Below are positions 1-64,000 of a stretch of 64,000 bases of DNA, piece after piece. The DNA is taken from the NCBI GenBank assembly GCA_963922205.1, contig CAWUHX010000157.1, forward strand, positions 315,001-379,000, in the 5' to 3' direction. Position 1 is the first letter of the stretch. Every line of letters starts with the position of its first letter. Below the pieces are notes generated by a model that did not search any database, was not told where the DNA came from, and was given only the letters and a program-made list of their open reading frames with translations. Both the position numbers and the translations under genes were made by a program. Origin of the DNA: Romanomermis culicivorax (taxonomy: Eukaryota; Nematoda; Enoplea; Mermithida; Mermithidae).

Positions 1-400
1 TTTAGTCGACCATAATTTTGTCTCGATTGAACAACCGTACCATTTTTTTTATCAATAAGCTATCACTTTTTATATTGTAGCTAGCATAATTTTCAGTATT
101 TTGAAAATTAAAGTTTAATGAAAAAAAAATAAAATGCTTTTGGGAATTTTCTTTATCATCAAATTAGTTGAGCATGACATTGTCTCAATTCAGCAACTAT
201 ACTATTTTCTCCTATCAATAAGCGATCACTTTTCGTAGTCTAGCTTGCATTATTTTCAATGTTCTAAAAATTAGAACAGTTAATTAATGTTAGAAATTTT
301 CCTATTCATCAATTTTTGCCTGATCATCGGTTTAGTTGAGCATGAATTTGTCTCGATTATTGTTCTACCAAAAAAGCTCGACCATTTCGATCAATTTTCA
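1..400. repeat. ~160-bp degenerate tandem repeat
   Basis: Three diverged copies begin near 1, 163 and 322. Each carries a TTAGTTGAGCAT-like start, then TGTCTCGATT or a variant, then (in the first two) ATCAATAAGC(T/G)ATCACTTTT. Copies differ by many substitutions, so this is an old tandem duplication. No coding signal is seen. Confidence 0.55.
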
Positions 401-1200
401 TACTATGACATGCAACACGCATTTTTTGATGTTTTTAAATTAAAATAATTAATTCAAAAAATTGGAAATGTTATCGAAATTTTTTGACGTCGAAAAAAGC
501 AGTGCAGAACAAGCAAAAAGTCGATGAAATATTATCGCATATCAAATTACCATTAATGACAAGTGGGCAAAAAGATCCAATTTCCAGTAGAAAATTTTCA
601 TTTTCTTTGGAGATTTCGATTTTTTTTTCTATTCCCCTTTACCGTTATATACTAATTTGCATCAATATGAACTCGACCGATGTCGAATCGATTAAAAAAC
701 CTGACAGTTTTCCTTCTACCTGGTATACTGTAGACTTTTCGGAACGAATAAAGTCTAGTTTCAAGTCGGTATCGATTCCGCCATTTTCTATTAATTCACG
801 TACAATCTTTTTTTAGCTAATTTGAATTGCTGCCAAAGCAAAGCAATTGTCTCGTTTCAGCCACTGTTCGTCCAAGTATCCATCTCGGACGTCCATGGAT
901 CACTTTAGCCACCATTACCCTTATTACAATTGAATCTAATTCCAAAGCAACTTTTCATATGAGGCTTTGGCTACTTCAATCATAATTATCCACATTTATT
1001 AATCTATTTTCTTTGATATCTCAGTGGCTGTATCTTTTGAGCTAATTCTATATCATGTGTGGTAAAATTGGTAGTTTTTCAGACACCATGCCATTTTAGC
1101 CACTGTCTCGATTTAGCCACCAAGTTTTTCTCGTTCGAGTAACAACTTTTTGAAGCCTTTGTGTCGTTTCAGCCATTATCTTATTTGAGCCACCATATAT
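401..1200. other. intergenic; sparse GTTTCAGCCAC motifs
   Basis: I see no supported gene here. An open frame at 484-816 lacks an ATG at its start, has no recognisable domain and is low-complexity in places. From about 848 the motif GTTTCAGCCAC or TTTAGCCAC recurs. It is the reverse complement of the GTGGCTGAAA motif that dominates 4,600-7,450, so this is the same repeat family in the opposite orientation. Confidence 0.5.
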
Positions 1201-1208
1201 AATATAAA

Positions 1209-2006
1209 CAGGGTGAGCCAAAAAAAGGCAACCGGTAACGATTTTCATAACTTTCGGATGGGTGAAGCTTTTTCATCGCGGTTTGCTGTTGTCGATAGAC
1301 AAAATATCTGACATAAAAGTCGCAAAGTTTCAGTTAGATTGCTCGAATATTGATTAATTAGGATCAAAAATACTAAACGTCAATTTTGCTGAAAATAAGA
1401 AGAAAAAATTGACAAAAATCAACGTGTTTTACAAAAGAAAAAGTAAAATAGATCCAATAAAATTTGATAAAAATTTGATAAATTTGATAGATCATAAAAG
1501 CCATATAATAGCTGGAAACTATAAGAGAGCCGTTTCAGTGTGTCCTACTTTCTGTTTCATAAATAATTTTAATCGTTTTTCGATATGGTAAAGCACAGAA
1601 TTGATTTTGCTTTGATTTTTCTTTTTTTCCAATTTTAAAACAAAAGCTCCTGATTTTGGCGAAATTTTGCCTATATTGAAACAAGAAGTTAATGACATTA
1701 AATTACGTGTAAATTAAAAATCTGGGGGATTTTTTTGAGTATTCTTGTTTGTAAACAGCTTTAGAAAACTTTTTTCACAGTAGGACAACTTTTACTTTGA
1801 TTTCACAATTTTTACTTTTCGAAAAATGACCACTTTTACAAAATTTCTGTTTGTACATTAACCATAAACGCTAGAAACATAAAATTTCGTCCTTGTAACA
1901 AGGACAAACAGGGGATTCTAATGCAGCAATTTTCATTAAAAAAGCTACATCCGTTCGAAAGTTATGGAAGTCAGCACCGGTAGCGTTTTTTTTTTGGCTC
2001 ACTCTG
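1209..2006. mobile_element. mariner/Tc1-type non-autonomous element (MITE), copy 1
   Basis: The ends are imperfect inverted repeats about 60-70 bp long, starting CAGGGTGAGCC and ending GGCTCACTCTG. The subterminal sequence (ggcaaccggta... / ...caccggtagc) also matches in inverted orientation. A TA follows the right end; the left flank is AA. Length is about 800 bp with no transposase frame. The interior matches the reverse complement of the element at 2,224-2,980, which confirms that both are copies of one family. The TA target preference and CAGGGTG end fit a Tc1/mariner-mobilised MITE. Assignment to a named family would need a library search. Confidence 0.8.
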
Positions 2007-2223
2007 TATATACATGTAAACCCAGCAGGATCTTGGCTGATCTCCCCCAAGAAAATTTCCGACTCGATTAGAAAAAAATTTCAAAATGTGACACCATTGC
2101 CCAAAAATTTCGTGAAAAGTACACAGTTGCGCATTTGAAGTAATAAATTTGTTTAAAATCTAAGAAACATAGATGTTTTTGGGGAAATTTCGTGTAAAAA
2201 TCTTCAACTTTTTTCGAAATATA

Positions 2224-2980
2224 CAGGGTGAGCCCAAAAAAGGCGACCGGTGCCAACTTTCATAACTTTCGAACGGATAAAGCTTTTTTAATGCGCATTA
2301 CTTCCCTAAAATCTCCTATTTGTCTTTCTTGTAAGGGCTAGGTTTTATGCTTCTAGCTTTTATGGTTTCGAAATTTTGTAAAAGTGGTCATTTTTCAAAA
2401 AGTAAAAGTTGTGAAATCCAGGTAAAAGTTGTCGTATTGCGGAAAAAGTTTTGAAATGTTGTTCACACAGAATAATACTTTAAAAATCACCCAGATTCGT
2501 AATTTACACATAATTTTAAGTCATCATTTTCTTGTTTCAATATAAGCGAAATTTTGCCAAAATCAAGAGCTTTTGTTTTGAAATTGAAAAAAAAGCAAAA
2601 TCAAAGCAAAATGAATTCTGCCATTGACCAGTTCCAAAAAAAGGGTTAAAATTATGGATGAAACAGAAAGAAAAGCACATTGAAACGGCTGTCTTATAGT
2701 TTTCAGCTGTTATATGGTTGTTATGATTGGATCTATTTTCCTTTTTTCTGTTATAAAAAATGTTGATTTTTGTCGATTATTTTTGTTTTTTTTTTGCAAA
2801 AAAATCGACGTTTAGTATTTTTGATTCTAGCCAGTCAAAATTTGAGCAATATTGCTAAAACTTAACAATATTTATGCCGAATGTTTTAGCTATCGACGGC
2901 AGGAAACCACATTAAAAAAGCTTCATCCACTCGAAAGCTATGAAAGGCTGCAACGGTCGCCCTTTTTTTGGCTCACCCTG
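2224..2980. mobile_element. mariner/Tc1-type MITE, copy 2 (inverted relative to copy 1)
   Basis: Starts CAGGGTGAGCC and ends GGCTCACCCTG, flanked on both sides by TA (2,222-2,223 and 2,981-2,982), the Tc1/mariner target duplication. The interior has poly-A/T blocks such as AAAAGTGGTCATTTTTC and CAAAATCAAAG that are reverse complements of blocks in copy 1. It lies about 217 bp from copy 1 and in the opposite orientation, so the pair forms a ~1.8-kb potential fold-back. No open frame of useful length. Confidence 0.85.
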
Positions 2981-4599
2981 TAGTTCAATTTTTTATCTGG
3001 AAATAAAAGAGCATGCTAAGAAAAGTCTGAAAAATGAGTTTTAGAGCATTTTAAACAATTTTGACTGAATTCTGGGCACTTTAAAAAAAGTTTTTGGGTC
3101 TGAACCCCCCGAAAATGCTCGAGCTTTTTGAATAATTAATTTTCCGTAATACGAAATCAATGTTACTTCGTCGCTATTTTTTTGACTCTTGTTTTTAAAA
3201 ACGATCTTATATGTTATGAAACCGATCGATAATCCCTTGGTTGAAATGAGACGGTGGCTGAAACGATACAGTCATTCCTCAACGACCAATAACGGTTTTA
3301 CGAATAATAAAATTTTTGGTGGCTGAATCGATGCATGCAGTGGCTCAACTGACACACAATCGATTCCATAGCATGCTAAGGATTCTTACGGATAACGATT
3401 TTGTAACTGTGTCTATTCAGCTACCAAAATAGCCACTGATTTTCAGTTCAACAAAAATTTTGCATTCTTTCAACCAGTTTTCTGAAATGTCACTTCCGCC
3501 ACTACATTTCTCATTCATACTTGATGGTTAAAAGTATTGCATAGACTTGTCGCGATTCAGCAACTCTCTTCTTCTGTACACTCAGTCAACTTAAAAAAAA
3601 AATTGCTGGATTCGCAATCACGCGTCTCGTTTTAGCAACTATAGAATTTACTTTTCAAAAAAAAAAAATTTGAAAAACAGGTGACTAAAACTAAACATTG
3701 TGGCATTGAAAAGTCAACTGTTTTTCCTCAATAATCATAAAAAATGTAGAAAAGTCGAAAAATGATAAAAATTCGTCGTAGAAAGCTCTCTAAAATTGTG
3801 TTTTTCTATTTGCGGCTATGATAATTTATGATCGAACGCTAACTTGTGTCGTTTTCCATCTTTCGCTTTTATTTTGACCGTTATAGGTAGAGTGAAAAAT
3901 CTATTTTTAGAATACATCTTAATGGGGTGAGAATTTTGATTAGCGTACTTAAAGCAAAGCATTTTTAATGACGATATTTTCCGCTATTCTAGAAGTGGAA
4001 ATTTTCTTTTCGGGACTTTTAGGGTCAATTTTAATCCAAATTAGACACGTGATATTTTTGTTTCTGATCATTTCATGACCTCATAGTGTCTGGTGGCTGA
4101 AGTGAGACTTTATTCTTTTTTTTTATTCGCATAAACATCTTTTTACTTCGTGGAGGCTCATATTTGGAAAAAAATATACTATAAGTAGATACTAATTGCA
4201 CTTTTTGATGATTTTTCCATTTTTGATACGATTCTATTTTTGTATATATCATCATGGATCATTATCATGCTCCCTCTTTCTTTCCCATCTAAAAAGCACG
4301 CTAATTAACTGTTAAGAAAAATTAAAGGATTAATTTTTAATGACAATCAAACTCTTCTTACGGAAAAGGGGTAAAGGGAAAAGGCGATTTTTTCCGCTTT
4401 GTCGAAAATACTTGAGCTAAATTCCACTAGACACCCCGACGTTGCTTTCTAAATAATTTATGAATGATTTTCCGCATTTAGTCTCGTTTTCCTAACGTTT
4501 TTGCTTGTTATTCTGGTGTTTTATTTTCTTTTTTTTAGATTTTGATTCTGTAAAAATTTCGTTTGTCTGCAGTTTAGCCATCGGTTGTTCGAGTTTATT
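2981..4599. other. intergenic; scattered satellite motifs, no gene
   Basis: No frame with coding character. Isolated GTGGCTGAAA-like motifs occur at about 3,252, 3,331 and 4,090, now in plus orientation. The rest is AT-rich unique-looking sequence with homopolymer runs. Confidence 0.5.
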
Positions 4600-7450
4600 G
4601 AATGGAAAGATACACCCGGTGGCTGAAATGAGCCATTGTGTCTATCGTTAAATGTGCTTCCTCATATTGTAACCACCCGTTCATTGGTTGAAAAATGGTC
4701 TAATGAGTAGTCCTGAAGTGTCTGATGTGTACATACAAGTCTGAGTAGCTGAAGTGACACAGATCAAACAGTGCTCGAAAAATAGGAAGCAATGTTGTGT
4801 ATTTACAGTGGCGGAAGTATCCCAGTATACGCACTGCTCAAAAAATGGTAGGTGAATATGGAAGAGTGGTAATCCTTAAATTCTTAGTGGCTGAAATGAC
4901 CCAGAATATTTAGTAGCTCAAAAAAATTACTTCGTGTCCGATCCGAGGTTTTAGCCTCGCTGTTAATCACGCAAAGTTTCCTAACAACTGGTAAAGCATG
5001 ATGTAATAGGGATCAAACAGCTGGAGCAAGAGTTGAAATCAAAGTAATCCAGTGAACCCTGGTTTAACACAGTGGCTGTAATGACCACGTATATCAAATC
5101 CTTGAAAAATTATCTAGTGAAGTGGATTAGGAAAATTTGTGTCCGAAGTGAATATTTTAAACTGGAAGTCTATAATTCATAGTGGCTGAAACGACTCATT
5201 TCGAAAAATAGTCACTCTTAGGCAGTAATTAATTAATACGAATTTATAATCATTATAAGTACCCATGCAGTGATAGAAAATTCTCTTCTCTATGCAGTGG
5301 ATAGTACTGCAGCAACTGAAGTGAGCATCAAAGTTTATAATGCATAGTGGCTGAAGTGACACGGGTCTCTTAATGCTGGAAAAAGAAGTGTTATCGGTGC
5401 AAGAAATGCTCAGATATGTTTTCACAGTGGCGGGAACGGCCCAGTATATGCACTGCTCGAAAAATTGTATGGTCAAGGCGCTGATTCTAGAGCCACAGTG
5501 CCTGAGGTTAATCTTGATGAGTGGTAATCCGTAAAATTTGTACGAAGTTTTAGTTGCAGGAATGACCCAGTATATCTAGTCTGAAGGCCAACAATTATTT
5601 TGCGCCAGATTGGAGATTTTTGCGTACCAGTGGCTCATGTGAACTTCGCTAAAAAAAAGGTAAATTCATCATGGTGATCAAATAGATGGAGCAATATTTG
5701 AGTGAAACGATCCAGTGAATCCCGATTTTACAGTGGCTGAAATGAGCTATGAAACAAATGATATAGTGCAGTGGATCTGGAGAAGCTATGTCTGAAGTGA
5801 ATGTTTCAAACTGCAAGTCTGTAATTCATAGTGGCTGAAATGGTCGATTATGTCTGTGGCTCGGAAAATGCTCAATCTGAAGCAGTTTAATGAGAATTCA
5901 CAGTGATTATGATCACCCAAGCAGTAATGGGAAAATGTTCATATCAGTGTAGTGCGTACATGAAAGTTTGTAATGCAATATGGCTGAAGTGACATAGATC
6001 ACTTAGCGCTGGAAAAGCAGTGTTATCAGTGCAAGAAATCTTGTGCGGCGGAAATGGCCCAGTATATGCACTGCACGAAAATTTGTATCGTCAAGGCGCT
6101 GATTCAACACCTAAAATTTATATGAAGATTTAGTTGCTGAAACGACCCAGTATATCTAGTCTTGAGCTCAAAAATTATAATAGGGCAGATTAGAGACTTT
6201 GAGTAGCAGTGACTGCGAACTTTGATCAAAACCAACCACTAAACCATGATTTAATGGTGGTCAACTAGCTATTGAAATAGTTGAAATGGAATGAACTAGT
6301 GAATCCTGGCATTACAGTGGCTGTAATGGCCAAGTATATCCAATGCTTTATAAATTTTCTAATCGAGTGAATTTTGAGAAGTTGTTTCAAACGAAAAATT
6401 CAAACAAGAAGTCTGTAATTCATAGTGGCTGAAATGACCCATTATATCTTTGGTTCGATAAAAAGTCGCTCTGAAGCAGTGTTCGAATTTACTACGATAA
6501 TAATCACATATACAGTGACGGGAAAATGCTTAATAGATTGTGAACAGTGAAGTAACATAGATTATCTAGGACTGGAAAAAATAGCCTTATCAATGCAAGA
6601 AATCTGGTGTGGTAACAGTGGCGGAAATGGTCCAGTATGCTTAGTGTTCGAAAAATTACGTCTCCAAGGTACTCATTCTAGTGTTGCACTGCCTGATGTG
6701 TATATAAACTGGATTGTAATCCTCAAATTTTATATGAAATTTTGGTTGATGAAATGACCCAGTATATCCAGTCTAGAGGTCAAAAATTATTTTGCGATAG
6801 ATTAGAGATTTTTGTCTGTCAGTAGCTCTTGTGAATTTTGCAAAAAAAGGTAAATGCATTATGGTGATCATATAGATGGAGTAATAGTTTGAATAAAATG
6901 ATCCAGTGAATCCTGGTTTTACAGTGGCTGAAATTGGCCAGTGTATTCCATGATCGAAAAATGATCTATTGCAGTGGATGTAGAGAGATTATGTCTGGAA
7001 TAAATATTAAAAACTGGATATCTGTAATTCGAAGTTGCTGAGAAATGACCCTTTATGTATGTGGTTCGAAAAGTGATCCCTGCAGTTCAATAATTTATAT
7101 GAATTGACACTGATTATAATGAACCTGATCGAAAAAAGTCGGTAATTCATAGTTGCTAAAGTGAGATAGAGCTAAAAAAATTGTGTAAATTTGAGTATTG
7201 AATCTGTAGTGGCAGTAATGACCTAATATATGCACTGCTGGATGGTCGAGAAACTGAGTCTAGTGCCTCAGTGTATGAAGTGACCATAAATGTATACGTA
7301 AACTTACAGTGGCTGAAATGACCCAGTAATCTAGTTTAGAGCACAAAAATATCAGACATCATATCCAATATTCGAAAAATTATCTTGCTAATGTTGTGGA
7401 TCTAAATAAATAATGTCTCAAATGAATATTTTACAGTGGCTGAATTGAAC
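4600..7450. repeat. higher-order satellite built on a GTGGCTGAAATGACCCAG motif
   Basis: The short motif CAGTGGCTGAAATGACCCAG-TATAT recurs dozens of times with divergence. Superimposed is a longer unit of about 580-670 bp. The marker (A)GTCTGTAATTCATAGTGGCTGAAA begins near 5,167, 5,815, 6,410 and 7,018. A second marker, GATCAAATAGATGGAGCAATA...CCAGTGAATCCTGG, begins near 4,990, 5,658, 6,235 and 6,846. A third, CAGTGGCGGAAATGGCCCAGTATATGCACTG, occurs near 4,807, 5,424, 6,050, 6,608 and 7,200. The order of markers is conserved, so whole multimers were duplicated in tandem. Not coding. Confidence 0.8.
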
Positions 7451-8129
7451 AGCCTGAAAAAAACGGTGTTTTCAGTGCTATTTGAAACTGAATTTTTTCG
7501 TTTTTTCACCCGAAATCAAATGATTTAAAAAATTCTGATTTTCTTAATTTTGTTCAGTTAAAAATTATCTCGCAACAACTTTTTTTTTGAATATTCTATT
7601 TTCTCATGCTTTCTTCCATATTCTAAATATAAATTCGAATATTCTACAACGAAAGTACACGGGAAATTCGATAAGCCGCATTTCATGTATACGCAGCCAT
7701 GTTTCTAAAAATAATCTTCTTTTAAGAACCGCACATTCTAATGAGCAACGTGCACATGAAAAACGAGTTTTTAGTTCGCAACGGGGTGTCTCGAATAACG
7801 AACAATAATTTTCCGGCTAAAAAATCTTGTTTTCTTGCTGCCGGTTCCTGTTTGATGTTTTTCGAACACGCTTTATAATTATATATTTTTGTAAATTATA
7901 GCTTTTCAGCCTCCTTATTATTATTTCCCAACTCAACTCTTGTTTTATCGACTTTCCATATTAGGATTGTCGGTAAATTTTGTAGCTCCTTGGGTGGTAG
8001 CCAAAAAAGTTTTTCTTTCCGCTCGATAAAATCCTGATAGCTTTTCGGTTTATTTCTGCTTCTTTTCATACACGCTTAAATGACTCGCTAGTCTGGGATT
8101 TTCAGATGTAGAAAATAAGAAATGTTGGA
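7451..8129. other. intergenic, nothing recognised
   Basis: AT-rich sequence with no gene, RNA or repeat that I can support. An open frame at 7,587-7,808 has no recognisable domain. Confidence 0.4.
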
Positions 8130-8443
8130 ATTTGTTCATTAGTTAGTTCAATAACTTATTATTTCATTAGTTCATGAGTTTCGATGTTGGAGAATCGTAA
8201 AAATAAATGCGAAAGCCTTTTAGAATCTAGCTAATTTGTTGCTTTCATGAAAGAATTCATTCATTCATTACTGCAAAAGCCCGTTTTTTCATTACTTAAT
8301 GAAGTTTTGAAGTTAGAAATATATGCTGAAGTAATTTTTTTTTTAAATCTTTCTGATGCCATAAATTAGTAGACTTTGGATATTTTCAGTAGTGTCACGT
8401 GTCACACGGCCATACATCACCCCTTCATAACTATCGCAACACT

Positions 8444-8514
8444 GGCTCGGTAGTTCAATCGGAAGAACGCTGCACTATAGTCACAAAGACCCAGGTTCGA
8501 ATCCCGGTCGAGCA
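8444..8514 (+). tRNA. tRNA-like sequence in LTR 1 (probably pseudo)
   Basis: Seventy-one bases fold partly as a tRNA. GGCTCGG pairs with TCGAGCA at six of seven acceptor positions. The D stem GTTC/GAAC is perfect, and the T stem CCAGG/CCCGG has one mismatch. The A box TAGTTCAATCG matches TRGYNNARNNG and the B box GTTCGAATC matches GWTCRANNC. The anticodon stem does not form, so no isotype is assigned. Best read as a pol III promoter-bearing tRNA relic inside an LTR. Confidence 0.55.
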
Positions 8515-8714
8515 TTATTTTTCGAACAGTGTTTGGTGATGGTTACGATGGCAACGCGGTTTACTCATTACGTGACATGGCGAGGCTTCGATGGTCCCAT
8601 ATTGGTGGGCCCCAGGAACCTGCATCTTCAACGGACGAGGTCGTCGTTCTTTCAAGGGGGGAATGTCACGTGTCACACGGCTGTACATCACCCCTTCCTA
8701 ACAATCCTAACACT

Positions 8715-8785
8715 GGCTCAGTAGTTCAATCCGAAGAACGCTGCACTATAGTCACAGAGACCCGGGTTTGAATCCCGGTCGAGCA
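8715..8785 (+). tRNA. tRNA-like sequence in LTR 2 (probably pseudo)
   Basis: Second copy, 271 bp downstream of the first. The D stem is perfect. The T stem CCGGG/CCCGG is fully paired in this copy only. The acceptor start is GGCTCAG, with one extra mismatch against TCGAGCA. A and B boxes are intact (B box GTTTGAATC). The anticodon stem is degenerate. Confidence 0.5.
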
Positions 8786-8985
8786 TTATTTTTTGAACAG
8801 TGTTTGGTGATGGTTACTATGGCAACGCGTTTACCCATTATGTGTCATGGCGAGGCTTGGATTGGCCCCACATTGGTGGGCCGCAGAACCTTCATCTTCA
8901 ACGGACGAGGTCGTCCTTCTTTCAAGGGGGGGAATGTCACGTGTCACACTGCCCTACATCACCCCTTCATAACTATCGCAACACT

Positions 8986-9056
8986 GGCTCGGTAGTTCAA
9001 TCGGAAGAACGCTGCACTATAGTCACAAAGACCCAGGTTCGAATCCCGGTCGAGCA
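8986..9056 (+). tRNA. tRNA-like sequence in LTR 3 (probably pseudo)
   Basis: Third copy, 271 bp on. Over the tRNA-like stretch it looks identical to copy 1, including GGCTCGG at the 5' side and the A and B boxes. The anticodon stem is again unpaired. Confidence 0.5.
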
Positions 9057-9257
9057 TTATTTTTCGAACAGTGTTTGGTGATGGTTACGATGGCAACGCG
9101 GTTTACTCATTACGTGACATGGCGAGGCTTCGATGGTCCCATATTGGTGGGCCCCAGGAACCTGCATCTTCAACGGACGAGGTCGTCGTTCTTTCAAGGG
9201 GGGGAATGTCACGTGTCACACGGCTGTACATCACCCCTTCCTAACAATCCTAACACT

Positions 9258-9328
9258 GGCTCAGTAGTTCAATCAGAAGAACGCTGCACTATAGTCACAA
9301 AGACCCAGGTTCGAATCCCAGTCGAGCA
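9258..9328 (+). tRNA. tRNA-like sequence in LTR 4 (probably pseudo)
   Basis: Fourth copy, 272 bp on, closest to copy 2 at its 5' side (GGCTCAG). The T stem is weakened (CCAGG/CCCAG, two mismatches). A and B boxes still match consensus. Confidence 0.5.
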
Positions 9329-9391
9329 TTATTTTTCGAACAGTGTTTGGCGATGGTTACGATGGCAACGCGTTTTACCGATTACGTGTCA

Positions 9392-9740
9392 GTAGAAAAT
9401 CGATTTTTCTTTGTTCAGTTTCGGGGGTACACTTGTACTCATTTTTTTCTATAGCCGGAAAGGCAGACTTCACAGGACTATAGGGTCATATAAGCGTCCA
9501 CCTTATATGAGAGGCGCTCTTTGGGTGCTTTTGCCGCCTGCTGGAGGCCATGTTCTACAGGCTGGCGTCTGCCCGACTGGACAGGACTTCTTCGGCTAGC
9601 TACCTCAAAATAGAATAGGCCCAGCTCCTTATTTGTCGCATCTAATCGCCATGATGCTAACTGGGCCCACTAGACCAAGGCAAGCAGCGCACCGAGCTTT
9701 CCTACACCCGAAGAATGAAAGGCAGTGTCTGCGGTCTATT
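9392..9740. other. GC-richer unassigned stretch
   Basis: Between the mini-LTR array and the foldback element. From about 9,450 it is less AT-rich than its surroundings. A short plus-strand frame near 9,610-9,690 reads LSHLIAMMLTGP, faintly like the RNase H region of some LINE elements, but too short to support a call. No complete gene. Confidence 0.25.
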
Positions 9741-10358
9741 CCCAAGTGAGCGATTCCCAATTGAGCCAATTCCCAAATGAGCGAATTCTCAAATGAGCGA
9801 ATTCTCATTTGGGCGATTCCAAACGAGCAACAGAGAATGCAATAACCTTTTCGTCACATTTTCCTTCTTTACCTTGTATTTTTCCTTTTATATATTTCTT
9901 TTTTATTTCGTTCTGTGTGTTGCAATTATGCTTGTTTTTGCATTTTAATCTTTTGTCCCTGCTGTCTTTCATTTTCTTTTTTCTTTGTCATCTACTGTTT
10001 TTTTGCTCTCGAAACATTACATCACAAGTTGCCATTTTTAATAAGCATTGTTTGCCATGTAATTGTTGAACAATTCGGATCTCTCTATTTCCTATTTAAT
10101 TTTATTCTTTGTGATTTTTTGTTCATCCCTATCAACTTTTCATCTTACTTTTTTGCTTTTACTTATCTTTTTCTATGCTTTCTTTTTTTGTTTTTTCACA
10201 CATTATTTTTTCTTTCTTCCTCTTTTTGAAGTTTGAAATTTGAAGAAAGTGTTATTACTTTCTTGATCGCCCAATTGGGAATTCACTCATTGGGGTATTC
10301 TCTCAATTTGGAATCGCTCACATGGGAATCGCTCAATTGGGAATCGCTCACATGAGAC
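9741..10358. mobile_element. foldback-type element with repeated GCGATTCCCAA arms
   Basis: The left arm (about 9,741-9,828) has six tandem copies of a ~14-bp motif of the type GCGATTCCCAATTGA. The right arm (about 10,265-10,358) has the same motif in reverse complement (TTGGGAATCGCTCA). The arms enclose a very T-rich, non-coding middle. Long inverted arms made of short tandem repeats are the layout of foldback elements. No target duplication is clear, so the ends are approximate. Confidence 0.65.
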
Positions 10359-10784
10359 TACCCTGAGTCGAACCTGGTTTTTGAGATTAATAGTCAGACG
10401 AGCCCCACAAAATAAAATTTTCCGCTGATCTATAACTTCTAGATTTCATATTATTCTACGAAAAATGATTGCTAGTTCAGCGTTTCCTTTTTTGGATACA
10501 TTCTCATTTCATTAGTTGTTCAAAATAATTCATTATTTCATTAGTTGGTAAATTTTGAGGTTAGAAAAATGTGCAAAAGACAGAGAGAAATGCGTAAGAT
10601 GTTTATAATCTTGCTGATTTGCTGCGTTCATAAGAAATTTGATTCATTCATTAACCTGGAAGCTCATTTTTTCATTACCCGAGACCTATCCATACTTTTT
10701 TCGAAAATCTGTTGCAAGTGATTGCACCAATCAAAATCAAAATCCCTCATTTTCGCTGTGCGCGTGCAAGAAAGATCTAGACCA

Positions 10785-10946
10785 GGGGCTTGTTTCATCA
10801 AGGAGACTTCAGCTCCAGCCGAGCTAACCCTATGTTTTACCATTGCCTTTAAGGTGCAGCCCAGCTGCAGCTCAACTTTTTAGACATGTTTACAGCTTAA
10901 GCTGCAGCTCAGCTGGAGCTTAAGTCTCATTGATGAAACCGGCCCC
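10785..10946. mobile_element. short MITE with GTTTCATCA termini
   Basis: Ends are GGGGCTTGTTTCATCA and TGATGAAACCGGCCCC, inverted. The interior is built from AGCTGCAGCTCAGCTGGAGC-type palindromes (PvuII/PstI-like). About 160 bp, non-coding. Its ends match those of the larger element at 12,315-13,322, so both belong to one family. Confidence 0.7.
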
Positions 10947-11574
10947 AGGTATATCCACTCTTGCAAAAAAATTTGCATAGTGTCGCAGATATGAGCCATT
11001 TTTTGTAAGCGTTGCGTCGTTGCTGGATTCAAAGTATATAGTAGATACTTGTTGAATATGTTGGTTATCTTTCGATTGGAAATTTCTTTGTCTACCTTGC
11101 GATGTATCGCTCAAATACCTGAAGAGCAAATCACCTGCGTATGTTTTCTAGCGAAAAATAGTATAGGCGGGCCTTTAGTGAATTTTTGGCGTCAGCAATA
11201 TAGGGAAAAGCAAAAAAAAGAAACAAGATTTTTTTTAATTTTCTGATGCCGAGAATCCGTAGAATTTTAAATATTTTGAAAACATGATAAAATATTGCAG
11301 TGAAGCAATAAAACAGTGATTCACTTTATTAGTTGGTCCAAGTCATTCATTTTTCAATTAGTTTGTAGGCGTTTGACGTCAGCGAATGATCAAATAGCAG
11401 AGAACAATGAAAATGAAGCTTTTTTGAATCTTGCTGACGTCAAAGATTACTTCATTTATATCTTGTAACGTTTTTTTTGAGTGCACAATGCTACAGTTGA
11501 ATTTTTACTTGCGACGTCTATGATATAAATTGAATATCGAGAATACTTGTCCAATCATGTAGGACATCAAGAGC

Positions 11575-11775
11575 TGTCAGCAAGATTTTCCCATCTTACA
11601 TGTTGAGGTAACCTGACCACTCTCAACATCCCTCCGCCGTCGAGTTTGATGGACCGTCAAGGGCCACCAGTGTTGAGGCAACCTGTTCCCGCTACTCGGG
11701 GCTTCAGTAAAAGTTAGGCTCGGTCCGGGACTTGAACCCAGGACCTTGCGCTTTCGTCCGCACGCTCTAAATAGA
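11575..11775 (-). repeat. SINE-like fragment with a tRNA T-arm/B-box
   Basis: On the minus strand a T-arm-like CTGGGTTCAAGTCCCGG lies near 11,730 with a consensus B box (GTTCAAGTC), followed by ACCGAGCC. No good A box or D arm precedes it, so the tRNA part is truncated. The flanking GC-rich block repeats GTTGAGG(C/T)AACCTG at 11,602 and 11,664. Probably a decayed tRNA-derived repeat. Confidence 0.35.
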
Positions 11776-12705
11776 TTCTTATGCCCAAATTACACAATAG
11801 ATTCTTATGTTCAAATTTATAGTTTTTCCATCAACTGCTGCATTTTTTTGGATTATTAACATACACAGTAACCAAGCCAGTATTTTAGAGGACGCGCTTA
11901 CTGTAGATTTGATCTTCAATTTTTTGCCTATCCGTAAATAATTTTAAGCCAAAATTATATTCTAATTGATAAAAGTTGTAGTTTTTCATCACCTGCTGAT
12001 CAATACAAAATTCTCAAAATGAAACTTACGTATTATATATTAATATGTTTCAAGCGTTTAACTGCAAAAGCTTAAATTTCGACAACGGCAAAATTTGTTC
12101 AATTTTCATCGAAAAAAGAATATTTAAAATACAGGTTCATGTATTTTTCTTATTTACTGTGGTTTATCACGTGCGCTATTATTTCAACTCTTTTCACTTC
12201 CAAGATGCCACACCACCATTTTTGCGTTCCCTGCAACATAAAGCAATAATTTTCCATGCTGTCAGATATTGATCTTTGGAATACGAGTATTGGTTCCTTA
12301 ATTTTTCCGGACTAGCCTATTTCATCAAGGAGACTTAAGCTCCAGCTGAGCTGCAGCTAAACTGCTGCGTAACTTTATATGTTCTACCATTGCCGTTGAG
12401 CTGCAGCTCAGCTGTAGCTTAACTCATGCACACAAAACATATCGAAAAAGTTAAGCTGCAGCTGAGCTGTAGCTTAACTCGCTGAGGTGCAGCTCAGCTG
12501 CAGCTTAACTTTCCCGATATGTTCTGTGTTTATGAGTTAAGCTACAGCTGAGCTACAGCTTTTGGCGAAAGGTTGTTTGCGATTGGTGTATAACATTATG
12601 ATTCTCCATTTCTTGGCCTTACAATCACATAAAAATTATACAACGCTTTTATTTTGCCCGTAGGCACACAATGAACGAATAATAATACAGTGGTTATGGT
12701 AATGC

Positions 12706-12739
12706 GACGTTTCGGTAGTCTACCTACTACCTTCCTCAG
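12706..12739 (-). ncRNA. hammerhead-ribozyme-like core of a Penelope-like element
   Basis: On the minus strand the order is CTGAGGA (matches CUGANGA), helix II GGTAGT/ACTACC (6 bp, 6-base loop), GAAA, then ACGTC, giving a GUC cleavage triplet. Helix III would be only the self-complementary ACGU with no loop, as in the minimal hammerheads described from Penelope-like elements, which work as dimers. Helix I can form only about two pairs next to the core (GC/GC), so activity of this copy is doubtful. It lies downstream of the GIY-YIG frame on the same strand, as expected for such an element. Confidence 0.5.
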
Positions 12740-12773
12740 GCGACAATAAACTCCTTTTTTTACAAAACTCGCT

Positions 12774-12842
12774 ACTTGAGGGAATTGAACCCTGGTCGTT
12801 TGATCGAGAGTCTAGAGCGCTACCACTGGGCCATGGGGGCCA
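12774..12842 (-). repeat. tRNA-derived SINE-like sequence
   Basis: Minus-strand A box TGGCCCAGTGG and B box GTTCAATTC both match pol III consensus at roughly tRNA spacing. The T stem is nearly complete (CAGGG/CCCTC). The acceptor and anticodon stems do not pair, so it is not a functional tRNA. An A-rich run (GTAAAAAAA) follows. It sits between the GIY-YIG relic and the hammerhead-like core. Confidence 0.45.
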
Positions 12843-12886
12843 GTAGTAACTTGTTTAGAAGTGCTATATATCCTGACTTGGGGGTA

Positions 12887-13264
12887 CTAGTTCAGACTTG
12901 GGTTCCTGTCTGTTGCCCTTCTAAGGAATGCTTGGTTCCATATGTGGCCTATTTCAATGCTCTTACTACCTACATTTTTTGACCCCACTTTTTCCATCTC
13001 AGTGGTTTCTCTGATCTTCCTTTTGTAGGCATTAGGCTCTTGGGCAAGTATGGTGGTATTGTCAAAATTAGGTGTACATCCACATGATAGGCAATGTTCT
13101 GCCACACCGCTTTTCTCAAGGCTCAGGTTCTTAAGGGCATTTCTGTATTCTGCAATACGGGTCTTAAGTGTTCTGCCCATTTCTCCAATGTATACTTTCC
13201 CACATGGAGCCATAGGTACTTGGTATACTATACCCTGTGTATCTTCTTTATTTCTAGGTGGTGC
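12887..13264 (-). pseudogene. Penelope-like element, C-terminal GIY-YIG endonuclease fragment
   Basis: The frame is open from about 13,264 to the stop at 12,887. It begins with GIVYQVP and CGKVYIGEMGRTLKTRI, the GIY and YIG strands with the catalytic Arg region of Penelope-like element nucleases. It continues with AEHCLSCGCTPNFDNTTILA and then KRKIRETTEMEK, which match the H...F-x-I-L and R-K-x-x-E blocks of that family. In a complete element this domain follows a reverse transcriptase and nicks target DNA. No RT is present upstream, so this is a 5'-truncated copy. Confidence 0.8.
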
Positions 13265-14703
13265 TACTTACAGCTTAAGCTGCAGCACAGCTCGAGCTTA
13301 AGTTTCTTTGATGAAACTGGCCATTAAAATTATGATAATTTTACAAAAAATCCATTCTTCCTTCATGGATACAGTCGGTTGTCAAGTGCATTAATGTTTG
13401 CTCCCTCAAATTTTTTTCCACCTCCAAATACTCCAGCAGCTAAGAACCAGTCCCAATAATTTTTTCAGACTATCAAAAATGATGTTTGGAGAACAAACAA
13501 TCTAAACTACAGTAATAGTTTATAAAATTTTATTAAGTAGTACTTAATCAAAGTGCTTTAATGTCAACATCACATTTTCACTTTCAAACTTTTTCAATTG
13601 CAAGTAGTCCAGACAACCTGCCCCAATATATTTTTTTTGAGAAATATCAAAAATTTTGTTATAGAATAGAAACAGTCTAAAGTACAATTATTTTGCAAAA
13701 CACCAAAAATTCATGTTTTTTTCGTGGATACTCTAGTTTATCAAAAGCATTGATGTTCATCACTTGCAAGTTTTTTCACTTTCACGTATTTCAGGAATGC
13801 CCCAATAGTCTTTTCAAACTACGAAAAATAATGTTTGGAAATTGAAACAATCTAAACTTTTGTCGTAGATAAAACTATAATTATTTAGCAAAAAAGACAA
13901 AAAGGTAATGTATCTTTCATTACTGTAGTTTATCAAGCACTTAAATGTTTGCATGCCATGTTTCTTACTCTAATTTTTTGATTTGCGAGTGCTCCAGCAG
14001 CAGAAAATCTGTCCCAAGGATTTTCTTCATGCTGTCAAAAATTATGTTTGGTGCAGTAGAAACAATCTAAACAATAGTAATCTTGCAATAAGCACAAAAA
14101 CAGTCATGCTTCTTTCATCGATACCGTAGTCTATGAAGAGTTTGCATCACTTTTTCACTCAAATTTTTTTACCTGCAAGTACTCCAGCAACAGAAAAACC
14201 GTACCAATAATTTTTTCAAGTAATCAGAAATGATGTTTGAAGTAGAGAAACAATCTAAACTACAGCAATTTTGCAATAGAGACAAGAAAATTCATGCTTC
14301 TTCCATGGATACTGTAGTTTATCAAGAGTTTGCATCACTTTTTCATTAAATTTTTTACTTGATAGTGCTCCGGCAACCTGCAACCTGTCCTAGTAATTTT
14401 CCCAAACTACAAAAATTATTTTTGGAGTAGAAACAATCTAAACTACAGTAATTCTGCAATAAAGACAAAAAATCACTGCTTCTTTCATTGATCCTGTACT
14501 TGATCATGTGCTTTATTATTTGCATCACGCTTTCAATTTCAAATTTTTTCATTTTCAAGTAATCGTGTGATGGAAAATCTGTCCCAATAATTTCCTCAAA
14601 CTGTCAAAAATGGTGGATGCATAGAGCAAAAATAACATGAAGTAAAGTAACTTTGCGAAAAGCGCAAAAAATCACGTTTCTTTCATGGTTACTGTAGTTT
14701 ATC

Positions 14704-14817
14704 AAGTTCATTAAGCCCAATTCAAAAGTGCAGTTGCCGACCGTCGCCAACTGACGCCGACTGTCGCCGATTGTTGGCGACAAAAATCCTAGGATTATTT
14801 CACTTCTGAATTGTGCT
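14704..14817. mobile_element. 114-bp inverted-repeat element in the satellite
   Basis: Ends GCCCAATTCAAAAGTG and CACTTCTGAATTGTGC are inverted with few mismatches. The interior repeats GTCGCC(A/G)ACTG. It interrupts a unit of the ~185-bp satellite, which dates it after the array. Non-coding. Confidence 0.5.
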
Positions 14818-14946
14818 TTCTGCAAATTGTGCCCAACAAAAATTCTATGATTTTCCACTTCCTAATAGGGTTCAATGTTTCTATCCCAATTTTTTCACTT
14901 GCAAGTGCTCCAAAAACTGACAACCTGTCCCAATAAAAATTATATG

Positions 14947-15570
14947 TGTTGTATTGGGTGCTCGTATGCCCTCGGCTACCTAGCTGCGGTTCTTGGGAGA
15001 TCCACTCTGGTACGGCCCCTGACGCTAACCCGGTACTAACTATGCTCCTACGGTACCTAGCTGAGACTGAATGTACGAAGATATTTATTGTGAACAAAAC
15101 GAGAAGTGCAATGAAATACAAAAGTGAGGGTCAATAGAATACAATTGTGAAAATGCCAAACACGAAAACACCGCCGCCTAACTACTCCCTGACTCACAGA
15201 TCCCTTTCTTCACCCCTGCACACAGAGCCACAGGGGCTTTAGGATATCTCAACATGCGGCCTAAGCTGGAACTCCTCAAAGAAAGATGAGACAGATCAGC
15301 CTGTCTACAACAACAACTCACTAGACTTCTTGATCAAAAGGGGTCGTCATAAATCCTCAGGCTCGGTTCGGCTCTCAAGCGTAACACCAACATGATGTAA
15401 AAACAAAAATACAAAATAATCGTAACTGGCGAGGACGCCCACGCTCCTTTCCTAGCCACCGCGTATGTCAAAACGTCCGACCCACAAAACAGGACGATAA
15501 GAGCGCCAAAAAATACGTTTCAAATAATAATTTTGCAACAATGAACAACTGCACGGTGGCGTGCCTAACA
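14947..15570. mobile_element. possible solo LTR
   Basis: A ~620-bp GC-richer block that starts TGTTGTAT and ends CCTAACA (TGTT...AACA ends). It interrupts the satellite. On the minus strand it has AATAAA (in ACAATAAATATC) about 150-190 bases before one end, as in an LTR. I could not find matching 4-6 bp direct repeats at its edges, and there is no second copy in the window, so this is tentative. Confidence 0.4.
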
Positions 15571-15625
15571 TCAACTTGCATGTTGTATGCAAAACTTTCG
15601 CGCTATCCATTTATTTGTTTTGGGG

Positions 15626-15771
15626 CCAAAAATATGTGACACAAACCTTTATCGGTTTGTTTACTTAATAATAATTGAAAACCCTTTAACAACAAAGAAA
15701 CTCTAGAGAATGAAAATGTAATAATTAGAGGGCCAAAAGTCAGAGGAATTGACCCTCTGACATATTTTTGG
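15626..15771. mobile_element. 146-bp MITE with CCAAAAATATGT termini
   Basis: Exact 12-bp inverted ends: CCAAAAATATGT at 15,626-15,637 and ACATATTTTTGG at 15,760-15,771. Just inside the right end is a hairpin, GTCAGAGG/CCTCTGAC. Non-coding. Satellite sequence resumes immediately after it. Confidence 0.55.
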
Positions 15772-15930
15772 AGTGGAAAAACTACAGTTATTTTGCAATA
15801 AACACAAAAAATTACTGTTTTTTTCATTGATACTGTACTTCATCAAGTGCATTAATGTTTGCATCACACTTTCAATTTCAAATTTTTTCACTTGCAAGTA
15901 CTCCAGCAATAGACAACCTGTCTCAATAAT

Positions 15931-17439
15931 GCTCCTAATCTCATATAATCTCCATTAGTACACAAATTCCCTGCTACTCCTTCTTCTTCTTCTTCTTTCC
16001 ACAAACTAATAAAGTCTGCTCTTTCTACGTGTATACACGTCTCCTTCAGTTCTTATCATTGCATTATTTTTCTTTCGGTCAATTTCCATCCAAAGGAGAG
16101 CTTCATTTCTTAAAAGCTAGTAATCCGCGCGTCCTCTTTCTCTCCTTTCGCTACAAAACTAAATTAACCACCACGTTGACGTAACATACACATTCTAGCT
16201 TCTCCTCTTTTGACCAATAGAGTGACCACACACACACACACACAAGAAAATCCCTAGCCTCAAATTTGCGGCGAAAAGTTCTAAAATACGGCTCTAGGCG
16301 AAATTGTTTACGACAGCTAGCTAATAATAGTGGTCACTCTATTATTAACGTAATGGTCAAGCTTTTCTTTAGTTGTGGTCGAGCTTCTGTTCGGTAAGGG
16401 TCGAGCTAGGCTAGCTCCTCATTTGCATAAAAGATGAAGTATCTTTGGCATTTTTTATTCATATATACTCGTATATATACACTTTTTATTTGACCTCGTT
16501 CTTTGTTTATTTTTGTTTTGGTCACTTTCTAGAGGCGACGAAATAAATTTCATGCAAATGAGGCGCCAACTGTCCAAAAAGCTATAAAATTCTTTTCCGA
16601 ATAGTTTGCTTTGATGCTCAGGTTTGTGTGGTTTTTTTCATGCACCAGATTTTTGTGTATACCTAATTATTTTTCTTCTTTTTCGCCACTCCAAATATCC
16701 AATATACAATATATATATTTTCGCCACTTGTTTAATAATCGATGCTTTGAATATGAGCTTCCTGCGGCTGCTTCTCCTATTCGCCAGATAAGCCCAATAT
16801 CCAATATGCAAATTTAATTGTCGTATGCAAATGAGGCTTAATTTCGCCGAGATTTGTACATACAATATACATGCAATATCATGCGCGATATTTGGGGTAT
16901 TTTTCGAGAGACGTTTATTCCGTGTTGTTAATAATAAATCCGAGCGCTTCAATGTTGTTACCCCGAAGATGTTATTGTCGTTTTCGGAAAATGACCAGCA
17001 AGTACAATTTCGAATTGTATACTGTAGATCGTTGTTTAAATTTCACATCAAATTTTATCTGCCAGAAATTGGCATTTTATCCGGGACTTCTCTACTTTGA
17101 TTTTTTGACGGTGATTTGATAGAAAATTTGCATAATTGCCTGCAGGTTTCCAGTCACGTGATCTGCCCTTCTAATGTAGTAGTTTCGTTTCAGCTAATGA
17201 AATTCGCACGTCTGTTACCTCTTTCTTTAAAATTAAAAAAAAATTTATTCTGTATAGATCACGTGATTTTTTAAACTTTTATTTATTCATAATTACTTTA
17301 GTGATCAATTTTACAGATTTGATTTAGTTGTATATTCCTTCTCCTCACATCGAATCACTTTTTTTCGTTTTGATGAGATTTTTCTCCTGATTCCATTGAA
17401 TTTGAAATTCGATTCAAGTTTAGGATGATTTTAAGAAAT
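15931..17439. other. intergenic, no gene; microsatellites
   Basis: Contains a CTT-type microsatellite near 15,980 and a (CA)n run near 16,230. Several overlapping open frames at 16,600-17,120 on both strands have no recognisable domains and are not supported as genes. Confidence 0.45.
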
Positions 17440-18640
17440 ATTTTGAATGAAATCGTGATCCCTTGCTGACGTCAATCTCCAAAAAAATCCATATAGAATA
17501 ATTTAACATTTTATCGATAGCCACCAATAAAAATTTGAATCTGTTGATCACGTGATTTCAATGTATAAACCACGATTTCCTTAGATGATATCAAATCAAG
17601 TATGACTCAGCAAGATGGTCTTACTGTACTTGAAAAGTAGTTATTTGTCTTAAGATGTGCAAAAATCTACCTTTAGGATGATCACCAAAAATACCTTGAA
17701 TAATTCTAGCTGTTGCTGACGTCAAGCTCTGAGAAAAGATCCATATGGATAGCCACTGATCAAAATTTGAGCAGGGATTTAGTCTGTTGATCACGTGATT
17801 TCAATATATAAATCGTGATTTCCTTGAATGATATGAAATCAAGCTTGACGTCAGCAAGATGGTCTTACTATACTTGAGGAGTTGTTGTTTGTCTCAAGAT
17901 GTTCAAATATCTACGTTTAGGATGATTATCAAAAATGTTTTCAATGAAATTTCTAGATCTTGCTGACCTCAAGCTCTGAAAAGAAGTCGATATAATATAA
18001 TTTAACATTTGATCGATAGCAACTGATCAAAATTTCAGCAGTGATTTCATCTCTCTCTATTATGTGATTTCAACGTAGAAAACATGATATCATCAAATGA
18101 TGTAAAATCGAATTTGACGTCAGCAAGATGATCTTACTGTAGTTGAAAAGTAGTTATTTAGCATGATTATTAAAAATAAACCAAATGAAATTGCCGGATC
18201 TTGCTGACGTCAAGTTCTGAGAAAATATGGATATAGAATGATCGAACATTTGATCGATAGTCACTGATCGAAATTTCAGCAACTCGAGTTTTATCTTTTT
18301 TCATCATTTAAATGAATAAACTATGATTTCCTCATATGATATGAAATCAAGTTGTACGTCAGCAAGATAGTCGTACTGTAGTTGAAAAGTAGTTATTTGT
18401 CTCGAGATGTACAAGGATTTGCGTTTAAGGTGATTATCAAAAGTACTTCAGATATTGCTGACGACATGACCTGAAAAAACTTGATGTAAATCAATCAATC
18501 GATCAACAATTCCATTTCCACTGTTAATCACGTGGTTTCAATGACTTCCATTTTTTTACAAACGATGCTAAATCACGTTTGACGTCAGCAATATAGTCTT
18601 ACTTTAGCTGAAAAATAATAATTTGTATCCTGCCATTGAA
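17440..18640. repeat. ~250-bp satellite with TGACGTCA and TCACGTGA palindromes
   Basis: Five units carry TTGCTGACGTCAA(G/T)CTCTGA at about 17,464, 17,713, 17,962, 18,201 and 18,457 (238-257 bp apart). Later in each unit come GATCGATAGCCACTGATCAAAATTT, GATCACGTGATTTCAAT, ATGATATGAAATCAAG and GACGTCAGCAAGAT, then GTCTTACTGTAGTTGAAAAGTAGTTATTTGTCTC. GCTGACGTCA and TGACGTCAGC face each other within a unit, so each unit is partly self-complementary. No coding potential. Confidence 0.75.
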
Positions 18641-19029
18641 AAATTGAACATTCGATCGATACTAACCGCTCAAAATTTGAACAGCAGCAGTTCAATAAAA
18701 TCCCTTAAATCTCAAAAAGATTCCATGAAACTCATTCATCCATGTAAAATATAATCAAGCTCATTTATTCTCAAATCTACTCTTCTTATATACAAAAGCA
18801 TTAGGCTTTTTCCGGCCTTTCTAGCTTATCTTTTTTTTGCTGCTGCTCTCTTTATATGCATGCTTGGTTTTTTATGGAATATATACTCGTATATATGTTT
18901 CGTTTATTATTTTTATTTTGGCTAAAAATTTGATTAATTATTATGCTTGTGTTTCATCTCATCTGGTGTCGAGCTTGTAAATATATATTTAATTATATTA
19001 GATTCTAATTTGAGTAATTATCGGGATTG

Positions 19030-19650
19030 ATGATGATAATTCGTGATCACGTGACTACGAGGAAAGAAGCTCGATTTATTTGTCCTGAAAATGCAATAAA
19101 GGGGATGAAGCGCCGACGCCTCATTCGCATATTATTGGGGTCGACCAACAGTTTCTGGACGAGATTGATATCTTCGCGGAGTAAACAACTCTATAGATCA
19201 CGTGATTAAGACCTTAAGCCCCGTTCAATGCACTGGTCACGTGTTCGAACCATATTTTACATTGTACAACTTTGGTGAGATCACGTGATCCAAATTTTTA
19301 GGGCCTCAGATCATGTGCTATTTTTATCTGCTGATAAAGTTAAATTTGTCTTCATGAGTGAAATCACGTGATATTAATTCTTTTTTTCATTGTTTATATT
19401 TCATTGCATAAGTCTACGACTGTATATCTTGCCACACTGATCTTGCTCAGGATAAAATCACCTGATCCGAGTAAATTCTATGGACAAGATCACGTGATTA
19501 TGAGTGAAATTTTTTTTTTTAACTAGAGTCTTCTTTTCTAGTACAAAAAATCACGTGATAAGTGACTTTAAAGAAATTCAATTTGATCACTATTTTCTTG
19601 GTCACATGACCTTGATTCCTGTACATCAATGCCGCGAATCAGAGTGTTAA
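19030..19650. repeat. cluster of TCACGTGA palindromes
   Basis: GATCACGTGA(T/C) or one-base variants occur at about 19,043, 19,196, 19,227, 19,270, 19,363, 19,488 and 19,549, with related GATCATGTGC and GTCACATGAC. Between them the sequence is not clearly tandem, so this is a cluster of short palindromes rather than a simple satellite. The 8-mer TCACGTGA is also an E-box of the kind bound by bHLH-Zip factors such as HLH-30/TFEB. I infer no regulatory role here because no gene is adjacent. Confidence 0.6.
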
Positions 19651-19699
19651 ATTTTCAGATCTTGATCAGCGTCAAGATTATTATCACCTTTGTGAAAAA

Positions 19700-21470
19700 G
19701 TAGAATTTTATTGTCATCACATCGGGCAATTTTTTCTTAATGAGGTATAGAACCTGGAACTTCATGAATATATGTATACTGCTTATCACATGCTTGCTGA
19801 CGTCACCAAGAATGTTTGCTGAGAAAAGAAACGTCAAAGATGGTGAATGTATCATCGCCTGTGGATCAAACGAGTTGTCTTGCTGTAGTTGTGAAATCTG
19901 GAACTGCAAGATTATATAGATTGCTTATATAACATGCTTGCTGACGTCACTTTTTTCGTCCGAAAATTTTTTGGAAGAAAGGCGTAGTTGACAACTCCAC
20001 TTGTATATCAATAAATTTTGCCTTACTGTGGGTGCGAATAATGGAACTTCGTGATTATGTAGACTACTTATATCACAGGCTTGCTGACGTAAATTTTTCT
20101 GTACAAACAATTTCACACTGACAGAGACAGAGTTAAAGAAGGTCAAGATACCTCATTCGTATATCAACTAATTTTGTCTTACTGTAGTTGTGAATTCTGA
20201 AACTTCATGATAATGTAGACTTTCTGAATCACATTCTTTCTGACGTCACTTTATATGTACATTCACGGAAAAAGGCAGAGTTGTGCACAGTAAGGTACCT
20301 CCAATTGCATATCAAGTAATTTTATCTTACTGTAGTTGTCAATTCTAGAACTTCCTGGTAATGTAGAGTGCTTATACAACCTGTTTGCTGACGTCACCTA
20401 TTGTTTACAAGAACGTTTTCAGTGAGAGCTGCAATTGAATATGGGAGATTGAAGAATTTATTTGATCAATTTGATTGGTCAAAAAAAGTTTATCGATTTT
20501 TCGTGTTAACTATTCTCTAAGCCTAAGCCTAAGCCTAAGCCTAAGCCTAAGCCTAAGCCTAAGCTTAAGCCTATGCCTAAGGCTAAGCCTAAGCCTAACC
20601 CTAAGCCTAAGCCTAAGCCTAAGCCTAAGCCTGAGCCTGAGCCTGAGCCTGAGCCTAAGCCTAAGCCTAACCCTAAGCCTAAGCCTAAGCCTAAGCCTGA
20701 GCCTGAGCCTGAGCCTAAGCCTAAGCCTAAGCCTAAGCCTTAAGCCTAAGCCTAAGCCTAAGCCTAAGCCTAAGCCTAAGCCTAAGCCTAAGCCTAAGCC
20801 TAAGCCAAAGCCTAAGCCTAAGCCTAAGCCTAAGCCTAAGCCTAAGCCTAAGCCTAAGCCTAAGCCTAAGCTTAAGCCTAAGCTTGAGCCTAAGCCTAAG
20901 CCTAAGCCTAAGCCTAAGCTTAAGCCTAAGCTTGAGCCTAAGCCTGACGCTAAGCGTAAATCTAAGCTTAAGTTTATGTCTGAGGCTAAGCCTGAGGGTT
21001 ACCCTAAGCCTAGCTTAAGTCTTAGGCTAAGCCTAAACATGAGGCTTAAGTTCAAACCTAATACCGGAAAAGCTGCTCGAACGAAACTCAAAAAGTCGAT
21101 AAATTTTTTTCGATCCGCCAAATTGATGACAGTTCTTAGCTGCGCAATACTTTCTGTGAAAGTATCACTATGACTACGTGAATATCGAACGATGTTATCT
21201 TACTGTAGTTGTTGATGTTTACGATTATGTAAAATGCTTACATCGTTGCTGACCACTAAAATTCTGGATCGGAATGTTTACAAATAGAAGTTGTAATTGA
21301 TAAAAGCATCATTATCCGTAGATCAAATGATGTTGTCTTACTGTGGTTATAAAATCTAGAAATTTGCAGCTGTGTATGGACTGTTTATCATGCATGCTGA
21401 CGCCACTTATTCTGTAACCATCTCATGAACGTGACTTCAAAACGCAAAAACGAGTAAGCTTCATACTGTA
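19700..21470. repeat. ~145-bp satellite (GCTTGCTGACGTCAC), split by a telomeric array
   Basis: GCTTGCTGACGTCAC or a variant lies at about 19,794, 19,936, 20,081, 20,236 and 20,386, and again in degraded form near 21,232 and 21,397. Each unit also has TCTTACTGTAGTTGTGAATTCT and GAACTTC(A/C)TGATAATGTAGA. The TTAGGC-type array at 20,517-21,060 lies between units on either side. Confidence 0.7.
20517..21060 (-). repeat. interstitial telomeric array 1 (GCCTAA on +, TTAGGC on -)
   Basis: About 540 bp of GCCTAA repeats, near-perfect from 20,521 to about 20,940. It includes GAGCCT variants near 20,632 and 20,697 and a one-base slip near 20,741. The right end decays through GCTTAAG, GCGTAAATC and GAGGGTTACC. 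The orientation is that of a left-hand chromosome end. The Lys-Pro and Leu-Ser open frames through it are products of the hexamer and are not genes. Confidence 0.95.
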
Positions 21471-24230
21471 ATCAATGGAAAAATTTCTTGGTCAGTGAAC
21501 AGCAAACGGAATAGCTGAAAATTTCCTTGAATATCCTCACGGTTAAGTACTGAGGTATTTTGTCCAAATCGAGAGTGGATAAGCGTGAAAAAATTGAGCG
21601 TTTTTCTACAGTATAAAGTTTACCAATGGATGCAAATTGTGTATAATTGAACCTAAATTTTTTGGTTTTCGCTGCTTGGCTATACAATGTTTACTAAAGA
21701 AAGAGGTATGAATTCCCAATTGACCTTTCCTTATATACGAACTTTGGCTACCTACACCTTTTAACCTTAATCCCTTTTTTTCATTATTTGCTTTTCGCTT
21801 TAAGTGTGTCTATTTACTTTTGTGTATTTTGTTATTCTCTCTTTCTTTATTTCCTCGTTCTCTCTCTCTCGTTGGTCATTGAAAATTTATTGTTTACTTT
21901 CCAAAGTCTACTAGTACTAACAACAAGTGGCCTATCATTCTTCTTACTTTTTCTCATTTTATATATTTGTGATGTTGTTTGACATATTTTTACCTTTCCA
22001 TTTTGAAATTTACGGCCCCCAAAATTTATGTTTTCGCCGCCAACATTTACAAGCTCTGTGAGTGTGTCATAATTCTCTTTTCTATCTATCTCTCTCTCTG
22101 GAAAAATAAAAGTTGTAAAAGTTTCACTATTACTTTTCATTGGACGAAATTTGTATAGTAAAAGTAGAAGTTTTTTTTTTTTGAGTCCTATATTTCAAAA
22201 TTATGCGGCGCGACGCAACACAAGTCGTCAACAAATTTTAAAAGTTTGACTAATGTTATATATATTTTTCAAAAAAAAAAAGAATTATTTTTGCTTATGT
22301 AACTAGAAAATGAGTTTAAAAAAAAACTTTTCTTACTGATTCTAAAAATTTATTAGATTCAGTAGATGATAAAGATTTTAGTGGTCTGCTTTTTGGAGAG
22401 CACATTTTTAGACTATTGCTCACCTGCGTTTATTTCATTATGCTATATTTCATTTGTTTTAAAATGAACGTGAAAGTAAGTTCAATATAGGAAAATTGAT
22501 AAAGCTTATTACTGTAACGAATGGAACAATATTTTTCGTCCGTGAGCGGTAAGCAGAACAGCTGAAAATTTGTTGGATTTCCCCCATGTGGACAACGGTG
22601 TCACTTCTGTAACTACTGTGAGAAGTTTCATGGTCTGCCATATAGCTTTTTCGAAGTTCAGATCAGAGTTGAAAATTCTTTAAGAATCGTGGGTCTTTCT
22701 ATGATTCTGGCTTCCCAATTACCATGCACAAATTTTGTTTCTTTTTGTGCAGTATAAATTTTTCACATTCAGTGAAAATCGCGTCTCAAATTGAATCTAC
22801 TTTTTTGACTAATGAATTCCTTATCTACAGTATTCTGCTGGGCCAGTCCATAAGGCGCAAGAATATCCAATGCATTGTGACACTATGGCCACTGCGTGAA
22901 CACGTAATATTGTTTCATGCACACCATTGCAGAACTTCAGGACGCTGGGTTACTGTAGTGCAAGAAGTACCAGGTTATTGTAGTCATACATGTAACGGAG
23001 CTCCGAGGTCTGGGGGGGGGGTTGGAGCACTTTTTTCGGGCCGGGGGTCAGTAATTCCCAAAATTTTGGGGGGAGGGATCCCTGAAGGAAAAAAAATTCG
23101 AGTTTTTTTTTATGAAAAATGTCCGAAAAAACGGTTCAAAAAGTAGTAATTTTTGTCTAAAAATGATAAAATATATACTTATGGCGCGAAGCACAAAGAA
23201 AATTGACGTTTTTGACCATTTTTTGTTCAAAAATTGACATTTTTCAGTATTTTTTCGACTAAAACTATGGGGATCCCTAGGTCTACCATATGGCTAGCCA
23301 TAGGATTGGAAAATCCTGGGGGGGGGGGTCGCCCAATGGCTAGCCATATGGTCGACGATTTCTGGGGGGGGGGGTTCCCATAGCACTCCCCCCAATTACA
23401 TGTATGATTGTAGTACAAGAAACACCAATATGCTGTAATGGAAGTTACTTATACTCCATGCATTTTAAGCGATTCCAGGAAAGTAAGTTCAATAAAGAAA
23501 AATTAGTAAGCTTATTACTGTAATGAATCAAACAAAATTTTCCGTCCGTGAGCGGTGAGCAGAACAGGTTCAAATTTTTCCAATTTTTCAAAGGTCTCCC
23601 ATGATTTTAATTTTCCAATGCAGAAATCTATTTTTTTCTACAGTATAAATTTTTACACTCTGTGAAAATCGTGTACCGAATTGAACTTACTTTTTGATTA
23701 GTTATATTATCTACAGTATTCCGCAGTGCAAGTCACTAGGAAAAATTTTTACAGCGCATTGTGACACTTCAGCCACTGCATAAACCATGTCCCAACGGTT
23801 TTCTCTAATGTGAGAAGACTGCGAAATATTGTTTCATCCACACCATTGCGCAACTTCAGGACGCTGGGATACTGTAGTGGAAAAACTACCAGGTTACTGT
23901 AGTGAAAGAAATACCAAGATACCGGAGTGGAAGTCACCATTTTGAAATGATCGATGCAACGATTCCATGAAAGTTAAAACTAGTAAGCTTATTACTATAG
24001 TCAAAGAAAAAATTTTTTGTCATTGAGCGTCAAAAAGAAGAGCCGAAAAATTTCTTTTAGTAACCGGATTAGATGGTCAAAAGTTCTCGAGGCGCATATA
24101 GTTTTATAAAAATCAACACTTGATTTTTGCTTGTCCATTAGTCGTGGAGAATTTCAGCGTTTTTCTACAGTATAAAGTTTCCAATTGAGTGAAAATTACG
24201 TATCAAATTGAACATACTTTTTTGGTATTT
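21440..24230. repeat. dispersed 500-1,000-bp repeat units
   Basis: A block with AGCTTATTACTGTAA(C/T)GAAT..., TTTTTCGTCCGTGAGCGGTAAGCAGAACAGCTGAAAATTT recurs from about 21,450, 22,495, 23,510 and 23,985. It is followed by TTTTTCTACAGTATAAATTTTTCACA and GTGAAAATCG. Units at 22,490 and 23,500 share later parts too, including CAGCCACTGC and CAACTTCAGGACGCTGGG(A/T)TACTGTAGTG. A G-run MITE (22,986-23,405) is inserted in the second unit. No gene. Confidence 0.6.
22986..23405. mobile_element. G-run MITE with ATACATGTAA termini, copy 1
   Basis: Ends ATACATGTAAC and TTACATGTAT are inverted (10 bp, near palindromic). Inside are runs of 9-12 guanines (near 23,013, 23,320 and 23,364), the palindromic block CCATATGGCTAGCCAT and a TTTTCAGTATTTTTTCG block. 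The same features recur, in reverse complement, at 50,793 and 51,271. Non-autonomous, about 420 bp, no frame. Confidence 0.75.
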
Positions 24231-24571
24231 TCAAAATGTCCGAACAATGGTCCAGTATACTTTTTCATCATATGTTAGTTTATTGCTGTCTCGAAAAAGT
24301 GTCACTTACATACAGTATCCTACTTCAAATGCCTCGACTTGAGATTTCGCTTCGGCCTTTCAGGCCGTACAAAATCTCATTTTTTTACAAGCTGGTACTG
24401 TTTCACACATGCGTGGCCTTGAAAATGTACTAAAACGACCTTACCTTTACTTCCTGTTGTATAACTAATAATTTGTGAATAAAATTATACGATTCTCCTC
24501 ACGAAATCTTACAATGGCTTTAATCCTAAATTATGACCTTTTGTAGTAGTTCACCACCACTATTTTTTTTT

Positions 24572-24775
24572 GGCTTAGGCTTAGGCTTAGGCTTAGGCTT
24601 AGGCTTAGGCTTAGGCTTAGGCTTAGGCTTAGGCTTAGGCTTAGGCTTAGGCTTAGGCTTAGGCTTAGGCTTAGGCTTAGGCTCAGGCTTAGGCTTAGGC
24701 TTAGGCTTAGGCTTAGGCTTAGGCTTAGGCTTAGGCTTAGGCTTAGGCTTAGGCTTAGGCTTAGGCTTAGGCTTT
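24572..24775 (+). repeat. interstitial telomeric array 2 (TTAGGC on +)
   Basis: About 34 tandem GGCTTA hexamers, almost perfect, with a single GGCTCA variant near 24,680. The orientation is that of a right-hand chromosome end, opposite to array 1. High perfection suggests recent origin or homogenisation. Lys-Pro and Gly-Leu frames through it are artefacts of the repeat. Confidence 0.95.
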
Positions 24776-24871
24776 ATTGAATAATATTGCAGCTTTTTGG
24801 CCGTGTCCATAATGCAAAGTTGTTTGAAATAATGAAAATAATAAATAGGAATTAAAAGGTTAATTTTTAAG

Positions 24872-24946
24872 TGAGTGTTTGGCTCAGTGGTAACGCACTG
24901 GAGCGTTTGAATCAAAAGGTTGCAGGTTCGAAACCTACCTGATGAC
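24872..24946 (+). repeat. tRNA-like SINE head
   Basis: A box TGGCTCAGTGG (about 24,880) and B box GTTCGAAAC (about 24,925) match pol III consensus. The T stem GCAGG/CCTAC has one mismatch. An anticodon-loop-like GTTTGAATC resembles tRNA-Gln, but acceptor pairing is absent. An A-rich stretch follows (GACAAAAAAATCACC). Best described as a tRNA-derived SINE or pseudo-tRNA. Confidence 0.45.
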
Positions 24947-26350
24947 AAAAAAATCACCGAAAAACTAAACAAATGAAAAAAAATGAAAAAATTAGTGTTG
25001 GGGAACTACTTCAAAAGGTCCCTAAATTATTGTATATTTTCCATTCTTTTATATAGTATTGGATTAGTGGATTTTTTATCCGGTTTATCAATTTGTTTAT
25101 TCATTTTTAATTTTATTCATTTTTTCATATATTTTGCTTGTTTTATTCTAATTTTCTCTTACTTTCTATTTCATTTTTATTCATTTATCTTTTTATTTAA
25201 TCTTTCTAAATTCCTGTTGTATAAACACTGATTTGTGGACAAAATTATGCGATACTTTCCAAAATTACTGTACATTTATTCGAAATACTTTTGTAGCCTT
25301 CGATTATTGGATTTCATTTTATTTATTAATTTTTCATTTAAATTTTTGAATTATTTTGCTTTTTTTATACTATTTTTGTGTTACTTTTTCATTTCGTTTT
25401 TTTATCTATATTTTTATTATTTTTCCAACTTCCTGTCGTATAAATTCAAACTTATGGACAAAATTATACGATAATTTTTTTCCTGAATTCTTACAGTAAC
25501 TACAATCTAAAATTAATTTATATTGTTTCCATTTTTTGGTTCTTTTATGTAATACTCGATCTGATATGGATTTTTTATTTTGTTTTATTAATTTGTTCAT
25601 TCATTTTTAATTTAATTTATTTTTCTATTACCTTGCTTGTTTTATTCTATTTTTCTGTTACTCTTTCATTTCATTTTTTATTTTTTTTTATTTTTTTAAC
25701 TTTCGTACCCTTTTAACTTCTTGTCGCATAAATACTAATTTATGGACAAAAGTATACGATTTTTGTACTCGTGAATTCTGAAAGTAACTGTAATCCAAAA
25801 TTACTGTATGTTTTGTCCGTTTTTCGATTATTTTATTTAGTATTCGATTGGTGGATTTTTTATTTTGTTTATACATTTTTTCAATTATTTGCTTGTTTTA
25901 TTCTTATTTTGCTGTCACTTTTTATTTCTCTTTATTTATTTATTTACGTTTTCACTTTTAATTTTTTCAGCTTCTTATTGTACAACTACTAATTTGTGTA
26001 CAAAATTATCCTTTTCTTTATGAATTATTACAGTAACTCCAATCCAAAATTACTGTATATTTTTTATATTTTTCGGTTTCTAATTCGTGGTATTTGATGA
26101 TTATATATTTTATTGACTTTCTCATTTACTTTTTATTTTATTCTTTTTTTCAATTATGTTGCTTGTTTTAGTCTATTTTTTGTCACTTTTTTATTTTTTT
26201 CCTTTTTTAATTTTTTCAACTTCCTGTCGTATAATTACTAATTTGTGAACAAAATTATACTTTTCCGCATGAATTTTTACAGTAACTTGTATATCCCAAA
26301 TTACTGTATATCTTTCCATTCTTTCATGTATAGTACTCGATTAGTGGATT

Positions 26351-27004
26351 TTCGCGCCCTTCATTTATTTTTATGAAATAACCTCAATTGGCAATATTGT
26401 ACGTTGGCAGTCTACACTCTTAATCCTACTGTACTTTGTGTCACCTATACGAAATGTGTACCTTTCACTTCGTTTTTTTATACAACCTACCTTTTTATCT
26501 TTCTCGGACATCATTTCACTCTTTTCTTTTTGGATGACACTCGAAAAGTGACACTCGATATTTGACATTTTGCTCGTTGATATTAGACATATATATACAG
26601 TAAATACAGAAAAATGAAGAAAGACAGTCTCCCACTTTTGTATGCATTTACAGAACAGGAATGGAGAATGATCGATTTTTTGCTGTTGTCGCTACTCGCA
26701 TTTACGACCATTCCTCTTCGTCCCGAAAGACTGATGATTTTGTTTTTGTTTACTCTCTCTCTCTTTCTCTGAAAATGAAACTTTGGACAGTAATGGAGAC
26801 GAAAAGAAGAACAAATGGTAATTTTTGTATTCGCAGGTTCATTGGTGAGCGAAGATTACTGCTGCTTGCTGAATTTTATGTCGTGAAGTAATTTTTGTGG
26901 TGTTTTTGACGTTTGTAATTTTTGAATGGCAAATATTTAGTTGTCTATGTTTTTTGTCTTATATTGTGTATTTTCAATTTTATTTTCCTTAGGTTTAGAT
27001 CCAG
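26351..27004. other. intergenic, no gene
   Basis: Short frames on both strands (26,371-26,568 minus; 26,661-26,891 plus) show no recognised domain. The sequence near 26,890-26,990 is partly repeated at 27,885-27,975 across telomeric array 3. Confidence 0.4.
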
Positions 27005-27860
27005 ATTTGCTGAGATTTAGATCTAGGTTTAGGCTTAGCCTTAGGCTTAGGCTTAGGCTTAGGCTTAGGCTTAGGCTTAGGCTTAGGCTTAGGCTTAGGC
27101 TTAGGCTTAGGCTTAGGCTTAGGCTTAGGCTTAGGCTTAGGCTTAGGCTTAGGCTTAGGCTTAGGCTTAGGCTTAGGCTTAGGCTTAGGCTTAGGCTTAG
27201 GCTTAGGCTTAGGCTTAGGCTTAGGCTTAAGCTTAGCTTTAGGCTTGCTTTGCCTTAGGCTTAGGCTTAGGCTTAGGCTTAGGCTTAGGCTTAGGCTAAG
27301 GCTTAGGCTTGGGCTTAGGCTTAGGCTTAGGCTTAGGCTTAGGCTTAGGCTTAGGCTTAGGCTTAGGCTTAGGCTTAGGCTTAGGCTTAGGCTTAGGCTT
27401 AGGCTTAGGCTTAGGCTTAGGCTTAGGCTTAGGCTTAGGCTTAGGCTTAGGCTTAGGCTTAGGCTTAGGCTTAGGCTTAGGCTTAGGCTTAGGCTTAGGC
27501 TTAGGCTTAGGCTTAGGCTTAGGCTTAGGCTTAGGCTTGGGCTTAGGCTTAGGCTTAGGCTTAAGCTTAGCTTTAGGCTTGCTTTGCCTTAGGCTTAGGC
27601 TTAGGCTTAGGCTTAGGCTTAGGCTTAGGCTTAGGCTTAGGCTTAGGCTTAGGCTTAGGCTTAGGCTTAGGCTTAGGCTCAGGCTTAGGCTTAGGCTTAG
27701 GCTTAATCTTAGGCTTAGGCTTATGCTTAGGCTTATGCTTAGGCTTGCTTTGCCTTAGGCTTAGGCTTAGGCTTAAGCTTAGCTTTAGGCTTGCTTTGGC
27801 TTAGGCTTAGGCTTCGGCTCAGGCTCAGGCTTAGGCTCAAGCTTAGACTTATGCTTAGTC
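27005..27860 (+). repeat. interstitial telomeric array 3 (TTAGGC on +)
   Basis: About 850 bp, mostly perfect TTAGGC. A variant block, TTAAGCTTAGCTTTAGGC followed by TTGCTTTGCC, occurs at 27,227 and 27,561 (334 bp apart). The same block with a slightly different end recurs at 27,773. This shows segmental duplication inside the array. Both ends decay (TTTAGATCT on the left; GGCTCAGGCTCA, then TTATGCTTAGTC on the right). Arg-Leu and Gly-Leu frames through it are artefacts. Confidence 0.95.
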
Positions 27861-28919
27861 TGTCATGAACAAAGTATTCTTGGACTTTTGATTTTTGTAA
27901 TTTTTGGATGACGTTTGTATGGTTTTGTCTCTCTTTTTCATGTTTTTTTGCCTTATTGTGTATTCTTTTGTCTCTAGTTTTCATACTTTTTACCTTATCT
28001 TTTTCTTCTTAGTTTTTCATTCATAGTTTTTTTAGTTAATGATTCAGTTTTCTCGATCGGCCTTTTCCGATTTCTAATGCTGCAAAAGAAGTATATTTTC
28101 TTTTGTGTTTATGTTTGTTGCTTTGATTTCTCTCTACGATTTTATTCTTTTATATTTTTATATTCCTTTTCGATAATGGAAGATTAGTCTAGTTCTCCCG
28201 AGTTCAACAAATCTGGGTTTGCACTTCGACGACTGCATTTTTTTCTGTGACGTAAATTCGTAGTTTTATTTGACTTGTATATTAAACATTTTTGTAGTTT
28301 TTTCAATGTTTCTTTTTTGTTCAGTTTTCTTTTCTATTTTCTCTTCTATTTCCTACGTTATTTTTTCATCAATTTTTTGTTTTTTACTGTGTTCGTTTGT
28401 TTATAGTAATTTTAATTTTTTTCTTTTATCTTAAATACGTTTATTTTCGTCTGGTGGGATTTCTTTTTTCTTTTTTTCACTGTTTTGTTTGTTTTACTCT
28501 ATTTCTCTGTTACCTCTCATTTAGTTTTAATTATTTTCTTAACTTTTCTGATTCGTATTGTTTTGTCCCTTTTTATTATACGCTTCTGTGATTTTCGTTT
28601 GTTTTTTCTACCTATGTATTTCTCTTTCTCGCTTATTTCTCGTTTATTTGAGTTTTTCTGTTGTATTTCATTGATCTTTTGTCTCCCGCTCTGGTTTTAT
28701 GTTTTTTCGCACATTTTCTCATTTTCTGGGCCCGCATTTTTATATTACAATTGATTAAGAAATATTACTCTGTTTTATTTTCTATTTTTCATTTTTTTCA
28801 ATCTTTTTTTGAATTCGTATTATCGGATTTTGTTCTTTATATTCTGTGTTATTTACGTTTTCGTTTCCCGTCTTTACTTTTTAATTTTTTCTTATTTTTT
28901 GGTTCTTTCCTTTGGTTTC
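27861..28919. other. intergenic, T-rich, no gene
   Basis: Strongly T-rich plus strand. Hydrophobic Phe/Leu-rich frames are a product of base composition. No RNA or coding feature supported. Confidence 0.4.
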
Positions 28920-30640
28920 TTTACTGCGATTTTGTTTATTGTACTTGCTTTCTTTCGGTCTTTTTCTGGGATTTTGTTAAATGTTTATTTTGTTTTTTTT
29001 TGCGATTTTGTTTATTGTGCTTTTTTCTTTCGATTTATTTTCTGCGATTTTGTTTATTGTGCTTTTTTCTTTTGTTCTTTTTTCTGGGATTTATTTATTG
29101 TGCTTTTTTCTTTTGTTTTTCTGAGATTTTAGTTGCTGTGCTTTTTTTCTTTGGTTTATTTTCTGCAATTTTGTTAATTGTGCTTTTTTCTTTTGGTTTT
29201 TTTCTGACATTTTGTTTATTGTGCTTGTTTTCTGAAATTTTGTTTATTGCACTTTTTTCTTTTGCTTTTTTTGAGGTTTAGTTTATTGTGCTTTTTTCTG
29301 CAATTTTTTTAATTGTGCTTTTTTCTTTTGGTTTTTTTCTGACATTTTGTTTATTGTGCTTGTTTTCTGAAATTTTGTTTATTGCACTTTTTTCTTTTGC
29401 TTTTTTTTGAGGTTTAGTTTATTGTGCTTTTTTCTGCAATTTTTTTAATTGTGCTTTTTCTTTCGGTTTTTTTTCTGAGATTTTGTTTAGTGTGCTTGTT
29501 TTCATTTGGTTTTTTTCTGAGATTTTAGTTACTGTGCTTTTTTTCTTTGGTTTATTTTCTGCAATTTTGTTAATTGTGCTTTTTTCTTTTGGTTTTTTTC
29601 TGACATTTTGTTTATTGTGCTTGTTTTCTGAAATTTTGTTTATTGCACTTTTTTCTTTTGCTTTTTTTTGAGGTTTAGTTTATTGTGCTTTTTTCTGCAA
29701 TTTTTTTAATTGTGCTTTTTCTTTCGGTTTTTTTTTCTGAGATTTTGTTTAGTGTGCTTGTTTTCATTTGGTTTTTTTCTGAGATTTTAGTTACTGTGCT
29801 TTTTTTCTTTGGTTTATTTTCTGCAATTTTGTTAATTGTGCTTTTTTCTTTTGGTTTTTTTTCTGACATTTTGTTTATTGTGCTTTTTTTCTGAAATTTT
29901 GTTTACTACACTTTTTCCTTTTGCTTTTTTCTAATGTTTTGTTTCTTGTGCTTTTTTCTGCAATTTTGTTAATTGTGCTTTTTCTTTCGGTTTTTTCTGA
30001 GATTTTGTTTATTGTGCTTGTTTTCATTTGGTTTTTTTCTGAGATTTTAGTTACTGTGCTTTTTTTCTTTAGTTTATTTTCTGCAATTTTGTTAATTGTG
30101 CTTTTTTCTTTTGGTTTTTTTCTGACATTTTGTTTATTGTGCTTGTTTTCTGAAATTTTGTTTATTGCACTTTTTTCTTTTGCTTTTTTTTGAGGTTTAG
30201 TTTATTGTGCTTTTTTCTGCAATTTTTTTAATTGTGCTTTTTCTTTCGGTTTTTTTTTCTGAGATTTTGTTTAGTGTGCTTGTTTTCTTTTGTTTTTTTC
30301 TGAGACTTTCTTTCGTGTGCGTTTTTCTTTTGGGTTTTCTGCGATTTTGTTTACAGTGCCTCTATCTTTTTTATTTTTTCTGCGATTTTGTTATTGCGCT
30401 TTTTTTCTCTGGATTTCATTTCTGCGATTTTGTTAATTGTGTTTTTTCTGAGATTTTGTTTATTATGCTTTTTTTCTTTCGATTTTTCTGCGATTTTATT
30501 GTGCCTCTTTTTTTTGCTTTCTCTGCAATTTGGTTGATTGTACTGCCTTTGTTTTGTTTTTTGTACGATTTTGTTTGTTGTGATTTTTTCTTTCCATTTT
30601 CTACATTTTTATGCATAATATTGCTTTGTTTCGTCTTCAT
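28920..30640. repeat. T-rich 42-bp minisatellite with ~260-bp higher-order period
   Basis: The basic unit is about 42 bp, of the form TTTTTTCTGNNATTTTGTTTATTGTGC followed by a T/C-rich filler. Six or so variants recur in fixed order with a period near 260 bp: GAGATTTTAGTTACTGTGC is at about 29,519, 29,781 and 30,041, and GACATTTTGTTTATTGTGCTTG at about 29,342, 29,603 and 30,124. Because 42 is a multiple of three, long frames persist on both strands: Phe/Leu/Ile-rich on plus, and a 14-residue KSTINKISEKNxxx repeat on minus. A repeat-protein gene is not excluded, but no start, splice structure or full frame supports one. Confidence 0.7.
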
Positions 30641-32223
30641 TTTTTATAATATTCTTACTGCTTTTCTTTTTTTTGGCGTTTGTTTCCCACGTTTCACGAA
30701 CGTACCGTTTTTCTTATCATTTCCTAATCTTTTCATTTTTTCTCTACCCAAATTTTCAATGTTACATTTCGTGAATAAATCCTCAACTGCAAAATCCCGC
30801 TTTTCCACCCAAAAAAAACAGGAAATGCATTTCGCGCCGCAAAACAAAAAAAAAAAGAAAAAAGTTTCGTCCGCAAACTTTTCGGACAAATATACGTGTA
30901 GGCGTGTTAATTTTTTCGTCACTTTTTTCTTCTCCTGTAATGAGCAGCAGAAAAGCTAAAGAAACTTTTGTTTCCAAAAATGTGTTATGTTGTGTGATGA
31001 GAGGAGAGACACACATTTTGTTATAAGTTGGAAATTTTCGCCACCATCACCACCAAAAGCCAGACGCCCCTTCTCGGCTGCAAAATGGGGCAATTAAAAG
31101 CAACAAATGTTTCGGTGGCGGTAGCAGAGCCTTTGCTGCTTCCTTGTGGTCACTAGTTTTGGCCGAAAAAATGGCCCATAACCAGTCCTCCACCTCCACC
31201 TCCTCCTTATGGTCACTCGTTTATGCAAATTTTTGGATTTGGATTTTTTCCACCAGACTAAACGGGCCGGTCAGTTTTGTGTGTGTGTGCGCGCGAGAAA
31301 ATTATTGATGATGGCGCGTGGTCATCGAAGGTCGAGAGCGCACCATATGTTCAGGGTGTGGCTTGAAGGATTTTGGACGATTTTCTTGTTTTTTTTGTGT
31401 TGCCTAAATGGGCCAATTAATGATCACTTCCGCGTAGAAGAATGATAAACTCTTCATTAATTAGTGACGGTTGATTAATTTTCTATTCCCCTCTTTCTCT
31501 CTCTCTCTATCTTCTTAGGAAATCTGTCCGAAAATTGTCACAGTAGGAAAATAGAAAATGTTTATAAAATGTATACTTGATCTTTTTTCGATGCACATTC
31601 AGAAGGCTGTTCATAATAAAGAATGATGTGATAAATTTATTCAGTTTTCCCGTCAAGAAACTGAATTATGTTGCGTTGGAGATTGATGTCTACTTTCTTC
31701 TTCTAATCAACCAGTAGTTCAGTTTACTCGTTTTACGATCCTTACACTTTTCGACTGTATACTGTAATTGATATTGCGTACTTTTTTGACGAGGAGCATC
31801 GCCAACGCCAAGCGAGCCTGTCGTCAATTCGATTGATCAGCAAAGATTATGGAATTTTTTAGCTTTTTCCACACAAATTTTCTTGCTTAGTGTTAGGTTT
31901 AGGCTTAGGCTTAGGCTTACACTTAAGAAGCACTAGACTACATTTTTTCGATTAATCAAATCGATGGATGACACATTTTTTTCAATCAATCAAACTGATG
32001 ACAGTTCTCGCCGCTCGGCAATGCTTAGTCTTTTTTGTTGGTCACTTGGCGTTTTTTCATTCCATTTAAAATTAGTATTCATTTGTTTACACATTTTCAG
32101 GTTTACACAGTTTATTATTTACGATTCTTGTTCAACGGGGTTATTTTATTTATCGCATTTTGTTTTCAAAATTTTCTTACTCGAATTTAATTCGATTTAA
32201 ATTTTGAATAACGACATCATTTT
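30641..32223. other. region upstream of the nephrin-like gene
   Basis: No supported gene. The region holds CT microsatellites (near 31,490), a short TTAGGC relic (31,888-31,917) and a block at 31,976-32,026 shared with the flank of telomeric array 1. It presumably contains the promoter of the downstream gene, but I see no motif that fixes it. Confidence 0.4.
31888..31917 (+). repeat. short TTAGGC-like relic
   Basis: Four TTAGGC-type hexamers (GTTAGGTTTAGGCTTAGGC and on). They lie about 60 bp upstream of a ~50-bp block that also follows telomeric array 1, so this may be a decayed copy of the same array-bearing unit. Confidence 0.6.
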
Positions 32224-32308
32224 ATGTGCGTTCGAAGTTCGGCTATGTGCATTACAATCGGGCATATTCGCTTGATTTTCGCCCTTCTGATATTGCGTAC
32301 TTTTCCGA
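32224..32308 (+). CDS. syg-2: nephrin-like gene, signal-peptide exon
   Basis: ATG at 32,245 (or in-frame ATG at 32,224, preceded by an in-frame TAA) encodes MCITIGHIRLIFALLILRTFP, with the hydrophobic core LIFALLIL of a signal peptide. It ends in phase 1 before GTAAG. That is the phase required by the first Ig exon 2.4 kb downstream, where A+AT gives Asn. No competing signal exon is visible closer to the Ig exons. RNA evidence is absent. Confidence 0.7.
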
Positions 32309-35300
32309 GTAAGTTTTTTGTTAATTTAAAAATATCGGCTTGGTAAACCTATGTTCACAGAAGCAGCGTTTTTTTTTTTGTGCACGGACATTTGTGCCAA
32401 TTGGCACAAGAGGCCAAAAAAATTTGTGCCAATGGCACAAAAAAATTTTTTTTATCAGAAACATAAGGTAAAGTGGAGTGACTTTGATCAGGGGCGACTT
32501 TGATCAGAGTATGACATTTGATAACTATTTGAGATCAGCAGGTCATTTTTGATAAGTTGATGCCCTGCTGTGAGGTTGCCTACACAGTGAAAATGACGTG
32601 CTGATCTCAAATAGTTATCAAATGCCATACTCTGATCAAAGTCACCCCACTTTACCTCACTGAAAACTGTGGAAAAGTTTTTGGCCAAAAGTTTGATAAA
32701 AATTTTAATGTTTAACGCATTAATTCAGGAGAACTATAACTGATTTATGCTATGTTTATTCTATAATCTGTAACAGCATTCTGGACTCAAATAATTTTTT
32801 TGCATACAGTAAATTTAATTATCGTATTAACAATCCATATAAATTATATAAGACAAAATTTCGTACACGATTACTTGAAAAAGATTTTTGTACGTGGAAT
32901 ATGTTACCTATAGTCTATTTTTCTTGAAATGCTTCCAAATAATGATAGTGGAAAGCAAGTTGTATTTCTCATTTTTGCGATTTCCTGATTAACTAAATAT
33001 CATGTAGGACTGGAAATTTGTGAGCATACTGACCTAACCTTTAACGATTTTTCGAGTGAAATATTTTACAGTAAGACCGATATGTAAACGATTTCGACGA
33101 CAGTACTGATTTGTGTCACTTTTGTATCTGGAAGCATTTTATAAAAAACAGACTATATAGTCATGTTACATCTGCCGTTAATGTTCATGTATTTAAAAAA
33201 CGATGCATTGTGTTTTTGAGCTTATATCCGCGCGATACTAATCGCCTTTAAGCTCGTGATAATATTTTTTTCTTTATTCTTTTGTGAATGTATTTTTTTC
33301 TAATGACGAATAAACTAAAAAAATGCAAAAAAAAATCGTGCCCAACTTATTTTTCAGCTAAGCATATCAGTGAGACAAGAAAAAACTGTGCAACAAAATT
33401 GTTCACGAAAACCCAAAAAAATGGAATGCTGAAAAAATTTAAATAGCTCTAGAATTGTTCAGGAAGTTCAAATTGATTCAATTTTCGACGACGAATATCT
33501 ATGTATGTATATTTAACAACAATGTAAAGACTAGAGAAAATAAAGTCGAAAATTCCGTAAATTTTCGATCCAAACATTGTACGATTGTCAACGATATCGG
33601 TTTTTCTATTTGAATCAATCAACACAAAAAGTAAGAATTCCAGTTTTGAATCCGGATCTGACTGAATTCGCAGAGAATATTCGGAATTTCTTTTCACTCA
33701 TCAGTCTTGACAGCCTATAAAGTTTGCTGCAACAATACTAATACACTGTTCGTAGAGAAATCGTTCGCGTTCGGGTCAAATATACGAATAGGAAATGTTA
33801 TATCCATTGACGCGGCGCCAAGCGCCGAAAATTTTTTTCATTTTCAGCCCCTAAAACGTCTAAAAATTAAATTTAATGTTTGACCAGCCAAAATTTTTGT
33901 GCCAATTGGCACAAACGCTCAAAATTTTTTGTGCCATTCCAAATTTTTTTGTGCCAAAAACCATGTTTTGGCACAAAAAAATAACACTGCACAGAAGTGT
34001 AGTTTTTGAGACTTCGCTCGATTTTTTTGTTAATCTGCATTTTTCTGGATGTTTAATTGTTTTTTCTTGGCGTCGACGCAACATTTGTTGAATAACATTT
34101 CGAAATTACCCACAGCATGTTACTTTTTTAGCGGAACCAGTCAAAAACATTTTGAAAAAAGTCAATTGAAAAAGTAATTCATCGTGACAATTATATCTGT
34201 AGCTATTTTCAACTAATTTTCGAAATGTTTGTCTAATTGACGAATTAATTATCTTATCTAAACTGGTTGTTCACTTAAAAACGGCTTGTAAACTGAGCTG
34301 ACATGGTTTAGCAGCAGTTCAATCAGAAACACTTCGACTGAGTTTTTGACTGTTACCGTGATAAAATTAATATTTCGGTATCTTTGAATTCATGTATTCT
34401 TCATACGAAATCATCATCATGTATTCTTTATACGAAATATACAAATTCGATTAGAGTTTTATTTCGATCGAACTGATCATATTTCCGTATATGAATTTAA
34501 TTTAAAAGTCGAAAAAATTGTGAAAAAATCTGGTTGAACAGCTTATTTGTATAACGGTAAAGGTCCAAAACCCATTTTGCACCATAAAAATTCAAATCTA
34601 TCCCAGTAAATACTAAAATTTACATATTTTTAACTCGACGATTCTATTATTTCTTCAATACGAATCTTGATTCCTATAGATTCCGTCGAATGTCTACAAT
34701 ATTTCGCCGAGAAACCCAAAAATACTACAATCCGCGAAGGTGAAACTGCCGTTTTGGAATGTAAAATCGGCGACCAAGCTCAAATAGGTCAAACGGTTTG
34801 GACGATGAACGGTGGATTATTAGGCGCCAGTATAGTTTTATGCAAAAATAACGTGTGATTTCGCTAATTTCATTTTCGTCAATTTTTTTCATATAGATGG
34901 CGATTACGAATTAGCGCCTTATCCGCGGTTGAAAATAATCGGCAATCACGCCTTTGGCGAATATCACCTTCAAATTTCCGATGTAAATTCAGATTTATTC
35001 GAGCTTTTCTAGCGACTTTGTGTTTTTGAGGCGATTTTCTTTGCATTTTTGAGGCTACGAGAGACGACGATGGGAAATACGAATGTCAAACTCAGCCGTC
35101 GTTTGGTAAAAATGACGCTCTTCGCGGTTTGGCCTATTTATCTATTGTTGGTGAGTATTTCGATTTTGAATTTGATTTTTTGAGGAGAAATTATGATTCT
35201 ATATTGCCGACAGGATGCCTTTTTCACATTGACTTGATTTTCTTGATTTTTATTCTACTTCAGTTCCACCGAATAGAATCGAAATAGAAATTAAAAAACA

Positions 35301-38300
35301 CGGCAAAAATTTACTCATTCCCGCTGAAAATCAACGTCCCAGCATTGTTGAAATTAGAGCCAACAAAATTTTGGACGCCATTTGTCGAATTTTCGACGGT
35401 AAACCCGATCCGATCGTTAATTGGTCAAAAATTGTCGATAATCGTCTGATCGCCGTTCCAAGTATTTTTTTAAATGGCAAAAAATCATTGTGTGAATTTT
35501 TCGCTTGGTTTTTTCCCTCAGTTTCTTCTATCGAAACGACGAAAATTTCCGATAGTCGAACTATCGAATCTAGATTAAGAATTCTAGTTAATGCTAACGA
35601 CGCCGGATCAATTTTCGTTTGCAAAGCTGATCATCCGAGTTTCAACCACGAAAATAGAATGTCTGCAAATTTTACTTTGCACGTTTCGTGTAAGAAAGCT
35701 TTTTGTAGTGTTTCCTTGAAGCTTCTAAAAGTTTTTAAAAATTCTTGTAGATCCGCCTGGAAAACCAGAAATTCAAGGATTTGACGGACGAGTTTTAAAA
35801 GCCGGCGAACGATTATCTCTAAATTGTAAATCCAAAAACGGCAACCCCGAAACTAAGGTCTATTGGTATAGAAATAATCAACTTATCGATCGATCATTCA
35901 CGATTGGGTCTGATGTAAACAAATTTTTTCAAAGAAAAATTTTCGTGCCCATCTTGTATATAACTTTTAGTTTACAATCAACGAATACGAGTTTACAGTC
36001 GATTCTACGGATAACGATGCCGAATACAAATGTGAATCTTCGAATAGTATTTCTGAAACACCGTTACAGCATTCCGTTAAACTTCGAGTCGTTTGTAAGT
36101 CGCGTCTAAATAATGTTAAGCATTTCTACAGTAAGAAAAATTTGTACATTTATAGATCCACCGTCCAAAGTTTCGGTCGGCGGTCCGACGGAAGGCAAAG
36201 TCGGTCGTACTGTAGAGTTTACTTGCGAATCTTCCGAATCGAATCCGCCGGCTAAAATCGCTTGGTTTCTAAACGGTGTACCTTTCGACGGTCATCAAGA
36301 ATTTAGGATAAAAAGTAAAAATCATTGATTTACCGTATTTGAATGAATTCGTCCGATTTTTTCAAAAAAATTTATATTTTTTAAAGCTCTCAAATCATAC
36401 TCGAAAATAAGCTTGAAACTCGTCAAAGGAGCCAAAGATTTGAACGTCATGTGCACCGCTTACAACGAACAATTCGGATCTTCGTCGCAAGGCCGCGTGA
36501 ACACCGTTCATAAATTAAATTTGCTATGTAAGTAGTCGAAAAATTCTTACTGTAGATTATTTTTGCGCATTCTTAAGATCCGCCCGATGACGTCATAATT
36601 TACGGATACGATAACGGTAAACCCGTTACTGTGGGAAGTACGATTGTTTTAACTTGCGTCGCCAATGGCGGTAATCCGAAAGCGGAAATTACGTGGTTTA
36701 AAGGGCAGAAAAAAGTAAGTTTTGGGTTCTAGACGCTTATAGAGTTGAGTGAGAAAAAATTAGCCCTCTGGAATCGGTATTTTGACTCCTTATTTTTTAT
36801 TTTTAGCGCAGAAATGACAAAATTTCGTGGACGCAGGTACAACTGTTGTTCGTGCTTGCGTTTTTATGTAGTTCATTAGTGGAATATAGATATAGAATCT
36901 TTCCTATACACAATTTTTCCTGAGTTTTTTGTTTAATCTTGATTATTTTGGAGTTTTTCCTAGATATTCGATGGCCTTTTGGATCCCAGTATCACGGAAG
37001 TCAATTCGCAACGACCTTTGAAAATTTTGGTCGATCGATCGGACAATGGCGCAACTTATCGATGTTTGGCCCGGAACGCCGCCACGGTCGACGACGAAAA
37101 TCCGCCTCCCGAAGCAGCGATAAAACTCGCCGTTCATTGTAAGTAGCAAATTTCAATGTTTTAGCCACAAGCCAATTTTCGAGTGATCATGTTTTTAATC
37201 GTTTTTGAAGCTGCTATGTGCATACGGTGTCAAAGATTCTCAGCAGGTGTAGAGAGTTCTTTGCTCACCTTCCCGAACAAGCTTTAATTATTTATGGCCA
37301 TCAGATCTCAAGATATTGTCAGAAAAGTGAGATGCGAAACAGGGCTTTTTTTTCCGTACCGATCGATCCGTACCGTACGGAAATCCAGTGAAAAAATTTC
37401 CGTACCGCCTAACTTATTTCCGTATGGCGCAAAAATAGTTAAGTTAGTTAAAAAATAGTTCCGTACCGTACGGAAATTCCTATAAAATTTTTCCGTACCA
37501 CCTGAAAAAAATCCGTACTGTACGGAAAAAAACCCCTGATGCGAAACCAGAGGTCCCCAAGGTCAGATTTTTTCTAGGTAGGCGTAAAATTGAAAATTTG
37601 CGGGGGCAGTGTAGCTAAATGTCCACTAAATACGTCATTATGTATCAAAATTAGGCAGCCAGTCATCGATTTTAAGGACTTTAGGTAGGGGACCCCCCTC
37701 ATACCCCTCCTCATGGGGCACTCAGTGCGCAACAGGGTGTCTCACCATATTGCATCAGCAGGCAGAGTTCTTTTTTGCCACACGCCCTTTTCATATAAAG
37801 CTCATCTAAGAACATGTTTCTCACTGCTACATCAACGTGAGATCCTGAGAACGTATTTATACCTAATTTGCGCATTCAGTATTTTTACAGATTCGTATCA
37901 CGTCATGAAAAATAACTGAAATATAACGAAAGTAAAAAATCAAAATCGAAAAATTTTCCAGTGCATAACTGAAACTATCGTAAAGAAAGACACTACTTTT
38001 TGAAGGCTATGCAATTTTTGAACAATTAAAAAAATGTTCTTCAAACAAGTTGAAATTTTTATCCTTATATTTGAATTCCAGTTCCGCCCGAAAAATTATC
38101 CATCACGATATCGCCTAGTCGTCTAGTCGCCGGTACTAACGTCGATTTTACGTGCCACGCGGCTTCGGCTAATCCGACGCCCGTGATAAATTGGCGTCGC
38201 GTCAGCGCCCAAGGCTCAGAAATTCTCCAAAGTGTCGATATTTACAATACGAGGTTATATATAAAGCTAAATTCAGTTCAGTGTCCTAAAATTTTCAATT

Positions 38301-41300
38301 TTGAGTAAAACTGATTCAAAGCTGAAGTTACCTCAAACTCTGGCTCAAACTTTAAGGATTTTGATAAATGATAATTTTTTCAGTTCGTCTTTTAACGGAT
38401 GGGAAGTCAAGAATCGTTTACGTTGGCCGGTTACTGTAAACGATAACGGCGCTAGATTCACGTGCAACGCTCAATCACCGTCTATGAATTACAGTATGAA
38501 CGAGGACGTGGTTTTGACGGTTTACTGTAAGATTTAGTGTTATATAAAGTCTATGAATCTTGTATACCGCTTAACTGCGCTTAGCAGTTTTTTAAAGAGC
38601 GAATTAGGAATCCTCGAAAGAATTTATGGGTTTTTAAATGTGATGAAACTTTGAATAATGATTTGAGATTGTCTCTGAAGATATTTCTTATGTTTAAATT
38701 CTGCAAGTTCAGAAAACGCAGACCTGAAATTTTGTGGAATATTCGAAGTTCCAACGCCTTTCTTAGGATTTTATATAAAACCGCCAAGATTTATATTTTT
38801 TGAAGCCACTTTTTGAAGCTATTGAAAGATTTGCATGCATGCGTGTAAGTCTCGCAGCTGTCAAATATTGCTGCAGGCTATAAAGTTTTACGCTTCATGT
38901 AGTCTACAGTAATTGCAGTCGTATGTTCAAGCAATTTTTTTCAGTCGTTACTTGACTTTTCTATCGTTGCCAATTTTTCTTGCTTAAATTAGGATTTAGA
39001 ATCTGAATTTAGAATTTTAAAATTTAATTATTTTGTGAAGCATTTGCTTTTTGAATTTTCATCGAGTGTGCGACGGTTATTTCATTTTTAAACGCATTTT
39101 GCTTTAAATTTTGCCTTTTACGTGATTTAAGTTTCAAAATCCGATATAAATTTCGAAATTTGTGAAAATCTCGAAAAATTCTCAATTCTGCAGGAAATTA
39201 AAAAAAAAAAATTTTAAGGTCGAAAAAAACGGATTTTATTTCCAAATGCGACCTCTATTTTTGAGATTTTCGTTTTTTCATTATCATTTCAATACTTTCA
39301 ATTCAAATTTTACTTCGGACTTTTCAGATAAACCCGTCTTCAACCTTTCCAATCCCCGAATCGTTAACGTTTTGGAAAACGAATTCGTTTCGTTCAATTG
39401 CCCGGCCAAAGGTAACCCTAGCGTTTTACGTTACGATTGGTCCAAAGACAATGCGCCGTTGGGGCGTTTGACGCCGGCGACGGCGATGAATAATCGTCAT
39501 CGTCAACAACAGCAACAAAAACGTCGCGGTCAGAATAATGGTACGACAACGACGACGGTAAATCAATTTTTTGGCGACCGATCGTCGACGACGTCGTCGA
39601 AATTTTTCGTCGCCGGTTCGACGTTGAATATTTCGGACGTTCAACGAGAAGATACGGGTACGTATCAGTGTACGGCGATTAACGACGAAGGATCGACGAT
39701 GTTGACGTTCCAACTTTTCGTTAGCCGTAAGTTATTGTTTTTGCTTTTTGACGAAATAATTTTTCGTCAGCAAGCATTTTTATGGAAGATCATGCGAAAA
39801 AAATTTTTTAAAATTTAATTAGACCAATAATTTTTAAAATTTTCTCAAATACATGACATCTGACATGATTTTTACACGAAACTTTCTTTATAAATGTGTT
39901 GTAAATCTTAATGAGTATTTCCGTAGAAACATTTTACAGAATCGATGGAACTTAGAGGACAAAATTTTAACGTTATACAGAGTTCATCTATAGAATTATG
40001 GCCTGGTCATTAGGGATGGCACGAATCCCGGATTCGGTCTTTTTTTCTGGATTCGGATTCGGATTCGACTTCACTGATTTTCCAGATTCGGATTCGGTAG
40101 TCTTGCCCAAAATTTTAGACTGAATCCGAATCCATTGGAAAATTTCAAGTGTATATGAGAAATATGTCGGAAAGGTGCGTTGCAGTGCATTTTAGAAGGT
40201 CGAAACCCTAAAAATTTCAAAAATATGATTATTTTGATCATTGCTTGCTATAATCCAGCTCGAGGGCGACCACAAGCATGTCTTTTCTACTTACTGGTTA
40301 GCATTCAATAGTTGTTACCACCCAGAATGTCTCACCTCATGGTTTAATCAGTTCATCTTTCATATTGCGCGTTTTAGTATATCTGAGAAAATGAAGATTA
40401 TTTCAATTTTTTCACAAAATTTTTCTGCGGTCTTCACAAATTTTTACACTTTGTAAACATAATTTTTTTCATTTTTGGCGAATGATTGGAACGCCATCAG
40501 TTCGGAAAAGTGACAGATAGTGCCGTCGAATAATCTTAACCTTTGGTTGCTTTTCCGATTCTACAAATTTAATTGGCATTCTTTCAATATGATATTTAGC
40601 ATTTTGTGTGGCTATGAAAAATGATTGAATTGAGTAAAAAATTACAGCACTTTTCAAGGAAATGAAAATCGAAAATATTCATTTTTCAGCGTTCTAGTAT
40701 CAAAACTGCAAAAAAATTTTGACGCTTCGCATTTACGAAAACTATTTACGAATTTTGTTGTTTTGCCCAAATCTATCAAGCTGATTTTTTTGCTGGTTAG
40801 CGTGTTCAAAACATCCGCACATTGTTCATGTATGAACATCATTAGGCCGGAAAAATCAAATTTTAAATCACGAAATCGTCCTGAAAAGATCCATCATGCA
40901 GGGTTCTAAACTATCGGGATCAGAAAATTTTTTTAGAATGAATGATTCATATACAGTCCATGATTCTTCATTTTAGCCAAGCGTAGATATTAATGTAGGA
41001 TTCGGATTCGCCCGAATCCTGATGTCAGATTCGGATTCGGTACTTACCAATTTCCTGGATTCGGAAACTACATAAAGCTAGATTCGTCCCATCTCTACTG
41101 GTCATTAATTATTTAACCACAATTGATTCCATTATTCGTGGATAAAATAATTTGACGTCTGCAAAGTTTTGACATGCCTTGAGAATTTTACTATATCGGC
41201 AATTTTCGGAATTTTTCAAATATTTGATGTCAGAAAGCAAATGATGTCGGCCATAATCCACGTCCCCAGGATCGAACCAAACATTCATGGGAATTTGATA

Positions 41301-44300
41301 GCTGAGAAAAAATTCCGCAATTTCTTAGATGTAGAAAGGAAATCAAAATCATCAAGCGTCTGAATTATTTTCATGGAAAATGGTATGAATTTCTGGAAAA
41401 TTCGTAGATAATGAATATTTTATAAAAATTTTGTCAGAATCACGTACGAAATTATGGAATATTTTATACATTATATCAAAAATATCCCGAGATTCGATTT
41501 TTTGAAATTTGTCGCAAGCATCAAAATATCATAGAATTGTATCATAAAAATGATGACTTGATTTCATAAAAATCTTACAGGTTCGAAATTCATCCAAAAT
41601 TGTGTGTTTTGTAGATTCCGCAACTATAACTCACATTTCGACACCCGTTTACGCCGACGCCGGTTCCGTTTCCACTTTGGAATGTCAGGTGGACGCTTTC
41701 CCCAAAATCGACGCTTCCATGATCAAATGGTTGACGCCCGTAACGGCGGCCGCCGCCGCCCGTTCGACGCCGCCGTCCAATTTGAACGACCGTCTACGTA
41801 AAAGTTACAGCGACGGTAGGGCTTTTTTGCAAATTTCGGACGTCCAAGAACGTGATTCCGGTGAATATTCGTGTCTGGCGTACAACGGCGTCGGCGAACC
41901 GGCTCGTAAAAATGCTCTCTTATTGATCAAAAGTAAGGAAAGCAAAAATAATGTATTTTTTATAGAAGAAATAGTTTTTTGTTGATCAAAACTGAGAAAA
42001 GCGACAAATTGTTAATTTTTTTCTGAAAAATGGCCTTTTTGTTGGTCAGTAGTGGAAAAAACGAAAAATTGCGTATTTGGTAGTAAACAGTAAGAAAATC
42101 GGAGAATCACATGTTTTTTGTAGAAAAATATCTGCTTTACATATAGATCGAAAGTATGAAAAGCGAAAAATTTTGTTTTTTTGCAGGAAAAATAGCTTTG
42201 TAGAAAAAGTAGTTTTTTTGCTTCAGAATCGCCTAAAATTGACCGAGAGGACCCGACGCGATTGAAATCAGCCGCCGATCAAGGAAAACCGGCCAAATTG
42301 CATTGCCGAGCTGAAGGTGTACCCGAAATAACGTTTTCGTGGTTGAGAGAATCGGACGGGACGTCGATGGACCAATTATCGAGCTCTTCGATTTTGACTA
42401 GGCAAATTTCACCGACGAAATTTGAAGTAAAAAAACAATAGAATTTCAGCTTTTTCTGGTAGGGATTTTGCTGAATTTGTTCTAAATTTTAGAGCATTTT
42501 AACTTTGAGAGAAGTTAATGAACGAGATTACGGTTTTTATACTTGCGCAGCTAAAAATTCCTTGGCCGTCGATTCTTTATCGATATTATTGAATGGGACG
42601 AGTGAGAAATTTTCTCCTTTTTATTTTTTGTTGACTAAAAGATATTTATAAACGCAAAATATCACAAAATTTGTCGTCAATTTGGAAAAAAAATTTTTAG
42701 GCGCGCCGGACCCGCCCTTGGAATTTGGTTGGTTGAACGTCACGTCCAATAGTATAACTTTAAAATGGTCGGCCGGTTTCGACGGCGGTCTACCCGTAAC
42801 GTACAAAATTTTGTATTTCCCCAAAAATTCGCCCAAGCAATCGAAAATGGTGGAAATGCCTAGTCCGTTGAACACTTTGAACTTACAAAATTTGAAACAC
42901 AAAACGAAATATGTGTTCGAAATCGAAAGTTCTAATAAAAAAGGGACTAGCGGTTATCCGAATAAGAGAATTGTGGTCGAAACTGCAGGTAAAATGGAAT
43001 TCCCCCCCCCAAAAAAATACATAATCCACTAAGATTGAATTTTATTTCAGATTTGTCCAAAGTTTCGACGCAAAATATCAGGGAACAACCGTTGATGATT
43101 ATTTTGGGGATCGGAAGTGCCGTTTTGCTGTTAGTCTTCCTCAACGGTTTATTAACGTTTTGCGTTTATCGTCGGTGTAAACGACAAAAATTATTGGGTA
43201 AGTTTTCATTTTTGAAGAAGCTTCTTGAGTAGAAGAACGATTGTAATTGTAAATTCTGGAAAAACGGTTGTAATTGTAAATTCTGAAACTGTGTGCATAA
43301 GCTATCTTTACACAGGAATTTGTAAAAGTATGTGTACTTGATCTACGGAACCAAGGAAGATGTAAAAACTTATCTCGCATTTGATAGAAAACTATAATTC
43401 CTTATTTGACGAAAGACTCTGCTGAGTTACGATCTTACAAACTTCAATAAAACTAAGAACTGCTATTTCAGAAACCGCATCACGCACTTTTCAAAAGGAT
43501 CCATCGAATGTATGTTTTGTCATTAAATATGCTTCAGTGGTTGCTGAAATCGGACGTAGACCAAATTTCCATTGTTTGCAATGTTCATGCAAATTTTAGT
43601 GTAAAAAAGGCTCGCGAGAAAAACGGCCCAGTATAACATTAGTCCATTTGCTAAGTTCGAAAAGTTCAAGAGTGCTAAGTTCGAAAAATGGTTGATTTTT
43701 AACTGATGCTTTTGGATTTCTAGCAGTTCGATCTGTGGCTGACTAAATATAAGCACATTGCTAAGGTCCACTATGGCCCACAACCATTTTATGTACGAAT
43801 TATTAATTTTTGCGTATAAAATATAGAAAATTATGGAAAAATGACCTGGGAAACCTGAAAAAGTCAGGAAATTTCATTTTGGAAAGCTGCTGAACACACT
43901 GTATACATACCTGGACAATAGGTTCAGCTGGATGCAACTCTGTACCAGATGAGGCGGCTACAGTTCTAGATTACTTGTTTCTCATCACCAGATCACGTTT
44001 TGTGTGTAAACCGATTTTAACGAAGAAAACGGGATCGAGAACTTATATGCAGATAGATCATAAACCACTGAAAACTAGATAATCAACCAACTAGGAAATA
44101 AACCAACCAATCAGATTATCTGCGAAAGAAGCATCAATCAAAAAATCATTCGGGGAATCGATCAAATGACAAATCAGGGAACCAATCAATCAGGAAATAA
44201 ACCAACTACTAACCAGGTGACCAACCAATCAATCCAGTGAATCAGGAAAACAACCAACCAAATTGGGTATCAAGTATGTATCAACTAATCAATCAGGAAA

Positions 44301-47300
44301 TTAACTCACCAATCAGGGCATCAGCGAGCCAAACAACCAGGAAATCAATCAACTAATCAGGAAATCAACGAAGCAATCAACACGGGAATCATGGAACCAA
44401 CTATTGAATCAAAGAATCAACCTATACCAATCAGGAAATCAATCATCAAATCAGAGAATTATTGAACGAATCAACCAAGAAATCAACAAGCCGAACCGGC
44501 AATCGACCAGCTAATCGGGAAATCAAGCCACCAATCATGGAATCGACTAACCAGGAAATCAGCGAACAGTTCAAAGAATCAATGAAGGAACCAACCAGTC
44601 AGGAAATCAACTAATGATCCAATCAAAATCGGGAAATCAACTAATCATTCAATTAAAACCACCTAATCAAAAATCATTCAAACAATCAGGGAATCAACTA
44701 ATCAATCAGCAAATTAATGAATGCGATGCACCAGAAAATTTTAAGATTTTGACCTTCTAAAATGCACCAGAATGTACTTTTTCAAATTCTGTGACTTTTC
44801 CAGGTTTTCCAGGCATAATTTTTACCCTGACTTTCCAGGTTTTCCAGATTCGTTAAATACACTGGTATGTCCTGAGGAGTGTGCAAACTATGAAATAGGC
44901 TTGAAAATCAACTTTGATTACATTTTATCGATTTTATGAAAGATGAATGTACTGTACATCTCGTTCCCTACGGTTGTCCGGTTTAGCAACACCAAAATGA
45001 CCTGGGAACCAATCAACTTTTTGGGCTGACCAACCAACTTTATTGGTTCATCTGGTACCAATATGACCCTATAGCAGAAATTTACACTTGGAAAAGTTTT
45101 CTGCTTAACTGGTACTGCCTGCATATCATATCATTGAATGATAGTATTACAGTCTATGTCGCAAAAGATCGATTAATGTACTTTTTCGATCATTTTTGAT
45201 TATATTTCTTCAAATTTCCCCTCCTTTCTTTCCAGAAAAAGCCGCAGCTACTCGTTTGGGAGAAACGAGCGCCAATTCGCGTAAAATTTTAATGTACCAC
45301 CATCATTCGCCGTCGCAAGAACATTTGAACGATATGATGATTAGGAGCGGCGGCGGCAGCGGCAATACGAAATCGTCGAGCGTCGGCGGCGATGGATCGC
45401 AAAATATCGACGCTCGTAGTTTAATTGGTAGCCATTATCAGAACGACGTTTCGCAAAGGCCAATTTCGGGCTATAGTGAAGATGATCGATCGATTAGAAC
45501 GGTTATTGTAAGTTTTTCAGGGACGGGCATATATTTTGTGAAACTTCTACTTTTTTGAAAAGAGAATAATCGACTTGAACCCGAGTTACCTACTCGATTT
45601 TTCAATGTGTTAAAAAGTTTGTTTTTTTCCTAGGAGGTCGACCCCAGCGGACAACCATTATTGAATGGCAATGACATAAGACGGGCTCCCCATGCCGCCA
45701 CGTATTTGTTGGACGCCCCGGAATATAGTAATCTCAATGTTTTGTTTTTTAGAATTTTTCTGCTCTTTCTCGCAATTGTTCTTCTTTTTCCATCGTTGGT
45801 TTTTTTTCATGTGATTCTCTGTATTTTTCTCTCACAATCTTACGAGTTCGTTTCATTTTTCAGTATTATCTTATTTTCTGGTAGTGTTTTCATGTCTTTT
45901 TCCGGTGTCACAGTTATTGTTTGAGAATTCTTTATTCGATGTTATCTTTTTACTTTTGTTCTCTGTGTTTGGCTTCTTTTTTCGTTCAGTCGTTTGGTTT
46001 TTTATTTGCATAGCTTTGATTTATATTCAATTCTATTATCTCTTGATAAACGCTTCGTTATTCATTTTTTCATTTGTTTTTCTCCCTTTTTTCTTTTTCT
46101 TTTATTCCTTCTATTCTTTTTCTTCTCTTTTTGTTTTTTTCATTTTTCTTTTTGTTTTTTTAATCGTTATTGATAATTTCATACACAGTTTATTTACCGA
46201 CTATTCTCGTTTTCTCTCTTCGTCTCGTTTCCATCCTTTTTTATGTCGTTCCTGCATTTTTCTATTACTTTTTTGGATTCTTCAGGCCATTTTGAATATC
46301 CTGTCTGCAGTCATTTTCCACTTCTGTTTTCATTCTGTTTCCTTTGTGTTTTATTTTTGTGCGGTTTTAATTTTAACAATTTTTCATGAATCATGTTATT
46401 CTTTGCCCATCCTATTCATTCTTATCGTTTTCGCAACATGATAAATGTATTTTCAACCCTTGTTTAAATTTTCTTTCTATATTTGTTATATTGTATTCCT
46501 TTTGTGTTGCCTTGGCTTTTTAGTTTTTTCAACTGTTTTTTTTCTCCTTTGTTTGCTGTGTTTTTGTTGAATATATTTTAAGAGTTTAAGTCTAGCTTTT
46601 CATGTTGGTGTAAAATTTGAAGTTTGTGGATGGGATGTTTGAACTATTATTTGGTTTTTTTGTTTTAAAATTGACTATTCAGAAAGTTTTTTCGGGTAGC
46701 CAGCGTAGCTGCACAGTACTACAAGAGTAGGGTAGACCTCAATCTGGATTTCTGGCCCTGGGTACCCTAAAAGTTGATTCACCAACAAGAAATGCTCGCT
46801 TTTCTCGATTTTTGTCTTTTTTTGTATCGTAGATCTCTGGTACCGATGACATGATATGTAGGTACTTCACTAGGTATCAGTCCGAATTTTTTCGATATCC
46901 TACTGTAACTCTTTTCCTTCTCATTTTTAGCCGATGAAATGATGTTATCGAATAGCCTACAACGTCGCTTACCTGTGCAAAACAACCTCTACAGTAATCA
47001 TCCCGCTTACGTTCAGGTATTTTTTAAAATTTGTGAAATTGATGTCAAGTTGTAATACTACACCTATTTTCTTCAGGACCAAAGGCAAGCGGTAGTTTAC
47101 AATGGAATCGGAAACGGTACGTTGAATAGGCGGAATTTAGTACAAGAACCGACGTTAAATATTTCGACGCGAAATGAATCGCCGATTAGCCCGAATAACC
47201 ATGATTTATCGGCGTCGGATTATTTGCCGCCGCCGGCTATGGGTCCTTTGCGATCGATCAGCCAAGAGTTGAATAATTACGCGCCGGCTATCTATACGGC

Positions 47301-50300
47301 TCATCAGCAACGTTACAACCAAAATCAAGGAGCTTCTTTGAGGCATAACGGGTCTATAAGGAGGTTAGAAATTGTATAATCATTTAAAAAGCTGGTTAGC
47401 GTTTTCCGGAAAAAATGGCCCGCCTAAAAGTAGTATAACAAGAACTCTAAATTTGAGTCGACTTTCTTATGGATCAGGTCGTCGGTTGGCCAAAGTTTTA
47501 AGAGGAGTAATTGGAGGAAAAAAAGCTTTCGCCTGAAGAAGTTCGAAAAGTAACTCAAGAACTGTTAGTTTTGTCTACAAACCATAAAAGCACTATGTTA
47601 TTCATATACATTTTTGATCGTTCATTTCAAAAATGAGAATTTTCTATCAAAAGTTGACGTTTTTTAATTTTTATCTATGATGGGATGCCTGTCTAGCCTA
47701 TTTCAATCATATGATTGGCAAATCGTGGTGTCAATCACTATATGACCAACGATTCGGTCGACGATTTTTGAAGGCCTTGGATATCAGTAACTGTAACTGT
47801 ACGGAACTAAGGAACCCTGCAGTATGCTGTTTGAATGATTAGCCACATCAAAAAGTTATTAAAATTTCGAGTGTCAATCGACCTTCGAAAATGAAATTTT
47901 TTTAGTGCTTTAACCTTCCAACCTCCGTCGTTGTGGGCTGTGTAAATATAGTTGGAATATCAGAAGGACCGCAAGAACCTTAAGAAATCGTTAGTCATAT
48001 AGTGAGCTCCAAACAGAGGTTCTCAAGGTCAAGTTTTCAGATGGGGTAAATTTAAAATAAGGTCTACCAAGGAGGCCATTTCTCCTTAAAATTAGGCACC
48101 CAGTTATCAATTTTCAGAGGTAAAGATAGGGGTAATAACGCCCTCATAGCCCTCCCTATGGAGCAGTTTGACACCAAAATTTGCCAATACAGCTATGGAC
48201 TTTAACCCGTTCTTTTATTAAAAAAACTGGAAAATGAAAATCTGTTGGTAAAATAAGGTCATTTTTGAACAAGAAATGGCCAAAAATGTATGTTTTTCGG
48301 CATAAATACATGTTTTTATGACCTTTTGGACAAAAATTACTATTTTTCCAATTTTTCAGTCGGAATATGAACATTTTTTTAGTAATGACCCGCTCCCTAA
48401 AATTTTGGGCAATCAACACCCATTAAAAAGTCTGCTTCACTAATGAGGGAAAGTTTCGGAGTGTGAATTCTTAAATTACAGATGCTATAGTGCCATCGGT
48501 AGGTCACGCCGATTGGGGCAATGTAACATTAACTTTCTTTTCCCGTGGGAATACCGTAATTTGCATAAATGTACAAAACTATAGAAAGTTAGACTATGTA
48601 GCCGATCTCAGCAACCATTGTAGCATTTTAAAGAATAAGACATGCATTCTATAGATCATTGCAAAAGTGCAATAATGCTCATGTGACTAATCATCTATAC
48701 CCAATAGTTTCTATAATACGCGACCCTGAATTTCTGTGAAGTTTTAAAGGCTATAACTCCGAAGCAGTGTAAAGTCAATTTTTTATAACATCAGGGGTAC
48801 TTTGTTGATAATTATCGAATGAAACGTTTATATATTTTGTTGTTCATCCAATACCTCTATTGTTTTACACATTTATGCAAATTTCGGTCTAAAGAAGGTC
48901 CACGTGGAAAAAAGTACTTCATTCGCTCAACATATATGTAGACGTTTCCTTTCTCATCATCAAGTTAATCTTTAATCAGTCTTCCGCTAGAAAAATTTTC
49001 GAGTATACTCATGTTTTTAACCGTTTTTGAAGCTGCTAGGAGCACTTGAGATTTGAAATTCCTTATATGTACATACAGGGCAGAGGTCCCCAAGGTCGAA
49101 AATCTAGGTAGGGGTGAAATCGTAAATTTTAAGGGTAGTACTTAAAATATGCCGTGACCTTTTTTTTTGCTCACAAGTTTTTTGCAGAGGAGGGGGGAGT
49201 TGTTGCAGTACTCTAAACCACATACAACTGACAAAAATGAACTTTATGTTTTTACAGTCAAAAAACATTTACTATTTCAGCTCCCTTTTCCAGCTCCCAA
49301 TCATGCAACTTCAATGCACTAATTATATGTAGGAAATAGTCACACTTTGAAGATTGTCAAGCCAACTGATTCCTGCACATTTCAAGAATCGGACACAACA
49401 TACTTTTGGAAACATTATTTGAACTAGCATCTGCAGCAGTATGGGCTTATTCCATCCCTGCTAAGGCTTGCAACAGTGCTTCCAATTGAAAGTCCTGATG
49501 CTGAATGCGGCTTTAGTATTATTAATCCCATTACATTATGACCTACGAGTTTGAAACCAAGTACCACTCCTGATCCACGTCAACAGACCTCACATGTCTC
49601 AACTCATAGTAGGAAAGTATGGCACAGCTTGGGTAACCATATGCGCACAGAAGACCCAACGCAGAAGCGGGGAAAAGGAAAGGAGAGCATGAAGAGGAAG
49701 ACTTCCCAAAAGGCGATTTTTCGATAAATCACATATACATAAGTCATTATTTCATTTCCCAATTATATTTATAATGATTTCCTACAAGTAGTATATATTA
49801 ATGTGCTGATATCCTTTCCTAAAAATCGCTATATGGCACAGAAGTTGCATACTTTCCCATTATGATTTGCTCAGTAAATGTGTCAAAAACAGCAGTGAGT
49901 AATTCCTCAGAATCACACATTCTGCAGTTTTTCTTGAATTAGTATAACCTACTGGAGAGAGGATGAGGTCTACCAAAATTTTTTGCTATAGTGAGCTGTT
50001 TTTATGGGGGTAGTAAATGAATTTCCAAATCTAAGAGGGGGTAATACCCCCCCCATACCCTCCCCATAGGGTGCTCTGATACAGGGAATCCTTTGTCTTA
50101 CATTCCCGAACAAGTTTAACCTTTAACCATCATCAAATCTCGACATATACTTTTAGAAAAGTGAGACGTGAAACAGGATGTCCCAAAACATATTTGAGAG
50201 TTCTGGCTCCTGTATTGCATCAGCAGAGTTCCGCTTCGCCCACGTCGTTCTTTTCATGTAAAACTTATTCAATGGTATGTTTTTTAGTGCTTCGACAAAG

Positions 50301-53300
50301 CCAGATTATGAGAACTTGTCAGCACCTAATTTGCATATTCAAAACTTCTACACATTCATATCTTAATTGGAAAGTGTAATCACAACACAATCTACACCTT
50401 TCGAATCATCCTAAAAATCTATTCCTTAAAATGTCATGAAAAATACTTCTGGAATAAAATTACAGCAAAAAGCTCCACTCGAAAAGTTTTCGAATGGATA
50501 GCCAAAATGAGTGTGAAAAAGGCACGGCTTTTTGAGTATCGAATTTAAGTATAAGTTGGGTCAATAATGCAACTAAATAATACGCAAAAAGTTACAATTT
50601 TCAGCAAGATTGCACTTTATCTCAAAAATACTTCTTCTATCTGGCCACATTTCGCACCGGAACTTTGACTTTTTTCTCCTGCTTAGTTGATTACAATTTT
50701 AGCATCAATTTCGTTCAATGTATGGCCAATTTTTTTCTGAGTGATTTTGTGAATTATGGTCAATATATTGGATGATAGATGGGGTGAGGACCATACATGT
50801 AACTGGGGAGAGCGCTATTGGAAGTCCCAACCATTGGGCTACTCGCAGGATTTTCCAATCCTTTTTCCAAATTTCCAATTTCAATTTTCCAATTTGGTAG
50901 TCATAGGGCCCTCGTCAGAAAAATACTGAAAAATATCAATTCTTGAACAAAAAAATACGTCAATTTTCTAAGCGCTTCGCGCCAATTCTACGGTTTTTGG
51001 ACAAAAATTACCATTTTTGAACCGTTTTTCGAAGTCTTTTGATGAAAAAATGGATTTTTTTTTCTTCAAAAACCCCGTCCCCTAAAATTTTGGGAAATTA
51101 GTGACCTCCGGCCCAAAAAAGTCGCCTCCCGCCGTACTATTCTTTCATATGAAACTCATCTATGTAACTGCACGTTTCTCAACGTCAAATCCTGAAATTC
51201 TCTTTACACGTAATTTGTGTACCTATTGACAATTTTTAAACAGTCATATTGTAAATTATTTAATCATAACATACATGTAATTGGGTTTGGGGAGTGCTAT
51301 AGAACCCCCCCCCAGAAATCGTCGACCATATGGCTGGCCATTGGGCGACCGCCGCCCCAAGATTTTCCGATCCTATGGCTAGCCAAGTATGTCTCCACAT
51401 GGGTAAAAAGTCGATTGGAAAAAATTTTGAGTTTAAATTAGAATAGTTCCTTGGGTAAATCGATGTCGCTGATTAGGAGGCTAGTCCAAGCCTACCCCAT
51501 TCAATGATATGTGTGCGGAAATAGTTCATCAGTTCTCCTTAGTCTGATAAAAATGTGACTAAACTGTTCAAGAATAAATTTTTATTGAACTATGAAATTA
51601 TTTTCATTGGAAAAACACGTAAAGACTTGCTCCTTTAAAATTTCGGATATCATATTCGTAATCAACGACATCGATTTACCCAAAGAACTATTCTAATTTA
51701 AACTCAAAATTTTTTTCAATCGATTTTTGACCCATGTATAGACATGCTATACTAAGACTGGCTAGCCATATGGTAGCTGTAGGGACCCCCGTACTTTTGG
51801 TCGGAAAAATACTGAAAAATGTCAATTTTTAAACGAAAAATGCTCAAAAATGTAAATTGCAGTTGTTCGGTCTTTTTGTAATACATTGGTTCGGTCTTTT
51901 TGGAAAAAATTTTTTTGAATCATTTTTCGTAAAAAAATTGAATTTTTTCCCTTGAGAGACCTCTTCCCCCAAAATTTGAGGAATTACTGACCTCCGAACC
52001 AAAAAAAGTCGCTCGAACCCCCCCCCAGACTCCGGGGCCCGTTACAAGTCTGAATCATAGCCTACATATTTGAATCCTCTTGAAAAGCTCTCTGTCTGAA
52101 AATACCACGTGAAGTAATCTTGGAAGTAAGATTGCATTGGAGGCCGCTACGCGAGAAATTTTCTACTGCATGGCCAAACCTGGGGTAAAAAGCTTTTTTG
52201 CAGTCATAGATAGTAGAGATGAAACAGGTATCCGGATCCATGTTACCCGGAACTTTTTAGGATCCGGATCCGGAAGAACCATTTTCAATTACCCGGATCC
52301 GGATAATGCCAAATGCAGTTTAGACATAACTGATGATAATTAAGTATTGACACTAAGGTAATGTTATAAGGTGAGGTAAATATTTATTTCAATGATTTAA
52401 TGATAACAGTCTTAGTATTTAAAATCTATTTCTGGTAAGTTGTATTTCAAAAATAAAAGTTTTTCAACAGTTTCACCAGATAATCTGTTTCTTTTTGGTG
52501 AATAAACGATGCCAGTGCCGCTGAACAACTGCTCCGAGGGAACAATGGTCGCTGTGGCGGCTAAAAAACGATGAGCAACTTCTGTCAATAAAGGGAATTC
52601 AGTTTTTCTAGCTTTTTACCTTCATCGGTTTTATCAGCAGCGCCCATTTTTATTTTCATTTCACTATGCAATTTTGGGTGAATTGTTTTCAAATGCTTGT
52701 TTAGGCACCAGTGCTTCCTTTTGAAGCCGAAATTGCAACTTTTTTACCACTATTTTCTCTGCAGGTCTTGCAAATAGCATAATCATCGTCCTGCCTTTTA
52801 AAATATTCCCAAATACGACTATAAGTATTGTAAGGCATTGCTGTGAATATAAACTCTAAATTGTTATATTAATTTGTATTAGTACGACTATAAGAATCAT
52901 AAAATATGGTTTGTCACAAAAAAAAGTAGATCAGACTTGAATGAGGATAAAATTTTTATTCAATATTCACAACTTTACATTACATAAGTTAGTTGATTTA
53001 CCAGATCTTATCTGATAAAAAATTCAACTGAATCATTCAAAGACAGTGCATAATCCCGAAAGATGAATATTATTACTACCCAGATCGGGATCCGGAAAAA
53101 GCATTTTCAATTACCCGGATCCGGATCCGGAACCAGATGGAGGCAAGTTGATTACCCGGATCCGGTAGATTGAAAAATCTTGGATCCGTTTCATCTCTAA
53201 TAGATAAGTGTAGAATTTTACGAAAAATTTTTTTGTTGCTTTTTCTGGCTACTGAATTTTGATTTTCGAGCAATCCGAACGGCGCTTTTTCGATTTGGAT

Positions 53301-53754
53301 TTTTTTTCTGTACAGATATTCACCTTCTCATCAACCGTCAACGGCCCTAAGCCCTCGTTTGCCGACAATGGTCCATTACCATCAACAACAGAATGGAAAA
53401 TCCGCTCCGCCGTACGCCGAAGTTCGCCCGGTCGTTATGAACAGTCATCCAAAACCGAGCGGTAACGGCGCCGTTACGACTATCACGTCGTGTAATACGA
53501 ATAACGGTGGCACGGTTTACTGTAACGGAAATACTTTGTACAATGGTAATAATAATAATCTCAAAATTTCGCCCAATAGTCAACAAAATAGCCCAGTTTT
53601 GAGTACGTTTACGACGACGACGACGACTACGCCAAGCTGCAACAACAACGGTAATAATATGCAAAATAATTACTGTAGCGTCGCTAAACAACAGTCTACA
53701 GTAAGACCGGATTATATGGATTTGGTGGATTGTTTGCCCGGTGATTTGGTCTAG
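32224..53754 (+). CDS. syg-2: nephrin/SYG-2/Sns-like immunoglobulin adhesion receptor
   Basis: Type I membrane adhesion receptor of the nephrin family, which binds Neph1/SYG-1/Kirre-type partners across cell contacts (synapse placement, myoblast fusion, slit diaphragm). My model has 26 coding exons: 32245-32308, 34680-34829, 34897-34982, 35054-35150, 35264-35461, 35522-35689, 35751-35914, 35971-36094, 36156-36314, 36387-36527, 36578-36714, 36807-36836, 36964-37138, 38082-38253, 38384-38526, 39328-39726, 41615-41932, 42227-42426, 42493-42601, 42701-42988, 43051-43197, 45236-45507, 45634-45727, 46931-47016, 47077-47363, 53316-53754. All phases join and the sum is 4,647 nt (1,548 residues). Order: signal peptide, nine Ig (each C-W-C), FN3, one TM helix at ~1122-1147, ~400-residue tail. 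The Ig-plus-single-FN3 layout is diagnostic for nephrin rather than Neph1, which has five Ig and no FN3. An in-frame ATG at 32,224 is an alternative start. Longer than human nephrin (~1,240 residues). The symbol is by homology of architecture only. Confidence 0.88.
32364..33989. mobile_element. hAT-type element in intron 1 of the nephrin-like gene
   Basis: Begins CAGCGTTTTT and ends AAAATAACACTG (imperfect inverted ends), flanked by an exact 8-bp duplication CACAGAAG (32,356-32,363 and 33,990-33,997), the hAT target size. Both subterminal regions repeat the motif TTTGTGCCAATTGGCACAAA. About 1.6 kb. No intact transposase; small frames only. A smaller MITE (32,466-32,657) is nested near the left end. 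Confidence 0.82.
32466..32657. mobile_element. 192-bp MITE nested in the hAT element
   Basis: Starts AGGTAAAGTGGAGTGACTTTG and ends CAAAGTCACCCCACTTTACCT. The inverted arms extend about 80 bp (including TCAGAGTATG/CATACTCTGA and AACTATTTGAGATCAGCA in inverse), so it can form a long hairpin. Non-coding. Confidence 0.8.
34680..35150 (+). CDS. syg-2: nephrin-like gene, Ig domain 1 (three exons)
   Basis: Exons 34,680-34,829, 34,897-34,982 and 35,054-35,150. The domain runs from EKPKNTTIREGETAVLEC through TVWTMNGGLLG and YPRLKIIG to DDDGKYECQTQPS. Both cysteines and the tryptophan are present, and the LLG...YPR..I.G pattern is typical of the first Ig of nephrin and Neph proteins. Confidence 0.85.
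35264..35689 (+). CDS. syg-2: nephrin-like gene, Ig domain 2 (two exons)
   Basis: Exons 35,264-35,461 and 35,522-35,689 with a 60-bp intron. Begins VPPNRIEIEI. Has AICRIFDGKPDPIVNW and SIFVCKADHPSF. A frame also reads through the short intron without a stop, so intron retention would keep the frame (20 extra codons). GT...CCCTCAG borders and the gap in Ig homology favour splicing. Confidence 0.8.
35751..36094 (+). CDS. syg-2: nephrin-like gene, Ig domain 3 (two exons)
   Basis: Exons 35,751-35,914 and 35,971-36,094. Starts YPPGKPEIQGF. Has LSLNCKSKNGNPETKVYW and AEYKCESSNS, the C-W-C triad of an I/C2-set Ig domain. Ends phase 1 into the next domain. Confidence 0.85.
36156..36527 (+). CDS. syg-2: nephrin-like gene, Ig domain 4 (two exons)
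   Basis: Exons 36,156-36,314 and 36,387-36,527. Starts YPPSKVSVGG. Has VEFTCESSESNPPAKIAW and LNVMCTAYNE. The SN-P-P-A-x-I-x-W stretch is characteristic of nephrin-family Ig repeats. The first donor is taken as AAAAA/GTAAAA because it restores the phase with CTCTCAAATC. Confidence 0.82.
36578..37138 (+). CDS. syg-2: nephrin-like gene, Ig domain 5 (three exons)
   Basis: Exons 36,578-36,714, 36,807-36,836 and 36,964-37,138. Has IVLTCVANGGNPKAEITW, the 10-codon microexon (RRNDKISWTQ) and GATYRCLARNAA. The microexon is a multiple of three and phase 0 on both sides, so it could be skipped without a frameshift. Confidence 0.78.
37150..37910 (+). repeat. dispersed intronic repeat, copy 1
   Basis: In intron 11-12. 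Blocks such as TTTTTGAAGCTGCTA, CTCACCTTCCCGAACAAG(C/T)TT, AAAAGTGAGA(T/C)G(C/T)GAAACAGG, TATTGCATCAGCAG and GCACCTAATTTGC-like recur in the same order in the last intron (about 48,960-50,400). A CCGTACGG element (37,341-37,537) is inserted in this copy. No gene. Confidence 0.55.
37341..37537. mobile_element. 197-bp CCGTACGG MITE with a 10-bp target duplication
   Basis: Ends AGGGCTTTTTTTTCCGTAC and GTACGGAAAAAAACCCCT are inverted. Flanks GATGCGAAAC (37,331-37,340) and GATGCGAAAC (37,538-37,547) are identical. The interior repeats CCGTACCGTACGGAAAT and TTTTTTCCGTACC. A 9-11 bp duplication suits a Mutator-like element, though an 8-bp hAT duplication within it is not excluded. Confidence 0.75.
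38082..38526 (+). CDS. syg-2: nephrin-like gene, Ig domain 6 (two exons)
   Basis: Exons 38,082-38,253 and 38,384-38,526. Starts FPPEKLSITI. Has VDFTCHAASANPTPVINW and ARFTCNAQSPSMN. The splice inside is phase 2, unlike the mostly phase 1 and 0 joints elsewhere. Confidence 0.83.
39328..39726 (+). CDS. syg-2: nephrin-like gene, Ig domain 7 with low-complexity insert (one exon)
   Basis: Starts YKPVFNLSNPRIVNVLENEF. Has VSFNCPAKGNPS, YDWSKDN and GTYQCTAINDEG. Between the tryptophan and the second cysteine is an insert of about 45 residues rich in Gln, Asn, Arg, Thr and Ser (HRQQQQQKRRGQ, TTTTTVNQ, STTSS). It makes this Ig exon longer than the others. The insert sits where the C'-D loops would be. 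Confidence 0.85.
40011..41097. mobile_element. hAT-type element with GGATTCGGATTCGG arms
   Basis: Starts TAGGGATGGCACGAATC and ends GATTCGTCCCATCTCTA, flanked by an exact 8-bp duplication CTGGTCAT (40,003-40,010 and 41,098-41,105). Arms are filled with the ATTCGG hexamer in inverse orientation. About 1.09 kb, in intron 14-15. No intact transposase. Confidence 0.85.
41615..41932 (+). CDS. syg-2: nephrin-like gene, Ig domain 8 (one exon)
   Basis: Has VSTLECQVDAFPKIDASMIKW and SGEYSCLAYNGVG with the LQISDV E/F-strand motif. A short Ala/Pro-rich loop (TPVTAAAAARSTPPS) follows the tryptophan. The following intron begins with tandem copies of the exon end and donor. Confidence 0.85.
41933..42226 (+). 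repeat. intron seeded by tandem copies of its own splice donor
   Basis: The exon end plus donor (TTGATCAAAAGTAAGGAAAGC AAAAAT) is echoed at about 41,982 (TTGATCAAAACTGAGAAAAGC), 42,045 (TTGGTCAGTAGTGGAAAAAAC), 42,080 (TAGTAAACAGTAAGAAAATC) and 42,146 (TAGATCGAAAGTATGAAAAGC). Each is followed by an A-rich block and TTTTTTGTAG-like text. Diverged ~60-bp tandem copies make up most of the intron. Confidence 0.55.
42227..42601 (+). CDS. syg-2: nephrin-like gene, Ig domain 9 (two exons)
   Basis: Exons 42,227-42,426 and 42,493-42,601. Has AKLHCRAEGVPEITFSW and YGFYTCAAKNSL with the LREVNERDYG E-F motif. It is the last Ig domain before FN3. Confidence 0.85.
42701..42988 (+). CDS. syg-2: nephrin-like gene, fibronectin type III domain
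   Basis: One exon of 96 codons. APDPPLEFGWLNVTSNSITLKW, GGLPVTYKILYF and TLNLQNLKHKTKYVFEIESSN follow the FN3 pattern (P-x-P...W...Y...L-x-P/L-T-x-Y-x-F/Y-x-V). Phase 1 on both sides, as is usual for extracellular modules. Confidence 0.88.
43051..43197 (+). CDS. syg-2: nephrin-like gene, transmembrane exon
   Basis: After a short stem (DLSKVSTQNIREQP) comes a hydrophobic helix from LMIILGIGSAVLL to LTFCVY, closed by the basic stop-transfer RRCKRQK. This orients the receptor with the Ig domains outside and the C-terminus in the cytosol. Confidence 0.88.
44080..44715 (+). repeat. AATCAGGAAATCAACYAACC minisatellite
   Basis: A degenerate ~16-24 bp unit (CAATCAGGAAATCAAC, CCAACCAATCA) repeats about 25-30 times in the intron between the transmembrane and first tail exons. 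Non-coding, plus strand A/C-rich. Confidence 0.75.
45236..47363 (+). CDS. syg-2: nephrin-like gene, cytoplasmic tail exons (four)
   Basis: Exons 45,236-45,507, 45,634-45,727, 46,931-47,016 and 47,077-47,363. Low-complexity tail with a Gly/Ser tract (RSGGGSGNTKSSS), tyrosines in acidic contexts (SGYSEDDRS, PEYTDEMM) and a Pro-rich YLPPPAMGP. The long T-rich frames between 45,728 and 46,440 are intron. Tail sequence is poorly conserved in this family, so exon ends rest on splice phase. Confidence 0.75.
48960..50460 (+). repeat. dispersed intronic repeat, copy 2, with hAT transposase relic
   Basis: Matches the repeat at 37,150-37,910 in its first and last parts. The middle (about 49,330-49,690) is absent from that copy and holds a degraded hAT C-terminal coding fragment. 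It lies within the last intron of the nephrin-like gene. Confidence 0.5.
49420..49545 (+). pseudogene. hAT transposase C-terminal (dimerisation) fragment
   Basis: The frame reads LIPSLLRLATVLPIESPDAECGFSIINPI before a stop. This is the pattern of the hAT dimerisation region (P-x-L-x-R-L-A...L-P-x-x-S...A-E-x-x-F-S). Upstream the frame is broken, and only about 40 residues are recognisable. It is a relic, not a gene. Confidence 0.55.
50793..51131. mobile_element. G-run MITE, copy 2 (right end lost)
   Basis: Starts ATACATGTAACTGGGGAG and shares with copy 1, in reverse complement, CAGAAAAATACTGAAAAAT, TAAGCGCTTCGCGCCA, GACAAAAATTACCATTTTTGAACCGTTTTTCG and CCCCTAAAATTTTGGGAAATTAGTGACC. No matching right terminus is found, so it is truncated near 51,131. 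Confidence 0.6.
51271..52050. mobile_element. G-run MITE, copy 3, carrying a nested element
   Basis: Starts ATACATGTAATTGGG and ends near CCCGTTACAAGTCTG (a decayed right terminus). It contains CCCCCCCCCCAGAAATCGTCGACCATATGG at the left and CCCCCCCCCAGACTCCGGGG at the right, matching copy 1 in reverse complement. It is split by the insertion at 51,386-51,759. Confidence 0.7.
51386..51759. mobile_element. 374-bp Mutator-like MITE nested in the G-run MITE
   Basis: Flanked by identical 9-bp GGCTAGCCA (51,377-51,385 and 51,760-51,768). The uninterrupted copy 1 has this site once. Long inverted arms of about 90 bp include ATGGGT, AAAAGTCGATTGGAAAAAATT, GAGTTTAAATTAGAATAGTTC and GGGTAAATCGATGTCG with their complements at the right. 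A 9-bp duplication plus long terminal inverted repeats is the Mutator (MULE) pattern. No transposase. Confidence 0.82.
52214..53199 (-). mobile_element. degraded hAT element with BED-finger relic and GGATCCGG arms
   Basis: Starts TAGAGATGAAAC and ends GTTTCATCTCTA (exact 12-bp inverted ends), flanked by ATAGATAG / ATAGATAA (7 of 8 identical). The arms repeat CCGGATCC in both orientations. Minus-strand frames near 52,640-52,830 encode a BED-type zinc finger split by a frameshift. About 986 bp; an internally deleted hAT transposon. Confidence 0.82.
52640..52830 (-). pseudogene. BED zinc-finger fragment of a hAT transposase
   Basis: The minus strand reads KRQDDDYAICKTCRENSGKK (C-x2-C) and, after a +/-1 frameshift, LNKHLKTIHPKLHSEM (H-x4-H). 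Together this is the C-C-H-H order of a BED finger. The frameshift and stop codons show it is inactive. Confidence 0.6.
53316..53754 (+). CDS. syg-2: nephrin-like gene, terminal coding exon
   Basis: Joined in phase 2 (AG+A) after a ~5.95-kb intron. Encodes RYSPSHQPST, PPYAEVRPV (YxEV, a possible SH2 site), an Asn/Thr-rich stretch and RPDYMDLVDCLPGDLV before the TAG at 53,752-53,754. The last residues DLV could serve as a PDZ ligand. A compositionally matched minus-strand frame over the same DNA (53,347-53,691) is a shadow. Confidence 0.82.
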
Positions 53755-54783
53755 AGGAAAAAGGTGGCTATATATATAATGATTTGGAGGCGAAAAATAT
53801 GTGTACGCTTGATTTTAATATGTACGTTGATGTTTTTGTTGACGTCAGCAAGCGGAGTAGGAAGGTACTTGGAATATTCGACTTTTTGATTGAAAATTTA
53901 CTCGAATTTCGGAAATATTTTTTGATTCAGCACTCCGAATTCCGGAAAAATAAAAATTCGACTTAGAACAAGTGGCGACCCCTGAAATGAGGTGGATTTG
54001 GCGCCCTGCTTTTGAAACATTTTCATATTCGAAGATTACTGAACTAATTTGACGTCAGCAAGTATCTTATAGACTTTTACGTTTCAGTATTCAAATTTTT
54101 TTCCATTTTACCGTTTTATATTTCCTATGTGCCAGAAAAATTTCAAATTGCATTTTTTTCGTGGAAAATTCAAAACTTTTTTTGTTCTCGTTATTGTCGC
54201 CAAAATTTAATCTTACTTCTTTACACAATATTTGTCGTTTGTTGTACGTTGTAGAAATTTTATACTTTACACAATTTTTGTTGTTTTCATTTCAGTGTAA
54301 AATCGCTTATATGCGAATGTAAATATTCCTATCGTGTGCAAAAATATGGACGATATTTTTTTTAATAGTTTCGTGATCATCTATTCGGAGATTCGTTATA
54401 TATCGTATTATATTGCTGTTTCTTGTATCATGGAACTCGCAAAAATTTGTACATAAGTAAAGTAGGTTGACGTGATTCTTGTCGTAAGATGCCTAAGCTT
54501 TAGCATTCCATCGTCCACATTCAACACGACTCTGCGAGGCGTCTTGCCAATACAGCGAAACTCAAAACTGCGATTTTCATTACAGCGAAGTCGCAATACA
54601 GCGATTTCCATTACAGTGTGGTCTCGAAACAGCGATTCTAAAAAAGGAGTCTCAAAACATCGAATCTCAATACAGCGAATAGTATAAAGTTCTATGTATT
54701 ACAGTAAATGCACACATCATTCTTATAATAAATATGCAGTGCAGATTGGGAATACTAAAACCGTTTTTGTTAATGGTAGCATT
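53755..54783. other. 3' flank of the nephrin-like gene; ~15-bp minisatellite
   Basis: 3' UTR, then AT-rich intergenic DNA. At about 54,545-54,690 the motif AATACAGCGA(A/T)TTC recurs roughly every 15 bp (AAACTCAAAACTGCG, CATTACAGCGAAGTCG, CAATACAGCGAATAG). No gene. Confidence 0.45.
53949..53954 (+). promoter_or_regulatory. candidate polyadenylation signal of the nephrin-like gene
   Basis: AATAAA about 195 bases after the stop codon. It is the first perfect match downstream. Use is inferred only. Confidence 0.45.
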
Positions 54784-55660
54784 TGTAACGACCAGATTTG
54801 TGAAGCACTTTACTTTATCAAATTACAGATGTTACGGCGGACAAAAAGGGCGCGGGGCGATACGGGTAATAATAATCGACGGCTGCTTTGAGACGTCGAC
54901 ACGACAAACAGGGAACGCGGCGAGTTACAACAACAGCTTAACTGCTTCCGAATAAAAAGGATACTCGCTCGCAATACAAAACGCTTGCAAATGAAATGGG
55001 TGCGGGTCGAGAAACGGAGAATTACAACAATAATGACAAAATCACGCTTTGCTTCTCTTTAAATACGATGTTTTTGGCCACTCCCTGGGCGTTGCGGGAG
55101 GTCGTGATTTTGTCCATCTTCTTCGGCCAATCGTCGCTTCCTGCTACCCTTTTTATGCTTTCTTAGTTACGCCTTTCTAATGCTTTCCTGGTACTGTATG
55201 CTTTTCGTGCTTTGCTTGCTTTCTACGGTGGGCTTGGCCACACCTCTGTGCTTCTGTGCATGCTTCCTGTATCGGTTTCTCTGTATACACATGTTTTGTG
55301 TTGCTGCTGCTACCGTTACACTTGAGACTACTGTCTGGCGGGGCTTCTATGTATTTTACTGTGTGCAGGTGTTGTTTACAATTTTTACGGGGGATTACGG
55401 TAGCTGTGGAATGTGTAGTTTAGTGTAGGTTCTAGGGGACCAGCTGCCATTTGTGGAAATTATTTGGGGCATCTTAATTGGGCTACCGGGGTGTGAAGGG
55501 ATCAAAATAAAGTACTTCACGTAATCTTATAGGAATGTTTGGGTGTGAATCCCAGACACCCTTGAGACGATAAAATGTGAAAATGAAACAATATCTAATA
55601 AATGTCTATCACATACAGTATGCTACATATTTACAGTACTGCTTTAGCAGGTATGTTACA
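54784..55660 (-). mobile_element. 3' LTR of a Ty3/gypsy retrotransposon
   Basis: On the plus strand it begins TGTAAC and ends GTTACA, a perfect 6-bp inverted terminal repeat. It lies immediately beyond a polypurine tract and the end of pol, so it is the 3' LTR of a minus-strand element. About 877 bp. The 5' LTR must be beyond 64,000, so LTR identity and target duplication (left flank GCATT) cannot be checked here. Confidence 0.75.
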
Positions 55661-55675
55661 TTTCCCTCCTTCCGG
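55661..55675 (-). promoter_or_regulatory. polypurine tract
   Basis: The minus strand reads CCGGAAGGAGGGAAA directly before the LTR start TGTAACATAC. This position and composition are those of the primer for plus-strand DNA synthesis. Confidence 0.7.
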
Positions 55676-55691
55676 AGTTGAACGTCCTAGT

Positions 55692-58600
55692 TCAAGGCTT
55701 TCGAGGGTGAGGAGGGGTGGGGGCTGTTTCGATATGTGCTTTCCGAGGGTAGAAAGGGGTTGTCTCATTGACATGTACCGTAAATGTAATATTCTTATGG
55801 GGGTGTTTGAGTGTAACGTTGGGGTACATGAAATTTGTAACTGTATAGGGCCCGTTTTGGCGAGGGAGGAATTTGGGAGTCAGCCCTTGTTTACATGAAT
55901 GATTTTTGTAGAGAATAAGATCACCTGCCTTGTAAGGTATGTTCTGAGCATGCTTGTTATACTGACTGGTATAGTGGTCTTGGGCTTTTTGTAAGCTTTT
56001 CTGCATGGTTGAGAGTGCTTCTGTAAAATGCCATTTTACACGAAGGGCGTAATCGTCTAAATCAACCATGTAGGATGTGGGGAAAAAATTTAAGGCTGCG
56101 TCTGACGTCAGATTAGCTTGCCTACCGTGGAGTAATTCAAATGGGGGATACGATGTGCTATCATTTTTATGAATGTTGATCGAAAAAACGGCATAGGGCA
56201 GATAAGTATCCCAATTAGTGTGATTTGAATTGATGTAAATGCGGATACGGGTGGCTAGGGTTTGGTTGCAACGCTCAACTTCCCCATTGGCAATGGGACA
56301 ATATGGGGTGGTATGAATTTTCTGAGTATTGCATAAACTAGTGATCCGTGAGAAGTGGTCGGATACAAAATGGGAGCCACGATCACAATGGATGATTTTT
56401 GGGGACCCATGCCGGCAAACAATTTTGGTTACGAATAGCTTGGCAATAGTGGCTGCAGTGATGTCAGGGGTCGGGAATGCCTCTACATACTTTGTGAAAT
56501 AATCCATGAAAACAACAATGAATCGGTTGCCGTCTTCAGTGAGGGGTAACGGTCCCATACAATCAACACCAACTTTATCAAATGGGCCAGTCGGCTGAAT
56601 TGGTACCAAATTCGCATGCACTTTGTGCCGGAGGGCTTTCTGTGTCTGGCATGGGTGGCAAGTTTTGCAGTAACGTTTGATATCACGGCTCATTTGGGGC
56701 CAAAAATATTTTTGTCTGAGCAAGTGTAGAGTTTTCCGGGCTGCGAAGTGACCTGTGAATTTGCTGTCATGATGGGAGGCAATGAGATGCTGGACTTGTG
56801 ACTTGGGGATGTATAGTTTTGCTTGTTTGTCGATTATACGGAAGAGGATGTTTTGATGCACTGCAAATTTGATCAGAGTAAGGGAGTGTTTTTGGGCGAT
56901 TTTTGCTAGAATACTTTTGACGGTTGGATCAGTGCGTTGGAGTTCGGCAAAATTTTTCTGTTGCTCTTCTTGTTCAGTTGCTTCAGCTTCCAGAACCGAA
57001 TTGATAGTGGATATTTCGGGGCGGGTTTCTAATTGCTCAACATCAATGGATTGCTTTGCTGTCTGTGAGGGGAATCGAGAAACAGCATCTGCGTTGCCGT
57101 TAGCAGTGCCTTTCTTAGGTCGAATGTCTAGCTGAATACTGGAGAAGGCAAATCCCCAACGGGCAATGGGAGGGGAGGGGTTTTCATTTTGTAAGACTGC
57201 CTGAACTGCTGTATGGTCAGTGTATACAATAACATGTTGCTGGAAGAGGTAGGGGTGGAAATACTTGACAAACTCTGCTACTGCAAGGGTTTCCAACTCA
57301 GTTATTGGGTAGTTGTGTTCTGCAGGTTTGAGTGTGGGGCTCCCAAAAGCAATGGGGCGATCCTGACCTTTACTATCGAGCTGACTAAGAATGGCCCCGA
57401 TTCTGAGTTTTGAGGCATCAGTTTGCAGTATAAAGGGTTTTGTGAAATCAGGATGCTGCAGTATTGGGGCATGAATGAGTAATTCTTTTAGCTTGGTGAA
57501 TGCGTTTTGCTGTTTGGGGCCCCAGGAGAATTCGGAATTCTTTTTGAGTAGCAATGTGAGTGGGCTAGAAACTTGGGAGCAATTTGGGATGAATCTGCGA
57601 TAATATGAGGGTAGGCCAAGGAATGACTTGACTTCTTTTGAACTTTTGGGTGTGGGTATGTCACAGATGGCCTGTACCTTATATGGATCTGGTGAAATGC
57701 CTTGTTGAGAAATGACGTGGCCTAAGTATTGGACTTGGGGCTGGCAGAATTTGCATTTTTGTATGTTTAGTTTAAGGCCTGCTTGTGAGAATCGGGCAAG
57801 AATAGTGTCTAAATGTTCCAGCATTTGGGCATGGGAGTCTGCCAATAACAAAACATCGTCGAGATATACAAGGCATGTGTTCCATTGCAAACCCGAAAGA
57901 ATAACATCCATTAACCTTTGGAATGTGGCTGGAGCATTGGTGAGACCGAAGGGGAGGTAATTGAATTGATACTGGGCGGCTGAGCAATTAAAGACTGTTT
58001 TTTCTCTGTATGCTTGTGCTATGGGGATGGAATAATATGCATTGGATTGGTCAAGGGATGTAAAATATTTCATTCCATGGAGGGTGTCTAGAATTTCGTC
58101 TATACGGGGCAAGGGGTAGGTGTCTTTTTTGGTTACTTTGTTGAGCCCTCGAAAATCAATGCATAAACGATGGCCTCCATCTTTTTTGGGGACTAAAACT
58201 GTGTTGGTACACCATGGAGAATTGCTCTGGCTTATGACACCTACTGCTGGGAGTTGCTCAACTTCTGCTTGTATGATTTGCTTTTCTTTTGGGGAAGTCC
58301 AATAAAGTTGTCTACGTATGGGCTGGGAGCCATTGGTGTCAATTGTATGTGAAACAAGGGTGGTTCTACCTACGTGCATTTTGGATTTAGCATATAATGT
58401 AGGATACTTTGAGAGGGCGCGTAGGAGTTGCGTTTTCTCGGTTTCTGTGAGGTCACTGGAATTTAAATTAACATTTTCTTTTAACCATGTGAATGTATCA
58501 AAATGGTTGGGCTGGTTTTGCGTGGAGGAGGTTACATTAGTGGGAGCATTTTGTTTTGGGATGTAACAGGAGACTGTACCAATGTGTTGTATTTGAAAAG

Positions 58601-58721
58601 TTGGATTGATCTTTTGGGGCGGCTCTAGCCGATTCTTGCCTCCTTGATCCGTCAGGTCGGAGGAAGGGTGTAAAATCGGCAAGGGGAATTGATGTGCAGG
58701 AGAGATAGCCAGGGATGGACC
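55692..58721 (-). CDS. Ty3/gypsy pol: reverse transcriptase, RNase H, integrase
   Basis: One uninterrupted frame of about 1,009 codons; the first in-frame ATG is well inside, so expression relies on fusion to gag. Residues counted from 58,682: RT about 130-400, with CIDFRGLNKVTKKDTYPLP, GLTNAPATFQRLM and the catalytic YLDD box. RNase H about 410-540 with TDAS, ELETLA and YTDH acidic residues. Integrase about 610-900 with an HHCC finger (ASHHDSKFTGH...CKTCHPC) and the D-D-E core (DCMGPLP; HCDRGSHF; NGEVERCNQ). The C-terminus is basic, without a clear chromodomain. There is no stop or frameshift in 3 kb, so this copy is recent or still active. Protease is not in this frame; it lies in the upstream gag-protease frame 2.4 kb away. 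Confidence 0.92.
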   Translation of the reverse strand, partial: GPSLAISPAHQFPLPILHPSSDLTDQGGKNRLEPPQKINPTFQIQHIGTVSCYIPKQNAPTNVTSSTQNQPNHFDTFTWLKENVNLNSSDLTETEKTQLLRALSKYPTLYAKSKMHVGRTTLVSHTIDTNGSQPIRRQLYWTSPKEKQIIQAEVEQLPAVGVISQSNSPWCTNTVLVPKKDGGHRLCIDFRGLNKVTKKDTYPLPRIDEILDTLHGMKYFTSLDQSNAYYSIPIAQAYREKTVFNCSAAQYQFNYLPFGLTNAPATFQRLMDVILSGLQWNTCLVYLDDVLLLADSHAQMLEHLDTILARFSQAGLKLNIQKCKFCQPQVQYLGHVISQQGISPDPYKVQAICDIPTPKSSKEVKSFLGLPSYYRRFIPNCSQVSSPLTLLLKKNSEFSWGPKQQNAFTKLKELLIHAPILQHPDFTKPFILQTDASKLRIGAILSQLDSKGQDRPIAFGSPTLKPAEHNYPITELETLAVAEFVKYFHPYLFQQHVIVYTDHTAVQAVLQNENPSPPIARWGFAFSSIQLDIRPKKGTANGNADAVSRFPSQTAKQSIDVEQLETRPEISTINSVLEAEATEQEEQQKNFAELQRTDPTVKSILAKIAQKHSLTLIKFAVHQNILFRIIDKQAKLYIPKSQVQHLIASHHDSKFTGHFAARKTLHLLRQKYFWPQMSRDIKRYCKTCHPCQTQKALRHKVHANLVPIQPTGPFDKVGVDCMGPLPLTEDGNRFIVVFMDYFTKYVEAFPTPDITAATIAKLFVTKIVCRHGSPKIIHCDRGSHFVSDHFSRITSLCNTQKIHTTPYCPIANGEVERCNQTLATRIRIYINSNHTNWDTYLPYAVFSINIHKNDSTSYPPFELLHGRQANLTSDAALNFFPTSYMVDLDDYALRVKWHFTEALSTMQKSLQKAQDHYTSQYNKHAQNIPYKAGDLILYKNHSCKQGLTPKFLPRQNGPYTVTNFMYPNVTLKHPHKNITFTVHVNETTPFYPRKAHIETAPTPPHPRKP

Positions 58722-59180
58722 TTAACGCCAGTGCTTCCCTGCGCCTGCCCTAAACCTCGGAATGACTCCTCACTCAGGGGCGAGAAGTCCAGTACAAGAT
58801 TACTACCTACCCAAGAAATGCCTGACTAAAACTAGTCAGACAAGGTAACACACTTTTTGACACAAATAAAACACTTTTCTAACTAAATATTTATTTATAC
58901 AACTTACCTAAAAATCGCTCCTTTCCAAAAGGTATGACGTCTTACCAATATAAAAGCAAGGCAAATAATGTACAGGCGAGAATGATAATTATAAAATGAG
59001 GCGAGACGCACGAGAATAATCCATAAAAAACACTAACTAATTTACAAAATTCGTCTTCTACAGTAACCGTCGCGCTGGGCCAGGTCGGGCATGGTCGGAT
59101 GTGTTGTACTTGAGGGCGTTTTTACAAATTGACAAATCTATTGGAAAATCGTGGAAAATCGGCGAAAACACACTACAACA
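58722..59180 (-). mobile_element. possible second LTR (nested element)
   Basis: On the minus strand, a purine tract at 59,181-59,193 is followed at once by TGTTGTAGTGTG, as at an LTR start. Within the next 460 bp are an AATAAA (in ATAAATAAATATTT) and a CTGACTAGTTTTAGTCAG hairpin. The downstream end is not defined by a clear CA or a target duplication. Unlike the LTR at 54,784, so a different family if real. Confidence 0.4.
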
Positions 59181-59193
59181 CCCCTCCCCCCTT
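59181..59193 (-). promoter_or_regulatory. second polypurine tract candidate
   Basis: The minus strand reads AAGGGGGGAGGGG immediately before TGTTGTAG. A polypurine tract inside what would otherwise be one element argues for a second, nested LTR retrotransposon ending here. Confidence 0.5.
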
Positions 59194-61134
59194 GCGGTAG
59201 ATCGCCTTAAGCGATCGTCAAGAAATAATGAAAGACGTGCAAGGGGAAGGGCTCCGCCACTTCAGGCCATCACCGGGGTAGCCGAACATGAAATCGGCAG
59301 TGCACAGTGGGGCCGACGGAGTTGTTGGGGTTGTTTGAGCCGATTTTGGGCGGCGCATAGGGTGAGACCTCCCGATGCGGTGCATAATTAGTGAGGCCGT
59401 AAATTCGGCAACACTGCGACCCATGTCGGCGTGAGGCCAGCCACTACCTTCGGGATTCGGAAAGCGAAGGTCCGACCAGTCCCGGAGAGGACGGAAAATA
59501 GCAAAAATGTTACATGGCAGGCAAAAAGGACAAACTATCGGCGGCAGCTTGCGGTAGAACATTCCAAGGCAGATGAGAAAGTTGTAGCAGGAAATCGGAC
59601 TGGCGATGAAAACCGAGCCGCGGTGCCACGGGAGTTAGACATCCGTAGCAAAGTCAGCCGAGTTATGCTGATCTGACGTTGTGAGGAAATCGAAAATGGA
59701 AAGCGGTAGAGCCAGCCAAGTTGAACATCGTAGTTGCATGCTGCGATCCGGCGGGGGTCCATCGAAGACAGTTGACGTTGGAGAAGATGATTGATACAAA
59801 ACAAACGAGCAAATGAAAGATATATACAAGAAAAGGGTGGGAAATACAAGTATACTATACAGTAAACAGATGAACAATTTTTGGGGCGATTTAAAGGCTA
59901 TATTTAGATAGTAAATTTGGACCAAGAATAAGAATAGTTTTTTTGAAATGAGAAGAAAATTTTTTGGGAAAAATAAACTGTGATCGGCTCCATGTTGCCG
60001 ATCTCTTCTTTTGTATTGGTGTCGAGTCAAATTTTGGGTTCGGAGTGGTGGTCAACTTCGCAAAGTGGCATTCAAGCAGCGGGAGATGCACGGTAAACTG
60101 GGATGCTTCAAATCAATGGTCGGAGTCCAAACTGTCATCGGTGAAAGGCGGCGGGAACAGTCAGCAAATAAGCTGAATGCTCGAGCCAGCTCCGCAGTCA
60201 TATACCAAAAATAGAGTGCATTTTGAAAATTTTAGAATAGTGGTGCGACACCATAGAAGGAGACTATGGGGCGGACTTCGCACTCACTAAGGGAATGAAA
60301 TCTGGATTTTTTGATTTGAGAAAGAAAAGAAAATTTTTTGATGGAAATAGATTGAAAAATTGCAAAAATGATATTCTCACTTAGGCGGCGGTAACATTGA
60401 GCACGAAATTCACCAAGACTGGGGCCGTCTTGCCATTTCCAAACATCCCACTTGAGCGAGGCGTCGAGAAGGAGGTCTACGGCACCAGTCGAGGCAGTGG
60501 CGAACCATGGCGTCGGAAGTTGCACGAGCTAGGCCATGGGCGAAAGTCGCGGCGGCTGACCACTGATCTTCCTGTTTGCGGCTATGGCGAGGATGAGTCG
60601 AGTGGGAACCCAAGGTTACTGGGCAAGTGAAAACATGCATATAGAAAGAAAGGGGGGAAAAAGAATGAAAATATGCATGCAAAAAGGAGAGAAAATCGTC
60701 CATAGTGGGCGTCGACGTGGTTGTGGTCGGGATCGGTAGACAATTTATGCAGCATAGTAGGATAGGATAGAATAAAAAATAATGAGGGGAAACAAGAAAG
60801 AAAAAAAAATCCAGGGGGTCATCCCAACCAAAAAGAGCTTGCACTCGGAAATCTGAAAAATATTACGACAAAGAAAAAAAATTAAAGAATTACACATAAC
60901 AGAGCCGACAACCAGGACTTGACCCACTTTCAGTGGTTCAAGATGCATGCCCTGTGTGGCGGTGTTAAAGTGTAACAAACTATAGAGCACCACACTGCCC
61001 CTGCAATTGGTTAAGACACCAATGGCAGTCAGTTGACACCACCAAAATGTATAGAGATGTGGAAAAATTGAGGACCAAAAACATGTGAAGAATTTGGGCA
61101 GTATGTACAAAATAATTACAAAAAAGATTGAAAC
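59194..61134 (-). other. non-coding stretch between gag-protease and the second polypurine tract
   Basis: About 1.9 kb without a supported protein frame. Frames of 60-145 codons on both strands have no recognised domains. A GTGAGT donor-like site overlaps the gag-protease stop and there is a TTTTTCAG near 60,855, but joining these gives an in-frame stop. It may be the long 3' non-coding region of a gag-protease-only element. Confidence 0.4.
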
Positions 61135-62799
61135 TCACCACTGATGCTGCTGGGGTGGCATGGTACATTGCGGCTGCGGCAATTGTTTGGCGTTAGGGTG
61201 AGGGGCATTTTCGGTAATTCGCAGCGGTAAGCGTTTGTTTCCAATTTCGATATATTCATCTTTGAAATTGAGCACGGCATTAATTTCCGGATGGGTGAGA
61301 AAGTCGGTGCCGATGGTGAGTTGATCTTGTGTATCATCGTCGAGGACAACACATTTGAGGGGGTAGTTGCCGAATTCGGATTCCATGTTTATGACGACGG
61401 GTCCATGAGCTTGGACGATGGCACTGTCAGCGACTCTGATCTGCCCCCAAACAGGCAGAGTCAGCGTTTTGTTGTCGAAGGCACGTTTCATAAGGCCAGA
61501 CGAGATGACGGAGCATTGAGCACCAGTGTCGATTAGAGCGTTCGTATTGATGCTGCCGATTTTGATAGGAATATGGAAGACCTTTGTTCGGGTATATTTT
61601 CTCAAAGCCTGGGTAGCTGATGGAACTTTGTTGACGTTGCAAATAGCGGAGCGAAAAACCCAAGGCAGTTGACCTTGAGGTTCCAGGGAATCCCAGCCAA
61701 CTATGCAAGGCGCGACGCTGGCGGCAACATTAGTAGTCTTCGGCGGATCAGCGACCATATTGACAGCAGGTGTAGATTGAGAGGAAGCGGCAGCACCCGA
61801 TGAGTGGGCCGTGGTATCGGCAGCACTCCTCGGAGGGGCTGGCAATCCATGGAAGTGTTGTTCAAGCGGCAATGGAGGGGCAGTAGGGTTGAAACGTGGC
61901 ATTACGGAGTGGCAATCATGATTGTAATAGCGTCGGCGATTGTGTCTCCATTCATCTGTTGTTCGAACATCGTTGTTGAAGACGCGATTGTTGAAATTGA
62001 CATTGGGATTGTTGTTGTAGGGCACCATTCGTCGATCGGGATTTTCGTTGTAGTTTCGGTACCGCTCGTTCATTTGTTTGAGCCAGATACAGTCCTCTGT
62101 ATTGTGAGTGGGCGTTTTATGGGCATCACACCACATACTAGAAAACTGGGATGGCGGAAACAAATTGCGGTCGTGGTTGGCTGGTCTATCGTATCCGTCA
62201 TGAGATCGGTTGCGGCTTCGGAATGTGTCACGATCTTGGCGTTCATAGTTGTCATTTCGTTTAGGGGGCATCGACAAGCGGGATATTCTTTCTTCTTGTT
62301 CGTCTATACGATCCATTATCTTTTGTAAAAGGATGACAGTTTTATCCATTGGAGAGCCGCTACTTAATTTGACATGGTTTCTATCAGATGTAGAAACCAT
62401 ATCATTTTCACAGCAATCCATAAGCTTATCACCACTACGATGGCGTTCAAAACGTCTAGTTGGTCGAGGCGAGGAAAGCGGGGTCACGGCTTCTGAAGCC
62501 ACCCGATTCACCTTAATCGGTTGGTCAACAGTGCCAATCTCCGCTTTTGTAGCATTGAGCATATTACGAGCTTTCGCGATAGCTGCGGCCAATTGTTGGA
62601 CATGTGTGAAATTTTCTGCTTCTTTACCAATAGTTATTTGATAGAAAAGTGGCATTTTAGTTAGAAAAATTTTAATGATTGTTTGGTGCCGAAAAATTTG
62701 ATCTTTATGTTGGTAAAGAAGTTGCACATAAGTCATTACCCGGCTTAGAAAAGTGGCAGGTTCTTCTCCAGCTTCAGGGGCAATCGCTGCTAATTCACG
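61135..62799 (-). CDS. Ty3/gypsy gag (capsid C-part, zinc-binding region) and aspartic protease
   Basis: Open for 555 codons after an in-frame TAA at 62,800-62,802. Gag-type helices come first ([41 protein letters not shown]). Then a basic, Arg/Asn-rich linker with a zinc-binding pattern C-x2-H-x4-H-x4-C in [14 protein letters not shown] replaces the usual CCHC knuckle. The protease has the active-site [12 protein letters not shown] and the flap-side LTIGTDFL. It ends in a Pro/Gln-rich tail. The frame differs from that of pol. Confidence 0.8.
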
Positions 62800-63054
62800 T
62801 TAGAGCGTCATTTCGTTGCAATCCGGAGCAAGTTGGAACATGAGCAGATGCTTGGCTTCGTCATATTGATCAACATCTTGAATCATATCGCTGGGGGCAT
62901 CACGCGTGAGACGGCGGAGTGTACTCATCTTGATATGGTTGGATGCATCGTAGCCCAATTCGTTTTCGAGGCGGATGAAAAATCGCAAAAGTTGTTTGTT
63001 CTTTGTCGAAGCGTCAATAATGAGCGGGTGCATATTGTCAATGATTGTCTTTAT
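62800..63054 (-). CDS. gag segment between two in-frame stops
   Basis: Same reading frame as the segments on both sides. It is bounded by TGA (63,055-63,057) and TAA (62,800-62,802). Reads HPLIIDASTKNKQLLRFFIRL and KMSTLRRLTRDAPSDMIQD, the start of a Ty3-type capsid fold. Without readthrough or correction the stops would prevent a full-length gag. Confidence 0.6.
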   Translation of the reverse strand: MKTIIDNMHPLIIDASTKNKQLLRFFIRLENELGYDASNHIKMSTLRRLTRDAPSDMIQDVDQYDEAKHLLMFQLAPDCNEMTL

Positions 63055-64000
63055 TCAGCTATCATCTTCGCGGTGCGATGAACGTCTTGTTTCATGGCTC
63101 GGGTGGCTTTGATCATAATAGTCCTGAGGCGGATAGTCTGAAAAACCAAAAGAACGCGCCGGCGCAGGCAGTTGACGAGAAGCGGCTGCATGGCCAGCTT
63201 CATCATCTGCTAGCCTGGCTCTATTATAGTCAGAATTACGATTTTCATACACAGCTACAGGGGGCGCTATTAATTTCATACGTGGTTGCGGCTGTGAGCA
63301 GTCAAGAGCCGGCTCAATATCTCTATGGGAATCAGCAGTTATGTAAATCTTGCGCGCATCATCACAAGGAAACCTAGAATTGAGCGGTGGTGATCTGTGA
63401 ATCGGCGGGTCATCATGCGCTGGTGCTTTAGATTTTTTGGCAGCCATTACCTCTAATTTTTCAAGAAGCGCGGTCAAAACAGTGGTTTGCTGTTGTCTCA
63501 TTTGTTCAAGCTCACGCGCATATTTTGCATCAAGGGCACTTACTAGATCTCTTACTGTACCAACTACCTGGTCAATTGTTTGGGTCGTGGGAACATTGTT
63601 CATCAATTGCGTTGTTGCAATAGTCATTTGATCAAGCACATCTCTAGCCTGGCATCGAAAGTTTTCTAATTCAAGCGCACATGCGTAGGTAATACTGCCG
63701 ATAACTTGCTGATCGCAGGGTTGGCGTTGCAAATCGTTATCAGTAGTGAATTTCGGTTGTTGACAATTGCGGTTGGATGGGTTAGACGACGTGGCATGTG
63801 AAGGTGCTTGCTCAGCTGGTGTGCCAGCATCATGGGCTGTGTGGGACGCCGAACTTGTAGTTCGGCTCAGACCCGAAGATGCGGCTGAATTCATTGGCAG
63901 AGCTAGCAGTTGGGGCGCATCCATTGTTGACATCATCGCGACTTGCAGGAAGGAATCTTGGGAGCTGGCGCTCCTTGCTGACGTCAAAACATCTAGTGGT
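63055..64000 (-). CDS. gag N-terminal part, running off the window
   Basis: Open from the window edge (no stop up to 64,000) to TGA at 63,055. Ser/Ala/Gln-rich start, a predicted coiled coil (VVGTVRDLVSALDAKY, then ARELEQMRQQQTTVLTALLEKL) and a Pro/Arg/His-rich end. No known enzyme motif. The true start, primer site and 5' LTR lie outside the window. Confidence 0.6.
   Translation of the reverse strand, partial: PLDVLTSARSASSQDSFLQVAMMSTMDAPQLLALPMNSAASSGLSRTTSSASHTAHDAGTPAEQAPSHATSSNPSNRNCQQPKFTTDNDLQRQPCDQQVIGSITYACALELENFRCQARDVLDQMTIATTQLMNNVPTTQTIDQVVGTVRDLVSALDAKYARELEQMRQQQTTVLTALLEKLEVMAAKKSKAPAHDDPPIHRSPPLNSRFPCDDARKIYITADSHRDIEPALDCSQPQPRMKLIAPPVAVYENRNSDYNRARLADDEAGHAAASRQLPAPARSFGFSDYPPQDYYDQSHPSHETRRSSHREDDS

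Follow-up and report, generated by a model that had tools for sequence, protein, structure and literature searches.

A block of DNA in which four units of 184-185 bp alternate with three segments of 86-87 bp occupies positions 8393-9391 of the 64-kb stretch analysed (the window, hereafter), and the question raised by this locus is what kind of repeat it is. The initial annotation, made from the sequence alone, saw in it a miniature LTR element with a tRNA-like pol III promoter inside every LTR, in other words a tandemly amplified counterpart of Cassandra with tRNA instead of 5S rRNA sequence. The LTR anatomy, the 4-bp duplication, the tRNA-like LTRs and the tandem layout support this proposal, and the array is very probably a tandem form of a Helenus-type TRIM, a non-autonomous LTR retrotransposon whose LTRs carry a pol III promoter derived from a tRNA. 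As the tRNA counterpart of Cassandra has already been published as Helenus (PMC10886601), the annotation was right on the kind of element and the kind is not new; the element is a further member of the published Helenus kind.

Structure, borders and history of the array

The annotated coordinates and unit lengths proved exact, with four LTRs and three internal segments in regular alternation (Table 1). All four LTRs have the common start that had been recognised, TGTCACGT, and LTR1 and LTR3 are the two units that end with its inverse, ACGTGACA. LTR2 ends with ATGTGTCA and LTR4 with ACGTGTCA, perfect 8-bp inverse ends being confined to LTR1 and LTR3. Each of the three internal segments begins, directly after an LTR, with the expected TGG in the sequence TGGCGAGGCTT and closes with a purine run of 10, 11 and 11 bases, directly before LTR2, LTR3 and LTR4, respectively; the purine run that precedes the outer left border of the array is only 2 bases long. 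The TGG start and the purine run stand where an LTR retrotransposon has its primer-binding site and polypurine tract, and TGGCGAGGCTTCGATGG is the candidate primer-site stretch at the internal-segment start.

Table 1. Positions in the window of the array units, of the tRNA-like sequences within the LTRs and of the Gypsy-type element
Feature	Position	Strand	Details
Left target-site duplication copy	8389-8392	.	GTAG
LTR1	8393-8577	+	185 bp; TGTCACGT...ACGTGACA
tRNA-like sequence in LTR1	8444-8515	+	RF00005 33.3 bits; A box 8451, B box 8494
Internal segment 1	8578-8663	+	86 bp; primer-binding-like start TGGCGAGGC; terminal purine run 10
LTR2	8664-8847	+	184 bp
tRNA-like sequence in LTR2	8715-8786	+	RF00005 31.0 bits; one mismatch per box
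Internal segment 2	8848-8934	+	87 bp
LTR3	8935-9119	+	185 bp
tRNA-like sequence in LTR3	8986-9057	+	RF00005 33.3 bits; boxes without mismatch
Internal segment 3	9120-9206	+	87 bp
LTR4	9207-9391	+	185 bp; end ACGTGTCA
Decayed tRNA-like sequence in LTR4	9258-9329	+	RF00005 19.4 bits, below gathering score
Right target-site duplication copy	9392-9395	.	GTAG
Gypsy-type LTR retrotransposon	55660-62799	-	

The GTAG noticed on both outer sides is present once per side, around the whole array. When pairs of points 999 bp apart were drawn at random, 1,546 of 200,000 (0.8%) had a flanking repeat of 4 bp, and among nine arrays compared, hand-picked from 49 partly overlapping tandem-repeat rows of the window, such a repeat was present at this array alone, the other eight having 0-2 bp. 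The array begins and ends exactly with an LTR, and the sequence beyond these borders does not resemble the internal segments, with identity at 5-6 of 20 positions on the left and 2-3 of 20 on the right. These borders bear on the possibility that the locus is a plain satellite, or a SINE-derived tandem repeat with tRNA pseudogenes, and that it resembles an LTR element only by chance. The array is indeed tandem and is the sole copy within the 64-kb window, a two-unit pattern is usual in satellites, and satellites derived from SINEs are described for reptiles (PMC10702118). However, a satellite would not be expected to end precisely where LTRs end, with GTAG on both sides, or to have a primer-site-like TGG and a purine run exactly at its junctions, and we consider this origin improbable.

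Further inverse motifs are nested around the tRNA-like sequence. Of the two pairs annotated, AACACTG/CAGTGTT is present in all four LTRs and CATCACC/GGTGATG in three, LTR4 having GGCGATG in place of the second motif. The nested inverse blocks of LTR1, the one LTR assessed in this way, are rarer than chance: of 5,000 shuffles of the flanks, 2 gave blocks as good. This value, together with the 8-bp inverse ends and nested motifs of LTR1 and LTR3, would suit a MITE-like DNA transposon of 185 bp whose ends are inverted and which was tandemly amplified along with 86 bp of flanking DNA. Such a transposon is nevertheless highly improbable: perfect inverse ends are missing from LTR2 and LTR4, the inner units have no flanking duplication, since the internal segments start with TGGC and end with GGAA, and the purine run and TGG are left unexplained. 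We also considered and rejected an RNA fold conserved over the entire LTR: the folding energy z values of LTR1 to LTR4 (-1.83, 0.06, -2.25 and -0.17) are near 0 in LTR2 and LTR4 and reveal no consistent peculiarity. A coding role is not supported, the one long frame tested (140 aa) having no Pfam match.

The differences between units record something of how the array, read as a Helenus-type element, was built. Eight of the 21 variable LTR columns set LTR1 and LTR3 apart from the other two LTRs, and no column favours a different pairing. Internal segments 1 and 3 differ solely in the length of a G run, and segment 2 has 7 differences from segment 1 over 85 aligned positions and 6 from segment 3 over 86. 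From the pairing of LTR columns and these internal-segment differences it follows that a tandem of the 271-bp unit probably came first and that a two-unit block of ~543 bp was duplicated afterwards. LTR2 and LTR4 differ at 10 sites and LTR1 and LTR3 at 2, a disparity poorly predicted by one duplication with an even clock, and further exchange between array units is possible. The presence of a single target-site duplication around the whole array fits in-place amplification by unequal exchange.

The tRNA-like sequence and predicted transcription

A tRNA-like sequence is present in every LTR, as annotated, with a length of 72 nt by the Rfam match rather than 71. Comparison with Rfam placed the sequences of LTR1, LTR2 and LTR3 above the RF00005 gathering score of 29 (E values of 0.0039, 0.016 and 0.0039, respectively, in the 64-kb search) and that of LTR4 below it, with an E value of 0.43 and seen only in a search separate from the 64-kb one. 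ARAGORN reported 0 tRNAs. The perfect D stem (4 of 4 pairs in each LTR) and the ruined anticodon stem (2, 3, 2 and 2 of 5 pairs in LTR1 to LTR4) were both recovered; of the remaining arms, the acceptor keeps 6, 5, 6 and 5 of 7 pairs and the T arm 4, 5, 4 and 3 of 5, in the same order. The 16 of 21 pairs formed by the LTR1 72-mer were reached by 1 of 20,000 mononucleotide shuffles. A working cloverleaf was nonetheless rejected for the 72-mers: folded alone they have no preference for it, and the tRNA-like part therefore has the appearance of a promoter relic, not of a tRNA.

The A and B boxes were annotated as consensus in each LTR. This holds without mismatch for LTR1 and LTR3, in which the distance between the boxes is 43 bp, whereas in LTR2 both boxes depart from the consensus by one base and in LTR4 the A box does so. 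The A box starts with TAGTT in all four LTRs and ends with CGG in LTR1 and LTR3, CCG in LTR2 and CAG in LTR4; the B box is GGTTC in three LTRs and GGTTT in LTR2. The motif TRGCY is matched by a TGGCT 8 bp upstream of the A box, and a T run begins at LTR position 126 in all four LTRs (T6 in LTR2, T5 in the others). In 20 shuffles of the 64-kb window, a perfect A box paired with a B box having at most one mismatch was encountered once. On the basis of these sequence elements, the LTRs are predicted to have pol III promoter activity. An RFX X-box was also sought and was discarded, as only LTR2 has a match, one of 3 places in the window.

The main rival to this prediction retains the TRIM and has it transcribed by pol II, with the tRNA-like sequence as a silent, captured relic, for example of a former SINE insertion, that has no promoter function. 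Decay of the tRNA-like sequence of LTR4 and of the anticodon arms is in keeping with such a relic. The tRNA-like part is also not significantly more conserved than the other LTR columns: 6 of its 72 columns are variable versus 16 of 113 in the rest of the LTR (Fisher p 0.26), one of these 16 being an artefact of LTR4 having been taken one base short, and the array thus does not show conservation for promoter use. In addition, CACGTG, presumably an E-box, is positioned near the start of all four LTRs, with 17 other CACGTG sites in the window. Normally spaced boxes and the following T run have, however, persisted in LTR1 and LTR3, and six poly(A)/TATA-type hexamers that were looked for are absent from the four LTRs, which slightly weakens the case for pol II. 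Conservation of the boxes across Helenus families, as published in PMC10886601, also argues against a silent relic, and overall we judge pol II transcription of this kind to be unlikely.

For a Helenus-type element transcribed by pol III, the following life cycle can be proposed. Transcription would start near the 5′ end of the tRNA-like sequence, at about LTR position 52, would sometimes pass the T run of the first LTR and would then stop at the T run of a downstream LTR (positions 126-130). With this start and this stop, the tRNA-like stretch would be at both ends of the RNA and would act as the terminal R repeat for strand transfer, so that the LTR would be laid out as U3 (~1-51), R (~52-130) and U5 (~131-185). 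We lean slightly in favour of this R-repeat step. Reverse transcriptase and integrase would be supplied in trans, probably by a Gypsy element, and a host tRNA would prime at TGGCGAGG. After insertion, unequal exchange would build the tandem, and the later duplication of a two-unit block would make LTR1 resemble LTR3 and LTR2 resemble LTR4. Self-priming was rejected: within one unit, exact complementarity to the first 21 bases of the internal segment extends over at most 5 nt, so that neither the element itself nor the 3′ end of the tRNA-like sequence in its LTR is a fitting primer. The account of Helenus in PMC10886601 likewise has no such self-primer complementarity.

Copies, candidate partner element and surrounding sequence

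Searches of the 64-kb window with blastn found no second copy of the LTR or internal segment and no solo LTRs or dispersed copies. Exact-pattern scans of viral contigs and prokaryote genome contigs gave 0 matches, as did a distant blastn search against phages and plasmids; these collections are not meant for animal genomes, and the zeros are therefore uninformative on copy number.

The Gypsy-type element of the window has a reverse transcriptase, RNase H and integrase frame at 55692-58721 and a protease frame at 61135-62799, both on the minus strand. Its 3′ LTR seems to start at 55660, with TGTAACAT after GGAAGGAGGGAAA; no LTR pair was found in 53000-64000 and no 5′ LTR in the window. A role for this particular element as the partner is unsupported, as its 3′ LTR starts with TGTAACAT and has no similarity to the array by blastn. 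Relatives of the Gypsy Pol were also sought in viral contigs, where 8 stretches fit the pattern and 0 were confirmed.

The window has other tRNA-like and repeated sequences. A tRNA-like head at 12640-12840 on the minus strand (RF00005 18.7 bits, below threshold) is followed by a GCCTGAGGAAGG...CCGAAACGTCG stretch that resembles what we take to be a SINE body. A tRNA-like A/B-box pair at 24880-24938 on the plus strand (RF00005 19.9 bits, also below threshold) adjoins a TTAGGC array and is possibly a SINE. A 23-nt inverse match at 10360-10382, considered as a further tRNA relic, was dropped, having no Rfam tRNA match. Just downstream of the array, inverted arms of tandem 15-16-bp repeats (ATTCCCAATTGAGCGA-like) at 9738-9828 and 10267-10350 are 84% complementary over 63 nt and lie 466 nt apart, and are possibly a fold-back element. 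A T-rich array at 28906-30563 has nested periods of 27, 42, 261 and 396 bp, and diverged direct repeats with ~65-80% identity, often in tandem, are located at 4850-7120, 13343-15941, 17418-18624 and 25037-26352. Two immunoglobulin-domain frames at 39150-41985 on the plus strand are probably exons of a cell-adhesion type gene; a third frame grouped with them (35233-35784) matches Pfam only weakly and PDB not at all.

Telomeres of TTAGGC and splice acceptors of TTTTCAG are nematode traits. Three long interstitial arrays of the TTAGGC type, or its complement, are present at 20517-21036, 24572-24774 and 27024-27858, and TTTTCAG is found 26 and 23 times on the two strands versus 8.7 expected from base composition, an expectation that ignores T-rich stretches. 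The arrays and the TTTTCAG excess make it likely that the host is a nematode. CpG is not depleted in the window (1.02). A fuller reading, which we offer tentatively as a serious possibility, is that the array is the first nematode Helenus-type element, of independent origin, that its tRNA-like stretch forms the R repeat of a genomic RNA made by pol III, and that it persists as tandem arrays.

Comparison with Helenus, Cassandra and other small LTR elements

The name Helenus was introduced by Kojima in 2024, and TRIMp3 is the group in which the same paper places it together with Cassandra and Ajax (PMC10886601). As described there, Helenus LTRs contain a tRNA-like sequence that includes boxes A and B, and the elements, 311-1263 bp long, have a PBS and a PPT; their tRNAs are mostly predicted to be non-functional, one family, LTR-11_DR, has tandem arrays, and those of animals have 4-bp duplications and primer sites resembling those of Gypsy elements. 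The array has in common with this description the TRIM structure, the tRNA-like LTR with boxes, the PBS-like and PPT positions, the 4-bp duplication and the tandem form. It is likewise miniature in its LTRs and internal part, and the LTR-internal-LTR unit of ~456 bp falls inside the Helenus range. In most Helenus elements the boxes are given as TRGCY and YGG (A) and GGTTC (B), whereas the A box of the array starts with TAGTT, the array being compared here with the published description of Helenus. The nested inverse motifs are a feature of the array, and the word 'inverted' is used 0 times in the main text of PMC10886601. According to the same source, it has yet to be validated that Helenus itself uses pol III; for Cassandra, the corresponding pol III start and stop are given, and the two ends of the RNA share a repeat of 18 bp.

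Nematoda are absent from Table 1 of PMC10886601, the main text of which does not contain 'nematod', and none of the best literature matches listed has a nematode TRIM with a tRNA in its title; in PMC8685519, as far as its text on Meloidogyne goes, TRIM is just one annotated transposon class. Counts of tRNAs in such genomes may include LTR-borne pseudo-tRNAs, as shown for rust fungi (PMC10886601). With a nematode as host, TRIMs that have captured a pol III promoter would extend to a phylum beyond their published range, one that includes tractable laboratory species, and the pol III origin of Helenus genomic RNA and the passage of the first-LTR terminator would become testable. Should the reading as a nematode Helenus be true, pol III-driven LTR retrotransposition reaches a further animal phylum.

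Retrozymes are also small non-coding LTR elements, with LTRs unrelated to the partner element, and a hammerhead ribozyme is their defining feature; the array differs in this respect, as Rfam gave no hammerhead match in the window or LTRs. Retrozymes are named in the Discussion of PMC10886601. The ant PbTRIM (PMC3532108) is a miniature LTR element with 4-bp duplications like those of the array, and the bivalve biv-TRIM (PMC6934838) is a miniature LTR element that, like the array, has tandem forms, but in the descriptions of these elements that we draw on from the two papers a tRNA-like LTR promoter is reported for neither. Cassandra is a plant element with 5S rRNA sequence, whereas the array is tRNA-like, with no 5S rRNA match in the window or LTRs by Rfam. 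The array, with its predicted signals, nevertheless resembles Cassandra in being a TRIM whose LTRs contain both a pol III promoter and a terminator, and Cassandra is described as forming short tandem arrays in many plants, commonly with about three LTRs and internal domains between them (PMC7215508).
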